From positions 62,001 to 126,000 of the forward strand of contig QBVY01000001.1 of NCBI GenBank assembly GCA_003283765.1: a stretch of DNA of 64,000 bases, given 5' to 3'. Shown here piece by piece: positions 1-64,000 of this stretch. This DNA comes from SAR86 cluster bacterium AG-313-N18. Its GTDB lineage: Bacteria > Pseudomonadota > Gammaproteobacteria > Magnimaribacterales > D2472. The position numbers and the translations under genes are program-made. The notes beneath the pieces are model-generated. The model was not told where the DNA came from, did not search any database, and saw only the letters and a program-made list of their open reading frames with translations. Position 1 is the stretch's first letter. The number at the start of each line of letters is the position of its first letter.

Positions 1-249
1 GGTTGTATTCAAAAAAATAGCGAGGATTCTAAAAAGACCTTTATTATAAGAGAGCGACATCTTGTTTTGTTTCAGTCAGCTTTATCAAGTATTGATGCTT
101 GCATAGATAAGATTTCGAAAGAGAGCGATGTTGATGTTGCGGCTGAAGATTTAAGGATGGTGAGGGCGTCTTTTGATGAGTTCCTGGGTGTCAAATATCC
201 AGATGATTTGTTGGGCGATATTTTTAATGATTTCTGCATAGGTAAGTAG
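1..249 (+). CDS. mnmE: tRNA modification GTPase MnmE, C-terminal end (5' truncated by window)
   Basis: Frame open from base 1; C-terminus ...DLLGDIFNDFCIGK* is the MnmE C-terminal motif; followed by mnmG. Confidence 0.9.
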   Translation, partial: GCIQKNSEDSKKTFIIRERHLVLFQSALSSIDACIDKISKESDVDVAAEDLRMVRASFDEFLGVKYPDDLLGDIFNDFCIGK

Positions 250-457
250 ATAAAATGTGGAAAATTTGTGCTTAATTTTTTTGTTTTTTTTATCCACAGG
301 TTATTTAATAAATGGTTACAGTTTATGGGTTTAGGTTTACATAGTTTATCAATGCTTGGGTCTCTTTTGGGGAAAGGGCGCATCCGTTTTATCAACAAAA
401 AAAAGCCCCTTAATAATAACAACAATAATATATTGTTGTTATAACATTCTTATATAT
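250..457. promoter_or_regulatory. Candidate oriC-like intergenic region (DnaA-box-like sites and AT-rich inverted repeat)
   Basis: Exact DnaA box TTATCCACA at 290-298; one-mismatch sites TGTGGAAAA at 256-264 and TTATCAACA at 389-397; perfect 12-bp inverted repeat at 416-442; location upstream of mnmG. Confidence 0.45.
416..442. repeat. Perfect 12-bp inverted repeat ATAACAACAATA-ata-TATTGTTGTTAT just upstream of mnmG
   Basis: Read directly from sequence. Confidence 0.85.
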
Positions 458-2275
458 ATGTTTGATGTAATAGTAATTGGTGGGGGTCATGCTGGTGTTG
501 AGGCTGCACACGCGGTTTATAGGCAGGGCCTTAAATGCTGCCTGGTTACTTTTAAAATTGAAACCATAGGTCAAATGTCTTGCAATCCAGCTATTGGGGG
601 TCTTGGAAAATCCCACCTTGTTAGAGAGGTTGATGCCTTGGGTGGAATTATGGCTCAAGCCACAGATCGTTCAGGCATTCAATCAAGAACCCTTAACACC
701 AGAAAAGGTTTTGCGGTTCAGGCTCTCCGAGTTCAGTGCGATAGAGATAAATATAAACAAGCCATACAGCAACTTATGCTTGAAACAAATATCACCATTA
801 AAGAGGGTGAAGTGGTAGATATTATCCTTGAACGGAATACCATTCTTGGGGTTGAATTAAGATCTGGTGAAAAAATCAACTCACCCAAAACCATTTTGAC
901 CACAGGAACATTTTTAAACGGAGTAATGTATAAAGGCGATGAAAAGATTTCAGGAGGCCGTGTTGGAGATAGCACATCAATACCCTTGTCGGAAAAACTC
1001 TATGATTTAAAACTACCCATGGGAAGGCTTAAAACAGGAACACCAGCGCGAATAAAACTTTCCAGCATCAACCTAAACCTTATGGAAGAGCAACCAGGTG
1101 ACAAAAACCCGCCTCCCATGTCTGTTCTCCAACCACCCCAAGCAACGCTGTCGCAGATCTCCTGTTATATAACAAGGACTAACAAACAAACCCATAAAAT
1201 CATTTCAGATAACACCCACCTATCTGCAATGTACTCCGGAAAAATCTCTGGAATAGGGCCAAGATACTGTCCATCTATAGAGGATAAAATTAATAAGTTC
1301 GGCGAAAAAGACAGCCATCAAATTTTTATAGAACCTGAGGGCCTAGACAGGGACCTTGTTTATCCAAACGGTATTTCCACAAGTCTGCCCACCTCAGCGC
1401 AAAAAGAATTTGTAGAGTCTATTCAGGGGATGGAAAATTGCATAATAGAAGAATTTGGTTACGCCGTAGAATATGACTTCATTGACCCCAGATCATTGAA
1501 ACCAACGCTGGAAACAAAATTTATTAAAAACCTGTATCTTGCGGGCCAAATAAACGGTACAACGGGATACGAAGAGGCGGCAGCACAGGGCCTTGTTGCG
1601 GGCATTAATGCTGCTCAAAACATTCTTAATAAACCGGATGTAGTTTTTGATAGAAGCGAGGCATATATAGGTGTTTTGATAGATGACCTAACGCTTCATG
1701 GTGTAACAGAACCATACAGAATGTTTACAAGCAGAGCAGAGTTCCGCCTCATGCTTTCCCAGGATACCGCATGCCAGAGGCTTACCGAAAAGGGCCATTC
1801 ACTTGGTTTGATTGCAGAAAAAACATTTGACGCTTACCTGGAAAAAGAAAATACATACCAAAATTTTTTAAAACAAATAAAAAAAATAAAAATAAAACAC
1901 AACAACAAGCCTACAACAGGAGAAGATTTGCTCAAAAGAACCGACCTCGCCTCAAGCGAAATTAAACTGCTTCTAAAAATCTCCAAGGACAAAGAAGAGT
2001 TTTTTAAAAGAGCATCAAACGAAATTAAGTATAGCGGCTATATTGCAAAACAAAAAAGAGAAGTCGAAAGCTCTAAAAAGAATGAAAAAGTGTTGATACC
2101 AGATGATACCAACTACTCCAGCATCAAGGGCCTCTCAAACGAGGTTGTTGAAAAGCTAACCAAACACAAACCAGCAACCCTGGGCCAAGCAAGCAGATTA
2201 GAGGGCGTAACACCCGCAGCAACAAATTTAATTGCTATCACCATCAAAAAGAAACAATTTCTTGAGAAGGCATAA
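458..2275 (+). CDS. mnmG: tRNA uridine-5-carboxymethylaminomethyl(34) synthesis enzyme MnmG (GidA)
   Basis: [20 protein letters not shown]-binding N-terminus; start set at 458 rather than ORF start 356. Confidence 0.95.
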
Positions 2276-2864
2276 TCAAATCAAAAACCAAAACAAAACA
2301 AACGAACTCACCAAAACTTTTGTAGAAGAAATTTTAAAGTTCAACAAAGCCCACAACATAGTTGGACGCTTCACAGAATTGGAAATAAACCTTTTGGACA
2401 TTCTTGATTGCAAGTCAATTCTTCCGCACACAAAATCTGCAAAAAACGTATTAGATATTGGGAGCGGCGCAGGACTGCCAGGCCTAATAATAGCTATACA
2501 CCAGCCCCAAACCGAAGTAACCATGTCTGAAAAAAACAAAAAGAAGGCTTATTTTATCAAAAAAACAATTCGAACCCTGCAACTTACTAATGCAAAAATC
2601 CTCGATGAGGCCATAACACCAAAACTAATTACAGATAATAAGTTTGATATTGTTACAGCTAGAGCCCTAGCACCTGCGTTGAAAATAATTAAAATGTCAA
2701 AACACCTTTTATCCAAGGAAGGAAAGTTTCTTTTCATGAAGGGAGCAATAGAAAAAATAAATGAAGAGGTTGCCCAGCTGGAAAATAATACATACTCTTA
2801 TACTATCCACAAAACAAAAAACACAGAAACAAACAGACACATTTTAGAAATAACACAAAAATGA
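2232..2864 (+). CDS. rsmG: 16S rRNA (guanine-N7)-methyltransferase RsmG (start may be 2262)
   Basis: [20 protein letters not shown] motif; position after mnmG. Confidence 0.9.
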
Positions 2865-3616
2865 AACATATTATTGCTATAGCCAACCAAAAAGGAGGTG
2901 TTGGAAAAACAACAACAGCAGTAAACCTAGCCGCTGCGCTTGCCGCGACAAAAAGAAAGGTTTTATTGATAGATCTAGACCCCCAAGGAAATGCTAGCAC
3001 AGCAGCAGGAGCCCAAAAAAATGAAAAAACTTTATTTCAAATCTATTCTCAAAACCTAGACATCGAAGAACATATAATCAAATCTCCTAGCGGATATGAT
3101 GTTGTGCCAGGCGGCGAAAACCTTATAGCTCTCGAGGTTTATATAAGAAACGAAGGAAAACAGGGGGAGTTAAAAAAACAACTGGCACCCCTAGACTATG
3201 AATTCGTCATCATGGACACACCACCCTCACTCAACCAATTAACGCTAGAGTCTCTGTTTGCTGCTACCGCAACACTCATACCCCTTCAATGTGAATATTA
3301 TTCTTTAGAGGGAATCTCGTCACTCATCAACACCATTAATACACTTAAAAATAAAAACCTTACAAATAATAGGGTGTTCGGGATTATTAGAACCATGGTA
3401 GATATGCGTAATAACCTGGCTAAAGAAGTCTCTGAAGAGCTAGAAAAACATTTTCCCGCTTTGGTTTTTAACACCCTTATACCAAGAAATGTTAAATTAG
3501 CTGAAGCGCCAAGCCATGGAACTTCGGCAATACAATATATGCCATCCTCATTTGGTGCTAAGGCTTATTTAGCTCTAACGGGCGAACTTATCAGGAGAAT
3601 AGAAGGTGGCAGATAA
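2861..3616 (+). CDS. parA: Chromosome partitioning ATPase ParA/Soj
   Basis: IANQKGGVGKTTTAVNLAAAL deviant Walker A; IDLDPQGNAS. Confidence 0.95.
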   Translation: MKHIIAIANQKGGVGKTTTAVNLAAALAATKRKVLLIDLDPQGNASTAAGAQKNEKTLFQIYSQNLDIEEHIIKSPSGYDVVPGGENLIALEVYIRNEGKQGELKKQLAPLDYEFVIMDTPPSLNQLTLESLFAATATLIPLQCEYYSLEGISSLINTINTLKNKNLTNNRVFGIIRTMVDMRNNLAKEVSEELEKHFPALVFNTLIPRNVKLAEAPSHGTSAIQYMPSSFGAKAYLALTGELIRRIEGGR

Positions 3617-4448
3617 AATATTAAACACAGGCCTGGATGCTCTTCTTGGTGATGTTGCGGCCCCAAACAAACAATCCATCAAAGAAATAGATCTCGCCCA
3701 AATTAAACCCAATCGTTTTCAACCCAGACAGTCATTTGATGAACAGAAAATAACAGAGTTGTCTCAATCTATTGCAAAACACGGCATCCTCTCACCAATC
3801 TTAGTTCGAGAAACTGGCGCAGGTGGGTTTGAGTTAATTGCAGGTGAGAGACGGTTAAGAGCGGCGAAACAAGCGGGGCTTCAAACCGCTCCATGCATGG
3901 TTGATTCGGCGGAAGACCAGCTTTCACTTGAGCTTGCATTAATTGAAAACCTTCAACGCGAAGACCTCAATCCGATCGAAGAAGCCAGAGGTTATGATAG
4001 ACTTAAAAGAGAGTTTTCACTAACCCAAGATAAAATTGCTGAAGTAACTGGTAAAGCTCGCAGTTCTGTAGCTAACTCTATGAGGCTTTTAAACCTCCCT
4101 TCTTCTATTATCGAGCTTTTGTACGCTGGCGAGCTAGAAAAAGGCCACGCTAAAATTCTTGCATCTATGGACACCAAAGAAGCAGAAGAGCTGGCACAAA
4201 AGATAGTTTCCTTGGGTATGACAGTTAAAGACGCGGCCACTTCCACCAAACCAAAAACAACAAAAAATAAGACCAAACAAAAAAATAGAGACCTACTAAA
4301 TATAGAAGAGGAGCTTTCTGAGTGTATGGGCCACAAAACTCAAATTGATCAACATACAGCCTCAAAAGGCAAAATATCTATCTCATACTCTTCAAAAGAT
4401 GAAAGAGAGTCTATTATCAGCAAATTATTAAAATTAAAGAAAAATTAA
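3606..4448 (+). CDS. parB: Chromosome partitioning protein ParB/Spo0J
   Basis: PNRFQPRQSFDE, GERRLRAAKQAG, ENLQREDLNPIEEA motifs. Confidence 0.95.
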   Translation: MADKILNTGLDALLGDVAAPNKQSIKEIDLAQIKPNRFQPRQSFDEQKITELSQSIAKHGILSPILVRETGAGGFELIAGERRLRAAKQAGLQTAPCMVDSAEDQLSLELALIENLQREDLNPIEEARGYDRLKREFSLTQDKIAEVTGKARSSVANSMRLLNLPSSIIELLYAGELEKGHAKILASMDTKEAEELAQKIVSLGMTVKDAATSTKPKTTKNKTKQKNRDLLNIEEELSECMGHKTQIDQHTASKGKISISYSSKDERESIISKLLKLKKN

Positions 4449-4519
4449 GCTTGTCCTTAAGACTATAAATTTTTATAATCTGCCCCGTAAAAAAACATAC
4501 TTGAACCAAAATTAATACT

Positions 4520-5693
<1,174 letters not shown>

Positions 5694-5708
5694 GTCTTTA
5701 ATTTTTAG

Positions 5709-5945
<237 letters not shown>

Positions 5946-5952
5946 ATAAATA

Positions 5953-6423
5953 ATGAATATTAACGCAACACTCTTAGGCCAAACTTTAGCATTTGTTATT
6001 TTTGTAGCAATTTGCTGGAAGTATGTATGGCCTCCAATCATTGCGATTATGGAAGAAAGAGAGAAGCGTATAGCAGATGGTTTAGAGGCGGCAAAAAAAG
6101 CAGACGATTCTTTAGAAGAGGCACAGCTAGCCTTTGATCAAGAGATGAACAAAGCAAAAGCAGAGGCCGCTGAAATATTAGAAAAAGCCAACTCTAGAGC
6201 TTCTCAAATCGTTAATGATGCAACAGAAAAAGCTGAAGTTGAGGCTGAAAAGATTTTATCTTCAGCATCTAAAACCATTGAAAACGATGTCAATAAAGCC
6301 AAAGAAGAGCTAAGACAAAAAATGTCAGAGCTCATTATCGATACCTCTGAAAAAATATTGGGTGATGAAATCAGTCCCGAGAAACATCAAGAGCTGCTTA
6401 AAAAAGCAGCAGCAGAGTTATAA
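5953..6423 (+). CDS. atpF: F0F1 ATP synthase subunit b
   Basis: N-terminal TM plus amphipathic helix rich in A/E/K; operon position. Confidence 0.95.
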
Positions 6424-6426
6424 AAA

Positions 6427-6963
6427 ATGATCGAGCTGTCTCCACTTGCCAGACCATATGCCAAGGCTATTTTCGCAGCAGCTTTGGACGCCGGCAATCA
6501 CGAGATGGTTGCAAAAGACCTAGCCTTATTGTCTGCGGTTTCTCAAACTAAAGAGGTTTCAGGTTTGATTGAAGATCCAGAGCTTTCAAAGGAGCAAATT
6601 GCTCAAACCATTATAAGTTTAGCGGATGGTGAGGTGGGCAGCCTGTCCAATAAGATGTTAGAACTTCTTGCTGATAACAAAAGACTTAATCTTATTCAAA
6701 CAATCAACACAAGTTACCAAGAACTATTAGAACAACACAATAACACCAGCTCCATTGTTGTGAATGTTGCGGACCAACCCTCTGAAGATAACAAAAAAGT
6801 TATTATCGAAAAACTTCTTGCAGAGCATGGAGAGGGTTCAAACATAGAATTTTCGGAAGATCCCTCAATCATGGGTGGTCTATCTATTAAAGTCGGAGAC
6901 GAAACTCTTGACCTATCCATTAAAGGAAAGGTTAAAAAATTAGTAAATCAATTAAATTTTTAA
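6427..6963 (+). CDS. atpH: F0F1 ATP synthase subunit delta
   Basis: LARPYAKAIF N-terminus; operon position. Confidence 0.95.
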   Translation: MIELSPLARPYAKAIFAAALDAGNHEMVAKDLALLSAVSQTKEVSGLIEDPELSKEQIAQTIISLADGEVGSLSNKMLELLADNKRLNLIQTINTSYQELLEQHNNTSSIVVNVADQPSEDNKKVIIEKLLAEHGEGSNIEFSEDPSIMGGLSIKVGDETLDLSIKGKVKKLVNQLNF

Positions 6964-6972
6964 GGTGAAAAA

Positions 6973-8517
6973 ATGAGCCAATTAAATCCATCAGAAATTT
7001 CCAGTGTATTAAAGGAAAAAATTTCAGGCCTTGATCTTTCTGCTGAAAGAAAAAATGAAGGCATTATTGTAAGTGTATCAGACGGGATTGTGCGTATTCA
7101 TGGTATGGGCGATGTTATGTATGGGGAGCTTATAGAATTTGAAAGTGGTGTTTTGGGTTTAGCCCTAAACCTTGAGCAAGACTCAGTTGGTGCAGTAGTT
7201 TTAGGTGATTATCTAGGTTTGATTGAGGGTCAAAAAGCTGTTTGTACAGGAAGAATCTTAGAGGTCCCAGTCGGGGAAGAATTGCTCGGAAGAGTTGTAG
7301 ATGCTTTGGGTAATCCTATTGATGGCAAGGGCGAGATCAAAACAGAAACAACCGCTCCTGTTGAGGTTGTGGCACCTGGTGTTATCGCAAGACAGTCAGT
7401 TGATCAACCAGTACAAATTGGTCTAAAAGCTGTGGATGCAATGGTTCCGATAGGAAGAGGCCAAAGAGAGTTGATTATAGGTGATAGACAAACAGGCAAG
7501 ACCGCTGTTGCGGTTGATGCAATCATTAACCAAAAAGGAACCGGCATTAAATGTATTTATGTTGCTATTGGGCAAAAACAATCAACCGTTGTTAATGTCG
7601 TTAAGAAGCTTGAAGAACATGGAGCGTTAGAACATACGATTGTTGTTTCAGCATCAGCATCTGATCCAGCTCCAATGCAGTATCTTTCTGCATATTCAGG
7701 GTGCTCCATGGGTGAGTACTTTAGAGATAAAGGAGAAGATGCATTGATTGTTTATGATGACCTTTCTAAGCAAGCGGTTGCATATAGACAAGTGTCCTTG
7801 CTTTTAAAAAGACCTCCAGGAAGAGAGGCTTACCCTGGAGATGTTTTTTATCTTCACTCAAGATTGTTAGAAAGAGCAGCTAGGGTAAATGCAGACTATG
7901 TAGAAAAAGCTACAAATGGAAAGGTTAAAGGTAAAACAGGATCTTTAACTGCTCTTCCAATTATTGAGACACAAGCTGGAGATGTATCAGCTTTTGTTCC
8001 TACTAACGTTATATCAATAACTGATGGGCAAATTTTCTTAGAAACTGATCTGTTTAATTCAGGCATAAGGCCTGCTATTAACCCAGGTATTTCTGTGTCT
8101 AGGGTGGGTGGTGCAGCCCAAACCAAGATTATGAAAAAACTGAGTGGTGGGGTTAGAACTGCGCTGGCTCAATACAGAGAGCTTGCTGCTTTCTCTCAAT
8201 TTGCATCAGATCTAGACGATGCCACAAAAGCTCAGCTAGCAAGAGGAATTAGGATTACCGAACTTATAAAACAGAAACAATATGCTCCTATGAGCGTTGC
8301 TCAACAATCTCTGAGTATTTTTGCAGCAGATAGAGGTTATATGGATGACGTTGAGGTTGAAAAAATTGGTAGCTTTGAAGAAGCATTACATGGCTATTTC
8401 ACATCAGAGAAAGCTGACCTTGAAAAGAGCATCAATGACACAGGGGACTGGAATGATGATATTGAAAAGCAGTTCACCGAAGTTGTTGAGCAATTTAAAA
8501 AAACCCAAACATTTTAA
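6973..8517 (+). CDS. atpA: F0F1 ATP synthase subunit alpha
   Basis: GDRQTGKTA Walker [18 protein letters not shown]. Confidence 0.97.
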
Positions 8518-8527
8518 TTTATAAGTA

Positions 8528-10799
<2,272 letters not shown>

Positions 10800-10802
10800 C
10801 CT

Positions 10803-11216
10803 ATGTCTACCATTAAAGTCAGCATAGTTTCATCAAGTGAAGAAATTTATTCTGGTGAAGGGACTATGGTTTTTGCTACTGGCTCTCTTGGTGAGATAGG
10901 CATCGCGCCTGGACACACACCTCTTCTCACTGGTCTTGCTCCTGGCCCCGTGAGAGTTCAAAACGGGGATGATGAAAAAACCTTTTTTTGCTCGGGTGGG
11001 TTCATTGAAATACAGCCTGATTTAGTAACTTTTCTATCTGATAGAGCTGAGCGAGCAGAATCAATGGATGAAGCCGAAGCTGTCAAGGCTCAAGAACTTG
11101 CAGAAAAAAACATGCATGACAAAGAGTCAGAGCTAGATTACACCAAAGCAGCAGCTCAATTGGCTGAAGCAGCTGCAAGAATCAAAACCATTCAAAAATT
11201 AAGAAAAAACAAGTAA
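10803..11216 (+). CDS. atpC: F0F1 ATP synthase subunit epsilon
   Basis: GEIGIAPGHTPLLTGL; operon position. Confidence 0.95.
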   Translation: MSTIKVSIVSSSEEIYSGEGTMVFATGSLGEIGIAPGHTPLLTGLAPGPVRVQNGDDEKTFFCSGGFIEIQPDLVTFLSDRAERAESMDEAEAVKAQELAEKNMHDKESELDYTKAAAQLAEAAARIKTIQKLRKNK

Positions 11217-11248
11217 GGTACTTGTATCAAACTTAATTCGTCATTACG

Positions 11249-12601
11249 TTGAATATTCATACTATTATCCTTGCAGCAGGCAAAGGAATTCGAATGAACA
11301 CCAATTTGCCAAAGGTTATGCAGCCTCTTGGCGGGCAAACTCTTATCTCCCATGTGATTAAAACCGCCAAAGCAAGCAGCCAAAATATAACCGTCATTGT
11401 GGGGCATCAAAAAGACCTTCTAAAAGAACATATAGCGAGCATTGATCCGAACATTCAAACAGCCGAGCAAAATGAACAATTAGGAACTGCGCATGCAGTC
11501 AAAACAGCCTCTCATCTGATCAAGGATGATGAAAAAATATTGGTTTTATATGGTGATGTTCCCTTAATTAGCACTCAGACCATAGAAGCACTTATTAGCT
11601 CTGGGCAAGAGTGCACACTTCTATCCATGGAATTAAATGACCCAACCGGTTACGGCAGAATAATGACTGATGATGAAAATCAAGCCATGAGAATCATAGA
11701 GCAAAAAGATGCATCTGAGGATGAAAGAAAAATTACAGAGGTATTTACTGGTATTTTATTAATTGATGGCAGCCTGTTGAGGCCTGCTTTAGACGAAATT
11801 AACAACCAAAATGTTGCTAACGAGTACTACCTTACCGACTTGGTAGAGATACTTTATGCAAAAGGAGTTAAAATAAATTGTATTCAAGCCAACCCCACCG
11901 AAGTACTGGGGGCAAACAACAAGCATGAATTGCATGAGCTAGAATCAATTTTAAGAAAAATGAGTGCTGATAAACTATTAGAACAAGGGATTACCCTCCT
12001 CGACTCAACTCGCGTTGATGTTCGAGGCGAGGTTGCGGCAGGCAAGGATTGTTCTGTAGATGTAAATGTTATTTTTGAGGGCAAAGTAACCCTTGGTGAA
12101 AACGTTATCATCAAATCAAACGTTGTCCTACAAGACGTTTCTATTGGAGATGACACCATTATCGAATCTTTTAGTCACCTCTCATCTGCAACCGTGGGCT
12201 CTAACTGCAACATAGGACCGTACGCACGTCTCAGAGAGGGCTCAGAGATAGGGGACAATGCCAAGATTGGTAATTTTGTTGAGACCAAAAAAACCAAACT
12301 GGGTGATGGAGCCAAGGCTAACCATCTAGCTTATTTGGGTGATGCAGACATTGGTAGCAAAACAAACATCGGCGCTGGAACTATTACATGTAATTATGAT
12401 GGAGCCAATAAACATCAAACAACCATTGGTGAAGAAAGCTTTATTGGAACAAACTCTTCATTGGTAGCACCAGTTAACATTGGAAAAGGCGCTTATGTAG
12501 GAGCGGGTTCTGTAATCACCAAGGACGTACCTGATGATGCTTTGGCTGTAGGTCGAGGCAAACAGGTGACCAAAGAAGACTGGGCAAAAAACAAAAAATA
12601 A
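11249..12601 (+). CDS. glmU: Bifunctional UDP-N-acetylglucosamine pyrophosphorylase/GlcN-1-P acetyltransferase
   Basis: LAAGKGIRMNTNLPKV nucleotidyltransferase motif; C-terminal hexapeptide repeats; TTG start. Confidence 0.95.
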   Translation: MNIHTIILAAGKGIRMNTNLPKVMQPLGGQTLISHVIKTAKASSQNITVIVGHQKDLLKEHIASIDPNIQTAEQNEQLGTAHAVKTASHLIKDDEKILVLYGDVPLISTQTIEALISSGQECTLLSMELNDPTGYGRIMTDDENQAMRIIEQKDASEDERKITEVFTGILLIDGSLLRPALDEINNQNVANEYYLTDLVEILYAKGVKINCIQANPTEVLGANNKHELHELESILRKMSADKLLEQGITLLDSTRVDVRGEVAAGKDCSVDVNVIFEGKVTLGENVIIKSNVVLQDVSIGDDTIIESFSHLSSATVGSNCNIGPYARLREGSEIGDNAKIGNFVETKKTKLGDGAKANHLAYLGDADIGSKTNIGAGTITCNYDGANKHQTTIGEESFIGTNSSLVAPVNIGKGAYVGAGSVITKDVPDDALAVGRGKQVTKEDWAKNKK

Positions 12602-12602
12602 T

Positions 12603-14429
12603 ATGTGTGGAATTATAGGAGCGGCATCATCCCGCAATGTTGGTAAGCTTTTGGTTAAAGGCCTGCACAAGATGGAATATCGAGGCTATGATTCTGCGGG
12701 GATTGCTCTTCATCAAAAAGACAGTATCTTTAACCTAAGAACCTTGGGAAAAGTAAGCTTGCTTGAAGATGGAATGATCGAGCAGCGCCCAAAAAGCAAA
12801 CTCGGTATTGCACACACCCGCTGGGCTACACATGGCAAGCCTTCAGAACAAAATGCACACCCGCACGCATCTAGTGGAGAGGTTCACATTGTTCACAATG
12901 GAATTATAGAGAACTATCTTGAGCTAACTAAAAAATTAACTAAAGAAGGTTATGCGTTTCAGTCAGAAACTGACTCAGAGGTCATAGCCCATTTGCTTCA
13001 TCAACATTTTCAATCCTCCGGTGATTTGCTTACTGCCATGCATGATGCAATCAAGGAGCTTGATGGCGCTTATGCCATAGCAGCCATTCATATTGCTGAT
13101 AAAAGCAGACTCGTTGTCGCAAGAAACAAAAGCCCACTTTTAATTGGAGTTGGTCTGGAGGAAAATTTTGCCGCCTCTGATCCATTGGCTCTTTCTCAGC
13201 TTACCAATGAGTTTGTCTTTTTAGAAGATGGCGATATTGCTGAAATCACCAAGGAAAGCTACCAGGTATTTGATGGCAAGAATTCTCCTGTGACCAGAGA
13301 TATAACAGAAATAGATATAGCAGTTAATGCTGTTACTAAAGGTGAATATTCTCATTTCATGGAAAAAGAAATATATGAACAACCAGTCGCAGTTGCAAAC
13401 ACAATTAATGGCAAGCTTGGGGAAGACGATGTATTAGATAACATATTTGGCTTAGGTTCGTCTGAAGTCTTTAGTAACATTAAAAGGATTCAGTTTGTTG
13501 CCTGTGGAACCAGTTTGCATGCTGGCAAAGTTGGTAGATTTTGGTTTGAGCAAATAGCAAAGATTCCCTGCTATGTCGATTTTGCTAGTGAGTATCGATA
13601 CAGAGAGCCTCTTGTTGAAGAGGGCACTTTGTTTGTAACTATTTCACAATCAGGTGAAACAGCAGATACGTTAGCAGCATTAAGGTATGCACAAGAAAAA
13701 GATTATCTAAGCACTCTATCAATTTGCAATGTGCCAACGAGTTCATTAGCTCGAGAATCTGAGCATGTTCTTTTTACAAATGCAGGGCCAGAGATAGGTG
13801 TTGCTTCAACTAAAGCTTTTACTACGCAGCTTGCTGGGCTCATGCTACTTGCTATGTCTATTGCAAAAAGTTTAGAAGGAGACAAGGACTTAAGAAAAAA
13901 TCTTGCTAACGAATTAAGGTCTTTGCCTGAAGTAATTAGTGAGACATTAAAACTTTCGGAGGATATTTCAAAAATTGTTCCCGCTATTGCTGATAAACAT
14001 AATGCATTATTTTTAGGAAGAGGAATGTTTTTTCCCATCGTGCAGGAGGGTGCATTAAAGTTAAAGGAAATTTCATACATCCATGCTGAGGCTTATCCAG
14101 CAGGAGAGCTAAAACACGGACCATTGGCATTGGTTGATGATCAAATACCAGTCGTGGCACTATCACCCGAAAACACACTTACCGAAAAGCTTGTTTCTAA
14201 TCTAGAGGAGGTTAAAGCTAGAGGTGGAACTTTGTATGTGTTCGGCGGTCCAAATTCTAAAATTAACCTTGAAAGAGGCGCTTATATTCAAATGCCAGAA
14301 TGCAGTGAATTATTGGCTCCAATAATCTATACCATCCCATTACAAATTTTAGCCTATCAAGTGGCCTGTCTAAGAGGTACAGATCTAGATCAACCTAGGA
14401 ACCTAGCCAAGTCAGTCACGGTGGAGTAG
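12603..14429 (+). CDS. glmS: Glutamine--fructose-6-phosphate aminotransferase (isomerizing)
   Basis: MCGIIGA N-terminus; C-terminus DQPRNLAKSVTVE*. Confidence 0.97.
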   Translation: MCGIIGAASSRNVGKLLVKGLHKMEYRGYDSAGIALHQKDSIFNLRTLGKVSLLEDGMIEQRPKSKLGIAHTRWATHGKPSEQNAHPHASSGEVHIVHNGIIENYLELTKKLTKEGYAFQSETDSEVIAHLLHQHFQSSGDLLTAMHDAIKELDGAYAIAAIHIADKSRLVVARNKSPLLIGVGLEENFAASDPLALSQLTNEFVFLEDGDIAEITKESYQVFDGKNSPVTRDITEIDIAVNAVTKGEYSHFMEKEIYEQPVAVANTINGKLGEDDVLDNIFGLGSSEVFSNIKRIQFVACGTSLHAGKVGRFWFEQIAKIPCYVDFASEYRYREPLVEEGTLFVTISQSGETADTLAALRYAQEKDYLSTLSICNVPTSSLARESEHVLFTNAGPEIGVASTKAFTTQLAGLMLLAMSIAKSLEGDKDLRKNLANELRSLPEVISETLKLSEDISKIVPAIADKHNALFLGRGMFFPIVQEGALKLKEISYIHAEAYPAGELKHGPLALVDDQIPVVALSPENTLTEKLVSNLEEVKARGGTLYVFGGPNSKINLERGAYIQMPECSELLAPIIYTIPLQILAYQVACLRGTDLDQPRNLAKSVTVE

Positions 14430-14446
14430 TTTTAAACAGTGAATTA
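14412..14446 (+). repeat. glmS-tail repeat, copy A (native glmS 3' end): tca gtc acg gtg gag tag ttttaaacagtgaatta
   Basis: Related sequences at 16231-16262, 16611-16654 and 17351-17385. Confidence 0.75.
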
Positions 14447-14557
14447 GATCGTCAATCTATCACCCTAGAATTCACTCTTCACTTTCGAACCAACAATTTA
14501 ATTCCTCTTAAGGAACTCACCAAAAGACAAATTGTAATTCATAAACTCATTCAGTTT

Positions 14558-14755
14558 ATGCACAAAGAAGGTATGGGGTATCGAAGAATCTCAGACTTTC
14601 TTAATAGGTCAGGCATCAAAACTCATACAGGCAAAACTTGGTCTAATTCTAAAGTTCATGCCAACCTTAAACGCATGCAAGAAAGACAGGAAAGAATTGC
14701 GTTTAGAAATAAAACCTACCCAAGTCAAATTTTGGAGTTTAGAATTAAAGAATGA
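14558..14755 (+). CDS. Small HTH-like protein resembling part of a recombinase/resolvase domain; the open frame extends upstream without a standard start
   Basis: GMGYRRISDFLNRSGIKTHTGKTWSNSKVHANLKRM pattern; frame open back to about 14429 (...RQSITLEFTLHFRTNNLIPLKELTKRQIVIHKLIQFMHKEG). Confidence 0.45.
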   Translation: MHKEGMGYRRISDFLNRSGIKTHTGKTWSNSKVHANLKRMQERQERIAFRNKTYPSQILEFRIKE

Positions 14756-15246
14756 AAAAAATATTATCAATTTTATTATTTTTAACATCTTGCGCAACTG
14801 TTGATACTTCATTTAAAGAAATCACCGTCCTAAAGTCTCTTCAACAGGGAATGACCATTAAAGATTTTATAACGCTAAATGGACCACCATTTTCAATAGA
14901 GGACAATGAAGATGGAGTGGTTTTTATTTTTTATGAAAGGAGTTTTTGGGCAAGCAGAGCAGATTTTGTTGGGATATATATGGATGTAAAAAAAAATGTT
15001 CTTAAGTTTGATAATCAAGGAATATTTTTAGAAAAATTAGATTCTAATCAACGCAGGGGATATTTCACGATTGTAGGCATGTCAAAAAACTCGGGTTGGA
15101 ATGACGATGGAGGCAAGAGAGCAGAAAAGGAATTTACAATCGTGGGAAGTTTTTTGGCAGAAAAAAGAATATTTTTTAATCAAGAGTCTTGGAAAAAACA
15201 AAATGTGGCAAATAATTACTATTATGAAACAAAAGAGAAAATCTAA
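14752..15246 (+). CDS. Putative lipoprotein of unknown function
   Basis: MKKILSILLFLTSCATVDTS lipobox-like N-terminus. Confidence 0.6.
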   Translation: MKKILSILLFLTSCATVDTSFKEITVLKSLQQGMTIKDFITLNGPPFSIEDNEDGVVFIFYERSFWASRADFVGIYMDVKKNVLKFDNQGIFLEKLDSNQRRGYFTIVGMSKNSGWNDDGGKRAEKEFTIVGSFLAEKRIFFNQESWKKQNVANNYYYETKEKI

Positions 15247-15395
15247 TTCACTGTTTAAACTTAATCAGTGACAGTCGAATGATTTTGCTAGGTTTCTATA
15301 CCTCTGATCCGTATGACGATGAAGGAGTACCGATATTAAGAATTACGGATATACAAAAGAAGTATTCGGCCCTCGACGGCGCACTAGGGAGTTGA

Positions 15396-16202
15396 CGTCT
15401 GTTTAAGCACATTCACATTGTTGCCTGCTCGCCGCGATCCGGTACTACTCTCTTGCACGAGGCGATGGTCACCTGTTTTCGGACAAACAAGCATTATGAC
15501 CATGAGATTCGCTTTCACCTCGTAACCGCAAAAAACAACGATGTGGTTATCACGAAACGACCCAAAGATACGTTGTACATGCCAGGAGTCATCGACGATC
15601 CTAATCTCTATGTCATTTACGTAACGCGCGATCCGCGTGATGTCATCGTTAGCCGGCATGGTAAGAGCGAGGATATGTACTACTCGAACATTAGGCTTTG
15701 GCGTGAATTGCATGCCTGTGCACGCTCATTGTTCGGCCACGATCGTTTTCTCAATATCCGGTACGAGGATTTCGTAAATAACCCTGACGCCACACAAAGC
15801 CAAATCACTGCAAAATTTCCATGGCTTGAGAAACAACACAAATTTTCTGAGTACCATGAACACGCGCAAGTGTCTGAAAAGTCAAAGGTTGCAATGCGTG
15901 GCGTCCGTCCTATTGGACCGACCAGCGTCGGTGTCTGGCAAAAACATCTCGGTCGCATCGTTAAACAGCAGGCAATCCACGGCACAATGACACCAGATCT
16001 GGTCGGTTGTGGATACGAATCATCGCCGGATTGGGAAGTTGTTCTGGACGGCGTTTTACCGGATAAATCTAACAGCTGGTATCCGGAGAAAAAACGTTTT
16101 TGGCAGAGAATTTCGCAATCCATTGATGCTTCGAGAAAAATAGCTATCTATCGGCACAAGAAAGGACTTAGTCGAATCAGCAGAGCAACCAATGATCGTT
16201 AG
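15396..16202 (+). CDS. Sulfotransferase-family protein (frame open from 15396; no ATG/GTG/TTG before 15453)
   Basis: HIVACSPRSGTTLLHE PAPS-binding P-loop lies upstream of the first listed start; VTRDPRDVIVSRHGK motif; higher GC than neighbours. Confidence 0.7.
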   Translation, partial: RLFKHIHIVACSPRSGTTLLHEAMVTCFRTNKHYDHEIRFHLVTAKNNDVVITKRPKDTLYMPGVIDDPNLYVIYVTRDPRDVIVSRHGKSEDMYYSNIRLWRELHACARSLFGHDRFLNIRYEDFVNNPDATQSQITAKFPWLEKQHKFSEYHEHAQVSEKSKVAMRGVRPIGPTSVGVWQKHLGRIVKQQAIHGTMTPDLVGCGYESSPDWEVVLDGVLPDKSNSWYPEKKRFWQRISQSIDASRKIAIYRHKKGLSRISRATNDR

Positions 16203-16230
16203 CCATGCACAAATAGTGGAAAATCAAAAC

Positions 16231-16262
16231 ATTGCTACGGCTACTCTGCTACAGTGGAGTAA
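16231..16262 (+). repeat. glmS-tail repeat, copy B: attgctacggctac tct gct aca gtg gag taa
   Basis: Reads S-A-T-V-E-stop in the glmS tail frame; shares ttgctacgg..actctgctac with copy C. Confidence 0.65.
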
Positions 16263-16263
16263 T

Positions 16264-16551
16264 TTGAAACCACTTGTGGTCGGTCTACTCCTTCTTCTGC
16301 TTGGGATTTACGCATTCTTTGCATTATCTGCAAGGAATGAAATTTTTTACCTGTGTGGAAACTTCAAATCTGGGGTTTCTTATTCAAGTGTCGTAAGACA
16401 ACTCGATACTGCTAATTTGTCGGATTACAAGATTGAAGAAACTGAACAGGGCAAGCGAGTAACATACAGCAGCGTGCTTCACCTAAATTTGGTTCGCTGT
16501 GAGATAACCTTCGCTAAAGACGAAAATGTAAGTCAAGCGATTTATAAGTAA
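16264..16551 (+). CDS. Small single-TM protein (ORF 16192-16551; start more likely TTG 16264)
   Basis: Single hydrophobic segment VVGLLLLLLGIYAFFAL; the longer ORF runs through the repeat. Confidence 0.45.
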   Translation: MKPLVVGLLLLLLGIYAFFALSARNEIFYLCGNFKSGVSYSSVVRQLDTANLSDYKIEETEQGKRVTYSSVLHLNLVRCEITFAKDENVSQAIYK

Positions 16552-16610
16552 CGATCTTCACTCAACTTTTGGGTAGTATAGATAATTACATGGAGAAAAA
16601 ATGTGAAACT

Positions 16611-16654
16611 TTGCTACGGACACTCTGCTACGTGGAGTAGAACAAAACAGTGAA
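16611..16654 (+). repeat. glmS-tail repeat, copy C: ttgctacggacactctgctacgtggagtagaacaaaacagtgaa
   Basis: Close match to copies B and D; one base missing in the T codon relative to the glmS tail. Confidence 0.7.
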
Positions 16655-17015
16655 TAATGTCACAGAGGGGGGATGTTTTTGTGGTTCAGTTCGCTACAGT
16701 TTTGAATCCAACAATTATCCTTCTTCAAATTGCCACTGTTCCATGTGCAGACGCACTTCAGGAGCTCCTTTCGTTTCTTGGATGGCTATTCCAGTAACCA
16801 GCTTTAAATTCAACAAAGGAGAGCCTAAAAAACTAATTTCCTCTGATCATGGAACCAGATACTTTTGTAAAGACTGCGGAACCCCTCTAACCTGTATTCT
16901 TGATGAGCACCCTAAATATGTTTATATCACAATTTGTAGCCTAGATAAGCCACAAGACTTTAAGCCACAAGGAGATATTTATATTGAAGATATGCTTGAT
17001 TGGGTTAAAAGATAA
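16650..17015 (+). CDS. GFA (glutathione-dependent formaldehyde-activating enzyme-like)/CENP-V family protein
   Basis: GGCFCGSVRY...CHCSMCRRTSGAPF...YFCKDCGTPL zinc-binding motifs; GTG start lies in repeat C. Confidence 0.85.
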   Translation: MNNVTEGGCFCGSVRYSFESNNYPSSNCHCSMCRRTSGAPFVSWMAIPVTSFKFNKGEPKKLISSDHGTRYFCKDCGTPLTCILDEHPKYVYITICSLDKPQDFKPQGDIYIEDMLDWVKR

Positions 17016-17302
17016 TGGAAATAAATTGGGTTATTATAGGTTGGCTAATCGACATGACTCTTAACGGTTTTGTGTGGCTTATCATTGCAGCACTTTCTCT
17101 GTTCTTAATTGATATGACTGACACATGGACAAGAAAAGCTATTAGATGGATGGGTATAGCAGATGACTGGATAAGAATATTTATAGAGAACTTATTTGAA
17201 TGGATTCTAAAGAAGAATCTTAAAATAATCTCTAGTATTATATTGTTAATTATCTTTGGTGTTCTTGCTCAACTAGGAATAATACCTAAGCTGATAACTT
17301 AA
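17015..17302 (+). CDS. Small membrane protein
   Basis: Several hydrophobic segments; stop/start overlap with GFA gene. Confidence 0.55.
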   Translation: MEINWVIIGWLIDMTLNGFVWLIIAALSLFLIDMTDTWTRKAIRWMGIADDWIRIFIENLFEWILKKNLKIISSIILLIIFGVLAQLGIIPKLIT

Positions 17303-17350
17303 CATAAATGCACATTCAAAATAAATTGGAGATTAGAGGGCGGGTTTATT

Positions 17351-17385
17351 CCACTCTGTTACCGTGGAGTAGAATAAAACAGTGA
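17351..17385 (+). repeat. glmS-tail repeat, copy D: ccac tct gtt acc gtg gag tag aataaaacagtga
   Basis: Reads S-V-T-V-E-stop, identical at protein level to the glmS C-terminus with synonymous changes. Confidence 0.75.
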
Positions 17386-17549
17386 TTAAGTTTATAAAAG
17401 AATACTCTTACTCTTTTTTGACCCTATCCTTGATTCTCTTTCTTTTTTTTATAAACACCACCGCAGGAAATAGATTAAGTTCTTTTGGTGAAATCATGTG
17501 TGGCGCATTTTTTGATTTTAGATATGCCGAAAAAATTTGCCATGATTAA
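17382..17549 (+). CDS. Small membrane protein (55 aa), below the ORF-track cutoff
   Basis: GTG in repeat D opens MIKFIKEYSYSFLTLSLILFLFFINTTAGNRLSSFGEIMCGAFFDFRYAEKICHD*. Confidence 0.45.
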   Translation: MIKFIKEYSYSFLTLSLILFLFFINTTAGNRLSSFGEIMCGAFFDFRYAEKICHD

Positions 17550-17596
17550 ATACCCACTTTTAAATAAAATATGAAATCATTTATTTATAAATTTTT

Positions 17597-18052
17597 ATGA
17601 AAAAAACAATAATTATAATCCTGTTGTTGAGTCCCCTCTGCAGCTGGGCTCAAGAAAAACTTGATGCCTTTTTAGATGGTCTTCATCAAGATGCACACGA
17701 GGGAAACTTCGAGACCTACTTTGCCCGATACAGCTCTAAGGCTGTTTTTTTAGGGACAGACAAAAAAGAGCGCTGGACAATTGAGGAGTTCAAAGCCTAT
17801 GCTAAACCAGCATTTTCAGATGGCCATGGTTGGACCTATGCAGTGGTCCAGCGTAATTGGGAGGGAGCTGGAAATACACGTTGGTTTGATGAAATTCTTC
17901 TCAATGAAAAACTAGGACATTGTAGGGGGACCGGAGTAGTCCAGCTGATAAACGGTGAATGGAAAATAGCGCACTATGCGTTGACCATGCTTATTCCTAA
18001 TGCCATTGCTGCAGATGTGGGCTATATGACCAAGGAAGTCGAAAAATTATGA
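17597..18052 (+). CDS. Secreted SnoaL-like (NTF2-like) protein
   Basis: Signal peptide MKKTIIIILLLSPLCSWAQ; NTF2-like pattern VQRNWEG..RGTGVVQLINGEWKIAHYALTM. Confidence 0.7.
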   Translation: MKKTIIIILLLSPLCSWAQEKLDAFLDGLHQDAHEGNFETYFARYSSKAVFLGTDKKERWTIEEFKAYAKPAFSDGHGWTYAVVQRNWEGAGNTRWFDEILLNEKLGHCRGTGVVQLINGEWKIAHYALTMLIPNAIAADVGYMTKEVEKL

Positions 18053-18942
18053 AACCTTTAATATTAGATTCAGCTCTAGGAACAGAGCTTGAAAATCGCG
18101 GCGAGTACCTGCCAAGCTTTAAAACGTCCATATGGTCAGCATATTGTTTAATACACAATCCAGAGGTCATCAAACAAATACATATTGATAATATAGAAGC
18201 TGGTGCAGATGTTATTACCACATCAAACTACCAAGCCACTCCTGAATTATTAAAGCGTGAGCCATCCGCTCCACCATATGATGATCTAGCAAAAAGATCG
18301 TTAGAACTATGCAAAGAAGCAGTAATCAAAACTGGAACACAAACTAAGATTGCAGGATGTTATCCCCCAATTCATGTAACTTTCAGACCAGATTTAAGCT
18401 CAAAAGAAAAAAAATTAAGAAAATTCTATGAGACATTGGGTGAAGTTTATAAAAATGAGGTTGATGTAATAATTTGTGAGACCATGGCATCAATCTATGA
18501 GGGCACCATTGCTGCATCAACCGCTAAAAATTTTTCTGATACGGTATGGTTAAGCTGGACAACAAGAAGCAATAAACTTAACAGACTGCCAAGCACTGAG
18601 CTGCTGGATCTTGCAATCAGCGAAGGCTTAAAACTCGATGTTGATTGCCAGATGGTTAATTGTGTTCATGCTGACACTGCAAGTTTGGCAATTGAAAAGC
18701 TTAAAAAAGAAAAAAGTTATGGCATATATGCCAATTCCTCAATTTACAAAAAAAACAAACTTGAAGGTTTTGTTAGCGATTCTGATGAATGGCACTATCA
18801 CAACCATAAGCCCATCACCCCTATTGAGTATAAAGATTTTGTAATGGAGTGGATTGATAATGGCGCCTCAGTCATTGGTGGATGTTGCAGGACTACAACT
18901 GAGCACATTAAAGAAATAAAGAAAATTGTGGATCAGCTATGA
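18049..18942 (+). CDS. Homocysteine S-methyltransferase family protein
   Basis: LDSALGTELENRG; C-terminal GGCCRTTTEHI zinc ligands. Confidence 0.9.
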   Translation: MKPLILDSALGTELENRGEYLPSFKTSIWSAYCLIHNPEVIKQIHIDNIEAGADVITTSNYQATPELLKREPSAPPYDDLAKRSLELCKEAVIKTGTQTKIAGCYPPIHVTFRPDLSSKEKKLRKFYETLGEVYKNEVDVIICETMASIYEGTIAASTAKNFSDTVWLSWTTRSNKLNRLPSTELLDLAISEGLKLDVDCQMVNCVHADTASLAIEKLKKEKSYGIYANSSIYKKNKLEGFVSDSDEWHYHNHKPITPIEYKDFVMEWIDNGASVIGGCCRTTTEHIKEIKKIVDQL

Positions 18943-19304
18943 ATTGGTATTTAATTTCAGGAGCAATCATTTCTTTAGTTGGAATGTTATTTCATGGAGT
19001 AGCAGGGCAAAAAATATATATGGGCAATATTTATAAAAGTGAAATGGAGGAATTAACCAAATCTTTAAGTTTGGTTTCTTGGCATATTTTTACCATCTTC
19101 CTTTTTGTCAGCGCCTTAACTTTATTTTTTATAGCCTATAGCCCAGAACTTGTCATGGCCGCTTATCCAATTATTGGAGTTAATCTTTTAGGCTCTCTGC
19201 TATTTATTTTCCTTGGACTGGGAAAGCACAAGGCTTTATTAAAAATGCCAGGAGCATACTTGATGGGAAGTACCGCTCTATTTGCCTGGTTAGGTATTTT
19301 ATAG
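18939..19304 (+). CDS. Small membrane protein
   Basis: Four hydrophobic segments; overlap with upstream stop. Confidence 0.55.
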   Translation: MNWYLISGAIISLVGMLFHGVAGQKIYMGNIYKSEMEELTKSLSLVSWHIFTIFLFVSALTLFFIAYSPELVMAAYPIIGVNLLGSLLFIFLGLGKHKALLKMPGAYLMGSTALFAWLGIL

Positions 19305-19331
19305 ATCTTCAATCTTTCAATAGGCTGGTAG

Positions 19332-19805
19332 ATGAAAAATCTAAATATTGTTTCCTTTAATAAAAAATATAAAGCAGATTTTGAAAAACTTAATCGCGAA
19401 TGGATTGAGGAATTTTTTCAAATGGAAGATGAAGATTTTTATACACTACAAAACCCTGAGTCTTATGTAATAGAAAAGAATGGTGAAATTTTTTTTGCTC
19501 TATATGATCAAGAAGTAATAGGAACAGCGGCAATGATACGTTTTTCGGATGGTATATTTGAGCTGGCAAAAATGTCAGTAATGAAAAGCTATCAAGGAAG
19601 GGGAGTTGGCAAATTATTATTAAAAAGATGTATTCAGTTTGCTCAAGAAAGACAGGCAGATGAAATTTTTCTTTTAACCAATGATGTTTTAAAGCCCGCC
19701 CTTAATCTTTATTTATCTTGCGGATTTAAAATAAGAGATAAGTATGATGATGAAAGATACAAAAGAGGGAATACTAAAATGACTTTAATTTTGAAAGATC
19801 AATAA
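19332..19805 (+). CDS. GNAT family N-acetyltransferase
   Basis: ELAKMSVMKSYQGRGVGKLLLKRCIQFA acetyl-CoA motif. Confidence 0.85.
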   Translation: MKNLNIVSFNKKYKADFEKLNREWIEEFFQMEDEDFYTLQNPESYVIEKNGEIFFALYDQEVIGTAAMIRFSDGIFELAKMSVMKSYQGRGVGKLLLKRCIQFAQERQADEIFLLTNDVLKPALNLYLSCGFKIRDKYDDERYKRGNTKMTLILKDQ

Positions 19806-19808
19806 TAT

Positions 19809-20342
19809 ATGAAAGAGTTCAAGAATTTAATTGTGTTAGGACCGCTAATATATGCACTGCATCATTTTGAGGAGCACGTAATTTTTAATTTCAGGGACTG
19901 GCGTCTTGCCTACTTTGCTGATAATAATCCTATTTCTACAGAAGAGGTGCTCATCAGACTTATAGCGCTTCTTTTAATTTTTATTTTTGTTCATTTGATT
20001 AAAAACAATAGAGGTAGCGCCCACATAGTCTTGTTTTTTCTAATGACAACCCAAGTGGTGAATGCATTTTTTCATATATTTTTCAGCTTCTACTTTTATG
20101 ACTTTAGCCCTGGAGCCATCACTGCAGTATTGCTATATTTGCCTATTAATTTCTTAATTATTAGGTCTGCATTCCAAGAGGGGTTTATAGGCAGCTATCT
20201 TGAGTTATGCCTGCTTTTTGTTGCAGGCATCACCACTTTTGCTTTGTTTGAATTAATTGGGCCACAAGTTATCGCTTACAGCGTTTTGCTAACGCCAATT
20301 TATTACATCATGATGAATAGGGTGGAATCAGTAAAAAATTAA
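19809..20342 (+). CDS. HXXEE domain-like membrane protein
   Basis: ALHHFEEH motif plus hydrophobic segments. Confidence 0.65.
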   Translation: MKEFKNLIVLGPLIYALHHFEEHVIFNFRDWRLAYFADNNPISTEEVLIRLIALLLIFIFVHLIKNNRGSAHIVLFFLMTTQVVNAFFHIFFSFYFYDFSPGAITAVLLYLPINFLIIRSAFQEGFIGSYLELCLLFVAGITTFALFELIGPQVIAYSVLLTPIYYIMMNRVESVKN

Positions 20343-20572
20343 GGCAGCTTAAAAAGCTCCTCAACACTACAATCTAATGTTTTGGCTATCTTTAATGCTA
20401 AAACAGTCGAGGGTACATAAACACCGTTTTCAATTGCATTAATGCTTTTCCTAGAAACCTCAGCGCTTTCAGATAGATCTTGTTGAGTTAAGCCAGCAGC
20501 TTTTCTGAGCTCCTCTAAATTATTTAAAAGTTTTTCATGACTCTTACCCACTTTTTGATTCCCGGTAGTCAC
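20339..20572 (-). CDS. XRE-family HTH transcriptional regulator
   Basis: LRKAAGLTQQDLSESAEVSRKSINAIENGVYVPSTVLALKIAKTL. Confidence 0.85.
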   Translation of the reverse strand: MTTGNQKVGKSHEKLLNNLEELRKAAGLTQQDLSESAEVSRKSINAIENGVYVPSTVLALKIAKTLDCSVEELFKLP

Positions 20573-21074
20573 CTACAGAAAACCAAACCAAGAGCACGCC
20601 AAAAATAAGCCATGCGAAAGCTGCTATTTGATAAATCATGTTGTTAGCTAATTCGTAGCTCCAATTAGACCAATCTTGAATTGAGAATAGTACAAAAACA
20701 CCAACTCCATTTATAAAATATCCAACTGCAGCAGTTTTGTAATATCTAAGGGCAGTATATTCATCATACAAAACATTATTCTTTTGCTGATCACCAAAAT
20801 AATAGGATGCAGTTAAATAGCCAGATACCAAGAAAACCAAAATACCAGGCGCAAACATTATATTATTGCTAGTAATATGCCAGCCTAAGTCTGCTCCAGA
20901 TAATTCAAGCAACAAATAGCCTGCAAAAAATATTTGGAAAAGACCAGAAATAAAAACCAATATAAATCTTTTTAGGTGCGTTACCTCCCAGTTAACTTTT
21001 CCCGAAAGAATCACCCATGCAAAAGCTGTTACCCCAAGAGTTGCAATTAACCAAATATAGAAATTAATATCCAT
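20544..21074 (-). CDS. Multi-TM membrane protein
   Basis: Hydrophobic segments; overlaps XRE gene in apparent operon. Confidence 0.55.
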   Translation of the reverse strand: MDINFYIWLIATLGVTAFAWVILSGKVNWEVTHLKRFILVFISGLFQIFFAGYLLLELSGADLGWHITSNNIMFAPGILVFLVSGYLTASYYFGDQQKNNVLYDEYTALRYYKTAAVGYFINGVGVFVLFSIQDWSNWSYELANNMIYQIAAFAWLIFGVLLVWFSVGDYRESKSG

Positions 21075-21481
21075 TATTTCTTCTCAAACGAATCTACAGC
21101 TTTGTTAATTTCGCTGCTTTCATTTGGGTAAATGTATCCTGCAATTAAAGAGCCAACGCCAATGGTGCCTACTAAAGCGCCAACTCCCATTAAGATATTA
21201 GGCCCAGTTATGCTCCCAAAAAGAAATAAACCAAAACCTACAAACATAGCTATCACACCATTTCTTCTATAGTCAATTGGCTTTTTTTTATCTTTAAAAT
21301 TTTCTAATAAATCTTCAACATCAGAAGGATTTTCTAAGTTTTTAGAAATAGAAACCATAGCCGCATATTTGTCTTTGTCTGATTTAGTGCTGTAGTAAAA
21401 GATCACCCATACTAATAATACAGGCATTAATATTGCCACCCAACCAGTACCAACAGCCATCACGCTAGTAAATTCATCCAC
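21074..21481 (-). CDS. Membrane protein (DUF6249-like topology, not verified)
   Basis: N-terminal TM and two C-terminal TMs; start/stop overlap with next gene. Confidence 0.5.
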   Translation of the reverse strand: MDEFTSVMAVGTGWVAILMPVLLVWVIFYYSTKSDKDKYAAMVSISKNLENPSDVEDLLENFKDKKKPIDYRRNGVIAMFVGFGLFLFGSITGPNILMGVGALVGTIGVGSLIAGYIYPNESSEINKAVDSFEKK

Positions 21482-21618
21482 TATTTTCTCCTTTAAAAAA
21501 TGTAACGCAAAGGTATCATTAATATTTTGAGAAGTAAAGGTTACATTTAAAAAAAATAAAAGAACTTTCAGATTGGTAATTAGTGAGAAATGAAATAATT
21601 GCTAATTTAGTTTATATT

Positions 21619-21669
21619 ATGCCTATGTGTGATTGCTGTAGCTGCTGTAACTGCGATTGTTGCTCATAA
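21619..21669 (+). CDS. Cys-rich mini-ORF MPMCDCCSCCNCDCCS*, possible leader or metal-binding peptide
   Basis: atg cct atg tgt gat tgc tgt agc tgc tgt aac tgc gat tgt tgc tca taa: 8 Cys in 16 codons; ORF track omits it by length. Confidence 0.5.
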   Translation: MPMCDCCSCCNCDCCS

Positions 21670-21678
21670 GCAACGATT
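21655..21678 (+). promoter_or_regulatory. Hairpin overlapping the 3' end of the Cys-rich mini-ORF (GTTGCT-cata-AGCAAC, extendable with G-U pairs)
   Basis: Perfect 6-bp stem at 21659-21674, extendable to 10 bp with two wobbles; followed by aaagttttcttta. Confidence 0.5.
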
Positions 21679-21735
21679 AAAGTTTTCTTTATACTTTCTG
21701 TTTAACGGTTTTCGTATTTCTATATCAAAAATAAA

Positions 21736-22533
21736 ATGCTAATAAAGCAAATACCCATTCGAAACGACTTAAAAAATTACATGTACCTAATGGCATGTGA
21801 AAAAACATCTGAGGCTATAGCCATAGACCCATTGGATTATGCCTTATGCCTTGAGACGGCAAAGGAAATGGGGTGGAAAATAACCATCGTTGCTAATACC
21901 CATCATCATCATGATCATATTGGTGGCAATGGCCCGGTGATTGCTGCGACAGGCGCTGAGTTGGTTTCTCATAAAGATGCAATGGATGCCATACCCAACG
22001 TTAACAGGGGTTTAATGGCTGGAGATGAATTGCAGTGCGGCGACTTTATTTTAAATGTGCTGGACACACCAGGACATACGATGAGCCACATCTGTTTATA
22101 TTTTCAAGGGAGTGCAGATGAGCAGCCTGCATTATTTTGTGGAGATACATTGTTTAATGCAGGAGTAGGCAGGTGTGATTTTGGTGGCGAGCCTAAAATT
22201 CTCCATAAGACTTTTGAGGATCATATTTTCCCACTTTCTGATGATGTTAGGATTTTCCCAGGCCATGATTATATTGAAAATAATTTAGAGTTTACTCTTG
22301 ATCGTGAGCCTGACAATAAGACTGCACTTTCTCTGCGAGACAAATTTAAAAATGGCTTGGATGCAGAAAGTTTTGTTAGTGATATTGGTCTAGAGCGCCA
22401 AATCAATGTTTTCTTTAGACTGAATGAAAATCAGGTTAGGGCAGGGCTCGCATTAAGCCTTGATCTGGATGTGGCAAGTTTAGATAACCAAAAAACCTTT
22501 ATTGGTCTGCGTAAATTAAGGGATACTTGGTAG
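21736..22533 (+). CDS. gloB: Hydroxyacylglutathione hydrolase (glyoxalase II)
   Basis: NTHHHHDHIGGN metallo-beta-lactamase motif; FCGDTLFNAGVGR; FPGHDY. Confidence 0.92.
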   Translation: MLIKQIPIRNDLKNYMYLMACEKTSEAIAIDPLDYALCLETAKEMGWKITIVANTHHHHDHIGGNGPVIAATGAELVSHKDAMDAIPNVNRGLMAGDELQCGDFILNVLDTPGHTMSHICLYFQGSADEQPALFCGDTLFNAGVGRCDFGGEPKILHKTFEDHIFPLSDDVRIFPGHDYIENNLEFTLDREPDNKTALSLRDKFKNGLDAESFVSDIGLERQINVFFRLNENQVRAGLALSLDLDVASLDNQKTFIGLRKLRDTW

Positions 22534-22578
22534 GAACTAAGACTCCACTTGACGAGTATGCTTTAATGGTTGCAGTAA

Positions 22579-23010
22579 ATGAATTTGTTCAATAGAATCA
22601 AAACCTCAAATGATATGAATACACAAGTAAACGCAGATAAGGCATCAATTACATTGTCATTGGCATGCATGATTCATTGCCTTTTAATGCCCTCATTCTT
22701 AGTTTTGACTTCTGGTTTCTTTGCTCTATCGATAGACAACGAGCTTATTCATAAAACGTTTCTAATAATAGTGCTCCCGGTCAGTTTGTATGCTTTGATC
22801 TCGGGGTATAGAAATCACAAGATTCTTTCATATTTTTATTTAGGTACATCGGGTTTATGGATTCTTGTCTTTGCAGTTTTTTTTGGAGAGGGTGTGCTTG
22901 GAGAGTTTGCTGAGAAGTCCTTAACTTTGCTAGGTTCAATAATAGTTGCCTCTTCGCATTACAAAAATTATAAAGCATGCAAAGAACTTGATTGCTCATG
23001 CCATGAGTGA
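22579..23010 (+). CDS. MerC domain-containing membrane protein
   Basis: SLACMIHCLLMP MerC-like Cys motif with TM segments; terminal CKELDCSCHE. Confidence 0.75.
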   Translation: MNLFNRIKTSNDMNTQVNADKASITLSLACMIHCLLMPSFLVLTSGFFALSIDNELIHKTFLIIVLPVSLYALISGYRNHKILSYFYLGTSGLWILVFAVFFGEGVLGEFAEKSLTLLGSIIVASSHYKNYKACKELDCSCHE

Positions 23011-23552
23011 TGGCAAAGATCACTTTAAGAAAGTTTCATAGATACATTAGTCTGCTTATAGCAATTCAACTACTTTTGTGGACTATCTCAGGAATTTATT
23101 TTTCTTTCAATAAAATAGAAAATGTTCGCGGTGAACAATATCGTGTTACTACAAAAGAAGTCTCCATAGTTGATAGTCCTAAATTAGAGAAGTTAGATTT
23201 TGAATCTGCAATGCAGATCATAGAAGAAAGAACAATTCTTCAGCCGCAAACTATAGAAATTGTTGAAGACCCGCAAAGAGGCTCAGAATATCGAGGACGA
23301 AAATTACCTTTGTACAAAGTTGTTTCCCTTTCCAACGAGGGTAAAGAAATCAATATTTATCAAGATCCATTTTCTGGTGAAATCGTCGCCATTAGATCGG
23401 CTCAGTGGAGAGTCTGGGATTTGATGTGGGGACTGCATATTATGGATTGGGTAGATAGAGATAATATTGATAATATGTTGTTAAAAATTTTTTCATTTAT
23501 TGCTTTATTTACCTCTATTTCAGGGGTTATATTGTTTTTTAAAAAATCATGA
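23007..23552 (+). CDS. PepSY-associated TM-like membrane protein
   Basis: N-terminal KFHRYISLLIAIQLLLWTISGIYFSF and C-terminal TM. Confidence 0.65.
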   Translation: MMAKITLRKFHRYISLLIAIQLLLWTISGIYFSFNKIENVRGEQYRVTTKEVSIVDSPKLEKLDFESAMQIIEERTILQPQTIEIVEDPQRGSEYRGRKLPLYKVVSLSNEGKEINIYQDPFSGEIVAIRSAQWRVWDLMWGLHIMDWVDRDNIDNMLLKIFSFIALFTSISGVILFFKKS

Positions 23553-24634
23553 AATTTCTTTTTTTATTATTAGCCTGCTTTTCAATTGGTCTTTTTGCAC
23601 AAGAAGAAGACTCAATGCATGATCATTCCAAAATGGAAAAAATGAGCTCAAAACATCATTCTATGCGCCATATATCAACTCCAATTGGGATTATGGGAAG
23701 CATGCATCACAAGGGGTTTATGCTTTCCATTAAATATGGATTTATGAAGATGAATGGCAACATATTAGATGGAAAGAATATCAGCAATTCAAAGATTTTA
23801 GAGATGCCTAATCCATTGGGTAATATGCCAGCAAACCTTTCAGTGATTCCCCAGAACATGGATATGAAGATGACAATGATAGATGCCATGTATGCCCCCT
23901 CAAATAATTTAACATTTATGGTCATGGCCACCTATGCCTCTAGAGACATGAAGCTCAATACTTACTCTCCAATGATGAGCAGAGGACTCATAGGTCAATT
24001 CAACACCTCTTCAAGCGATCTATCTGATATTTCTCTCAGCACATTGTTTAAGATTGCCCAAACTAAACATTCAAAATGGCATGGAGAGATTTCCTTTAAA
24101 AAATCCATTGGCAAAGATAATTCAATGGCGCAAGCATTGACGCCAATGGACATGAAAATGAACATGATCATGCCTTATGCTATGCAGCCTGGGGATGATT
24201 CCTCCAGCTTAGTTTTAGGTCTAACTAATACCAGAGAGTTAAAAGAAGGCATGATTTGGGGCACTCAACTTAAAAGAAAGATGGTTGTATCTAAGTCTAG
24301 CTGGTCTTTTGGTGACCAAACCGAGCTTAGTTCATGGATACAGTATCCATTTTCAAAACAGGTATCCATTTCTTCTAGACTAAAGTTTATTGATCAAGAT
24401 GTTTTATCTGGAAGCAACGCATTAATCATGGCGCCTGTTCAAACAGCAAACCCAAAAAATTATGGAGGCACAGAAATATTCTTTGGTTTAGGTATGAATA
24501 TTAACCTTGACGTTCTTCCTGGTGGCAATGACAGCATCGGTATTGAAATACTTAAACCTGTAAATCAAAACAAGAATAACCTTCAAATGAAGACAGATTA
24601 TCAAGTCATTATTGGCTATCAAAAAAGCTTTTAA
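23549..24634 (+). CDS. Met/His-rich exported (predicted outer-membrane-like) protein, probably metal-associated
   Basis: Signal peptide, MHDHSKMEKMSSKHHSMRH and many Met residues; beta-strand-like pattern. Confidence 0.6.
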   Translation: MKFLFLLLACFSIGLFAQEEDSMHDHSKMEKMSSKHHSMRHISTPIGIMGSMHHKGFMLSIKYGFMKMNGNILDGKNISNSKILEMPNPLGNMPANLSVIPQNMDMKMTMIDAMYAPSNNLTFMVMATYASRDMKLNTYSPMMSRGLIGQFNTSSSDLSDISLSTLFKIAQTKHSKWHGEISFKKSIGKDNSMAQALTPMDMKMNMIMPYAMQPGDDSSSLVLGLTNTRELKEGMIWGTQLKRKMVVSKSSWSFGDQTELSSWIQYPFSKQVSISSRLKFIDQDVLSGSNALIMAPVQTANPKNYGGTEIFFGLGMNINLDVLPGGNDSIGIEILKPVNQNKNNLQMKTDYQVIIGYQKSF

Positions 24635-24641
24635 TTAAAGA

Positions 24642-25259
24642 ATGCAAAAAGCAATTAATGTATTTGGGGCCTGGGCAGAGCAAGGCAAAGACATTGGCAT
24701 GGAAAAAGGTCACGCTGCTGCGGTCAATGAGATGCTTGATTTTGCAATTCAGGAAAGAGAGAGCTTTAATAAAAATTTTACATTTTTAGACTTAGGTTGT
24801 GGCAATGGTTGGGTGGTAAGAAAGGTTGCTGAAAATTCCACATGTAGCGATGCTTATGGCATTGATGGAGCCACTCAAATGATCGCCAATGCAAAAAAGC
24901 GAGCAGGTGATGAGAAGTATATTCTTGCTAATATTGATGAACATGAACCCACCCAAAAGTATGATCTCATTCATTCTATGGAGGTGCTTTATTATCTAGA
25001 AGACCCGACTTCAATACTGAATAAAATAGCCAACTCTTGGCTTAATGAGGGAGGAAGATTTATCGCTGGCATAGATTTGTACTATGAAAATACTGATTCT
25101 CACTCCTGGGAAGAAAAAGTAGGGACCAAAATGTTGATGTTTAAAGAAGCAGAGTGGGCTGATTTTTTCAAGCAAGCAGGTTTTAATGATGTGACAAGCT
25201 GGCGCGCCAACCAATCTGAAGACTGGGCAGGAACCTTAGTTTTAACTGGAAAAAAATAG
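24642..25259 (+). CDS. Class I SAM-dependent methyltransferase
   Basis: FLDLGCGNGWVVRKVA. Confidence 0.85.
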   Translation: MQKAINVFGAWAEQGKDIGMEKGHAAAVNEMLDFAIQERESFNKNFTFLDLGCGNGWVVRKVAENSTCSDAYGIDGATQMIANAKKRAGDEKYILANIDEHEPTQKYDLIHSMEVLYYLEDPTSILNKIANSWLNEGGRFIAGIDLYYENTDSHSWEEKVGTKMLMFKEAEWADFFKQAGFNDVTSWRANQSEDWAGTLVLTGKK

Positions 25260-25268
25260 CTATATAAA

Positions 25269-26111
25269 ATGTTTAACAAATTAGATCATCTTATTGTTGC
25301 GGTTAAAGACTTGCAGGAAGCTGAAAATAATTACCAAAAATTATTTGGCATGGCGCCTGTTTGGAGTGGCACACACAAAGAATTAGGTACAAGCAACTCC
25401 TTGTTTAATTTCCAAAATACTTATTTTGAGTTACTGGCTCCTACCAGCGAGGGCTTGGGTGCTGATCTTGTAAATTATAACTTAAATACTACTGGCGAAG
25501 GTTTGATTGGCATGGTCTTTGCCACAGAGGATATTGCTGGCGTCCATAGCTCTCTTCAAGAGAGGAAGTTCCTCATAGGGGATACTTCGGATGGGGAGGG
25601 CATCAATTCTTCTGATCAGAAGGTTAGAAAATGGAAAAATTTATTTCTTCCTCCTGAGCTAACTAGAGGCATCTTTTCATTTGTGATCGAGCACACCGAG
25701 GGAAGTCTCCCTCAACCCAAAAGTGTAGAGCCGTCATCACCTCACAAATTAGATCATGTGGTAATTAATACCAATGACGCAGACGGCTTCATAGAAATTT
25801 ATAAAGATATTTTTAACATTCGTCTTGCCCTCGATAAAACCATTGAGCATTGGCAAAAAAGAATGCTCTTTTTTAGACTGAACGAAACCACCATAGAAGT
25901 TATAGAGCAAGAAGATGATTTACCGCCTAGCGATAAGATGTGGGGGCTGGCTTGGGATGTAAAAGACATAAAAAAGGCTCATCAGCGACTTTCAAATGAG
26001 GGGATTGAAGTAACGCCAATCCAAAAAGGCGTGAAGGAAAAAACTTTGGTTGCTACTGTAAAATCTCATACCCAAAACGTACCCACGCTTCTTATTCAGC
26101 ATTTAAACTAA
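25269..26111 (+). CDS. VOC (glyoxalase-like) family protein
   Basis: Two repeated modules beginning KLDHLIVAV... and KLDHVVINT... Confidence 0.8.
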   Translation: MFNKLDHLIVAVKDLQEAENNYQKLFGMAPVWSGTHKELGTSNSLFNFQNTYFELLAPTSEGLGADLVNYNLNTTGEGLIGMVFATEDIAGVHSSLQERKFLIGDTSDGEGINSSDQKVRKWKNLFLPPELTRGIFSFVIEHTEGSLPQPKSVEPSSPHKLDHVVINTNDADGFIEIYKDIFNIRLALDKTIEHWQKRMLFFRLNETTIEVIEQEDDLPPSDKMWGLAWDVKDIKKAHQRLSNEGIEVTPIQKGVKEKTLVATVKSHTQNVPTLLIQHLN

Positions 26112-26116
26112 ATACC

Positions 26117-26479
26117 ATGGTTGAAATAATCTTATACACCTTACTTTTATATTTTTTGCAGCTATTCCTTCCGGTAACACTTAAGCGAAAAATGACAGAA
26201 GAGATGTTTCTCAGATCAAGGCGCGCAACTGAAAATTTAAAAGAGTCATTGCCAGCATTCCTAGCACTAGGAATACTTTCAATTATCCTCGATGTTCAGG
26301 CAAACACTATGGCCGCATTTTTCTGGCTTTTTTTTAGAGTCATTTTTGCAGTAATTTATATTTCAGGTTTTAACTTAAAGCCTGCCAATGAATCTGGGCA
26401 TCAAGCTCAACCTTTAAGAAGTCTTGTTTGGACTTTTTCCGTTGTTGCTTTATTTATTATGGGCACTAATTTTATTTGA
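26117..26479 (+). CDS. MAPEG family membrane protein
   Basis: RATENLKESLPAFLALGIL MAPEG-like motif, TM segments. Confidence 0.75.
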   Translation: MVEIILYTLLLYFLQLFLPVTLKRKMTEEMFLRSRRATENLKESLPAFLALGILSIILDVQANTMAAFFWLFFRVIFAVIYISGFNLKPANESGHQAQPLRSLVWTFSVVALFIMGTNFI

Positions 26480-26491
26480 TAAAATCTATTC

Positions 26492-27766
26492 TTGATGAAA
26501 AAAATAATTCTCTCGCTATACATATGCACATTCCCATTTTTTGTGAGCTTGCTTGCAGCTACAAATATTAGTGAAGCTACCGTTCATTCAGAAAAAATTG
26601 TTTTAGGTTCAGGTTGTTTTTGGGGAGCTGAAAAGGGTTATGAATCTTTGCCTGGGGTTATCGATGCTGTTTCTGGTTATGCCGATGGAAAAGGTGTTCG
26701 AGCCACATATAGGGAAATTACAAAACTTAAAAATAAGTTTAATGCTAATAATCATGCTGAGGTAGTAGAGGTCACTTACAACAAAAACCTCATCTCTACC
26801 GAGGCACTGTTAATGCATTATTTTGAATCACATGACCCCACTCAGCTAAATCGTCAGGGAAATGACATTGGCACCCAATACAGATCCATTATTTTGTATT
26901 CAACAGAAGAACAAAAAGAAACAGTTGATGAGGTTCTTGCAACCTTTCAAGAGCTTTTATCAACTGCAGGCTATGGCTCTATCACAACCTTAGTTAAACC
27001 GATTAAAAATTTTTATAAGGCAGAAAAATATCACCAGGACTACATAGCAAAAAATCCAAATGGATATTGTCCCGATCATTCTACGGGTGTTAAGTTTGCT
27101 GAAAAAGAAGCTATTCAAATTGTTGATAATTCAGATCTCCTTTCAGGAAAGCATATTATCGTGATTGAAGCAGAGGGCTATTGCCCATATTGTGACAAAT
27201 TTAGAGCCGACGTTGTAAATAACTATTATGGCAATATTCCACTAGTATTTAGGCTGGCATCTCAGCTACAAGGTTTAGCTATCAATTCACCAACTTGGGC
27301 TACTCCAACTATTTTATTTTTAGAAAATGGAAAAGAGGCCTTTGGTTATCAGGGCTATCTAAGCCCCAAAGAATTTTATGAGGCTCTTGGCTACTTTAAG
27401 CTTGGAGACTCAGAAGCATACAAAGTTGCCTTTCAGCAGGGGACAGATGCAAGGTTTTGTAAAGAATATGAAATTTTTAAAAATACTCCTGATGGTATTT
27501 TTATTGATAAATTGAGTGGCGCTCCTTTATTTGATACTAAAGATAGATTTAATTCTTCCACAGGTTGGCTTTCATTTACAGCCCCGATTAAGGGCTCAGT
27601 TTATACAAAGCCTGATAATAGTTACGGAATGCGAAGGACAGAAATAAGATCGGTCACTTCAGATATTCATTTGGGGCATGTTTTTCCAGATGGTCCAAAC
27701 GGCATGCCGAGATACTGTATTAATGCTACCGTGCTGGACTTTAAGCCCAGAGACGACCTAAGTTAG
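26492..27766 (+). CDS. Exported MsrA - thioredoxin-like - MsrB fusion protein
   Basis: MsrA GSGCFWGAEKGYE; central EAEGYCPYCDKFRADV; MsrB GHVFPDGPNGMPRYCINATVLDF; N-terminal signal. Confidence 0.85.
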   Translation: MMKKIILSLYICTFPFFVSLLAATNISEATVHSEKIVLGSGCFWGAEKGYESLPGVIDAVSGYADGKGVRATYREITKLKNKFNANNHAEVVEVTYNKNLISTEALLMHYFESHDPTQLNRQGNDIGTQYRSIILYSTEEQKETVDEVLATFQELLSTAGYGSITTLVKPIKNFYKAEKYHQDYIAKNPNGYCPDHSTGVKFAEKEAIQIVDNSDLLSGKHIIVIEAEGYCPYCDKFRADVVNNYYGNIPLVFRLASQLQGLAINSPTWATPTILFLENGKEAFGYQGYLSPKEFYEALGYFKLGDSEAYKVAFQQGTDARFCKEYEIFKNTPDGIFIDKLSGAPLFDTKDRFNSSTGWLSFTAPIKGSVYTKPDNSYGMRRTEIRSVTSDIHLGHVFPDGPNGMPRYCINATVLDFKPRDDLS

Positions 27767-27778
27767 TTTAAATAATAT

Positions 27779-27806
27779 TTGCAAAATAACTATCTAGCAT
27801 TACAAT
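27779..27806 (+). promoter_or_regulatory. Sigma70-like promoter upstream of the riboswitch (TTGCAA - 16 bp - TACAAT)
   Basis: Read directly; position just upstream of riboswitch candidate. Confidence 0.45.
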
Positions 27807-27810
27807 ATGT

Positions 27811-27865
27811 TTAATCGTGATTTGATCCTATTGCCGCGATTAAAAAGAAAGTGCTAAAACGGAAA
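27811..27865 (+). ncRNA. SAM-II/SAM-V-like riboswitch
   Basis: AAUCG(27813-27817)/CGAUU(27837-27841) stem enclosing UGAUUUGAUCCUAUUGCCG, then AAAAAGAAAGUGCUAAAACGGAA; resembles SAM-II core UGAUUUAACCGUAUUGC...GCUAAAAAGG; precedes BHMT-like gene. Confidence 0.75.
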
Positions 27866-27887
27866 TTATTCCCAGGATTTAAATAAA

Positions 27888-27927
27888 AACTCAATTGTTG
27901 TGTTGTTCACAATTATTTTTGAGTGAA
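27888..27927 (+). promoter_or_regulatory. Hairpin between riboswitch and BHMT start (ACTCAATTGT ... ACAATT attttt GAGT)
   Basis: AATTGT/ACAATT and ACTCA/TGAGT complementary arms. Confidence 0.4.
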
Positions 27928-27944
27928 TTTTGAGGTATAAAAAT

Positions 27945-29003
27945 ATGAAAAGACAATTAATAGAAAGGTTAGATGCAGGCCCAGTCATTTGTGCAGAGGG
28001 TTTTTTATTTGAGGTAGAAAAAAGAGGCTATTTAGCTTCGGGTGAGTTTGTCCCAATGGTTGCATTAGAGCATCCAGAGGCTTTAGAAAATCTACATAAA
28101 GACTTTCAACATGCAGGATCTGACATTGTTCAGGCTTTTACTTATAACGGACATAGAGAGAAGATGAGAGTGATCAATAAAGAAGAGCTCTTAGAGCCTC
28201 TAAATAGAGCTGCACTCAAGATAGCAAAAAAAGTTGCGGACAACCCCATTGGTGGAGGAGAGCCTAACTTAATGTCAGGCAATATTTCAAATTCAAATAT
28301 TTGGGAGCAGGATGATAAGGGTTCTCAACTTGAAGTAGAAAGGATGTTCAATGAAATGGTTGAATGGGCTGTAGATGAGGGAGCTGATTTAATTATGGGC
28401 GAAACTTTTTATTATGCTGAAGAAGCATATAAAGCGCTTGAAATTATCCAAAAGTCAGGATTGCCTGCAGTTATTAATATTGCTCCAATGGGAGAAAATA
28501 TTATGCGAGATGGCGTATCAATAGTTGATACTTGCAAAGAGCTCGAACAAAGAGGCGCCGACGTTGTTGGAATGAATTGCTTCAGAGGCCCAGCCACCAT
28601 GCTGCCTTATTTAAAAGAAATCAGAGAAGCGATTAGTTGTCATATGGCCGCTTTACCACTTCCATTTAGAACAACCGAAGAACACCCAACTTTCTTTAAC
28701 TTGCCTGATAATAATGGCTGCACATGCCATGCACCGCATGGAAGAACATTTCCAACAGCCCTCGATCCGCTTTATTGTAATAGGTATGAGATGCGCACTT
28801 TTTTTGAAGAGGTGAATAAAATTGGAATTAAATTACTTGGTGTTTGTTGTGGAGCAACACCCATGCATCAAAGAGAGGTAGCTGAAGCGGTAGGGCTAAC
28901 TGTTCCTGCAAGTAAATACAGAGAAAAAATGGAAAACCATTTTATGTATGGCACTAACGAGAGAACTGCAAAACATATGCAAGATTATGGAGATAATGCC
29001 TAG
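27945..29003 (+). CDS. Betaine-homocysteine S-methyltransferase-like protein
   Basis: LDAGPVICAEGFLFEVEKRGYL; GMNCFRGP; GVCCGATPMHQREVAEAVG zinc site; ATG at 27945 (track start 27930 is TTG). Confidence 0.88.
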   Translation: MKRQLIERLDAGPVICAEGFLFEVEKRGYLASGEFVPMVALEHPEALENLHKDFQHAGSDIVQAFTYNGHREKMRVINKEELLEPLNRAALKIAKKVADNPIGGGEPNLMSGNISNSNIWEQDDKGSQLEVERMFNEMVEWAVDEGADLIMGETFYYAEEAYKALEIIQKSGLPAVINIAPMGENIMRDGVSIVDTCKELEQRGADVVGMNCFRGPATMLPYLKEIREAISCHMAALPLPFRTTEEHPTFFNLPDNNGCTCHAPHGRTFPTALDPLYCNRYEMRTFFEEVNKIGIKLLGVCCGATPMHQREVAEAVGLTVPASKYREKMENHFMYGTNERTAKHMQDYGDNA

Positions 29004-29071
29004 TACCTCATCTAAAAAAATGTGCTAAATGACTAAAATCATATTAACCTATCCCTTTTGTAGGTAATATT

Positions 29072-29917
29072 TTGACTGATCTGAGTGTAAATGAGGTTTA
29101 CGCAATTGGTGCGCCGATTGTGTTGGCTATGATTTTTGCTGAGCTGTTAATTTCTAACTGGCAAAGCAAAAAATATTACAAGAAACAAGATACCCTTTGT
29201 ACCATTGGTTTGCTCGCAGGGAATATCATCGTAGCCTTTTCCATTAAAGGTTTAATTTTAGCTTTTCACTTCTATTTATATCAATTTAAGGTTCTCGAGC
29301 TTGCTAGCATTTTACCTTTGTGGGCAATGTGGGCTTTAACCTTCATCATGATTGACCTTGTCTTTTATATTTATCATCGAATGTCACATAGGGTTAGATT
29401 TCTTTGGGCTATTCATCTTAGCCATCACTCAAGTGAAGAAATGAATTTTGCAGTTTCCTTTAGACAGGCATGGTTTGGCCCTGTCTCTAAAATACCTTTT
29501 TTTATGGCGCTTCCTCTGCTTGGGTTTGATCCAACAATCATTGCAGTAGCAGGCGTGATGAGCACTTTGTGGGGAATAGTGGGGCATACACAAATTGTGG
29601 GGAAGCTTGGTTTTATTGAATGGGTTTTTAATACCCCATCACACCATAGAGTACATCATGGATCTAATAAGCAATACATAGATAAAAATTATGGAAACCT
29701 ATTAATAATTTGGGACAGAATGTTTGGAACGTTTGAACCAGAAGAAGAGCCCGTGAAATTTGGCTTGGTCAATAATGTAAATACCTATAATCCAACAAAG
29801 ATAACATTTATGGCCTGGTCATCAATGATTGATGACATTAAGAATAAAAATAATTTTAGTGAGGTGTTAAGCACAATCATTGGGCCGCCTAGTACCCACG
29901 TAAGAAATAAAATCTAG
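29072..29917 (+). CDS. Fatty acid hydroxylase/sterol desaturase family membrane protein
   Basis: Histidine motifs HRMSH, HLSHHS, HHRVHH. Confidence 0.88.
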   Translation: MTDLSVNEVYAIGAPIVLAMIFAELLISNWQSKKYYKKQDTLCTIGLLAGNIIVAFSIKGLILAFHFYLYQFKVLELASILPLWAMWALTFIMIDLVFYIYHRMSHRVRFLWAIHLSHHSSEEMNFAVSFRQAWFGPVSKIPFFMALPLLGFDPTIIAVAGVMSTLWGIVGHTQIVGKLGFIEWVFNTPSHHRVHHGSNKQYIDKNYGNLLIIWDRMFGTFEPEEEPVKFGLVNNVNTYNPTKITFMAWSSMIDDIKNKNNFSEVLSTIIGPPSTHVRNKI

Positions 29918-29977
29918 GCCATCTGCCCATAAAAGACTTTTTGACTTTTTATGCTAGGGGGTTATATTTTTACAACT

Positions 29978-30457
29978 ATGAACAATTTATATAAATTAAC
30001 ACCTATTTTTGTTGCAGGGTTATTTTTTTTAAGTATGCCAGCTTTTTCTTACAATTCAGACCCACAAAAGTGTGCAGATATGCCAGATCCTTCTGCAAGA
30101 CTCAGTTGCTACGACGCTCTCTTTCAAGAAAACAAAGTTACTAAAGAGGCAAAAATAACCTCAAAAAAAATAACAGTTATAAAAACAGATGAACAAAAAG
30201 CAAAAGAGTATGGTTTAGCCAAACCAAAAGAGGATTTTTCTATTACCTCAAAAATAGTTAATGTAAATAAACGCGGTAATTACAAAATCTATATCACTCT
30301 AGAGAATGACCAAATCTGGCGAAGCGTAAAAGATATCTATGATCGAACTCCAGTAAGTAAAGGGCAAACAGTTATTATTTCAGAGGGCTTTATGAGTGGG
30401 CATGTTATGAAAGTTGAAGGAAAGAAAACTAATTTAAGAGTAAGGAGGGTTAAGTAA
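29978..30457 (+). CDS. Secreted protein with DPSARLSCYDALF motif, unknown function (track ORF starts 29951)
   Basis: Signal peptide MNNLYKLTPIFVAGLFFLSMPAFS; CADMPDPSARLSCYDALF. Confidence 0.6.
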   Translation: MNNLYKLTPIFVAGLFFLSMPAFSYNSDPQKCADMPDPSARLSCYDALFQENKVTKEAKITSKKITVIKTDEQKAKEYGLAKPKEDFSITSKIVNVNKRGNYKIYITLENDQIWRSVKDIYDRTPVSKGQTVIISEGFMSGHVMKVEGKKTNLRVRRVK

Positions 30458-30458
30458 A

Positions 30459-30905
30459 ATGGAAACAAAAATTCCACCACCAATAGTTACTTTGGTATTT
30501 GGTTTATCTATTTATTTTTCAAGAGGGATGTTTCCAGCAGTTGAGGCCTGGCATTCTTTCTATCTTGGAATCTTTTTACTTTTTTTGGGTTTTTTTATCT
30601 TAATATCTGCCGTTCGGTTATTCAGAAAAGACAAGACAACTGTAAACCCTTTAAGTCCTGATCAAGCAACAAAGTTAGTGACAGATGGAATTTTTAAATA
30701 TTCTCGCAATCCAATGTATCTAGGTATGGCAGTTGTATTGAGCTCGATAGCTGTATTTTTTAATCTTTTAGGCGGCATAATTTTAATTGCTTTATTTTGC
30801 GCATATATAACAAAGTTTCAAATTATTCCGGAAGAAAGAGCGATGAGAGATCTATTTTCAGATGACTTTGATAAATATATAAAAGAAACTAGAAGGTGGG
30901 TTTAA
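30459..30905 (+). CDS. Isoprenylcysteine carboxyl methyltransferase/PEMT-like membrane methyltransferase
   Basis: LVTDGIFKYSRNPMYLGMAVV...EERAMRDLFSDDFDKYIKETRRWV. Confidence 0.85.
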   Translation: METKIPPPIVTLVFGLSIYFSRGMFPAVEAWHSFYLGIFLLFLGFFILISAVRLFRKDKTTVNPLSPDQATKLVTDGIFKYSRNPMYLGMAVVLSSIAVFFNLLGGIILIALFCAYITKFQIIPEERAMRDLFSDDFDKYIKETRRWV

Positions 30906-30918
30906 TATTACTCATAAA

Positions 30919-31377
30919 TTGATTAAGCAATTATCATGCTTGTTATTACTATCTATAAATTTCATGTCTGAGAATGCAATGAGTGCAAGCAGGGAGTTCA
31001 GTTTGGATAATCAAATATATAAAGTTCTTACTTTAGAGGAGTGGGGGCGTGCTCAGTCTTCTGGGATAATAATTACAGATTTAGATGAAAAAGATGGTTT
31101 CATTCACCTTTCTACAGCGACTCAACTCAATGCAACCCTGTCTTTGTATTTCTCCAAAGAAGAATCAGTCGTTTTACTTCAAATAGATCATGCGCAGACA
31201 AATGATCAAGTAAAATTTGAGGCCCCAATTCCGCCTGGAAATAGAACTAGCTCATTCCCTCATTATTATGGTGATTTAAATACTAATTTTGTTTCTCAGA
31301 TATGGCATTTAAACCGTGGCGCTTTTGAAATACCTATTGAGGTGATGCTTCAAGCCGAACAAAGCGTTGACTATTGA
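30919..31377 (+). CDS. DUF952 family protein with N-terminal signal
   Basis: YKVLTLEEWGRAQ...DGFIHLSTATQL pattern. Confidence 0.75.
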   Translation: MIKQLSCLLLLSINFMSENAMSASREFSLDNQIYKVLTLEEWGRAQSSGIIITDLDEKDGFIHLSTATQLNATLSLYFSKEESVVLLQIDHAQTNDQVKFEAPIPPGNRTSSFPHYYGDLNTNFVSQIWHLNRGAFEIPIEVMLQAEQSVDY

Positions 31378-31417
31378 TGCTTTGCTGTAGAATTAAATTT
31401 TTTATTGGAGTTAACAT

Positions 31418-31897
31418 ATGAAACTATTTTTTGCATTAGTATTTTTGCTATCCATCATGCCCGTAACAAAAGCAGCTCATCATGAGCACAAATTTGCTGA
31501 TGGAAATAATCCATTTATTCTTATTGCGAGGATTCATGTTAAAGAAGGAATGGTTGAGGACTATCTTGATATTGCCAACGAAGTTGATAATGCGGTTGAG
31601 TTAAGTGAGCCAGGCATGCTGTTCCATAATTTTGATGCCGATCCAGAGGATCCCCTTGCCTTTACATGGACAGAAGTTTATTCAAACAGCGAAGCATTTA
31701 TCAAGCATGATGCAAACCCACCAGTTCAAGAATATGTTGCAAAACATGCAGAGTTAGCAGATGGGTTTACTATTGAGATCTATGGCAATGTTTCTCAAAA
31801 TGTAATTGAGACAATTAATCGTCTTGGAATTCCATTGAAGTATTTCAAAACAACCCGAGTTGGCTATGTAAGAGAGGAAAATTTTAAAGAGTATTAA
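31418..31897 (+). CDS. Antibiotic biosynthesis monooxygenase (ABM)-like secreted protein
   Basis: FILIARIHVKEGMVEDYLDIA...EPGMLFHNF. Confidence 0.7.
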   Translation: MKLFFALVFLLSIMPVTKAAHHEHKFADGNNPFILIARIHVKEGMVEDYLDIANEVDNAVELSEPGMLFHNFDADPEDPLAFTWTEVYSNSEAFIKHDANPPVQEYVAKHAELADGFTIEIYGNVSQNVIETINRLGIPLKYFKTTRVGYVREENFKEY

Positions 31898-31914
31898 TTG
31901 CTGAATAAGAATAT

Positions 31915-32298
31915 ATGAAAACACTAAAAGAAGAGATTAAGTTTAATTGTTCTGCTGATAAACTTTGGGGCATTTTGTCTGATGTTGGAAGATGTGACTG
32001 GGTTCCTACCATTGAGAAGATTGTATTAGAGGGTGACCTAAGACATTTCGAAATGACTGGGATGGGACAGATAACTGAAAAAATTTTAAAACAAGACCAT
32101 GCAACCATGACCCTTCAGTACTCTGCTATACAGACCCCTGCACCCATTGAACATCATTTAGCAACTATGGAAGTAGCATCCCTCAATGATCAAGAGTGTA
32201 AGTTAAGTTGGACAACTGAAATTTCTCCAGACATTTTTGCTGATGGCATTCACCAGGGAATGCTTGTATCGATTGAAGGTATTAAAACAGTTATTTGA
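31915..32298 (+). CDS. SRPBCC (START-like) family protein
   Basis: EIKFNCSADKLWGILSDVGRCDWVP. Confidence 0.8.
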   Translation: MKTLKEEIKFNCSADKLWGILSDVGRCDWVPTIEKIVLEGDLRHFEMTGMGQITEKILKQDHATMTLQYSAIQTPAPIEHHLATMEVASLNDQECKLSWTTEISPDIFADGIHQGMLVSIEGIKTVI

Positions 32299-32939
32299 AA
32301 ATGATCTGTAATATCTGCAGATCTGATGCTGCCTCTAGTTTTAAAACTATAGATAATAAGACTTATTGGAGTTGTAATGTTTGTGGATGCAAGTATTTAG
32401 ATCAATCTTATTTCATTGATTCGGCGGAAGAAGAGCAACGATACCTAGAGCACAATAATGATATTAAAGATAAAGAATATCGAGCATTCCTATCAAGACT
32501 TGCTGATCCACTCAAAGAAAAAATCCCTCTTGGCTCTAATGGATTAGACTTTGGCTGTGGCACAGGGCCAGCGTTGGCAGACATGCTAACCCAAGATGGT
32601 TTCAAGGTTGCGCTCTATGATCCATTTTTCTTTCCTGATGAGGGGGCCTTGTCTAAACAATATGATTTTATAACCTGCACAGAAACTGCTGAACATTTTT
32701 ATGATCCATTTAAAGAGTTCAATGCTATTAACGATCTCCTTAAACCTGGAGGTTGGCTGGGTGTTATGACCTCTTTTTTAACCTCTGATGAGATGTTTGA
32801 GAATTGGTATTATCGAAGAGATCCAACCCATGTTACTTTTTATTGTGAAAAAACCTTTCAGGTGATAGCCTCTCAAAGGAACTGGAAATGCGAAATCCAA
32901 TCAAAAGATGTCGTGCTTCTACAAAAAAATCATGATTAA
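32295..32939 (+). CDS. Class I SAM-dependent methyltransferase with N-terminal zinc ribbon
   Basis: CNICRSDAAS...CNVCGCKYLD; GLDFGCGTGPALADML. Confidence 0.85.
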   Translation: MKMICNICRSDAASSFKTIDNKTYWSCNVCGCKYLDQSYFIDSAEEEQRYLEHNNDIKDKEYRAFLSRLADPLKEKIPLGSNGLDFGCGTGPALADMLTQDGFKVALYDPFFFPDEGALSKQYDFITCTETAEHFYDPFKEFNAINDLLKPGGWLGVMTSFLTSDEMFENWYYRRDPTHVTFYCEKTFQVIASQRNWKCEIQSKDVVLLQKNHD

Positions 32940-34245
32940 AGCACCTACTTCATTTATCCAGCGTTTAAAATTTATTGGGCCAAGCATCATTGTAACTGGC
33001 AGTGTTGTTGGAAGTGGTTCAATAGCTCTATCGCCATTACTGGGAGCAGCAACTGGCTTTGCCTTATTGTGGTGGCTTTTATTAAGTCTTTGGAGCAAAC
33101 CACTTATACAGGCTGAAATTAGCCGTTATGTCATAGCAACAAATCAGACTTTCCTAGAATCTTTTTCAGATATGCCTGGGCCAAAAACAAACCTCAAAGG
33201 CAAGAAAGCCTCATGGTTGGTTTGGTTCATGTTTATTGGTGTAATTCCTTCTATTGCGGGCATGGGCGGTCTTGCGGGAGCTGTAGCAGAAGCAGGGCAT
33301 CTAATGGTTCCAATGCTTAGTACCGAATTATGGGTAGTAACAGCATGTTTCATTACTTGGTTTATCCTATATCTTGGAACCTATCAAACACTGGAAAAAA
33401 TTCTGTTGGGAATGGTGTTCTTTTTTTCAGTGGTCACTTTGATTATTGCTATTTCAATGCAATCAACGCCCTATGCAATTTCAGGTTCGCAAATCTTAGG
33501 AGGCCTTACATTTTCATTTCCGTTTGAGCATGCAGCCTTAGCTCTCGCTGTGTTTGGCTTTACTGGCATTAGTTATGGAGAAATTATGGCATACACCTAT
33601 TGGTGCCTAGAAAAAGGCTATGCGAAACATAATGGCGATCAACAGGAAGTCAAAGCTTGGATTAAGGTAATGCAAACAGACGTCTGGGCAACAGTCTTTT
33701 TTGTAACCATAGGCACTCTTCCATTTTTTCTCTTAGGCGCAGCCGTGTTAAATTCGTTGGGCCTTTATCCTCCCCCTGACGGCGATATCATTCAAACCCT
33801 CTTAAATATGTTCACTACAATTTTAGGAACTTGGGCTAAATGGTTTTTTATTCCCTTAGCTTTTTTTGTTCTTTTCTCAACTTTGCTTTCTGGAACAGCA
33901 GCATTCACTAGAACAATTTCAGATTATCTAATTTCAATTGGCTTGATTGCTGAAAAAGAAAATACCCGAACACATTTAATTAAAATTATTGCATTTGTTA
34001 TACCGTTGTTTTCATCCATTGCTTATTTTTTACTGCCAAATCCAATTACCCTTTTGTTAATTGCTGGAATCTGGGCAGCACTTGGACTGCCAATAATTAA
34101 CATCGGCGCTTTATATTTAACAAGCAAATTAAGTGAGGAATTGCGGCCTAAACCAATTACCAAAATTATTTTATGGGTCACCCTAATCTTGCAGGTTTCA
34201 ATGGCAGGGTTAATTTTATACAGCCAAATAATTGGCTTTAGCTAA
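32932..34245 (+). CDS. Nramp family divalent metal transporter
   Basis: FIGPSIIVTGSVVGSGSIAL and multi-TM pattern; start MIKAPTS. Confidence 0.8.
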   Translation: MIKAPTSFIQRLKFIGPSIIVTGSVVGSGSIALSPLLGAATGFALLWWLLLSLWSKPLIQAEISRYVIATNQTFLESFSDMPGPKTNLKGKKASWLVWFMFIGVIPSIAGMGGLAGAVAEAGHLMVPMLSTELWVVTACFITWFILYLGTYQTLEKILLGMVFFFSVVTLIIAISMQSTPYAISGSQILGGLTFSFPFEHAALALAVFGFTGISYGEIMAYTYWCLEKGYAKHNGDQQEVKAWIKVMQTDVWATVFFVTIGTLPFFLLGAAVLNSLGLYPPPDGDIIQTLLNMFTTILGTWAKWFFIPLAFFVLFSTLLSGTAAFTRTISDYLISIGLIAEKENTRTHLIKIIAFVIPLFSSIAYFLLPNPITLLLIAGIWAALGLPIINIGALYLTSKLSEELRPKPITKIILWVTLILQVSMAGLILYSQIIGFS

Positions 34246-34307
34246 CATTTAATTTTTAAAAGCGCTCTTTATGGCATAAAATGCACGACTGATTTAAGAG
34301 AGAGCAA

Positions 34308-34973
34308 ATGAACAAGCAAAATAACAAAAGATACTTCATTCACCCAGAAGGCTGGAAGTTTGCAGGCATTTTATTTATTAGCTCCATGATTCTTTTATTT
34401 TTGTCTTCGGCAATGGCCATCGTAGCAATTGGTTTTTTCCTTACAGTTTTTGTTCTATGGTTTTTTAGAGATCCTGAAAGAAAAACCCCACAAAATTCAA
34501 ACTTAATTATTAGTTCTGCAGATGGAAAGGTCTGCTTGATTGATGAAGCTTATCCCCCAGCGGAAGTGCCTATTGAAGCAGAAAAGATGAAGCGAATTTG
34601 CGTCTTTATGAACGTATTTAATGTCCATGTAAATCGAAGCCCTGTTCAAGGCAGGGTAGAACATATCGTATACAAAAAAGGCCAGTTCTTAAATGCAAGC
34701 CTAGATAAAGCAAGTGATAAAAATGAAAGAAGCAGCTTGGTTGTAAATGCTGACAATGGAGCCAAAATTGTAGTTGTTCAAATTGCCGGCTTAATCGCTA
34801 GGAGAATTCTAAGTTTTATTTCATCAAACCATCAACTTGATCAGGGTGAAAGGTTTGGGCTCATCAGATTTGGTTCAAGAGTTGATATTTATATGCCATT
34901 AGATGCTGTTGAGAAATGTAAAGTTGGAGATAAGGTCGTTGCAGGTGAATCAATTTTAGCTGCCCTAAAATAA
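34308..34973 (+). CDS. psd: Phosphatidylserine decarboxylase
   Basis: VFMNVFNVHVNRSPVQGRV; LIRFGSRVD cleavage motif; followed by pssA. Confidence 0.9.
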   Translation: MNKQNNKRYFIHPEGWKFAGILFISSMILLFLSSAMAIVAIGFFLTVFVLWFFRDPERKTPQNSNLIISSADGKVCLIDEAYPPAEVPIEAEKMKRICVFMNVFNVHVNRSPVQGRVEHIVYKKGQFLNASLDKASDKNERSSLVVNADNGAKIVVVQIAGLIARRILSFISSNHQLDQGERFGLIRFGSRVDIYMPLDAVEKCKVGDKVVAGESILAALK

Positions 34974-34976
34974 TAA

Positions 34977-35714
34977 ATGAAAAAATTAGATTTTAAGGTC
35001 CTTCTCCCTAACTTAATCACTCTAACAGGACTTAGTTTTGGTCTGAGCTCGATTAGGTTTGCTATTGAATTAGACTTTAATTTAGCCATTGTTTGTATTC
35101 TATTTGCTGGAGTATGTGATGTGTTGGATGGCATGTTAGCAAGGCATCTTCAAAGCCAATCTGATCTTGGCGCTCAGCTAGATTCTTTATCGGACTTCTT
35201 AAGCTTTGGAATTGCACCTGGCTTATTAATTTATATGTCTATTTTTAATCAAGACCATGGCATTGGTGCATTTGCTGCCCTAGCTTTTATTATATTTTCT
35301 TGCTTAAGATTAGCTTTATATAATGTGAGATTAGAGAAATCGAAGACCACAGAGGGCGAGCCAGAGCATTTTTTTAGCGGCATCCCAACCCCTGTTGGAG
35401 CAATTTTGATTATGTTGCCATTAACGCATTCATTTATGGGCTATAACTGGGCCTATGAAAACCTTAATTTTGTAGCAGGCTATATAATTTTAATAAGTGG
35501 CTTGCTGGTGAGCAGAATTCCAACCTTTTCAATTAAAAGAAAACAGTTCTTTATTCAATCAAAATTAGGATTTCTTGTTTTGTTTTCTATTATTGCTCTA
35601 AGCATGATCAATTTTCTCTGGATTACGATAAATGTTCTAGCTTTGATTTATTTGCTAACTATTCCTCTTTCTATAATAGCTTGGCAAAGCAGCCCTAACA
35701 GAGACTCCGCTTAG
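34977..35714 (+). CDS. pssA: CDP-diacylglycerol--serine O-phosphatidyltransferase
   Basis: FAGVCDVLDGMLARHLQSQSDLGAQLDSLSDFLSFG CDP-alcohol phosphotransferase motif. Confidence 0.92.
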   Translation: MKKLDFKVLLPNLITLTGLSFGLSSIRFAIELDFNLAIVCILFAGVCDVLDGMLARHLQSQSDLGAQLDSLSDFLSFGIAPGLLIYMSIFNQDHGIGAFAALAFIIFSCLRLALYNVRLEKSKTTEGEPEHFFSGIPTPVGAILIMLPLTHSFMGYNWAYENLNFVAGYIILISGLLVSRIPTFSIKRKQFFIQSKLGFLVLFSIIALSMINFLWITINVLALIYLLTIPLSIIAWQSSPNRDSA

Positions 35715-35731
35715 TTTAGCGGAGCTCTTTT
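35705..35731 (+). terminator. Rho-independent terminator after pssA (CTCCGCT-tagttt-AGCGGAG-ctcttt)
   Basis: Perfect 7-bp stem followed by pyrimidine/T tract; overlaps pssA stop. Confidence 0.75.
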
Positions 35732-35743
35732 AATAGAAACTAA

Positions 35744-36376
35744 TTACTTAGTATATTTGTAGTAACCTTCTGTTGGGATCATGATGTGAGCATAATCTGT
35801 ATCACGCATCATCACGTAGGGCTCGCCATGCATGAAGTCATCTGTAAAACTTGCAACTTCAGACGCGTCTTTAGGAATCAACATCAAGTGTGGGCCTGAT
35901 TCAATCCACTCACCAGGAGTGGAGTCTTCTTTGCTCATGACCAATGGAGTTGTATTGTCTTCTCCAACATCACCATGCAACATCCACATAAAAGTGTAAC
36001 GAGATAGTTCGGGTTTTTCATTTTTCATGAACGCTGCCATCCATTTTGCACCCTCAGCATCAAAACATGAGGGCATAGCATCATGCGCGCTTTTCCAACC
36101 TTTGGCAGGAACCGGTCTTGGATTTCCTGCTTGGCAGGTCCATCCATTTGTACCTTCTCGTATTACTTTTCCACTGCTGCCTATGATGGTTGCTTTATCA
36201 CCCAAGAAGGATGGGGCTGCAGTTGAATAAGCCCATATTTGCCATTTATCAGAGGTATGAGGCCCATAAGGCTCATAAGCCGAAAGAGATATTGAAATAG
36301 AAATCATCAATAAAGAAAATAAGCTAAATTTTTTATACATTTTTGTTTCTCCTGTAAACACACTATAGTTATTCAT
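35744..36376 (-). CDS. Secreted protein of unknown function
   Basis: Signal peptide KKFSLFSLLMISISISLSAYEP; intact 210-aa ORF. Confidence 0.65.
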   Translation of the reverse strand: MNNYSVFTGETKMYKKFSLFSLLMISISISLSAYEPYGPHTSDKWQIWAYSTAAPSFLGDKATIIGSSGKVIREGTNGWTCQAGNPRPVPAKGWKSAHDAMPSCFDAEGAKWMAAFMKNEKPELSRYTFMWMLHGDVGEDNTTPLVMSKEDSTPGEWIESGPHLMLIPKDASEVASFTDDFMHGEPYVMMRDTDYAHIMIPTEGYYKYTK

Positions 36377-36390
36377 AGAGTAATTTATTT

Positions 36391-36693
36391 ATGAATACAT
36401 TTCTTAAAATTATTGCATATTTTTGTATCGCTACAACACCCATCCAAATTTTCATTGTTTCATGGGGTATACAACTTGTGCTTTCATCTGATTATGAAGT
36501 TCTAACATTATCCAACATTGAATTTATTAATAACTATTTCACATTAGTACTACCAATAGTAGATTGGTTTTATTCATGGTTCTGGAATGCTTGGTTGGAT
36601 TTTGTTTTTTCATTGCCGCTTATTCTCTCGCAAACATTTAAAGCGATAGTTAGTACTTGGCTTGGTTTTTGGATACTCAAAAAAATAAATTAA
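36391..36693 (+). CDS. Membrane protein of unknown function
   Basis: Hydrophobic ORF. Confidence 0.5.
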   Translation: MNTFLKIIAYFCIATTPIQIFIVSWGIQLVLSSDYEVLTLSNIEFINNYFTLVLPIVDWFYSWFWNAWLDFVFSLPLILSQTFKAIVSTWLGFWILKKIN

Positions 36694-36697
36694 TACC

Positions 36698-37852
36698 ATG
36701 AAAAGAACCCTTCTTATTTTTGCATGCCTTCTTCTAGCTTTTATTGCATGGGTTTTTCCTTATATTGATGAACTGCGTGACCAGGGCCTAACAATGGATA
36801 CGGCATATGGCTATTTCTTTGGTGGACCAGATCACCCTTTCGATCCTAATGATGCAGTTCCCCAACTTGATTATTCAAAAGTAAGCTCATGGGCATCTCT
36901 TCCATTTATAGAAGATGAGGCAGACTTGATTCCTGCAGGAGAAGAGGGCGCCGATCAACTAAACTCAAAAGTGGATGTATTCTTTGTCCATCCAACTGGA
37001 TATTTAAAAGGACATCACTGGACTGACCCCCTCGAAGAAGAATCAGCGACAAAAGAAAATACCCAATGGATGATGGCCAATCAAGCCAGTGCCTACAACG
37101 GTTGTTGTAGCATTTATGCCCCTCATTATCGTCAAGCATCTATTTATAGTTATTTTGGGACCGATGAACTTCGTGAGGAGGTTCATGCATTCGTTTATCA
37201 AGATGTAAAAAAATCTTTTGAGCACTTTATCGATAACTTCAGCAATGGAAGACCATTTATTCTTGCAAGCCACAGTCAAGGCACGCATCATTCTACTAGA
37301 TTGCTAGCAGAAGAAATCGATGGGACAGATCTATACTCGAGGATGGTGGGAGCTTATATTATTGGCGGCACAATTTCTAAGGATATAATGAATGAAATGA
37401 GCGATATTTCTATTTGCGATAGCCCAGCTCAATTAGGCTGTCTCGTTCATTGGGATACATACAATGAAAACTATCTGAATAAGCAAATGCCAATTTATAG
37501 AAATAATATTTGTGTTAATCCCATCACTTGGAAAAACGAAGGGAGCTTATCTGATCTTGCTGATGCCAGAGGTGCTGTCTATGTTTCAGGTGAATTTGCA
37601 TTAGATTTCATTGGTGATGATGGCCCTAAGGGAGAAACTTTTGGTCCTTTGGAGGTACCACTCAAGCAATATGTTCAAGCTCAATGCAAAAATGGATTGC
37701 TTTTTGCATCTGATCAAACAGGAACTAGATTTCAGGCCTTTGGTGGCTCTGAAGGTAATTATCATGGTTTAGATTACGCGCTTTTTTATATGGATATTCG
37801 AGAGAATGCAATACTTAAAGTTAAGACTTACCTAGACAATATTTCTCAATAA
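36698..37852 (+). CDS. DUF3089 domain-containing (alpha/beta hydrolase-like) protein
   Basis: DVFFVHPTGYL...NGCCSIYAPHYRQAS...FILASHSQGTHH. Confidence 0.85.
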   Translation: MKRTLLIFACLLLAFIAWVFPYIDELRDQGLTMDTAYGYFFGGPDHPFDPNDAVPQLDYSKVSSWASLPFIEDEADLIPAGEEGADQLNSKVDVFFVHPTGYLKGHHWTDPLEEESATKENTQWMMANQASAYNGCCSIYAPHYRQASIYSYFGTDELREEVHAFVYQDVKKSFEHFIDNFSNGRPFILASHSQGTHHSTRLLAEEIDGTDLYSRMVGAYIIGGTISKDIMNEMSDISICDSPAQLGCLVHWDTYNENYLNKQMPIYRNNICVNPITWKNEGSLSDLADARGAVYVSGEFALDFIGDDGPKGETFGPLEVPLKQYVQAQCKNGLLFASDQTGTRFQAFGGSEGNYHGLDYALFYMDIRENAILKVKTYLDNISQ

Positions 37853-37866
37853 GACAAAATTTATTT

Positions 37867-38190
37867 ATGTCAGCATATTTATCTTTATTAGGCGCAATTA
37901 TTTTTGAAGTTGCAGGAACTTTAATGCTCCCTCTTACAAAGGAGTTCTCTGAAAAACTACCTACCATCATTATGAGTGTTTGTTATTTTGCCTCATTCTA
38001 TTTCTTAACACTTGCTTTAAGAGCCATCCCCCTTGCTATTGTTTATGCGTGCTGGAGTGGTTTAGGAGTATTATCAATCGCAGTTTTATCTTATTTTATC
38101 TATGGTCAGGGTTTAAGCTGGCAAGCAATTTTAGGATTATTCTTAATAGTAAACGGAGTAATTCTTGTTAATATATATTCAACTCAATAA
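37867..38190 (+). CDS. SMR family small multidrug transporter
   Basis: SAYLSLLGAIIFEVAGTLML; IPLAIVYACWSGLGVL. Confidence 0.9.
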   Translation: MSAYLSLLGAIIFEVAGTLMLPLTKEFSEKLPTIIMSVCYFASFYFLTLALRAIPLAIVYACWSGLGVLSIAVLSYFIYGQGLSWQAILGLFLIVNGVILVNIYSTQ

Positions 38191-38208
38191 CTCATCACTA
38201 AGGATAAT

Positions 38209-38910
38209 ATGACAGATTCAATTGCCACCCTATCTCAAGAAAATGATATTTCCATTATCAAGCTCGATGATGGTAAGGCTAATGCTTTTTCATACGACAT
38301 GCTTTCTCAAGTCAATGAACTGTTAGCCAAGGTACCAAGAGACTATGGAGCGCTTGTTATAACTGGAAGAGAAGGCTTGTTTTCGGGTGGATTTGATTTA
38401 AAAACATTAGCAACTGGTGATATGGAAAAAATTACAAAGATGGTGCAGTTGGGCTATCGTCTTCTGTTGGAACTTTTTTCATTTGATAGACCCATTATTG
38501 CAGCTGTTTCGGGCCATTCAATTGCATTAGGTTTGTTCGTGACCTGCTCAGCAGATTATAGGATTGCTATAGATGGTCAATATGTATGCCAGGCAAATGA
38601 AGTTCGAAACAATATGGACATCCCAACACAAATCATGGAAATTCTTAAGGCCAGAGTAAATAAAAATTATTTTTATCCTGCAGTTTTTCATGCAGATGCA
38701 TATTCTGTTCAGGATTCAATTGCGGTAGGTTATATTGATGAAGTTGTTCCAGAGGACAAATTTATGGACAGGGTTATGGAGAAAGCTGCAGAGTTAGCAA
38801 CATTACCACATCCTTTTTATGCCAATACAAAAAAATCTGCTCAAGAGGATGTGAGATCAAAGATCTCAGATGCAATAGAAAAATATGAAAACCTAGTAGA
38901 CCTAAATTAG
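38209..38910 (+). CDS. Enoyl-CoA hydratase/isomerase family protein
   Basis: ALVITGREGLFSGGFDLKTL; VSGHSIALGLFVTCSADYRIA. Confidence 0.88.
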   Translation: MTDSIATLSQENDISIIKLDDGKANAFSYDMLSQVNELLAKVPRDYGALVITGREGLFSGGFDLKTLATGDMEKITKMVQLGYRLLLELFSFDRPIIAAVSGHSIALGLFVTCSADYRIAIDGQYVCQANEVRNNMDIPTQIMEILKARVNKNYFYPAVFHADAYSVQDSIAVGYIDEVVPEDKFMDRVMEKAAELATLPHPFYANTKKSAQEDVRSKISDAIEKYENLVDLN

Positions 38911-38943
38911 AACTACATATTAAAAACATATAGACTACCCACC

Positions 38944-39534
38944 ATGAGCAAATATAAAATCTTTATCCCTGAGCATTTGCGTGCATATAGACCAAGACCT
39001 CTCAGATGGCTGGGTAAATTTTTAATGAAGGTCACTGGCTGGAAAACTACCGGTCATCTTCCTAAAGATCAGCGCGTGGTATTGATCGCTGGTCCGCATA
39101 CCTCAAATTGGGATTTTGTTCTTGCCATGTCACTTATATTAAGTCTTGATGTTCATATTCACTGGGTGGGCAAACATTCAATTTTTAAAAAAGGCTTTCG
39201 TAGATTGCTTAGAAAAATGGGTGGCATTCCTGTAAATAGAGCAAACCCAGAAGCATTAAAAAATGAAATTTATAATGTTACTGAGAAATATAAAGGCTTT
39301 ATCATCGCCATTGCCCCAGAGGGCACCAGAAAGAAAGTGGAAAGACTCAAGTCTGGTTTTTTGCGCATTGCCAATGAAACGAATAGTAAAATCATGATGG
39401 CAGGAATTGATTTCTCAAATAAGACAATTGAACTGGGTGATTTTTTCAGTCCCTCAGGTGATGTAGAGCAAGATTTACAATTCATCACCGAGTATTTTTC
39501 TAACTTTGCAGGGAAACGCCCAGAACTGTCATAG
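38944..39534 (+). CDS. 1-acyl-sn-glycerol-3-phosphate acyltransferase-like protein
   Basis: AGPHTSNWDFVLA; GIPVNRANPE; IAIAPEGTRKKV. Confidence 0.88.
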   Translation: MSKYKIFIPEHLRAYRPRPLRWLGKFLMKVTGWKTTGHLPKDQRVVLIAGPHTSNWDFVLAMSLILSLDVHIHWVGKHSIFKKGFRRLLRKMGGIPVNRANPEALKNEIYNVTEKYKGFIIAIAPEGTRKKVERLKSGFLRIANETNSKIMMAGIDFSNKTIELGDFFSPSGDVEQDLQFITEYFSNFAGKRPELS

Positions 39535-39565
39535 AATCTCAAATAATCTTTTATTGGAGTAAAAA

Positions 39566-41023
39566 ATGTTAAAAAAATTATTCCTTTCAGTCCTTGGTAT
39601 TCTTTTTATTGTCTTATCAATAGCTTTGTGTAGGACTGTTACTCATACAGCTTCAGTTGTTGGAATTATCGAAGGCGAAACTATTGAAATTGATGGGGAT
39701 AAGGCCAGTCAAAATCTAGCTGCGTCAATTAGATTTAAGACGATCTCTTATCAGGATGAAGAAAAGTTCCCTTTTGAGGAGTTTGACAATTTTATTAAAT
39801 GGGCTGCGGCAACCTACCCAGAGTTTCATCAAGTCATGGAGATAGATCAGCATAAGCACTCGTTACTTTTTAAATGGCAAGGCAGTGATTCAACCCTGGC
39901 GCCGATTTTGTTTGAAGGCCATCATGATGTTGTTCCTATAATCCCTGGTACTGAAAATCTTTGGCAAGAAAATCCATTTGCTGGAGTCATCTCTAATAAT
40001 AGAATTTGGGGACGAGGCGCACTGGATGATAAAAGCGGTGTCGTTGGTTTAATGGAAGCCGCAACCTATCTGATTAAAAATAATTTTAAGCCTAAGAGAA
40101 CAACATATTTTAGCTTCGGCCATGATGAGGAGGTCGGCGGCAGCGGCGCAGCTTTAATCACAGAAAAGCTTAGACAAGAAGGCGTTCAACTTTCATGGTC
40201 GCTCGGTGAGGGCTCATTTGTAAATAAAGGGTTCTTTCCTGGCATAGATAAGTTTATTGCTCCCATTAATGTTGCTGAAAAAGGCAGCGCTAACCTTATG
40301 ATTATTGCTACGGCCAAAGGAGGGCATTCCTCCACACCCCCCAAAAGAACAGCGGTAACAATTCTCGCAGAAGCTCTTGTAAAGCTTGAAAAAGAACCAT
40401 TGCCTGGAAGCTTAGAAGGATTAAGTGCTGCTATGTTTAATGAAGTCAGCAAACATATGCCATTTCGATACCGTTTTCTATTTGCTAACAGATGGTTATT
40501 TGGCGGACTTCTCGATTCACAACTATCTTCAACACCAGTAATTAATGCAATGATTAGAACCACGACAGCTCCAACCATGCTAAATGGGAGCGTAAAGAGT
40601 AACGTTCTTCCAATTGAAGCAACAGCCCTAATTAACTTTAGGTTGCATCCCAGAGATACAACAGAAAGTGTTACCAATCATGTAAGGGGTGTTGTTGGAT
40701 CAAATGATGTAGAGGTTAGATTTTTAGGAGGCAGAGAAGCATCTGAAATATCCTCTTGGGATTCTCCAGGATTTAAAATAGTTTCTTCCTCCCTAGAAAA
40801 AGTTTATGGTGAAATCGTTCCAGTACCCGGTCTAATGATTGCTGCATCTGATACTAGGCACTACTCAAAAATTGCAGACAATTCTTTTAGGTTTAATCCG
40901 TTTTTTATAGTTCCAGAGGACATGACTGGTATTCACGGAACCAATGAAAGTATAGATGTTGATAGCTTTATCTCAGGTATCAAAACATATGTTGAAATCA
41001 TTAGAGAGGGATCTAGCAACTAG
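39566..41023 (+). CDS. M20 family metallopeptidase
   Basis: FEGHHDVVPI; IWGRGALDDKSGVVGLMEA; SFGHDEEVGGSGAA. Confidence 0.92.
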   Translation: MLKKLFLSVLGILFIVLSIALCRTVTHTASVVGIIEGETIEIDGDKASQNLAASIRFKTISYQDEEKFPFEEFDNFIKWAAATYPEFHQVMEIDQHKHSLLFKWQGSDSTLAPILFEGHHDVVPIIPGTENLWQENPFAGVISNNRIWGRGALDDKSGVVGLMEAATYLIKNNFKPKRTTYFSFGHDEEVGGSGAALITEKLRQEGVQLSWSLGEGSFVNKGFFPGIDKFIAPINVAEKGSANLMIIATAKGGHSSTPPKRTAVTILAEALVKLEKEPLPGSLEGLSAAMFNEVSKHMPFRYRFLFANRWLFGGLLDSQLSSTPVINAMIRTTTAPTMLNGSVKSNVLPIEATALINFRLHPRDTTESVTNHVRGVVGSNDVEVRFLGGREASEISSWDSPGFKIVSSSLEKVYGEIVPVPGLMIAASDTRHYSKIADNSFRFNPFFIVPEDMTGIHGTNESIDVDSFISGIKTYVEIIREGSSN

Positions 41024-41031
41024 AGCATCTT

Positions 41032-41766
41032 ATGAGCGCCACCAGTTTAGCCTTTAAAGTTTATTTAATTCTAGGTTTTGAATTGGCAGTCCTTTATGGC
41101 TGCACATTTTTAGTTATTCAACAATGTCAGAAAGCTTTTTATGCAAATAAGACATTTTTAGGCATTGCTTTTGTAGAGGCTGTTAATCCTAATAGGCAGA
41201 TTGATATTTGTATCGTGCAAAGTAAAGCAACTACCCTATTTTTCTTTTGGTTTATCTTATTTGCCATTATTTCAATGTGGACGGCCTCAGCTTTCATAAT
41301 TTTTTCAAGTTCATTTATTCAATTTATCTTTATGACTATTAGTGCCATATTTTATGGATCCGTTATAGGTTTCATCATTATGGATATGGATGAAAATGAT
41401 GGTATGGCAGGGCTCAAAGGAGCAACTTTAACAACTGCTGCAATGTTTGTTTTGGTCTCTGTTAGTGGAATAAACTTTGCTAATGCAATTTCTGTTTTAA
41501 CAGTTGCCTCTCTAATTCTAATGTTAATTATTTGGGAGCTTGTTGCGCTTGTCATAGGAATATCAAGAGGAGCACAAAAAATAAAAGCAGTAATGGGAAT
41601 TATTACCTTCTCCATGTCATTGCTTGCCTCCATCAGTATGGTTAACGTGAGTTCTGATCAAGGTTTAAATGATTGGAACACAGCAATCGATCTTGCCTTC
41701 AGCATGTACCTAGACATAATTAATATAATTTTGTATTACATAGAGTACATGGGCAACTATTCTTAG
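41032..41766 (+). CDS. Multi-TM membrane protein of unknown function
   Basis: Repeated hydrophobic segments. Confidence 0.55.
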   Translation: MSATSLAFKVYLILGFELAVLYGCTFLVIQQCQKAFYANKTFLGIAFVEAVNPNRQIDICIVQSKATTLFFFWFILFAIISMWTASAFIIFSSSFIQFIFMTISAIFYGSVIGFIIMDMDENDGMAGLKGATLTTAAMFVLVSVSGINFANAISVLTVASLILMLIIWELVALVIGISRGAQKIKAVMGIITFSMSLLASISMVNVSSDQGLNDWNTAIDLAFSMYLDIINIILYYIEYMGNYS

Positions 41767-41770
41767 AAAA

Positions 41771-42271
41771 ATGAATCCCAAATATAAACTACACACCTTT
41801 TCTGCTGGAACTTATATTGAGGCTCAACTTCAGTCAATCTATGACCTAAATCAGGCAAATACTCCAGAAGTTGGTTCGTTGGAGTCTACAAACCATTTAA
41901 AAAAATTAATAGAGCTCAGCGCTTACAATTTATTAGTGCTAAGTAATGATGAGATTGTTGGGTTTATAATTTGTATGAGAGAGGGCTCGGTTTATGAATC
42001 CGAAAATTATAAATTCTTTATTCAAAAGCTTAAGAAGTTCCTTTATGTAGATAGAGTTGCAATTGATGAGCAACACAGAAGAGCAGGATTAGGACAAGCT
42101 ATCTATGAAAACATATTTATCCACGCTAGCAAAAATGACTTGCCAATAACATTAGAGGTAAATACTCAGCCTGTTAATCAACCTTCTTTAAATTTTCATG
42201 AAAAGATGGGGTTTGATAAGGTTGGTGCTAAAGATTTTAAAGATCATAGTGTTGCCTACTTTATTAAATAG
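41771..42271 (+). CDS. GNAT family N-acetyltransferase
   Basis: VDRVAIDEQHRRAGLGQAIYENIF. Confidence 0.85.
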   Translation: MNPKYKLHTFSAGTYIEAQLQSIYDLNQANTPEVGSLESTNHLKKLIELSAYNLLVLSNDEIVGFIICMREGSVYESENYKFFIQKLKKFLYVDRVAIDEQHRRAGLGQAIYENIFIHASKNDLPITLEVNTQPVNQPSLNFHEKMGFDKVGAKDFKDHSVAYFIK

Positions 42272-42275
42272 TTTT

Positions 42276-42998
42276 ATGAAGCAATTATTTTTATTATTCG
42301 TTTTTATTTTTTTTATTGCTAGCTGTAGCAATGAACCTCAGAATCCTATTCAGTTAAAGAATTTCACAAATGAAATTTCTGAAAAAAAATTAGGTCAAAG
42401 GCTGATGGATCTTCCTTATGGTTTGAATGCATTGGAGCCAAGCTTAGATGAAGTTCAGGAAATCTTTATTGCTGTGCATGGAGGCAGTAGTGAGGGCTAC
42501 GAATGGATATATCCCATCAAAACTATTGATACAAAACAAAAACATATGTATTTTTATCGCTGGCCTGATAATGGGTGCTTTCAAGATTCAGCTGAAAAAC
42601 TAGCAAATGAGATTAAGGATATTGTGAATCAAGATAAATCTATAAAAAAAGTTTCATTGATAGGCCACAGCTATGGTGGAATATTGGTTTCCCATGTTTT
42701 AAAAAATTGGAAAGCAGCCACTCCAATGGAAGTTCATGTTGTAGCTTCGCCATTAGCGGGAACATCGATGTTAAAAAATTTTTGTGGTTATGAGCCCGCC
42801 AAGAAGACTCCAAATAACACAGCGCTTTTTGAATGGAGAACCCAACATCAGCTTGATAATGCATTCAAAGATTTGCCAGAAGACCCGCAGCAGATAAATA
42901 TACAGGGCAGTCAAGTAACTACTCTTCCAGATACCTATAAAGGCAATCGACTTGGGCATAATTGGTCTATTAGTTGGGTTGCAGACGAGGCTTTTTAA
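42276..42998 (+). CDS. Alpha/beta hydrolase lipoprotein (track ORF starts 42198)
   Basis: MKQLFLLFVFIFFIASCSNE lipobox; VSLIGHSYGGILVSHVL. Confidence 0.75.
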   Translation: MKQLFLLFVFIFFIASCSNEPQNPIQLKNFTNEISEKKLGQRLMDLPYGLNALEPSLDEVQEIFIAVHGGSSEGYEWIYPIKTIDTKQKHMYFYRWPDNGCFQDSAEKLANEIKDIVNQDKSIKKVSLIGHSYGGILVSHVLKNWKAATPMEVHVVASPLAGTSMLKNFCGYEPAKKTPNNTALFEWRTQHQLDNAFKDLPEDPQQINIQGSQVTTLPDTYKGNRLGHNWSISWVADEAF

Positions 42999-43065
42999 TC
43001 TTTCATCTTCTATTTAATAACATTGGGGCATAAGTTAAACTGTCTTTTTTTAAACAAGGATCACC

Positions 43066-44040
43066 ATGCCACTTCCAAAAATTTTACAAGATAATCTAGC
43101 AATTCCAGTGATTGGCTCACCGCTTTTTTTAGTCTCTGGACCAGAATTAGTGATTGCTCAGTGCAAATCAGGAATTGTAGGTTCGTTCCCCGCATTAAAT
43201 GCTAGACCCCAACATGTGCTCGAAGATTGGTTGATAAGAATTAAAGAAGAATTGGCTCAAGCGAAAGCTGAAAATCCAGACCTACCAATTGCGCCCTATG
43301 CGGTTAATCAAATTTGTCATGCATCCAATGATAGATTGATGGGCGATATGGAGTTATGTGTAAAACATGAAGTTCCAATTATTATCACCTCTTTAAGACC
43401 GCCTGAAGAAATTGTTACAGCTGCTCATTCATATGGCGGACTTGTTTATCATGATGTCATCAGTGTAAGACATGCAAAAAAAGCTGCCGAACAAGGAGTT
43501 GACGGCCTGATTTTAGTTTGTGCTGGAGCGGGTGGACATGCTGGAACACTGTCACCTTTTGCTTTGGTGAGAGAAGTCAGAGAATTTTTTGATGGAACGA
43601 TTATTCTTTCAGGCTCAATCAGCTCTGGTAGTGCGGTTGCATCAAGCTTAGCGCTTGGCGCTGATCTTGCATACCTGGGAACTAGGTTTATTGCTACTGA
43701 AGAGGCGAATGCTGACCAAGGATATAAAGATATGCTAATCGATAGTGTTGCTGACGATATTGTATATTCCTCTTTGTTCACTGGTGTTCATGGTAACTAC
43801 TTGAAGGGTTCAGTTGAGAATGCTGGTTTAGATCCAAATAATCTGCCTGTGGCAGATAAATCATCAATGAACTTTGGATCTGGTGGTAACACCGATGCAA
43901 AAGCATGGAAAGATATTTGGGGTTCTGGTCAAGGCATTGGATCAATTAAAGATTCTCCATCAGTCCAAACTTTAGTGAATCAATTAACTTCAGAATTTAA
44001 AGAGGCCGTTGAAGATTTAAATCAAAAATCTACTTACTAG
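43066..44040 (+). CDS. Nitronate monooxygenase
   Basis: IPVIGSPLFLVSGPELVIAQCKSGIVGSFPALNAR; CAGAGGHAGTLSP. Confidence 0.9.
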   Translation: MPLPKILQDNLAIPVIGSPLFLVSGPELVIAQCKSGIVGSFPALNARPQHVLEDWLIRIKEELAQAKAENPDLPIAPYAVNQICHASNDRLMGDMELCVKHEVPIIITSLRPPEEIVTAAHSYGGLVYHDVISVRHAKKAAEQGVDGLILVCAGAGGHAGTLSPFALVREVREFFDGTIILSGSISSGSAVASSLALGADLAYLGTRFIATEEANADQGYKDMLIDSVADDIVYSSLFTGVHGNYLKGSVENAGLDPNNLPVADKSSMNFGSGGNTDAKAWKDIWGSGQGIGSIKDSPSVQTLVNQLTSEFKEAVEDLNQKSTY

Positions 44041-44084
44041 ATTCAAAAAATTTAGTTTAGCCAAGAAATGCTTTCAGCTTGAAA

Positions 44085-44501
44085 TTAAAGATCGCCATCT
44101 TTTCTGTGCTCACTGCGATCAACTTCAAATTTTTTACCATATCTTGCTTCAAGCTTATCCTGGTTTTCTTTAATCACTTCATATGGATCAAGCTTTAATG
44201 CCATGCAGGCTGTAGACCAATACCACATTATATCTCCAAGCTCTCTTTTCATATGAAAAATATTATCTTCTGATGCAGGTTTTCCCTGAAGAAACATCTT
44301 CTTTACGATTTCTACGAATTCGCCTGTCTCACTGCCTAATCCAAGCGCAGCTGTTAGCAGTCTTGCAGACTCTATTGGAGACGAGGAATCAATTTCCTTC
44401 ATGCGAGCATCTAAGCTGTTTTGATCCAAGCTTGGCTCACTTGTTAGCTTGGTAACAAAATCCCCATAACTATTTAAAAACTTTCTTGCTTCATCATTCA
44501 T
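44085..44501 (-). CDS. MazG-like nucleotide pyrophosphohydrolase
   Basis: TAALGLGSETGEFVEIVKKMF...HMKRELGDIMWY. Confidence 0.85.
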   Translation of the reverse strand: MNDEARKFLNSYGDFVTKLTSEPSLDQNSLDARMKEIDSSSPIESARLLTAALGLGSETGEFVEIVKKMFLQGKPASEDNIFHMKRELGDIMWYWSTACMALKLDPYEVIKENQDKLEARYGKKFEVDRSEHRKDGDL

Positions 44502-44513
44502 AAAATTCTCCTA

Positions 44514-45512
44514 TTATTTAAGTGGGCTAATCTTCCAATCAAGAGATTCAAGAAAATTAGATTCTGTAGCCTTTTCTAAATCTAGCACTACATTATTTTT
44601 TAAATCTATACCGCTAATCAGAGCATAGTCATCTAAAGACCTTTCATCGCCAAGGTTCATAGGCTCCTCAACTTTGCCAGCAAATAAGTCATTCAGTCTA
44701 TTTAAACTTTTTTTATCTAATTCTGTCCATTTTACTGCTCTCTTTTGATCATCTTCTGGATCCCAATGAAGCTTTCTAGGAATATTGCTTGTGTCAGTAT
44801 AAAGATGAAATAAAGGCGCATCAGGAATATGGAAAAATGAATATCCGCGAGTAAAAGCTCGCAATGCCATTGAAAGCTCCTCTCCATAGAAATAATAATT
44901 TGGATCATAGGGTATTTCTTTTACAAAAGAGCCCTTTGTAAAAATACAGCCTGCTGCCATTAAAATTGCATGCGTAATGTCTTTATATTTTGTTGGAATA
45001 CCTATTTGTCTGGAAAATGAGCCTTTGAGAAATAAGCTATCTTTTCTATAGGTAATAACTTGAGTATGTTTATCACCAGTATTGAGAGAGAATAAACCTT
45101 TTTCAAAATCCAGCACTTTAAAGCCTCGGGGATAAGAAGTAATAACTGGTTTTTTAAAATAATTATCATCTGATTGAATGGCAGAAATTTTTTCCAGCTG
45201 TTCAGTGAAAATTTTATCCCAGCTAGGTGCAAATTGAGTGTGAGAGTCAACCTGCAAGAAAAAGTCTTCTTCATTAAAAAAACTTTGAGCTCTGTGTCTT
45301 GCCCAGCATGGACCCTTAGAAAAAAGAGGATCAACATGCTCATAGTGGATTTGATTTGCAAAAGTAATTTCGTTAATTCTTATACCTTCGTCAGATTGAT
45401 CGCAAATACTAAAGACAAGGCTGTCTTTATCCTCAGCATTGTTATAAGCACTAAAAATTGTAGATACCAGCAAGGGATCTTGATAGGATGCGATTGAAAC
45501 AAATATACTCAT
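44514..45512 (-). CDS. GlcNAc family glycosyltransferase (Skp1 GnT1-like)
   Basis: IFVSIASYQDPLLVSTIFSAYNNA; KGPCWARHRAQSFFNEEDFFLQVDSHTQFAPSWD; start M12 of track ORF. Confidence 0.82.
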   Translation of the reverse strand: MSIFVSIASYQDPLLVSTIFSAYNNAEDKDSLVFSICDQSDEGIRINEITFANQIHYEHVDPLFSKGPCWARHRAQSFFNEEDFFLQVDSHTQFAPSWDKIFTEQLEKISAIQSDDNYFKKPVITSYPRGFKVLDFEKGLFSLNTGDKHTQVITYRKDSLFLKGSFSRQIGIPTKYKDITHAILMAAGCIFTKGSFVKEIPYDPNYYFYGEELSMALRAFTRGYSFFHIPDAPLFHLYTDTSNIPRKLHWDPEDDQKRAVKWTELDKKSLNRLNDLFAGKVEEPMNLGDERSLDDYALISGIDLKNNVVLDLEKATESNFLESLDWKISPLK

Positions 45513-45557
45513 TTTGTATGCGTTCTTTACTTGGTTAGCATACAATTATTTCTAGTT

Positions 45558-46196
45558 ATGAATACGGAATATCCAAAAAAAATTGCTGACAATGTCACCA
45601 TGTATTCAGCTGACCCTATTTTATATGTCGTTGATCATTTTCTCAGCAATGACGAATGTGATGCTTTTATAAAAGCATCTGAAGGCAAGCTGCAGCCCTC
45701 AACAGTCATAAGCCCAGATAAACACATACAACATGAGAGCAGAACAAGTGAGAATTGTTGGATAGAACATGATGCCAACGACATAGTCCATGAAGTGAGC
45801 AAAAGGTTTTCGATTCTAGTCCAGATGCCAATTAGAAATGCTGAGCAGTATCAGCTTGTTCATTATAAAAAAGGCGCTCAATACAAGCCACATTTTGATT
45901 CGTTTGACTTTGAAACAGAAGATGGAAAAAAAAATTGGGAGCCAGGCGGTCAAAGAATGATTACAGTTCTCGCATATTTAAATGATGTAGAGCAGGGGGG
46001 TGAGACCGGGTTTCCAGAGCTTGGCATCAATGTACCACCAAAAAAAGGAGATGCTGTAGTGTTTCACAATACTCTACTCAACGACGCAGCTACTCATCCT
46101 AAAATTAACCCAAGATCGCTTCATGGAGGCATGCCCGTCATTAAGGGCGAGAAGTGGATGGTTAATCTTTGGTTCAGAGAAAATCTAAGATACTAA
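45558..46196 (+). CDS. Prolyl 4-hydroxylase family 2OG-Fe(II) oxygenase
   Basis: YKPHFDSFDF (HxD), YLNDVEQGGETGFPELGINVPPKKGDAVVFHN, SLHGGMPVIKGEKWMVNLWFRE. Confidence 0.9.
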   Translation: MNTEYPKKIADNVTMYSADPILYVVDHFLSNDECDAFIKASEGKLQPSTVISPDKHIQHESRTSENCWIEHDANDIVHEVSKRFSILVQMPIRNAEQYQLVHYKKGAQYKPHFDSFDFETEDGKKNWEPGGQRMITVLAYLNDVEQGGETGFPELGINVPPKKGDAVVFHNTLLNDAATHPKINPRSLHGGMPVIKGEKWMVNLWFRENLRY

Positions 46197-47039
46197 TTAT
46201 TTTAGTTTTAAAGAATTCTGACTGGTGACAATATTGAATAAATGATCTTGCGCCTCTGGCTTTAGCTGAGCCACCCCAACCGCTAAAACATCAATGATCG
46301 CCATATAAGCCAATCGTGAGGTAAGCGGCCTGGTCAATCTAGCATTTTCCCCAACATCAATATCTAGCGAGATATCACATATTCTCGATAAAGGCGTATT
46401 TGATGGCATGAGCCCAATCACAATCACCCCAAAACTTTTAACTGTTTTAATGCTTTCAACCAAAGCTGCAGTATTTCCTGATTGAGATATAGCAACCACT
46501 ACGTCTCTGTCATTGAGAGAGTTTGCAGACATAAATTGAATATGAGGATCAGAAATACAAGAAGAAGGAATTTTGAGTCGGAAAAACTTGTGTTGTGCAT
46601 CCATGGCAATTGGCACAGATCCACCAAAAGCATAAAACTCAACCCTTTTAGCATTGGCAAGAGTTTCAATAGCTTCCTCAAGTGTTTCTTGATCAAGCTG
46701 CGATCTAACATTCAAAATTTCACTGATAGTGCTATCAAACACCTTCTCAGTAAGCTCTTGAATAGAATCTTCTGGATCAATTTCATAGGAATTAAAATAG
46801 TCATCTGCAGCAAGTTGTTGCGCAAGGGTTAGTTTGAATTTCTGAAAGCCATCAAAATTCACCGCTTTGCAAAACCTGATAAGGGTAGGCTCACTAACAC
46901 CTATTTCACTGGATGCTTGGGCAGTGGTGAGTTCAATAATTGCGCTTGGCTTGTTTAATATAAATTCAGCTACTTTAACCTCAGATTTTCTCAAGTTAGG
47001 CAGTGCTATTTTAATTTCTCTCAATAATTTAGTTTGCAT
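46197..47039 (-). CDS. MurR/RpiR family transcriptional regulator (HexR-like)
   Basis: N-terminal HTH ASSEIGVSEPTLIRFCKAVNFDGFQKFK; SIS domain VVAISQSGNTAALVES. Confidence 0.9.
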   Translation of the reverse strand: MQTKLLREIKIALPNLRKSEVKVAEFILNKPSAIIELTTAQASSEIGVSEPTLIRFCKAVNFDGFQKFKLTLAQQLAADDYFNSYEIDPEDSIQELTEKVFDSTISEILNVRSQLDQETLEEAIETLANAKRVEFYAFGGSVPIAMDAQHKFFRLKIPSSCISDPHIQFMSANSLNDRDVVVAISQSGNTAALVESIKTVKSFGVIVIGLMPSNTPLSRICDISLDIDVGENARLTRPLTSRLAYMAIIDVLAVGVAQLKPEAQDHLFNIVTSQNSLKLK

Positions 47040-47081
47040 AAAGGTTAGAATAGGCTTCTTAGATTAAAAAATGAACCCCTA

Positions 47082-49256
47082 ATGGATGTTTCTCATATAT
47101 TAGAAAACTTAAATGACCCTCAACGAGAAGCGGTCACCTCAGAAGATAAGAGTCTTTTGGTTTTGGCTGGAGCAGGTTCTGGCAAGACCAGAGTATTGGT
47201 TCATAGAATTGCATGGAACGTTGAGGCCATGGGCCTCAATCCTTCTTCCATCATGGCCGTAACTTTTACCAATAAAGCAGCTCAAGAGATGCAATCAAGA
47301 ATTCAAGAGTTACTGCAATCTCCTGCAGGTGATATGTGGTGCGGAACTTTTCATGGTTTGGCACATCGAACCCTCAAACGATTTTATAAAGAAGCAGGGC
47401 TTATTTCTGGATTTACTATTTTAGATAGTGATGATCAGCTTCGTATTATAAAACGTTTAGTTAAAGAAGCCGGTCTTGATGATGGCGCTTGGCCACCCAA
47501 ACAAATGCAATGGCAAATCAATAGCTGGAAAGATGAGGGTATTCGGGCTGACAAAGTAAATGATAATGGAGACTTTTACGCTCAAACAGTAAAAGGTATT
47601 TATAAACATTATGAAGAAGCATGCCTCAATGATAGCTTGGTAGACTTTGCTGAACTATTGCTTAAAGCATATGAGCTAGTTAAAACTAATAAAACTGTGA
47701 AAGAATTTTTTCATAATAGATTTAAAGCTGTTTTAGTTGACGAGTTTCAAGATACTAATACCATTCAATATAATTGGTTAAAAGAAGTTGCTTCGGATAT
47801 TTCTACCATTACTGCTGTTGGGGATGATGATCAATCTATTTATGGTTGGCGGGGAGCCAAAGTAGAAAATATTGCATCTTTTGAAGCAAGTTTTGAAAAA
47901 GCTAAAATTATTCGCTTAGAACAAAATTATCGTTCAACCAGCGTAATTTTAAGCGCAGCCAATGCGTTAATTGATAACAATCAAGATCGTTTAGGAAAAA
48001 ATCTATGGACCGATTCGCTTGAAGGTGAACCCATCACTCTTTATCAAGCATATAACGAACAGGACGAAGCAAGATTCATTGCTGGAACCATAAAGAATTG
48101 GATGGATAGTGGCGAGCTCTATCAGGATGTTGGCATAGTATACCGTTCTAACGCCCAATCTAGGGCTTTAGAGGAAGCGTTGTTACGAATCAATATCCCT
48201 TATCGAATTTATGGCGGTCTTAGATTCTATGAGCGCATGGAGATTAAAAATGCCATGAGTTATTTAAAGGTTGTCTTTAACCCGCATGACAATCCTGCCT
48301 TTGAACGTTCTATAGCCAATCCAACCAGAGGCATCGGAGTTAAGTCTCAGGCAAAAATAAGAGATGCAGCTAAAGCCTATAACTTGTCCTATATAAAAGC
48401 AGCGGCAAAACTCCTTGATGAAGGGAAAATGGGCGGTAAGGCTGGTCAGGGTTTAAAAGCTTACCTTGAACTAATTGCCCATTGCATAGAGTTGCTTGAT
48501 ACAACACCTCTGTCAGATTTGATGGAACTGATCATTCAAAAATCAGGCCTATATCAGTACCATAAAAAAGAAGCTGGAGAAAAAGGCAAAACAAGAATAG
48601 AAAACTTAGAAGAGCTTGTAACCTCTGCAAAGAACTTTGAGCAATCATTTGAAAAGGAAAAATCTCACAAAGAGATTGCTGAAATTTTCTTGGATACAGT
48701 TTCCTTAGATGCAGGGGATACCCAAGCCGATGAGTTTCAAGACGCTGTCCAGTTAATGACCTTACATTCAGCCAAGGGATTGGAATTCCCATTGGTTTTC
48801 ATAACGGGTCTAGAAGAGACTCTTTTCCCGCATGGAAGATCTATCGAATCACCATCGCAACTAGAGGAAGAAAGAAGACTTTGCTATGTCGGCATTACAA
48901 GAGCTATGAAAAAATTATATTTAACTCACGCCGAATCCAGAAGATTACATGGATCGGATGTGTTTAACCCGCCCTCAAGATTTTTGAAAGAAATTCCAGC
49001 AGTATTTATTGAGGAGATTAGACCACGCGCCACAGTGACTACTTCTTATGTGCGTAAACCAAAAAAATCGACTATGGATTTTAAAGATGAGGTGGGTATT
49101 GGGTTAGGACAAAAAGTTGTTCACCCTACCTTTGGGCTGGGCGTCGTTTTAAACTATGAGGGATCGGGCGAGTCAGCAAGAGTTCAAATTAATTTTGAAA
49201 AAGCTGGCAGTAAATGGCTGGTACTCGCTTTTGCTAAATTGGAGATGTTGGGATGA
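47082..49256 (+). CDS. uvrD: DNA helicase II (UvrD)
   Basis: LAGAGSGKTRVLVHRI; VDEFQDTNTIQYNW; VGDDDQSIYGWRGA; MTLHSAKGLEFPLVF. Confidence 0.96.
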   Translation: MDVSHILENLNDPQREAVTSEDKSLLVLAGAGSGKTRVLVHRIAWNVEAMGLNPSSIMAVTFTNKAAQEMQSRIQELLQSPAGDMWCGTFHGLAHRTLKRFYKEAGLISGFTILDSDDQLRIIKRLVKEAGLDDGAWPPKQMQWQINSWKDEGIRADKVNDNGDFYAQTVKGIYKHYEEACLNDSLVDFAELLLKAYELVKTNKTVKEFFHNRFKAVLVDEFQDTNTIQYNWLKEVASDISTITAVGDDDQSIYGWRGAKVENIASFEASFEKAKIIRLEQNYRSTSVILSAANALIDNNQDRLGKNLWTDSLEGEPITLYQAYNEQDEARFIAGTIKNWMDSGELYQDVGIVYRSNAQSRALEEALLRINIPYRIYGGLRFYERMEIKNAMSYLKVVFNPHDNPAFERSIANPTRGIGVKSQAKIRDAAKAYNLSYIKAAAKLLDEGKMGGKAGQGLKAYLELIAHCIELLDTTPLSDLMELIIQKSGLYQYHKKEAGEKGKTRIENLEELVTSAKNFEQSFEKEKSHKEIAEIFLDTVSLDAGDTQADEFQDAVQLMTLHSAKGLEFPLVFITGLEETLFPHGRSIESPSQLEEERRLCYVGITRAMKKLYLTHAESRRLHGSDVFNPPSRFLKEIPAVFIEEIRPRATVTTSYVRKPKKSTMDFKDEVGIGLGQKVVHPTFGLGVVLNYEGSGESARVQINFEKAGSKWLVLAFAKLEMLG

Positions 49257-50350
49257 AAAATTTTTTAATAATTGGTTTAGCTTTAAGTTTGCTCATTGCA
49301 TGCGGACAAGCAGAGCAAAATACAGCGAGTGACATAAAGGCCCAAAGCTTTTCATGGTCATTGGTGACTACTTGGCCAAAAAATTATCCTGGTCTAGGAA
49401 TGGCTCCAGAGCGATTCAGTAAATTGGTAGAAGAAATGACGCAGGGCCAATTAAAGGTAACAGTTTATGGGGCTGGAGAGTTTGTCCCTGCCATGGGCGT
49501 ATTTGATGCGGTCTCTTCGGGCGCAGTTGAAATGGGTCATGGCGGTGCTTATTATTGGAAAGGTAAAGTTCCAGCCGCACAATTCTTTGCAGGGGTACCT
49601 TTTGGTTTTACTGCCGATGAGATTAATGCTTGGGTTAATAGGGGCGGTGGCTTAGAGCTCTGGGAAGAATTATATAAACCTTTCAACATGAAACCCTTGC
49701 CAGGAGGCAATACTGGGACTCAAATGTTTGGTTGGTTTAATAAAGAAATTAATTCACTTGATGATATCAAGGGACTCAAAATGCGCTTTCCAGGGTTTGG
49801 GGGCGAAGTTTTTAAAAGAGCTGGCGGCATTCCAGTGAATATTCCTGGAGGCGAGCTTTACACCGCCATGCAAACAGGCACTATTGATGCCGTTGAATGG
49901 GTGGGTCCATACAACGACCTTGCTTTTGGTTTTCAACAAGTTGCTAAGTACTATTACTATCCAGGTTGGCACGAGCCAGGCTCCATGCTGGAATTCACCA
50001 TTAATTTAGATGCATGGAATTCTTTGCCGCCTCATCTTCAATCTATAGTTACAGTTGCAGCCAAAGCAGTGAATCAAGATTTATTGGATGAGTACACTGC
50101 ATCTAATAACAGAGCCTTACAAGATTTAATCACCAACCATGATGTGCAATTAAGAGAATTGCCAGAGGATGTGATTAAAGAATTTCGTGCTATTTCCGAA
50201 GAGATCTTAGAGACTTCTGCAGCCAATGATCCGGATGTAAAAAAAGTTTATGATTCTTTTAAAACTTTCATGGCAGAAGTCAAAAGCTTTCATGCCATTG
50301 CCGAAGATGCTTTCGTTGAAGCACGCACAAACAGTGACGATAACTCCTGA
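49253..50350 (+). CDS. TRAP transporter substrate-binding lipoprotein (DctP-like)
   Basis: LIIGLALSLLIACGQAEQ lipobox; WSLVTTWPKNYPGLGMAPERFSKLVEEMTQGQLKVTVYGAGEFVP. Confidence 0.9.
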   Translation: MKNFLIIGLALSLLIACGQAEQNTASDIKAQSFSWSLVTTWPKNYPGLGMAPERFSKLVEEMTQGQLKVTVYGAGEFVPAMGVFDAVSSGAVEMGHGGAYYWKGKVPAAQFFAGVPFGFTADEINAWVNRGGGLELWEELYKPFNMKPLPGGNTGTQMFGWFNKEINSLDDIKGLKMRFPGFGGEVFKRAGGIPVNIPGGELYTAMQTGTIDAVEWVGPYNDLAFGFQQVAKYYYYPGWHEPGSMLEFTINLDAWNSLPPHLQSIVTVAAKAVNQDLLDEYTASNNRALQDLITNHDVQLRELPEDVIKEFRAISEEILETSAANDPDVKKVYDSFKTFMAEVKSFHAIAEDAFVEARTNSDDNS

Positions 50351-50939
50351 GTTTCTTAATTTAGGCAATCAAGCCTATGCAGATACTTATGAGCAAATGC
50401 GCTCTTTGGTCCAGGCCAAATCTTTCAAAGATCAAATTTGGCTTTTAGAGCATCCACCAGTTTTCACCCTCGGCACTGCAGCAGATAAAGCTCATGTTCT
50501 AAATCCAGGAGACATTCCAGTTATTCAAACTGATCGAGGTGGCGAGGTTACTTTTCATGGACCAGGTCAGCTGGTCATTTATTTTTTACTAGATATTAAA
50601 GAAAAAAAATTAGGACCCAAGACGTTAGTAGCAAACTTACAAAACCTCATTCAAAAAATTCTTCAGTATTACTCCATTGAGAGTTCTTTTGTTGAGGGTG
50701 CGCCCGGTGTTTATGTGGGTGAGAAGAAAATTGCATCCATTGGTTTAAGAATTTCAAAAGGCAGAACCTATCACGGCATTAGTTTGAATGTGGATATGGA
50801 TTTAATGCCCTTTAGTTTGATCAATCCATGTGGCTACGAAGGCTTAGAAGTTACTCAAATCAGTGATTTTGATTCAAATGTCACCCTTGAAGATGTAGAA
50901 TCAATCGCAATAAAGGAAATGCAAAAATTATTTAGTTAA
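50334..50939 (+). CDS. lipB: Octanoyltransferase LipB (track ORF starts 50250; GTG at 50334 proposed)
   Basis: [48 protein letters not shown]. Confidence 0.92.
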
Positions 50940-51901
50940 TGGAAATTATCCCAACACAAAAGATTATTAATCGAGATGGCATCAAAGCCGTTAAAAATGG
51001 TCAGAAGGCTAACAAGCATTCATCGGTTCCAAATCAGAAGAAACCGGAGTGGATTAGGGTAAAAGCAACATTTGATAAAAACTTTAAAGCCGTCAAACAA
51101 CAAGTCCAAGACAAACGCCTGAACACTGTCTGCGAAGAGGCCATGTGTCCAAATATTTCAGAGTGTTGGTCTGCTGGGACAGCCACTTTTATGTTAATGG
51201 GCTCTGTCTGTACCAGAGCATGTAAATTTTGCTCTGTTGATACGGGAAATCCAAAGGGTTGGCTAGATTTAGATGAACCAATGCATACTGCCAAAGCTGT
51301 TAAGACCATGGGGCTTAAGTATGTGGTTCTGACTTCTGTTAATAGAGATGATTTAGAAGATGGCGGGGCTAAGCATTACGCACAAACCGTTCAAGCCATT
51401 AAAGAGCTGAATCCAGAAACTGCCGTTGAAGCTTTAACTCCTGACTTTAAAGGGCTATCTTCTTCCATTGCAACCTTGGTTAATTGTGGGTTGGAAGTAT
51501 TTGCTCAAAATGTTGAAACTGTGAAAAGGCTTACTCATCCAGTAAGAGATATTAGAGCAGGGTATGAGCAGACTCTTGAAGTTTTAGCTGAATCTAAAAG
51601 AATTAATCCAAAAGTCCTAACTAAAACAAGTTTGATTTTAGGCCTAGGCGAAACCGATGCTGAGATAGAAGAGACCATGGATGATCTAATTGCTAATAAA
51701 GTAGATATCCTAACCTTGGGTCAATACCTCAGACCAACTTTAAATCACTTACCGGTAGAGCGATGGGTAACTCCAAAAGAATTCGATCGATATCGTGATA
51801 TTGGACTAGCAAAAGGCTTTTTAGAAGTCGTTTCTGGGCCTATGGTTCGCTCTAGCTACCGAGCAGAGAGAGCATTAGAAAAAAATAATGCTGGTCTTTA
51901 A
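50939..51901 (+). CDS. lipA: Lipoyl synthase LipA
   Basis: [13 protein letters not shown] and [15 protein letters not shown] Fe-S motifs; VRSSYRAE. Confidence 0.97.
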
Positions 51902-53307
51902 GGGTTTAATATCTCTAATAAGCCCATATCAACTTTTTTCTCTAAATCAATAAGCTTTAATGGAATCATGCTAACTATAGCGGAGTCTTTGATGTCATAT
52001 TGTTTTTTCTTTATCCACATAACTACACTTTTCACATCAAAGCACCTACTTTTATAGAGATTTTGATCTTCTTTATTTATTTTTGATTTAGGCACTGAGA
52101 CTAGAAGCTCTTCATCCTCTTCGTAAGATTTAGCAAAGTTTTGTATAGTTGCTTTTTTTAACCCAGTTATAAAGGCTAGTTGATTTAAAGAAATCAATTC
52201 ATCTGCTTTATATAGTGTTCCTTTAATATATCGATTTTTCTTATCTATCTCAGAAATTTCAGAATTAGCGTTATGTAGTCTTAGATAAATTTTGAAAACC
52301 TTAATTACGTTTTTTAAACTCTTGCAGTTTTGTTCCATAGCTCCACAGAAGTATTCCTGTGCCTTCCATCTCGCTACCCTAGTTTCCATAAAACTTACCA
52401 GCGCCTCTAGCTCAAAGATTCCTTTTTGTAATGGCGAATCTTCACGGAAAATAACTGGATCTGGAGACTGTTTATAGTAGGGGTTTATTCCATTAATCAA
52501 TAAAAGACATCTTGCTAAAATATTTCTTTCAATAAAGCAATGCTTCGTATCGTAAATCCCCCTATGGATAGTAGAATCATATTTCCACCTATAATTTTTT
52601 TCCTCTAAACCACGAGTGATACCAGACTGATCTTTGTGATCGGTTTTATTAAAGTCACTAATGAATTCTTTAAAGTTCTCTTCTCTTTCTTCAGCAGATT
52701 CTTTAATAAAATCCTTAAGATCCCATTCTTCAATTTTCAACTCATCATCTTTTTTTGGTTCATATTTCTCTATTACCCGCCACTTGAGTTTTTCTAGCGC
52801 TTTGATCGTATGTTCTTCTTTGCTAGCGTCCGTTGTCTTTTCAAGATTTTCAGACATATATTTGTATGCATTCCAAAAAATGCTAGAGTTCATTTTTGAG
52901 ATGTACTCTTTTTCAATACCCGCCCTAATAAGAGTCTGTCTATCTTTCTCTATATCTGAAGTTAATTCCTTTGATTTGACACCGCCTATTCCCAATAAGC
53001 TTTGATCAAAGATTTCAAAGTTATCGTTTAAGGATTTCTTCTCTGTATCTTTCCATCCCCCCATAGGTCGTTTTGCTGACATAAGCCATAACAAATATTG
53101 TTTTAGCATGCCGAGATTTAATTCATCAGACTGCCTAGATATTTCTTTATAAGATTTAGAATTTCCTGATTCATTCCCTGCAGTTGTCTGAATACGGTGC
53201 TCTAAGAGAATTTGGCATTCAACATCAGTAAATATCTTATTTTCATTCCCAAAAGACTTAGAGCTTCGAAACTCATTCAATTTTTCAATTAATTCCTTCA
53301 ATTCCAT
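51898..53307 (-). CDS. Uncharacterised 469-aa protein (possible C-terminal HTH)
   Basis: Long intact [30 protein letters not shown] looks HTH-like; no family recognised. Confidence 0.7.
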
Positions 53308-53540
53308 ATTATTATTTTATCATACTAAAAATATATATTTATTCTAATAAATGTTAATTATATCATATTTAATGTTTTTATATAATATAAAATATGATTT
53401 TTTAATCATAAATAGTGTATATAAACAAAAAAATGAAAATAAAATCATTTTTCTATTGCATGCCACAGATTTTTGTTTTAAGCTCCGCGTCGTTCTTTTG
53501 AAATGAATCATAGGAAATAAAATTTAGGAGATAGATAAAA
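53308..53540. promoter_or_regulatory. Very AT-rich divergent intergenic region with evenly spaced ATCATA motifs and a TATGATT-tttt-AATCATA palindrome
   Basis: ATCATA at 53319, 53362, 53405 (43-bp spacing); palindrome 53393-53410; RBS ttaggag before 53541. Confidence 0.5.
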
Positions 53541-54305
53541 ATGAATAGGATCATATTATTAATCGGGGCTTTGCTTTTAACAGTGATTTATTTCGCTATA
53601 TCTGAACCAGCCAAAGGTGAAGCGAAACTTGCTTATAAGAACCACTTTACCTGGACAAACTCTAATATCATTAAGCATTCTCAGGCATACGTTGATGAAA
53701 GCATTGCAAAGTTAAGATCATATCAGTCAAAAATTGATAGTAAATTGCTTGGTCTGGAAAGCAAGCAGATTCAAGCTCAGCAAGGCTTGAAGAATTATGC
53801 CTTTAATCTGGAACAGCTTAATTCAAAAAATGCAAGCATGATCAATGAATATAAGATGTTGAAGGCGCTTGATGAAGTTAAATATCAACCACGACTCAAA
53901 GAGATCAAGTCAATGATCTTGCGATTAGATAGCAAAATAGGCACCTATCAAAAAAAGCAATCCCTTTTAAATGGATCAAAGATTAGGACATCTGAGATGA
54001 TTGATGCCACGTATGCGACCAAAGCAATTGTAGAGCAGAAAATTGACGAAATGGATCTCATGCGTGACGAGATGCTATTAAATGGATCTTCTGTAACGGA
54101 CTCCATCGATTTAGAAAACATTTCAGAGTTGATAGCTAATATTGAGTCTCTTAGCAATCATTTTGAACATAAATCGCTCGATCGTATTATTGAAAACGGC
54201 TTTGTTCCCCAGGACAGGGATCAGAGGTTTGAAGAAATTTTAAGAAACGAGGGCCTAACAGTTTCAAAAAGCAGTCTTTCTAAACTAGAAGAGAGCGCCT
54301 CGTAA
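53541..54305 (+). CDS. Uncharacterised N-terminally anchored or exported coiled-coil protein
   Basis: N-terminal hydrophobic IILLIGALLLTVIYFAI; helical coiled-coil-like composition; good RBS. Confidence 0.65.
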   Translation: MNRIILLIGALLLTVIYFAISEPAKGEAKLAYKNHFTWTNSNIIKHSQAYVDESIAKLRSYQSKIDSKLLGLESKQIQAQQGLKNYAFNLEQLNSKNASMINEYKMLKALDEVKYQPRLKEIKSMILRLDSKIGTYQKKQSLLNGSKIRTSEMIDATYATKAIVEQKIDEMDLMRDEMLLNGSSVTDSIDLENISELIANIESLSNHFEHKSLDRIIENGFVPQDRDQRFEEILRNEGLTVSKSSLSKLEESAS

Positions 54306-54325
54306 AATTTAATTACATTGTCCCT

Positions 54326-56089
54326 TTGAATATGCAAAGGGAGAGGGGAACAGAAATGCATAACACATTAAGTAATAAACAACGTTCTGAAGGTAAATCT
54401 TCGATCAGCAACGCAGAAGTCCTTCCTAACAAAACTGAAAGTAATAATAAACAAATTGCAAAGAGGGTCGATAAGATAGCCTGGATAATCGAGGGATGTG
54501 TAATTTCCTTTGGTGTTGCAGTGTCAATAGGTTTGACTTTTCCAGAGTTTCCAAATGATTTTAATTTTTCAATTTCCTCGATGATATCATTTGGACTTTT
54601 TTTTATGCTGGCGATCTCAGAAGCTTCAAAGATACCCTTATCCCAAGTCTTTGTAGCTTCATCATCATTAAAGTTAAAAATTTCCTCTTTAATTGCTCTA
54701 TTGGCTGTACTAACAATTTCAACTGATAATCTAATTACAGGAGGGGACGTGGTTCAAAAGCAAAGACTACAACCTATTCTTGAAATTAAGAAAGAGATTG
54801 AACAGCGCCAAAATAATCTTGCAAGTATTCAGTCTAGAATTGCCTCCATATCATTGGAGGCTTCCACTTCTACAAAAAATTTGGTCACTCAATCAGAGGA
54901 GGAGATTGCAAACAAATCTAAAGCTATTATAGAACTGAGAAAGCAAATTAACTTAATTACTTTATCAAATAATTCTTCCTTAAAAAATTCTATCAAAGCC
55001 GAAGTAGCGGTCTTAACCAATCAAATACAAGACTTAAAAGATCAAATAGAAGCTCAAAAACAAGATCTTCTTCTGGAAATTGCAGAACTAAGAAAAATGA
55101 AATATGAAGAGATGGATCGATCTCTTTTAAGAGATAGATCAATTGCTAAAAAATATGATCAAAAAATACTATTCAAGGAGTCTGCTTTTGCTAAAGAAAA
55201 AAAATTGATTGGAAGATCCATTGAAAAAAGACAGGATGAATTAGATGGTCTTTATGTACAGATGAGAAATGCCAACGAGCTTTCAGCCCCAACCAAGTCT
55301 CAAATCAAAGAATTGCTGAACAAAATTACAGAAATCCAGGAGCAGGTTGCAGACACCGATAAAGCCAGACAAAAATCCATAATAAATTCTTTATCTATGA
55401 CAAGGGCTAAAGAGGAAAATAAGGCATCATTACTTCAAGATGCATCCACCACCAAGTCTGCTGTGCTTGACTCTAAAATGCGACTCGATCATTTGATGAG
55501 GGAAAACTTTATATACCGTATTTCTTCTTATGTATTTAGAAAAGATCCTACGGATATATCGGATGATGAGTATGGATTAATAAATTTATTATTTATATTT
55601 TCTATAGCAATCGGACTTTCAATTCTCCCATCGTTTCTTGCAGGTATTTCAACCTCTTTAAGGATGGAAAATGAAACAAAATCTCATCGTTCAAGAAATT
55701 TAGAGGAAATTTTTAAATTGATTAGTAATGTCCAAAAAAATAGGAAGGAACGAAAAAGTAAAAAAATTGATAAATCAGAGAAAAACCTTAAAGATGCAAA
55801 TGCTAGGCTTCGCGAAGAGGTAAGACAAGAAAAACAAAAACATCAAGAAGCCCTGAAAAAAGAAGCTCAGTACAAAAATAAAATCATTAAGTTAGAAGAA
55901 GAGCAGCTGGCCAAGCCTAAAGTTGTTGAGAAGGAGGTAATTAAATTTATAGATAGACCATACTATCAAGCGGTTCCTGTTCCCATATCGCAATCTAACT
56001 CAATTAATTCAGAGTTTATGAGCTCATTAAAATCTTATTTTAATAAACACAACACTAAACAAACGCGAGAAAAAGATGAAAAAAAATAA
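54326..56089 (+). CDS. Uncharacterised multi-TM protein with long coiled coil and charged C-terminal tail
   Basis: TM segments near residues 50-140 and 415-445; long K/E/Q-rich helices; tail KVVEKEVIKFIDRPYYQAVPVPISQ. Confidence 0.65.
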   Translation: MNMQRERGTEMHNTLSNKQRSEGKSSISNAEVLPNKTESNNKQIAKRVDKIAWIIEGCVISFGVAVSIGLTFPEFPNDFNFSISSMISFGLFFMLAISEASKIPLSQVFVASSSLKLKISSLIALLAVLTISTDNLITGGDVVQKQRLQPILEIKKEIEQRQNNLASIQSRIASISLEASTSTKNLVTQSEEEIANKSKAIIELRKQINLITLSNNSSLKNSIKAEVAVLTNQIQDLKDQIEAQKQDLLLEIAELRKMKYEEMDRSLLRDRSIAKKYDQKILFKESAFAKEKKLIGRSIEKRQDELDGLYVQMRNANELSAPTKSQIKELLNKITEIQEQVADTDKARQKSIINSLSMTRAKEENKASLLQDASTTKSAVLDSKMRLDHLMRENFIYRISSYVFRKDPTDISDDEYGLINLLFIFSIAIGLSILPSFLAGISTSLRMENETKSHRSRNLEEIFKLISNVQKNRKERKSKKIDKSEKNLKDANARLREEVRQEKQKHQEALKKEAQYKNKIIKLEEEQLAKPKVVEKEVIKFIDRPYYQAVPVPISQSNSINSEFMSSLKSYFNKHNTKQTREKDEKK

Positions 56090-56093
56090 CATA

Positions 56094-56243
56094 ATGGAGA
56101 GCTATATTTTTAGCTACCAAGAGAATTTAAAAATCCAGACTTTAAAGTGCAAGCTAAATATTTATTTTCGAATAATTTTTTTATTACTAGTTTCCTATGC
56201 TGTGATTGTATTTACAACCATTGAATTGTTGGAAGCTATATAG
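56094..56243 (+). CDS. Small membrane protein (49 aa), below the ORF-track cutoff
   Basis: MESYIFSYQENLKIQTLKCKLNIYFRIIFLLLVSYAVIVFTTIELLEAI*; five bases after preceding stop. Confidence 0.45.
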   Translation: MESYIFSYQENLKIQTLKCKLNIYFRIIFLLLVSYAVIVFTTIELLEAI

Positions 56244-56286
56244 CAGCACCAATGTCACAGCTATTTTCAGATAATCCCTCTACTCA

Positions 56287-56646
56287 ATGATCATGTTCAT
56301 CAAAAAAATTCAATTTCGAATAAAATCTGTTGCTGCAGACGAGTTCCTCATGCATTTAGCAAAATTAATTACAGCATTCAGGTTTCGGGATGCTTATATT
56401 TCATTGACCAATGAATTAAATGAGCTCCATGAAGACGAGCTTTTCGAGCATCTTTATTATCTCAAAAGATTAAGGGGCGAATTGAGACAAAGCTCTAAAA
56501 GAATCACCAACAAAAAACAGACTTTGCTAAAAATTTTTATCAAGGCCATAAAAAGCTATCCAAAAATAATGAAGCTTTATTTTCATTCTTATACTCTAAA
56601 AAACTTTTATCGAATTGATTTTGATCAAGAGCACAAAACATTATGA
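56287..56646 (+). CDS. Uncharacterised basic protein
   Basis: Intact ORF overlapping the next start. Confidence 0.5.
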   Translation: MIMFIKKIQFRIKSVAADEFLMHLAKLITAFRFRDAYISLTNELNELHEDELFEHLYYLKRLRGELRQSSKRITNKKQTLLKIFIKAIKSYPKIMKLYFHSYTLKNFYRIDFDQEHKTL

Positions 56647-57110
56647 GTATATATTTTTCAACCATCACAGTGCTTGAGGACAAAATTGTTAAAGTTACAG
56701 AAATTAGGGTTACGATTCCTCTTTACAATCATGGTGATGAAATTATTTTTAATTCTACAAACCCTGAACTAATCTATCTTTTTATTCATGAATCAAGTCT
56801 CAGGCAGGGATCAAATAATATGGATCAGTGGGATGACATATTGTTGGATATTTGCATAAACGAAAAAAATATAAAGAAAAATGATGTTCTTCGATTTGAA
56901 AATTGGAATATTTATGGGGCCAGCTATTCTGTAGTGAAAGATGTACCTTGCAAACCAAAAGAGGCTGAGATCTTCAGATTTAATCAACTTGAGTATCTAG
57001 ACGAAAAAAAAAGGGGCGCTAAAGATTATAGATACCAGGAATATCAGACGATAAAAATTTTGCACAAATCCACCCAACATAGGAGTATCAAAGATGGAAT
57101 CAAGAATTAA
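56643..57110 (+). CDS. Uncharacterised protein
   Basis: Intact ORF with start/stop overlaps both sides. Confidence 0.55.
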   Translation: MSIYFSTITVLEDKIVKVTEIRVTIPLYNHGDEIIFNSTNPELIYLFIHESSLRQGSNNMDQWDDILLDICINEKNIKKNDVLRFENWNIYGASYSVVKDVPCKPKEAEIFRFNQLEYLDEKKRGAKDYRYQEYQTIKILHKSTQHRSIKDGIKN

Positions 57111-57540
57111 TACAAGAACAGGCTTTACACAAGCTAGATTAAATTCGAAGACCGGTAGATTATTTGTGGTGGAGGTTCTATTTGTAGCTATATTTATAGG
57201 TATATATTTTGCGAGTTGGTATAGTTTTGGAGCAGCGCTCTTCGCATTAACCCTTATTTGTTACCTTCAAATTACTGGTTTAATTCTTGCAATCACTTTT
57301 TCATCTTTGTGGGCTTGTTTGGCCGCAGCAAATGCATGCATTTTCCAAGGAGTAGATTTTTTTCAAGACAGCTTTTATGACTCAATCTTAATTCTCTTTT
57401 CAACCCCTGCATCTTGTGTTTTGGGAATATCCTTCTTTGCTCTAGGACTTCATTTTCATCTAACCGGTATTGAATGGGCCAGAGATGTTCTTGATCCAAT
57501 AGGTAGAAACTTTCCAAAGATACCAGGCTTTAAAAAATAA
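57094..57540 (+). CDS. Uncharacterised membrane protein
   Basis: Multiple hydrophobic segments. Confidence 0.55.
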   Translation: MESRINTRTGFTQARLNSKTGRLFVVEVLFVAIFIGIYFASWYSFGAALFALTLICYLQITGLILAITFSSLWACLAAANACIFQGVDFFQDSFYDSILILFSTPASCVLGISFFALGLHFHLTGIEWARDVLDPIGRNFPKIPGFKK

Positions 57541-57792
57541 ATGAAAGATTACTCTAAGGAAATTAATCGACTCTCTAGAACCTCAATTTTCTTGACTAAT
57601 TTAGTTGAGTCATTAAAAAGTCAAATTATTTGTGAAGTTTTAGTTACTAACCAGCTTGAGATAATAAACCTTAAAAAGAGAAATAAAAAAAATGTTGACA
57701 ATTCTATTGAAGATTCTATTGCGGCTTCAAAACAAGCAATCGCAGCATTGAATGCTTGCAAGAAAAGAGAAGATCATAATAAAAATACATAA
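57541..57792 (+). CDS. Small uncharacterised protein
   Basis: Starts directly after preceding stop. Confidence 0.45.
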   Translation: MKDYSKEINRLSRTSIFLTNLVESLKSQIICEVLVTNQLEIINLKKRNKKNVDNSIEDSIAASKQAIAALNACKKREDHNKNT

Positions 57793-57880
57793 AAATAAAA
57801 CAGCCTTTATGTAATTATATTTTCCTTGGTAATGCGGTTTAGCCAATGAACTTAAGGCCAACACTTATGTTTAATGTAGC

Positions 57881-58114
57881 TCAATGAGCCATATTAAAAA
57901 TAATAACAAACAACACTCCTGTTCCCAGAACTCCCACAACACATAACAGCCAATCCACTAAAAAAACTTTAAACAGTTTTGTCCATATTCCTTGGTCTTC
58001 CTCAATAGATTTGAGTTCTTTCTTAAAAACCTCCATGGCAGCATATTTAAACCACGAAAAAGTTACAAGAAAAGTAATGGCACCAAATGCAAAAAGGAGA
58101 GAGTTTGAATTCAT
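57881..58114 (-). CDS. Small membrane protein downstream of TRAP dctM
   Basis: Two hydrophobic segments; 4 bp after dctM on the same strand. Confidence 0.55.
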   Translation of the reverse strand: MNSNSLLFAFGAITFLVTFSWFKYAAMEVFKKELKSIEEDQGIWTKLFKVFLVDWLLCVVGVLGTGVLFVIIFNMAH

Positions 58115-58118
58115 AGGC

Positions 58119-59447
58119 TTATAAAATAAAAAATGGGAAAATTATTACGATCAATAATACAGCTAGTTGAATCAAAATAAAGGGAATAACTCCTTTATAA
58201 ATATCTGTGGTCTTAATGCTTTCATCTGCCACTCCTCTTAAATAGAAGAGAGAGAAACCAAAAGGTGGCGTTAAGAAAGAAGTTTGTAAGTTAATTGCCA
58301 TGAGGATTCCAAGCCACACAGGATCAAAACCCATCATTAAAAGTGGAGGGGCAACTAATGGGATAATGACATAACAAATTTCAATAAAATCTAAAATAAA
58401 ACCAAAGAGGAAGATGGTTAGTAGAATGAATAGGAGAGCAGTATATTTTCCACCAGGCATCATTTCAAAAATCTGATCTACCAAAAGGTCCCCACCCACG
58501 CCTCTAAAGATTAAAGAGAAAATTGAAGCACCAATCAGAATGCTGAAAATCATGGTGGTCACAGTTGCAGCTTTATAACTTGTTACCCTCAGCAGCTCTA
58601 GATTTGCACTGCCATTGAGTCCAGCAATAATCAAGGCTCCAAAGGCTCCAACGCCTGCAGCTTCAGTAGGTGTTGCGATGCCTGCAATAATAGACCCAAG
58701 CACAACAAAAATTAGGGTTGCAGGTGGAAGTAAAGTTTTTAAGATGTTTGCTTCGCCCTCAATTTCTTCTGTGGGCATAAACTCTTTTTTTCGATTAATC
58801 TTGATGGTGTAAATTAAATATCCAGCAACAATCATGATGCCTGGGACAATTGCACCAACAAATAAATCTCCCACTGAGACAGTTTCTTGTGAAAAGACTC
58901 CCATATTGTTTTGAGCTCTTTGATAGGCATTGGACATCACATCACCAAGAAGCACCAGGGCAATGGAGGGTGGAATGATTTGACCCAGCGTTCCGGTTGA
59001 GGCAACCAGGCCTGAGGCAAAATCTTTGTCATACCCTTGCTTTAACATGGCAGGCAGAGACATGAGGCCCATGGTCACAACGGTTGCTCCAACAATTCCA
59101 GTGCTAGCCGCTAATAGAGCACCTACAATAATAATTGATATGCTTAAACCTGAATTGGTATTTTTAAAGACAATCGCCATATCTCTTAACATCTTGGCTG
59201 CAATGCCTGATCTTTCTAAAACTACACCCATGAAAACAAACAGGGGCACAGCAAGAAGAGTTTGATTATTCATGATTCCAAAAATACGCATGGGCAGGGT
59301 TTTGAATAAATTAGGATCAAAAAAATCTAATGCGATACCAAGCAGCGCAAATAAGATTGAGGTTCCTGCAAGGGTGAAAGCGACTGGATAGCCAAGCAAT
59401 AAGGCAGCACAGATGAGAACTATTAAAAGAATTGGGATTATTTCCAT
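58119..59447 (-). CDS. TRAP transporter large permease subunit (DctM-like)
   Basis: Multi-TM; MRIFGIMNNQTLLAVPLFVFMGVVLERSGIAAKM; TGTLGQIIPPSIALVLLGD. Confidence 0.93.
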   Translation of the reverse strand: MEIIPILLIVLICAALLLGYPVAFTLAGTSILFALLGIALDFFDPNLFKTLPMRIFGIMNNQTLLAVPLFVFMGVVLERSGIAAKMLRDMAIVFKNTNSGLSISIIIVGALLAASTGIVGATVVTMGLMSLPAMLKQGYDKDFASGLVASTGTLGQIIPPSIALVLLGDVMSNAYQRAQNNMGVFSQETVSVGDLFVGAIVPGIMIVAGYLIYTIKINRKKEFMPTEEIEGEANILKTLLPPATLIFVVLGSIIAGIATPTEAAGVGAFGALIIAGLNGSANLELLRVTSYKAATVTTMIFSILIGASIFSLIFRGVGGDLLVDQIFEMMPGGKYTALLFILLTIFLFGFILDFIEICYVIIPLVAPPLLMMGFDPVWLGILMAINLQTSFLTPPFGFSLFYLRGVADESIKTTDIYKGVIPFILIQLAVLLIVIIFPFFIL

Positions 59448-59890
59448 AATCTATATAGCTCCCTTACTCCTGCCAATGCTAGAACGAGCGGAAATAAAAA
59501 AATAAAAGATTTTTGAATGTATACAATGCTTAGACCGCCTGGCTCAGTGGAGATTTCCTGAACAGACCAAGAGGCTGAAACGAAATCTGTGGCGTAATAT
59601 CCCAGAACCCCTATCATTGGCAGCAGAAAAAATATTATCCCAAAAGTATCAACAGCTTTTTTATACTCAGGAGAAGCATTGCGATAAAAAATGTCTACTC
59701 GCACATGCTCATCTGCAGAATAGGCCCAACCAGCACAGCCTAGAAAAATAAGAGCATGGACATACAAAGCTAATTCTTGGATATCCACTCTTCCAATCCC
59801 AAAAAAATATCGACCAATGACAACTATCATGACCAATATCAATAAAACGGGTATCAGGCGTGCAAAAAATCGTCCCAAGTAATCACTCAT
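59438..59890 (-). CDS. TRAP transporter small permease subunit (DctQ-like)
   Basis: Four TM segments, DIQELALYVHALIFLGCAGWAYSADEHVRVDIFY. Confidence 0.9.
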   Translation of the reverse strand: MSDYLGRFFARLIPVLLILVMIVVIGRYFFGIGRVDIQELALYVHALIFLGCAGWAYSADEHVRVDIFYRNASPEYKKAVDTFGIIFFLLPMIGVLGYYATDFVSASWSVQEISTEPGGLSIVYIQKSFIFLFPLVLALAGVRELYRLWK

Positions 59891-59928
59891 GCTATGTATA
59901 TTAAAGAGATTTAGTTAAAATAAGAACC

Positions 59929-60696
59929 ATGATCGTTTTATTATCACCAGCCAAGACTCTTGATTACACCAAAGAATTTGATGTGGAGCCAACTGCTCCA
60001 GCATTTTTATCAGATTCAGCCAAGTTAATTAAAGAGCTGAAAACAAAAGAGCCCAAGGATATTGCCTCACTGATGGGGCTCAGCGACAAGTTGGCAACGT
60101 TGAATTTTGATCGCTATCAAAGCTGGTCAGCAGCTAAAAAAATGAGTGCTGACAGCCAGCCAGCTCTGTTTGTATTTCAGGGAGATGTGTATCAAGGTTT
60201 ACAAGCTGAAAGTTTCAATAAAAAAGATATTACTTTTGCTCAAAAACATTTAAGGATTCTATCTGGCCTTTATGGTGAGCTAAGACCTCTAGACGTCATC
60301 AAGCCTTACCGATTAGAAATGGGCACAAAGCTACAAAACGCTAAGGGTAAAAATCTATATGAGTTCTGGGGCAACAAAGTTCAAAATAATATCTTGAAGG
60401 AACTTAAGACTAATAAGTCCAATCTTATTGTTAATCTTGCATCAAAAGAATACTTCACCGTGGTGGGCTCACTGCCCAAAGAGGTTGAAGTTGTCTCACC
60501 CGTATTTAAAGATTTTAAAAATGGTGAATATAAGCTCATTAGCTTCTATGCCAAAAAAGCACGAGGCTACATGAGCCACTGGATGATCAAAAACAAAGTT
60601 ACTAAGTCTGAGGATTTAAAGAATTTTGATGCTGAAGGTTACAAATACTCTAAAAAGCTTTCAACTGAATCTGAGCCTGTCTTCTTAAGGAACTAA
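59929..60696 (+). CDS. yaaA: YaaA family peroxide stress protein
   Basis: IVLLSPAKTLDY; LSGLYGELRPLDVIKPYRLEMGTKL. Confidence 0.93.
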   Translation: MIVLLSPAKTLDYTKEFDVEPTAPAFLSDSAKLIKELKTKEPKDIASLMGLSDKLATLNFDRYQSWSAAKKMSADSQPALFVFQGDVYQGLQAESFNKKDITFAQKHLRILSGLYGELRPLDVIKPYRLEMGTKLQNAKGKNLYEFWGNKVQNNILKELKTNKSNLIVNLASKEYFTVVGSLPKEVEVVSPVFKDFKNGEYKLISFYAKKARGYMSHWMIKNKVTKSEDLKNFDAEGYKYSKKLSTESEPVFLRN

Positions 60697-61545
60697 CCCG
60701 TCTTTTTCCCAGAATGAATGTGTTGGCTCTAAGTCATCATAATTAGCTTTTGATTTTTCCATAAAAGCTTTCATTGCAGCTTCCATGTCTTGTCCGCTAA
60801 TTAATGAAGAATTCCATGCCGCATGATAATCAAGAGATTCTTTTACACTGTGATCGCGTGCATAGTTAATTTGCTTTTTAATCACCCGAGTAACTAGCGG
60901 TGATTTGGAGGCAATCTCTTTTGCTAATTCTAGCGAACCTTTTTCAAGCTCTTCTCTGTTCTCAAAGACTTTATTCATAAAGCCCAATTCTATAGCCTCA
61001 GCTGGAAGAAATTTTCTGCCAGTGTAAGAAAGCTCTCTTACCGCACCAAGAGGCATCAAGGTCGGCAATCGTTGAAGCGTTCCAACATCTGCTGCCAACC
61101 CAATATCTACTTCTGCAATTTTAAAAAAAGCATCAGATGAGCAATGTCTAATGTCACAGGCAGCTACCATATCAATGCCTCCACCAACGCAAGCTCCTTG
61201 AATTGAAGCAATGGTAGGCATGCGACATTCTTCTAATGCAGAAAATGTATCTTGCAACTCAAGAACTTCATGATAAAAAGTTTCTCGCATACGTGCAGGA
61301 TCTTTTTTTGGACCATTTTTATCAGCAGGAGCAAAATTTGCTAAATCCATACCAGCATTAAAATGCTTGCCTTCTCCTTTTAATAGAATCACTCTAGCCT
61401 CAGCATTTTTGTCTAATTCTTTAACTATTTCGGGAAGTTCTTTCCAGAATAAGCGTGTCATGGTGTTGAATTCTTCAGGACGATTCATGACCACATGGGC
61501 CACATGTTCTTTTACGCTGACATCAAAACATGTGTATTTACTCAT
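60685..61545 (-). CDS. Enoyl-CoA hydratase/isomerase family protein
   Basis: VILLKGEGKHFNAGMDLANF; IQGACVGGGIDMVAACDIRHCSSDA. Confidence 0.93.
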   Translation of the reverse strand: MSKYTCFDVSVKEHVAHVVMNRPEEFNTMTRLFWKELPEIVKELDKNAEARVILLKGEGKHFNAGMDLANFAPADKNGPKKDPARMRETFYHEVLELQDTFSALEECRMPTIASIQGACVGGGIDMVAACDIRHCSSDAFFKIAEVDIGLAADVGTLQRLPTLMPLGAVRELSYTGRKFLPAEAIELGFMNKVFENREELEKGSLELAKEIASKSPLVTRVIKKQINYARDHSVKESLDYHAAWNSSLISGQDMEAAMKAFMEKSKANYDDLEPTHSFWEKDGLVP

Positions 61546-61702
61546 TTGAATCTACCTCATTTTTGATGTTTTGAACTATCTCTCTTAGCTCATCGACTAA
61601 TTCGAACGTTTTGTGATGAGGGAGGACTACTTTTCTCTCGGTGCTAAGTTTCCTTAGTCCATTATCTAACTCATCTAATTTGGTGATTATTTCTTTGCTC
61701 AT
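61538..61702 (-). CDS. Small hypothetical protein (54 aa), start/stop coupled with the hydratase
   Basis: MSKEIITKLDELDNGLRKLSTERKVVLPHHKTFELVDELREIVQNIKNEVDSNE*; stop overlaps the downstream ATG. Confidence 0.5.
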   Translation of the reverse strand: MSKEIITKLDELDNGLRKLSTERKVVLPHHKTFELVDELREIVQNIKNEVDSNE

Positions 61703-61747
61703 GGCTACAATAGGTTTCTAAACAAAAAATTATAATAGCTTGAATCT

Positions 61748-62599
61748 ATGAAAGCACGTCTCTGGCAAAGTTTATTTCTTTTAAATGCTCTGATTACAAC
61801 AGAAATGATTGTTGCCGAGGACACAAAGAAAGATGTTAGAGACCTAAAAGAACAAAATATTATGTCTGTTCTTTACCAGCAGACGGCTGCCGAAAGATTA
61901 GCAGGAAGTCTGCAAACTTTTAGATCAGCTAAGCAAGCGCTAGACAATGCATTGGCAGATCCATCTTGGAGTGCTTTGCCAGGACAAGATATTCAAGGCA
62001 AAAAGCCAGCCATCATCGTCGATGTCGATGAGACAGTTTTAGACAATACTGCTTATGAAGCCCGAATGATTCTTGATGGCACCAAGTATCCAGAAGGATG
62101 GGTTAGTTGGGGCAAAGAAGCAGCTGCCACTGAGGTTCCTGGAGCAAAAGACTTTCTGAATTATGCCGCTGCAAAAGGCGTAACAATTTTTTATGTTACT
62201 AATCGAGTGGTGGAGCTAAAAGAGGCAACCAAAAAGAATCTTACCAAGCTTGGCATTCACTGGGATCAAACCAGGGAAGCTGTTTTAATGCGAGGAGAAA
62301 ATAACTGGGACTCTAATAAGGGCCCAAGAAGGACATTGGTGGGCAATGAATATAGAGTCCTTTTGATGGCTGGAGATAACTTGGGCGATTTTGTAGACGC
62401 TAAAGACAATAATTTAAGCCCAAGCAATCGAGCGAAGATTGTTAAAGATTATGCTGATTATTGGGGAGTCAAGTGGTTCATGCTTCAAAATATTGCTTAC
62501 GGCGATTGGGAGGGAGCTCTTTATAACTTTGACTATACGCTGTCTCCTGATGAAGTGCACAAAACTCGTTTAGAGTCATTGGAACCCAGCAGAAAATAA
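61748..62599 (+). CDS. HAD-superfamily acid phosphatase, lipoprotein e(P4)/class B-like
   Basis: IIVDVDETVLDNTAYEARM; LLMAGDNLGDFVDA. Confidence 0.88.
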   Translation: MKARLWQSLFLLNALITTEMIVAEDTKKDVRDLKEQNIMSVLYQQTAAERLAGSLQTFRSAKQALDNALADPSWSALPGQDIQGKKPAIIVDVDETVLDNTAYEARMILDGTKYPEGWVSWGKEAAATEVPGAKDFLNYAAAKGVTIFYVTNRVVELKEATKKNLTKLGIHWDQTREAVLMRGENNWDSNKGPRRTLVGNEYRVLLMAGDNLGDFVDAKDNNLSPSNRAKIVKDYADYWGVKWFMLQNIAYGDWEGALYNFDYTLSPDEVHKTRLESLEPSRK

Positions 62600-62600
62600 A

Positions 62601-63737
62601 ATGAAAAAATCTTTGCTCATCTTAAGCACCTTTATGCTCTTTGCCTGTGGATCTAGTGATGATATTGAGTTGGTTGCTATAGGCTCTAACACAAAACCAC
62701 CCATAACCCTCGAAAGTTCCCCAACATCCAAAGCAAAAAATATTATTTTGTTGATTGGAGATGGCATGGGTCCTAATCAAGTCGCCTTAGCAAGATTTGC
62801 AACCGGTGGCCCTGATCATAGATTGTCGTTTGAAAATTTTCCTATCACTGGCATTGTTTACAATCACTCCGCAGACAGCCTTTATACTGACTCGGCTGCC
62901 TCAGCAACAACCTGGACTACAGGCGTTAAAACAAAAAATCGATACTTGGCAATTGATGCTGAGAAGAAATTTCTTCCTACCATTCCGGAGCTTTTAAGCA
63001 CGAAAGGTTATAAGTCGGGTTTGGTGGCTACTTCATCAATTACTCACGCTACACCTGCAGCTTTTTATGCCCACATTGATAGCCGTTACAAAGAAAAAGA
63101 AATTGCAGAAATGCTCATTGATTCTGACATAGATATTGCGCTAGGTGGCGGCCAAGAATTTTTTGATGCTCCATCTGAAGATAGCCCCTTTGTGATCTAT
63201 GACAAGACATTATTAGATTCCTCATTGCTAAATTCAAAGGAACAGGTGATTGGACTCTTTGCTGAAGATGGCCTCGATAGAAGACTGGGAACCCCAACTC
63301 AGCTTGAGATGACTCAGGTTGCACTGACTTTTCTTGAAAAAAAATCTCAAAATTGCAATGGTTTTTTTTTAATGTCTGAAGGTAGTCAAATAGATTGGGC
63401 GGGTCACGATAATAATGTTAAATATATGCTTGTTGAATTTGCTGATTTTGATGCAACTGTTCAGGCTGCTACGAACTTTGCTGTCGCAAATCAAGACACC
63501 TTAATTCTTGTAACCGCTGATCATGCTACAGGAGGTTTAGTCTTGCAGCGCCCAAAAGGTTCAAAGATTCCAGCCCAATGGACCACTGGGAGTCATGATC
63601 TCTCACCAATTAATATTTATGCTTATGGTCCAGGCGCAGAACTTTTTAGCGGTGTAATGGATAACACAGAAATTTTTGATCGTATTTTGCAGGCCCTAGA
63701 CTATGAGAACCTAGATTCAGCTGATTGCAGCAATTAA
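62601..63737 (+). CDS. Alkaline phosphatase (lipoprotein)
   Basis: LFACGSSDD lipobox; NIILLIGDGMGPNQVALARFA; TDSAASATTWTTGVKT; TADHATGGL. Confidence 0.92.
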   Translation: MKKSLLILSTFMLFACGSSDDIELVAIGSNTKPPITLESSPTSKAKNIILLIGDGMGPNQVALARFATGGPDHRLSFENFPITGIVYNHSADSLYTDSAASATTWTTGVKTKNRYLAIDAEKKFLPTIPELLSTKGYKSGLVATSSITHATPAAFYAHIDSRYKEKEIAEMLIDSDIDIALGGGQEFFDAPSEDSPFVIYDKTLLDSSLLNSKEQVIGLFAEDGLDRRLGTPTQLEMTQVALTFLEKKSQNCNGFFLMSEGSQIDWAGHDNNVKYMLVEFADFDATVQAATNFAVANQDTLILVTADHATGGLVLQRPKGSKIPAQWTTGSHDLSPINIYAYGPGAELFSGVMDNTEIFDRILQALDYENLDSADCSN

Positions 63738-64000
63738 GTCAGCTAGACTTGGAAAGGTCTCAATCCCGTTTTGCAAAACTCTATTTTTGCCTGGAGTAAT
63801 CCAAACTACTTGTTTGATCCCCACTTTAGAAGCAGTCGTGATAACTTTAAAATCATCATCAATAAATATCGCATCTTCAAAATTGAGATTCAAATTGTGC
63901 CTTGCTAAAGTCCAGAATTCTTTTTGCTCTTTTGGGTAGCCGGCATGCATGCTATAAAAAATGGAATCAAAAAACTCTAGAAAGTTTTGAGTCTCTGCTT
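63717..64000 (-). CDS. HAD-family hydrolase, C-terminal part (5' end beyond window)
   Basis: FFDSIFYSMHAGYPKEQKEFW...AIFIDDDFKVITTASKVGIKQVVWI; frame open to window end. Confidence 0.75.
   Translation of the reverse strand, partial: AETQNFLEFFDSIFYSMHAGYPKEQKEFWTLARHNLNLNFEDAIFIDDDFKVITTASKVGIKQVVWITPGKNRVLQNGIETFPSLADLIAAIS

Follow-up and report, generated by a model that had tools for sequence, protein, structure and literature searches.

A probably leaderless micro-gene for a cysteine-rich peptide in SAR86 bacteria

The locus and its genomic address

The window, that is, the whole 64,000-nt stretch of SAR86 DNA that was analysed, contains a micro-gene rich in Cys codons, which is conserved both in the window's genus and across the order. 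The features needed for its interpretation are as follows.

12603–14429, + strand: glmS, a fixed upstream landmark for the variable island in which the micro-gene lies
19809–20342, + strand: HXXEE-motif membrane protein, a frequent island companion (PF13787 in a homologue)
21578–21607, no strand assigned: possible operator, a weak imperfect dyad (AATTAG...CTAATT) with its centre some 32 bp 5′ of the ATG
21607–21612, + strand: TTAGTT element directly 5′ of the −10 box, drawn from base frequencies in 69 unique upstream sequences
21613–21618, + strand: −10 box TATATT, ending 6 nt before the ATG, with the start of transcription expected at or next to the A of the ATG
21625–21669, + strand: Cys-rich micro-gene encoding MCDCCSCCNCDCCS, 14 codons and a stop codon
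21655–21678, + strand: hairpin formed by the last three codons, the stop codon and 9 nt beyond, followed by a T-rich stretch; in the window's genus only
21736–22533, + strand: divergent GloB-like metallo-beta-lactamase with an HAGH_C domain (PF00753, PF16123), the gene after the micro-gene in the window's genus
22579–23010, + strand: MerC-family protein (PF03203), a frequent island companion

The letters of the window agree with the mini-ORF as it was read in the initial annotation, which started it at the first of two ATG codons and placed it in a span of 21601–21735. This span does contain the ORF, but it also takes in the promoter and the spacer to gloB, and the conserved start is the second ATG (21625), because no relatives but the nearest retain the ATG CCT before it; the second ATG is the start common to all genus copies. 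The Cys-codon pattern occurs once in the window, and 0.01 matches with up to three mismatches would be expected in shuffled sequence. Peptides of this type, exemplified by MCDCCSCCNCDCCS and MCDCCDCCECSCCSK, are 14–19 aa long and follow the pattern MCxCCxCCxCxCCxK, so that more than half of the codons of a gene of about 15 codons specify Cys. Eight Cys within 14–19 aa were found in 36 distinct peptides, which thus have the many Cys in CxC and CC clusters by which metallothioneins are recognized.

The micro-gene is part of the accessory gene pool of a variable island that follows glmS. It lies 1.2–18.0 kb downstream of glmS and on the same strand in all 53 genomes in which both are on one contig; in the window, the interval runs from the end of glmS at 14429 to the micro-gene start at 21625. 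A specific link to a MerC/PepSY/Met-rich operon, as the initial annotation had suggested, is weakened by the composition of this island. MerC was found within 3 kb of the micro-gene in at least 30 of 58 genomes, and genes for MerC, PepSY and His/Met-rich proteins are often found beside it in the island, but other island genes are likewise near: the HXXEE gene, which is unrelated, keeps even closer company with the micro-gene, lying no more than 3 kb away in all 28 genomes with both on one contig, and the fixed place of the micro-gene is the post-glmS island itself. The neighbourhood therefore hints at metals without proving a partner.

The island, at 14430–34300 in the window and at the matching loci, extends from glmS to apparently conserved genes near 34300 (psd/pssA-like by eye) and consists of small accessory genes, which mainly share the strand of glmS and are reshuffled between SAR86 genomes; no mobility gene was noticed in it. 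The HXXEE gene is present in 39 of 204 SAR86 genomes, 30 of which also have the micro-gene. A His/Met-rich protein encoded at 23549–24634, after the MerC and PepSY genes, has no Pfam match and is possibly copper-related, and a recurrent minus-strand island cluster at 20339–21481 comprises an HTH regulator with DUF6249 and membrane genes.

Distribution across SAR86 and selection on the peptide

Eighteen genomes of the window's genus carry the downstream gloB-like gene, and the mini-ORF occupies the same place in 15 of them; this set was collected via gloB, not via the mini-ORF, and is an unbiased sample. Across the order, the micro-gene was found in 74 of 204 genomes, in three of four families and nearly always as a single copy. 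Because only about a third of the genomes have a copy (16 of the 40 most complete), the micro-gene is not essential. When 85,462 species genomes were scanned for exact matches to an ATG followed by the eight-Cys pattern, 81 loci were found, of which 10 are artefacts formed by simple or poly-Cys repeats, and the other 71 lie in SAR86 or marine gammaproteobacterial records and encode peptides fitting the same family. When promoter and pattern were searched together with up to three mismatches, the micro-gene was the sole thing matched in SAR86, no relatives of it were found in 365 other Gammaproteobacteria, and a search of phages gave no meaningful match. The Cys-rich peptide gene has so far been seen only in SAR86, and a literature search found no paper joining SAR86 with metallothionein or SAR86 with leaderless.

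A query limited to the promoter and Cys codons one to three matched 71 places, 69 of which are the micro-gene ORF, and the later five Cys are therefore conserved without search bias. The exception among the 69 is a copy with a premature stop (G128), which, like G099 and G051, is a decayed copy.

To count substitutions, 58 distinct ORFs were joined in a minimum spanning tree. Cys codons underwent 34 synonymous and 3 non-synonymous changes, where 17% synonymous would be expected (p about 2e-23), and the other codons 25 synonymous and 39 non-synonymous changes (39% synonymous versus 22% expected, p 0.0015). The Cys-codon counts carry some search bias, of which the genus set and the search with the promoter and three Cys codons are free. 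Among the 13 distinct sequences of the genus, none of the 16 first and second Cys-codon positions varies, whereas 3 of the 8 third positions do; the flanking DNA in this set differs by 25–50% between pairs. The non-Cys residues are also patterned, with D/E at codon 3 in 52 of 56, E at codon 9 in 42 of 56 and K at codon 15 in 44 of 56, and the consensus under selection is MC(D/E)CCxCCxCxCC(S/A)K with all eight Cys kept. Because Cys codons change almost only synonymously and the non-Cys positions are patterned, the substitution record indicates that the reading frame is selected as a peptide. The comparison of relatives that the initial annotation had named as its check, namely whether the ORF is conserved or its frame broken, thus favours a real coding ORF.

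Promoter, stop-codon hairpin and downstream gene

At least five of six matches to TATAAT at −12 to −7 were found in 64 of 69 distinct upstream sequences, compared with 40 of 736 neighbouring gene starts (p about 1e-60), and the adjoining TTAGTT element has conserved bases at −17 (T), −15 (G) and −14 (T) in the 69 unique upstream sequences. In sigma-70 promoters, a −10 box at such a position puts the start of transcription at or next to the A of the ATG. Because the transcript is predicted to start there, it would have no room for a Shine-Dalgarno site, and the position of the promoter indicates that the mRNA is very probably leaderless; in the 64 cases the start codon would lie at the 5′ end of the mRNA, as in leaderless poly-Cys attenuators. 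Farther upstream, dyad symmetry peaks at −32/−32.5 (z 3.5 in 46 upstream sequences outside the genus, the 95% level of shuffled maxima being 3.2; z 2.9 near −32 within the genus), and this dyad may be an operator that controls expression. In ordinary neighbouring genes (loci L054–L133) the −10 box is about two to four times commoner at the leaderless offset than at other offsets, a hint that leaderless genes are no rarity in SAR86.

The hairpin described in the initial annotation is present, with 10 pairs and a T-rich tail, but it does not rise above chance and does not extend outside the genus. Chance alone would give one such terminator-like site in a region of this size, and the folding of the region itself is not unusual (z −0.55 and −1.14). 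In the 13 genus sequences, 93% of cells pair, and the one two-sided change is not beyond column shuffles (43/500); the stem is mostly kept but is broken in one sequence (L011), and the T-run is lost in 4 of the 13. Terminator-like hairpins follow the micro-gene at 5 of 69 loci order-wide and control gene ends in 14 of 750 cases, so that the conserved intrinsic terminator expected of an attenuator was not found after the ORF in the order, nor was its T-run kept in the genus. Inspection by eye outside the genus found no shared stop-codon hairpin, and an Rfam search of the window matched no family.

The next gene after the micro-gene belongs to 31 families across the order and is gloB in the window's genus alone; at 4 loci it lies on the opposite strand, and it is on the same strand and within 120 nt at 50 of 65 loci, against a local background of 487 of 662 (74%). 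Because the downstream genes vary and the leader-like arrangement is not in excess, the micro-gene is not a general leader of gloB, and the Cys-responsive gloB leader proposed in the initial annotation is rejected as a general role. The GloB-like protein scores 179 bits against TIGR03413, under the cut-off of 200.8; this divergent form is found at high identity in the window's genus alone, and another family contains one relative at 49%.

A Cys-responsive leader, in which ribosome pausing on the Cys codons during a shortage of Cys-tRNA would determine the state of the hairpin and thereby read-through into the next gene, is unlikely for the family as a whole and is a rival mainly for the genus with gloB. 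There, gloB lies at a constant 63–71 nt downstream and the hairpin overlaps the last codons, and use of the hairpin as a genus-specific terminator or attenuator is possible, because this spacing is constant and the stem is largely preserved. In architecture, the closest published parallel, as far as the accounts in PMC9094748 and PMC13236596 go, would be the leaderless poly-Cys sORFs of mycobacteria, which are described there as Cys-responsive attenuators before the operons that they control (Canestrari 2020); both kinds of ORF are leaderless, very short and Cys-rich and have their own promoter. SAR86, moreover, is reported to be unable to assimilate sulphate, to lack cysK in most cases and perhaps to draw its cysteine from glutathione (PMC11582366); it probably depends on external cysteine or glutathione, and since eight Cys per peptide are costly under such conditions, the peptide would also suit a Cys sensor. 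In contrast to the mycobacterial sORFs as described in those accounts, however, the SAR86 micro-gene has a next gene that changes by lineage and sometimes lies on the other strand, its non-Cys residues are conserved, and its conserved place before a controlled operon is limited to the gloB genus. The resemblance to classical leader-peptide attenuators, that is, a hairpin with a T-rich tail overlapping the end of a Cys-rich ORF, is likewise found in the window's genus, whereas hairpin and T-run are not conserved family-wide. A counter of Cys codons would also leave the conserved D/E and K residues unexplained.

Possible function of the peptide

Two further alternatives dispense with a peptide altogether. 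A DNA or RNA element with an incidental frame, such as a recombination site of the island or a small RNA, would agree with the single copy per genome, the fixed island address and the changing neighbours, but it is very improbable and largely refuted by the synonymous pattern, because the substitutions obey the codon table; the confinement of the stop-codon hairpin to the genus and the Rfam result also speak against it. A chance ORF, for which the small size is the sole argument, is refuted by order-wide conservation together with promoter and frame, and can practically be dismissed. A trans-acting peptide that is not a metal ligand deserves more weight, although it too is rather unlikely: it might serve as a thiol or sulphur store, as a redox or persulphide buffer, or as the precursor of a modified peptide. 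The sequence evidence shows only selection for eight Cys and polar spacers, and the host probably scavenges reduced sulphur. A sulphur store, however, would not need a fixed Cys spacing, the inconstant neighbours imply that there is no dedicated modification enzyme, and the peptide is without the leader segment usual in modified peptides.

The preferred explanation, to which a probability of roughly 0.55 is assigned, is that the micro-gene is a free-standing, leaderless SAR86 gene for a trans-acting thiolate peptide that probably binds metal. Of the two roles initially considered for the locus, a small metallothionein-like peptide thus fits better than a general gloB leader. The micro-gene has its own promoter, perhaps governed by the dyad near −32, its start codon lies where transcription is predicted to begin, and selection keeps a peptide with eight Cys; the ribosome would start directly on the 5′ AUG, and the peptide, with its thiols set among acidic and small residues, would act in trans in the cytoplasm. 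Such a peptide could bind soft metal ions (Cu(I), Zn, Cd or Hg) as a thiolate ligand of minimal size, and would then resemble a phytochelatin specified by a gene or a metallothionein of very small length. The metal function is an inference, and it is tempered by the fact that common membership of the island accounts, at least in part, for the metal-related genes near the micro-gene.

Like metallothioneins and phytochelatins, the SAR86 peptide is short and dense in Cys with CxC and CC motifs, and its acidic residues alternate with Cys as in phytochelatins. It differs from both in having only 14–19 aa, about half or more of them Cys; phytochelatin is made by an enzyme from glutathione, whereas the SAR86 peptide would be ribosomal, and no sequence relation to metallothioneins is expected at such a length. 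With somewhat less than an even chance, this leaderless SAR86 gene of about 15 codons, located in the post-glmS accessory island of three of the four families, may specify a phytochelatin analogue made by ribosomes, in which case no smaller conserved system of the metallothionein type would be known in bacteria.

In the surface ocean, SAR86 ranks with the most abundant bacteria, and a conserved gene of about 15 codons is too short for ordinary gene callers. If the explanation is true, the micro-gene would give organisms reportedly unable to assimilate sulphate a new and minimal means of thiol-metal (or thiol) handling, and it would be a clean natural case of leaderless translation of a micro-gene. 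The motif formed by the −10 box, 6 nt, the ATG and the Cys pattern is specific enough for direct surveys of metagenomes and metatranscriptomes.

Follow-up and report, generated by a model that had tools for sequence, protein, structure and literature searches.

The locus analyzed herein raises the question of whether two divergently transcribed genes of a SAR86 bacterium, encoding a glycosyltransferase (GT) and a prolyl 4-hydroxylase (P4H)-type oxygenase, act together on one protein. Both genes occur as a single copy in the draft genome (1.2 Mb), and their arrangement within the stretch of 64,000 nucleotides (referred to as the window) was as follows:

44085..44501, minus strand: MazG-like gene (PF03819, E=9e-8), which forms the conserved flank next to GT and lies 12 bp beyond the stop codon of GT
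44514..45515, minus strand: PF11397 glycosyltransferase of 333 aa (Pfam, alignment of homologues, and predicted fold)
45516..45557, no strand: divergent intergenic region, 42 bp between the ATG codons of GT and P4H
45558..46196, plus strand: P4H-type 2OG-Fe(II) oxygenase of 212 aa (PF13640, P4H structures, catalytic residues, and predicted fold)
46197..47039, minus strand: RpiR-like regulator (HTH_6 and SIS; PF01418, E=1.2e-19), the conserved flank on the P4H side

The divergent orientation and close spacing of the starts agreed with the first-pass annotation, whereas the proposed distance of 45 bp did not: overlapping TTG starts are also listed for the two ORFs (45545 and 45531), but since the homologues start with M(S/K)IF, the GT was assigned to 44514-45515 and P4H to 45558-46196, giving an ATG-to-ATG gap of 42 bp. 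This intergenic region is presumably a shared control region of both genes. The stop codons of P4H and the RpiR-like gene abut. We saw no other GTs next to the pair that might add further sugars.

The GT ORF contained the motifs IFVSIASYQDPLLVSTI, KGPCWARHRAQ, and FFLQVDSHTQF, and matched PF11397, a family named in Pfam for GlcNAc transfer, with an E-value of 3e-44 and a score of 152.4 bits, far over the curated cut-off of 21, confirming the family to which the gene had been assigned. Nearly all of the named close homologues were from SAR86 or unclassified marine gammaproteobacteria. In an alignment of 56 homologues, D90, H92, E212, E213, and H237 were invariant: the Asp and His of the DSH motif, both Glu residues of GEE, and one later His, which we take to resemble the metal and catalytic residues of GT27. 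The N-terminus, MSIFVSIASYQDP, immediately formed the first strand of the catalytic domain, and no hydrophobic segment was found there by eye; judged by its sequence, the GT is probably a soluble, cytosolic enzyme without a signal anchor, as is expected of Skp1 GnT1 (GT60). The AlphaFold2 model (pLDDT of 93.9) adopted a GT-A fold, and the nearest structures were polypeptide GalNAc-transferases (ppGalNAc-Ts; Z of 19.4-22.4), with a clear gap to the other GT-A enzymes, which trailed at Z of 16.7. The top match (Z of 22.4, rmsd of 3.4, and ~265 residues aligned) stopped at the catalytic domain; the GT possesses the GT-A catalytic domain of GT27, but not its C-terminal lectin domain. Because this fold resembles that of polypeptide transferases and the partner is a P4H, a protein is a plausible acceptor.

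The ORF on the plus strand matched PF13640 (E=2.4e-17) and the sequence of CrP4H, the structure of which has been solved (2jig; E=2.6e-32), and the HxD...H...K set, consisting of the Fe ligands and the Lys for 2OG, was intact: H112, D114, H189, and K199. The proposed identity as a P4H-type 2OG-Fe(II) oxygenase was, therefore, supported by the profile, structure matches, and catalytic residues. The protein is predicted to be cytosolic. The best match of the model was the Chlamydomonas P4H in complex with (Ser-Pro)5 (3gze; Z of 29.5 and rmsd of 1.6 over 193 residues), followed by P4H from Bacillus anthracis (BaP4H; Z of 23.8), while the Z values for Pseudomonas PPHD (4iw3) and Dictyostelium PhyA (6t8m) were 18.1 and 15.9, respectively. 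No PHD-type prolyl hydroxylase was reached by the sequence profile at E<=10. By sequence and fold, this P4H belongs to the algal/collagen-type branch (CrP4H and BaP4H) and is not of the PHD type, to which the Dictyostelium and Pseudomonas enzymes cited in the first-pass annotation belong.

GT and P4H form a real two-gene module, which is conserved and co-inherited well beyond the genome of the window. A survey of the order (203 genomes) detected GT in 62 genomes and P4H in 90. In the family of the window (107 genomes), 45 genomes carried both genes, 58 neither, two GT alone, and two P4H alone; the both-or-neither state in 103 of the 107 corresponded to a Fisher p value of ~3e-25 when genomes were treated as independent despite their relatedness. 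The two genes were adjacent on one contig in all 45 two-gene genomes (gap of 12-63 bp), and a pairing confined to the window, the outcome that would have spoken against a module, does not hold. Three of the four single-gene exceptions (both GT-only genomes and one P4H-only genome) were contig ends, and in the fourth (G092), the place of GT was occupied by an unrelated 272-aa ORF matching the phage family phrog_2954. Most of the genomes were drafts or MAGs, and absence was mainly called where the site itself was read. One genome of a different family (G181, f3) was set aside because its cassette was located on a 3.5-kb contig of the type of the window's genus, probably through binning contamination. 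Adjacency as a mere consequence of wide synteny was rejected: some sites had these flanks but lacked the pair, and elsewhere the pair occurred with only some of these flanks. No earlier report of such a bacterial P4H/GT pair was found among open-licence papers.

The gene order at this site was UvrD, RpiR, [P4H, GT], and MazG, and the MazG-like and RpiR-like genes flanked both full and empty sites: in 27 relatives with an empty site, MazG directly followed RpiR. Between G108 and G122, there was a clean 1,684-bp difference from the RpiR stop codon to the MazG leader, within which no integrase gene was found. On the UvrD tree, we placed approximately 10 joint changes, each of which may be a gain or a loss of the pair (11 if one uncertain contig end is counted), with no single-gene change besides G092; this number may be too high or too low because UvrD is linked to the site and recombination there affects both. 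P4H and GT were still together in G140 and G142, in which uvrD was no longer their neighbor. The pair is gained, lost, and swapped as a unit, and is a dispensable cassette. The joint loss of touching genes is weaker evidence than that of distant genes because one recombination event suffices, and the argument for a joint function is carried by the absence of single losses together with the cyanobacterial pair and the association between P4H and the GT clade, both of which are described below. The variants of the RpiR-MazG junction comprised an empty site, P4H and GT, P4H and the phrog_2954-like ORF (G092), and a 309-aa NMO-like gene (G082 and G084). In SAR86A, a 229-aa ORF (L063:6762-7451) fused the start of MazG to the end of GT across unresolved residues, and is likely a partial duplication or assembly join.

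Alleles were also exchanged within the cassette. In three genomes of the window's genus (G055, G058, and G073), UvrD and NMO were 96-99% identical to those of the window, whereas GT was only 49% identical; the corresponding values for P4H were 65, 68, and 94%, respectively. The GTs of these genomes grouped in a clade that included members of two genera (referred to as clade B; support of 99), whereas the P4H phylogeny largely tracked genera, indicating that GTs were swapped beside resident P4Hs. Arg replaced the first Fe ligand in the P4Hs of G055 and G058, and the whole catalytic set was missing from those of G086 and G087; the reading frames of all four variants persisted, and the GTs beside them were intact. 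The dN/dS values for G086/G087 were ~0.3 for P4H vs 0.07 for GT. P4Hs without catalytic residues were found beside four of the eight clade-B GTs and none of the 36 others (Fisher, 5e-4; ~0.02 when three events are distributed according to tree length), linking the status of P4H to the GT allele. Since an intact GT accompanied an inactive-looking P4H in four genomes, hydroxylation is not essential for every GT of this set. The simplest reading, based on few events, is that hydroxylation has become unnecessary for clade-B GTs, and this would in turn imply that it is still required by the remaining GTs (clade A).

The pair was also sought outside the window's family. In SAR86 family f4, P4H was longer, with an N-terminal hydrophobic segment, and was located between UvrD and NMO, and GT was apart from it, between algH-like and gamma-glutamyltranspeptidase genes. 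In family f3 (G154), the P4H domain was found within a 484-aa protein (L080:4043-5494) with a long C-terminal extension and an N-terminal region similar to that of cyanobacterial P4Hs. GT was uncommon across the class, being present in 4 of 369 genomes, and a divergent P4H neighbor was present at three of the 25 other bacterial GT loci checked, all of which were picocyanobacterial (Vulcanococcus and a near relative). The Vulcanococcus pair had the same divergent layout and approximately 30% identity to the SAR86 pair, while ~15 GTs of the marine Synechococcus type had no adjacent P4H. In viral contigs (including L302-L459), PF11397-like GTs gave more than 500 matches in each of two scans; a profile search detected P4H within approximately 4 kb of GT at none of 158 viral loci, and an oxygenase-like ORF near one viral GT (L386) was not matched by the P4H profile. 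With the best viral GT match being 40% identical and no P4H at these 158 loci, a phage origin from a near relative was rejected. Other settings of the family were more diverse. In the giant phage XacN1, a PF11397-family GT adjoined a gene annotated as a carbamoyl transferase. Among four plasmid GTs (L244, L245, L240, and L241), some were inside type VI secretion loci (Burkholderia and Paraburkholderia), and others adjoined phage-tail-like genes or the gene for a calcium-binding protein in the vicinity of type I secretion genes; these neighbors may be the acceptors. In other bacteria (L156, L169, and L180), the PF11397 domain was fused to SET/Rubisco-LSMT-type methyltransferase, radical SAM/SPASM, or methyltransferase domains.

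Several known systems share features with this cassette. A cytosolic prolyl hydroxylase and a soluble PF11397 GT also constitute the Skp1 pathway of Dictyostelium and Toxoplasma (PhyA and Gnt1, GT60), from which the SAR86 system differs in that P4H is CrP4H/BaP4H-like rather than PHD-like, and in that it is an exchangeable, allele-swapped bacterial cassette. GT shares the fold, the DSH motif, and the conserved His and Glu residues with the GT27 polypeptide GalNAc-transferases, but has no lectin domain, is not secretory, and is only about 12-18% identical. P4H resembles Chlamydomonas P4H-1 and B. anthracis P4H in fold, catalytic residues, and sequence (about 35% identity), but is paired with a GT gene; an N-terminal anchor is absent from the P4Hs of the window's family and present in that of f4. 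The two-step logic of the synthesis of plant and algal hydroxyproline-rich glycoproteins (P4H and hydroxyproline (Hyp) glycosyltransferases) is similar, and the type of P4H is as in algae. These plant and algal pathways use other GT families. Moreover, they modify secreted cell-wall proteins (PMC8724618), whereas both SAR86 enzymes appear to be cytosolic.

We tentatively favor, at somewhat less than an even chance, a function in which the cassette modifies a cytosolic protein, with P4H hydroxylating proline and GT then glycosylating the same protein, likeliest on Hyp. P4H would hydroxylate one or more prolines, consuming O2 and 2-oxoglutarate with Fe(II), and GT would then transfer a sugar, most likely to the hydroxyproline. 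The donor is probably a UDP-sugar and the product an alpha-linked HexNAc; the protein acceptor, its being common to both enzymes, the linkage to Hyp, and the donor sugar are all inferred. Against this reading, GT occurs without an adjacent P4H in family f4 and marine Synechococcus, and the GT and P4H alleles reassort. The two enzymes may instead act on different residues of the same Pro/Ser/Thr-rich protein, P4H on Pro and GT on Ser/Thr; we regard this as doubtful, even though the nearest predicted fold is that of Ser/Thr-specific ppGalNAc-Ts, clade-B GTs are intact beside P4Hs without catalytic residues, and the cyanobacterial pair adjoins a gene whose product ends in a long (PT)n stretch, because a degraded P4H was never found beside clade-A GTs (0/36). 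Furthermore, the Hyp-GlcNAc transferase acting on Skp1 in Dictyostelium and Toxoplasma, which is classified in GT60, is itself described as a relative of the mucin-type initiating enzyme (PMC8724618 and PMC6939170), and, thus, Ser/Thr and Hyp acceptors are not distinguished by the fold.

The hitch-hiking of two unrelated accessory genes in one variable site, with no joint function, would account for the 309-aa NMO-like gene, or P4H plus the phrog_2954-like gene, being carried at the same site, and recombination in the flanks moves both genes together; this is unlikely in view of the lack of single-gene loss in ~10 changes, the recurrence of the pair with the same divergent layout in cyanobacteria, the association of P4H decay with a GT clade, and the persistence of the pair in G140/G142 after rearrangement. 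A non-protein acceptor (surface glycan, lipid, nucleotide, or DNA) that is also the target of the oxygenase is compatible with the carbamoyl transferase gene in XacN1 and with many PF11397 members in phages and secretion loci being of unknown function, but appears quite improbable: the best fold match of GT is to polypeptide transferases, its partner matches protein hydroxylases in sequence and fold, and glycan-biosynthesis genes were not seen in the immediate surroundings of the pair. EF-Tu is constant and essential, which does not fit a cassette that is dispensable, absent from over half of the family genomes (58 of 107), and different between near relatives (G108/G109 vs G122), with GT alleles exchanged between genera. 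The hydroxylation and glycosylation of EF-Tu as an oxygen sensor, a possibility suggested by the first-pass annotation, is, therefore, very improbable, although Pseudomonas PPHD acts on EF-Tu (PMC7864055) and the title of PDB 5v7y, a P4H close in fold, states that it modifies EF-Tu.

Other substrates of the favored hydroxylation and glycosylation were considered. Pro-Thr repeats are the kind of sequence on which algal P4Hs act, and in Vulcanococcus limneticus (L164:1979-4048), the gene convergent with P4H encodes a FecR-like protein that ends in ~100 residues of (PT)n; this single-genome lead makes it a candidate substrate. In the window's genus, RNase E (L279; contig C25 of G000, about 2826-2917) has a C-terminal (PAPT)n tail, but was rejected as the substrate because this tail is limited to that genus and is absent in the other cassette-bearing SAR86 genera examined. 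General Pro-rich repeats were also rejected; they did not follow the presence of the cassette, being found whether or not a genome carried it.

The exchange of GT alleles across genera suggests a target under diversifying pressure, e.g., from phage or grazers, and not a constant oxygen sensor. It is possible, but well short of probable, that this is the first bacterial Hyp-glycosylation system, an exchangeable P4H and ppGalNAc-T-like GT in which different GT alleles redirect the modification of a variable protein or change its sugar, and clade B has become independent of hydroxylation. The pair may represent the bacterial counterpart of a pathway for marking proteins that has mainly been described in plants, algae, and protists, and it gives a bacterial context to PF11397, a family found in more than 500 viral contigs without a known function. 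If the proposed function is correct, the sugar on hydroxyproline would no longer be solely a eukaryotic trait, cassettes varying between near relatives, together with natural P4H mutants, would offer a ready comparison for finding the substrate, and abundant ocean bacteria would use an oxygen-dependent protein mark.
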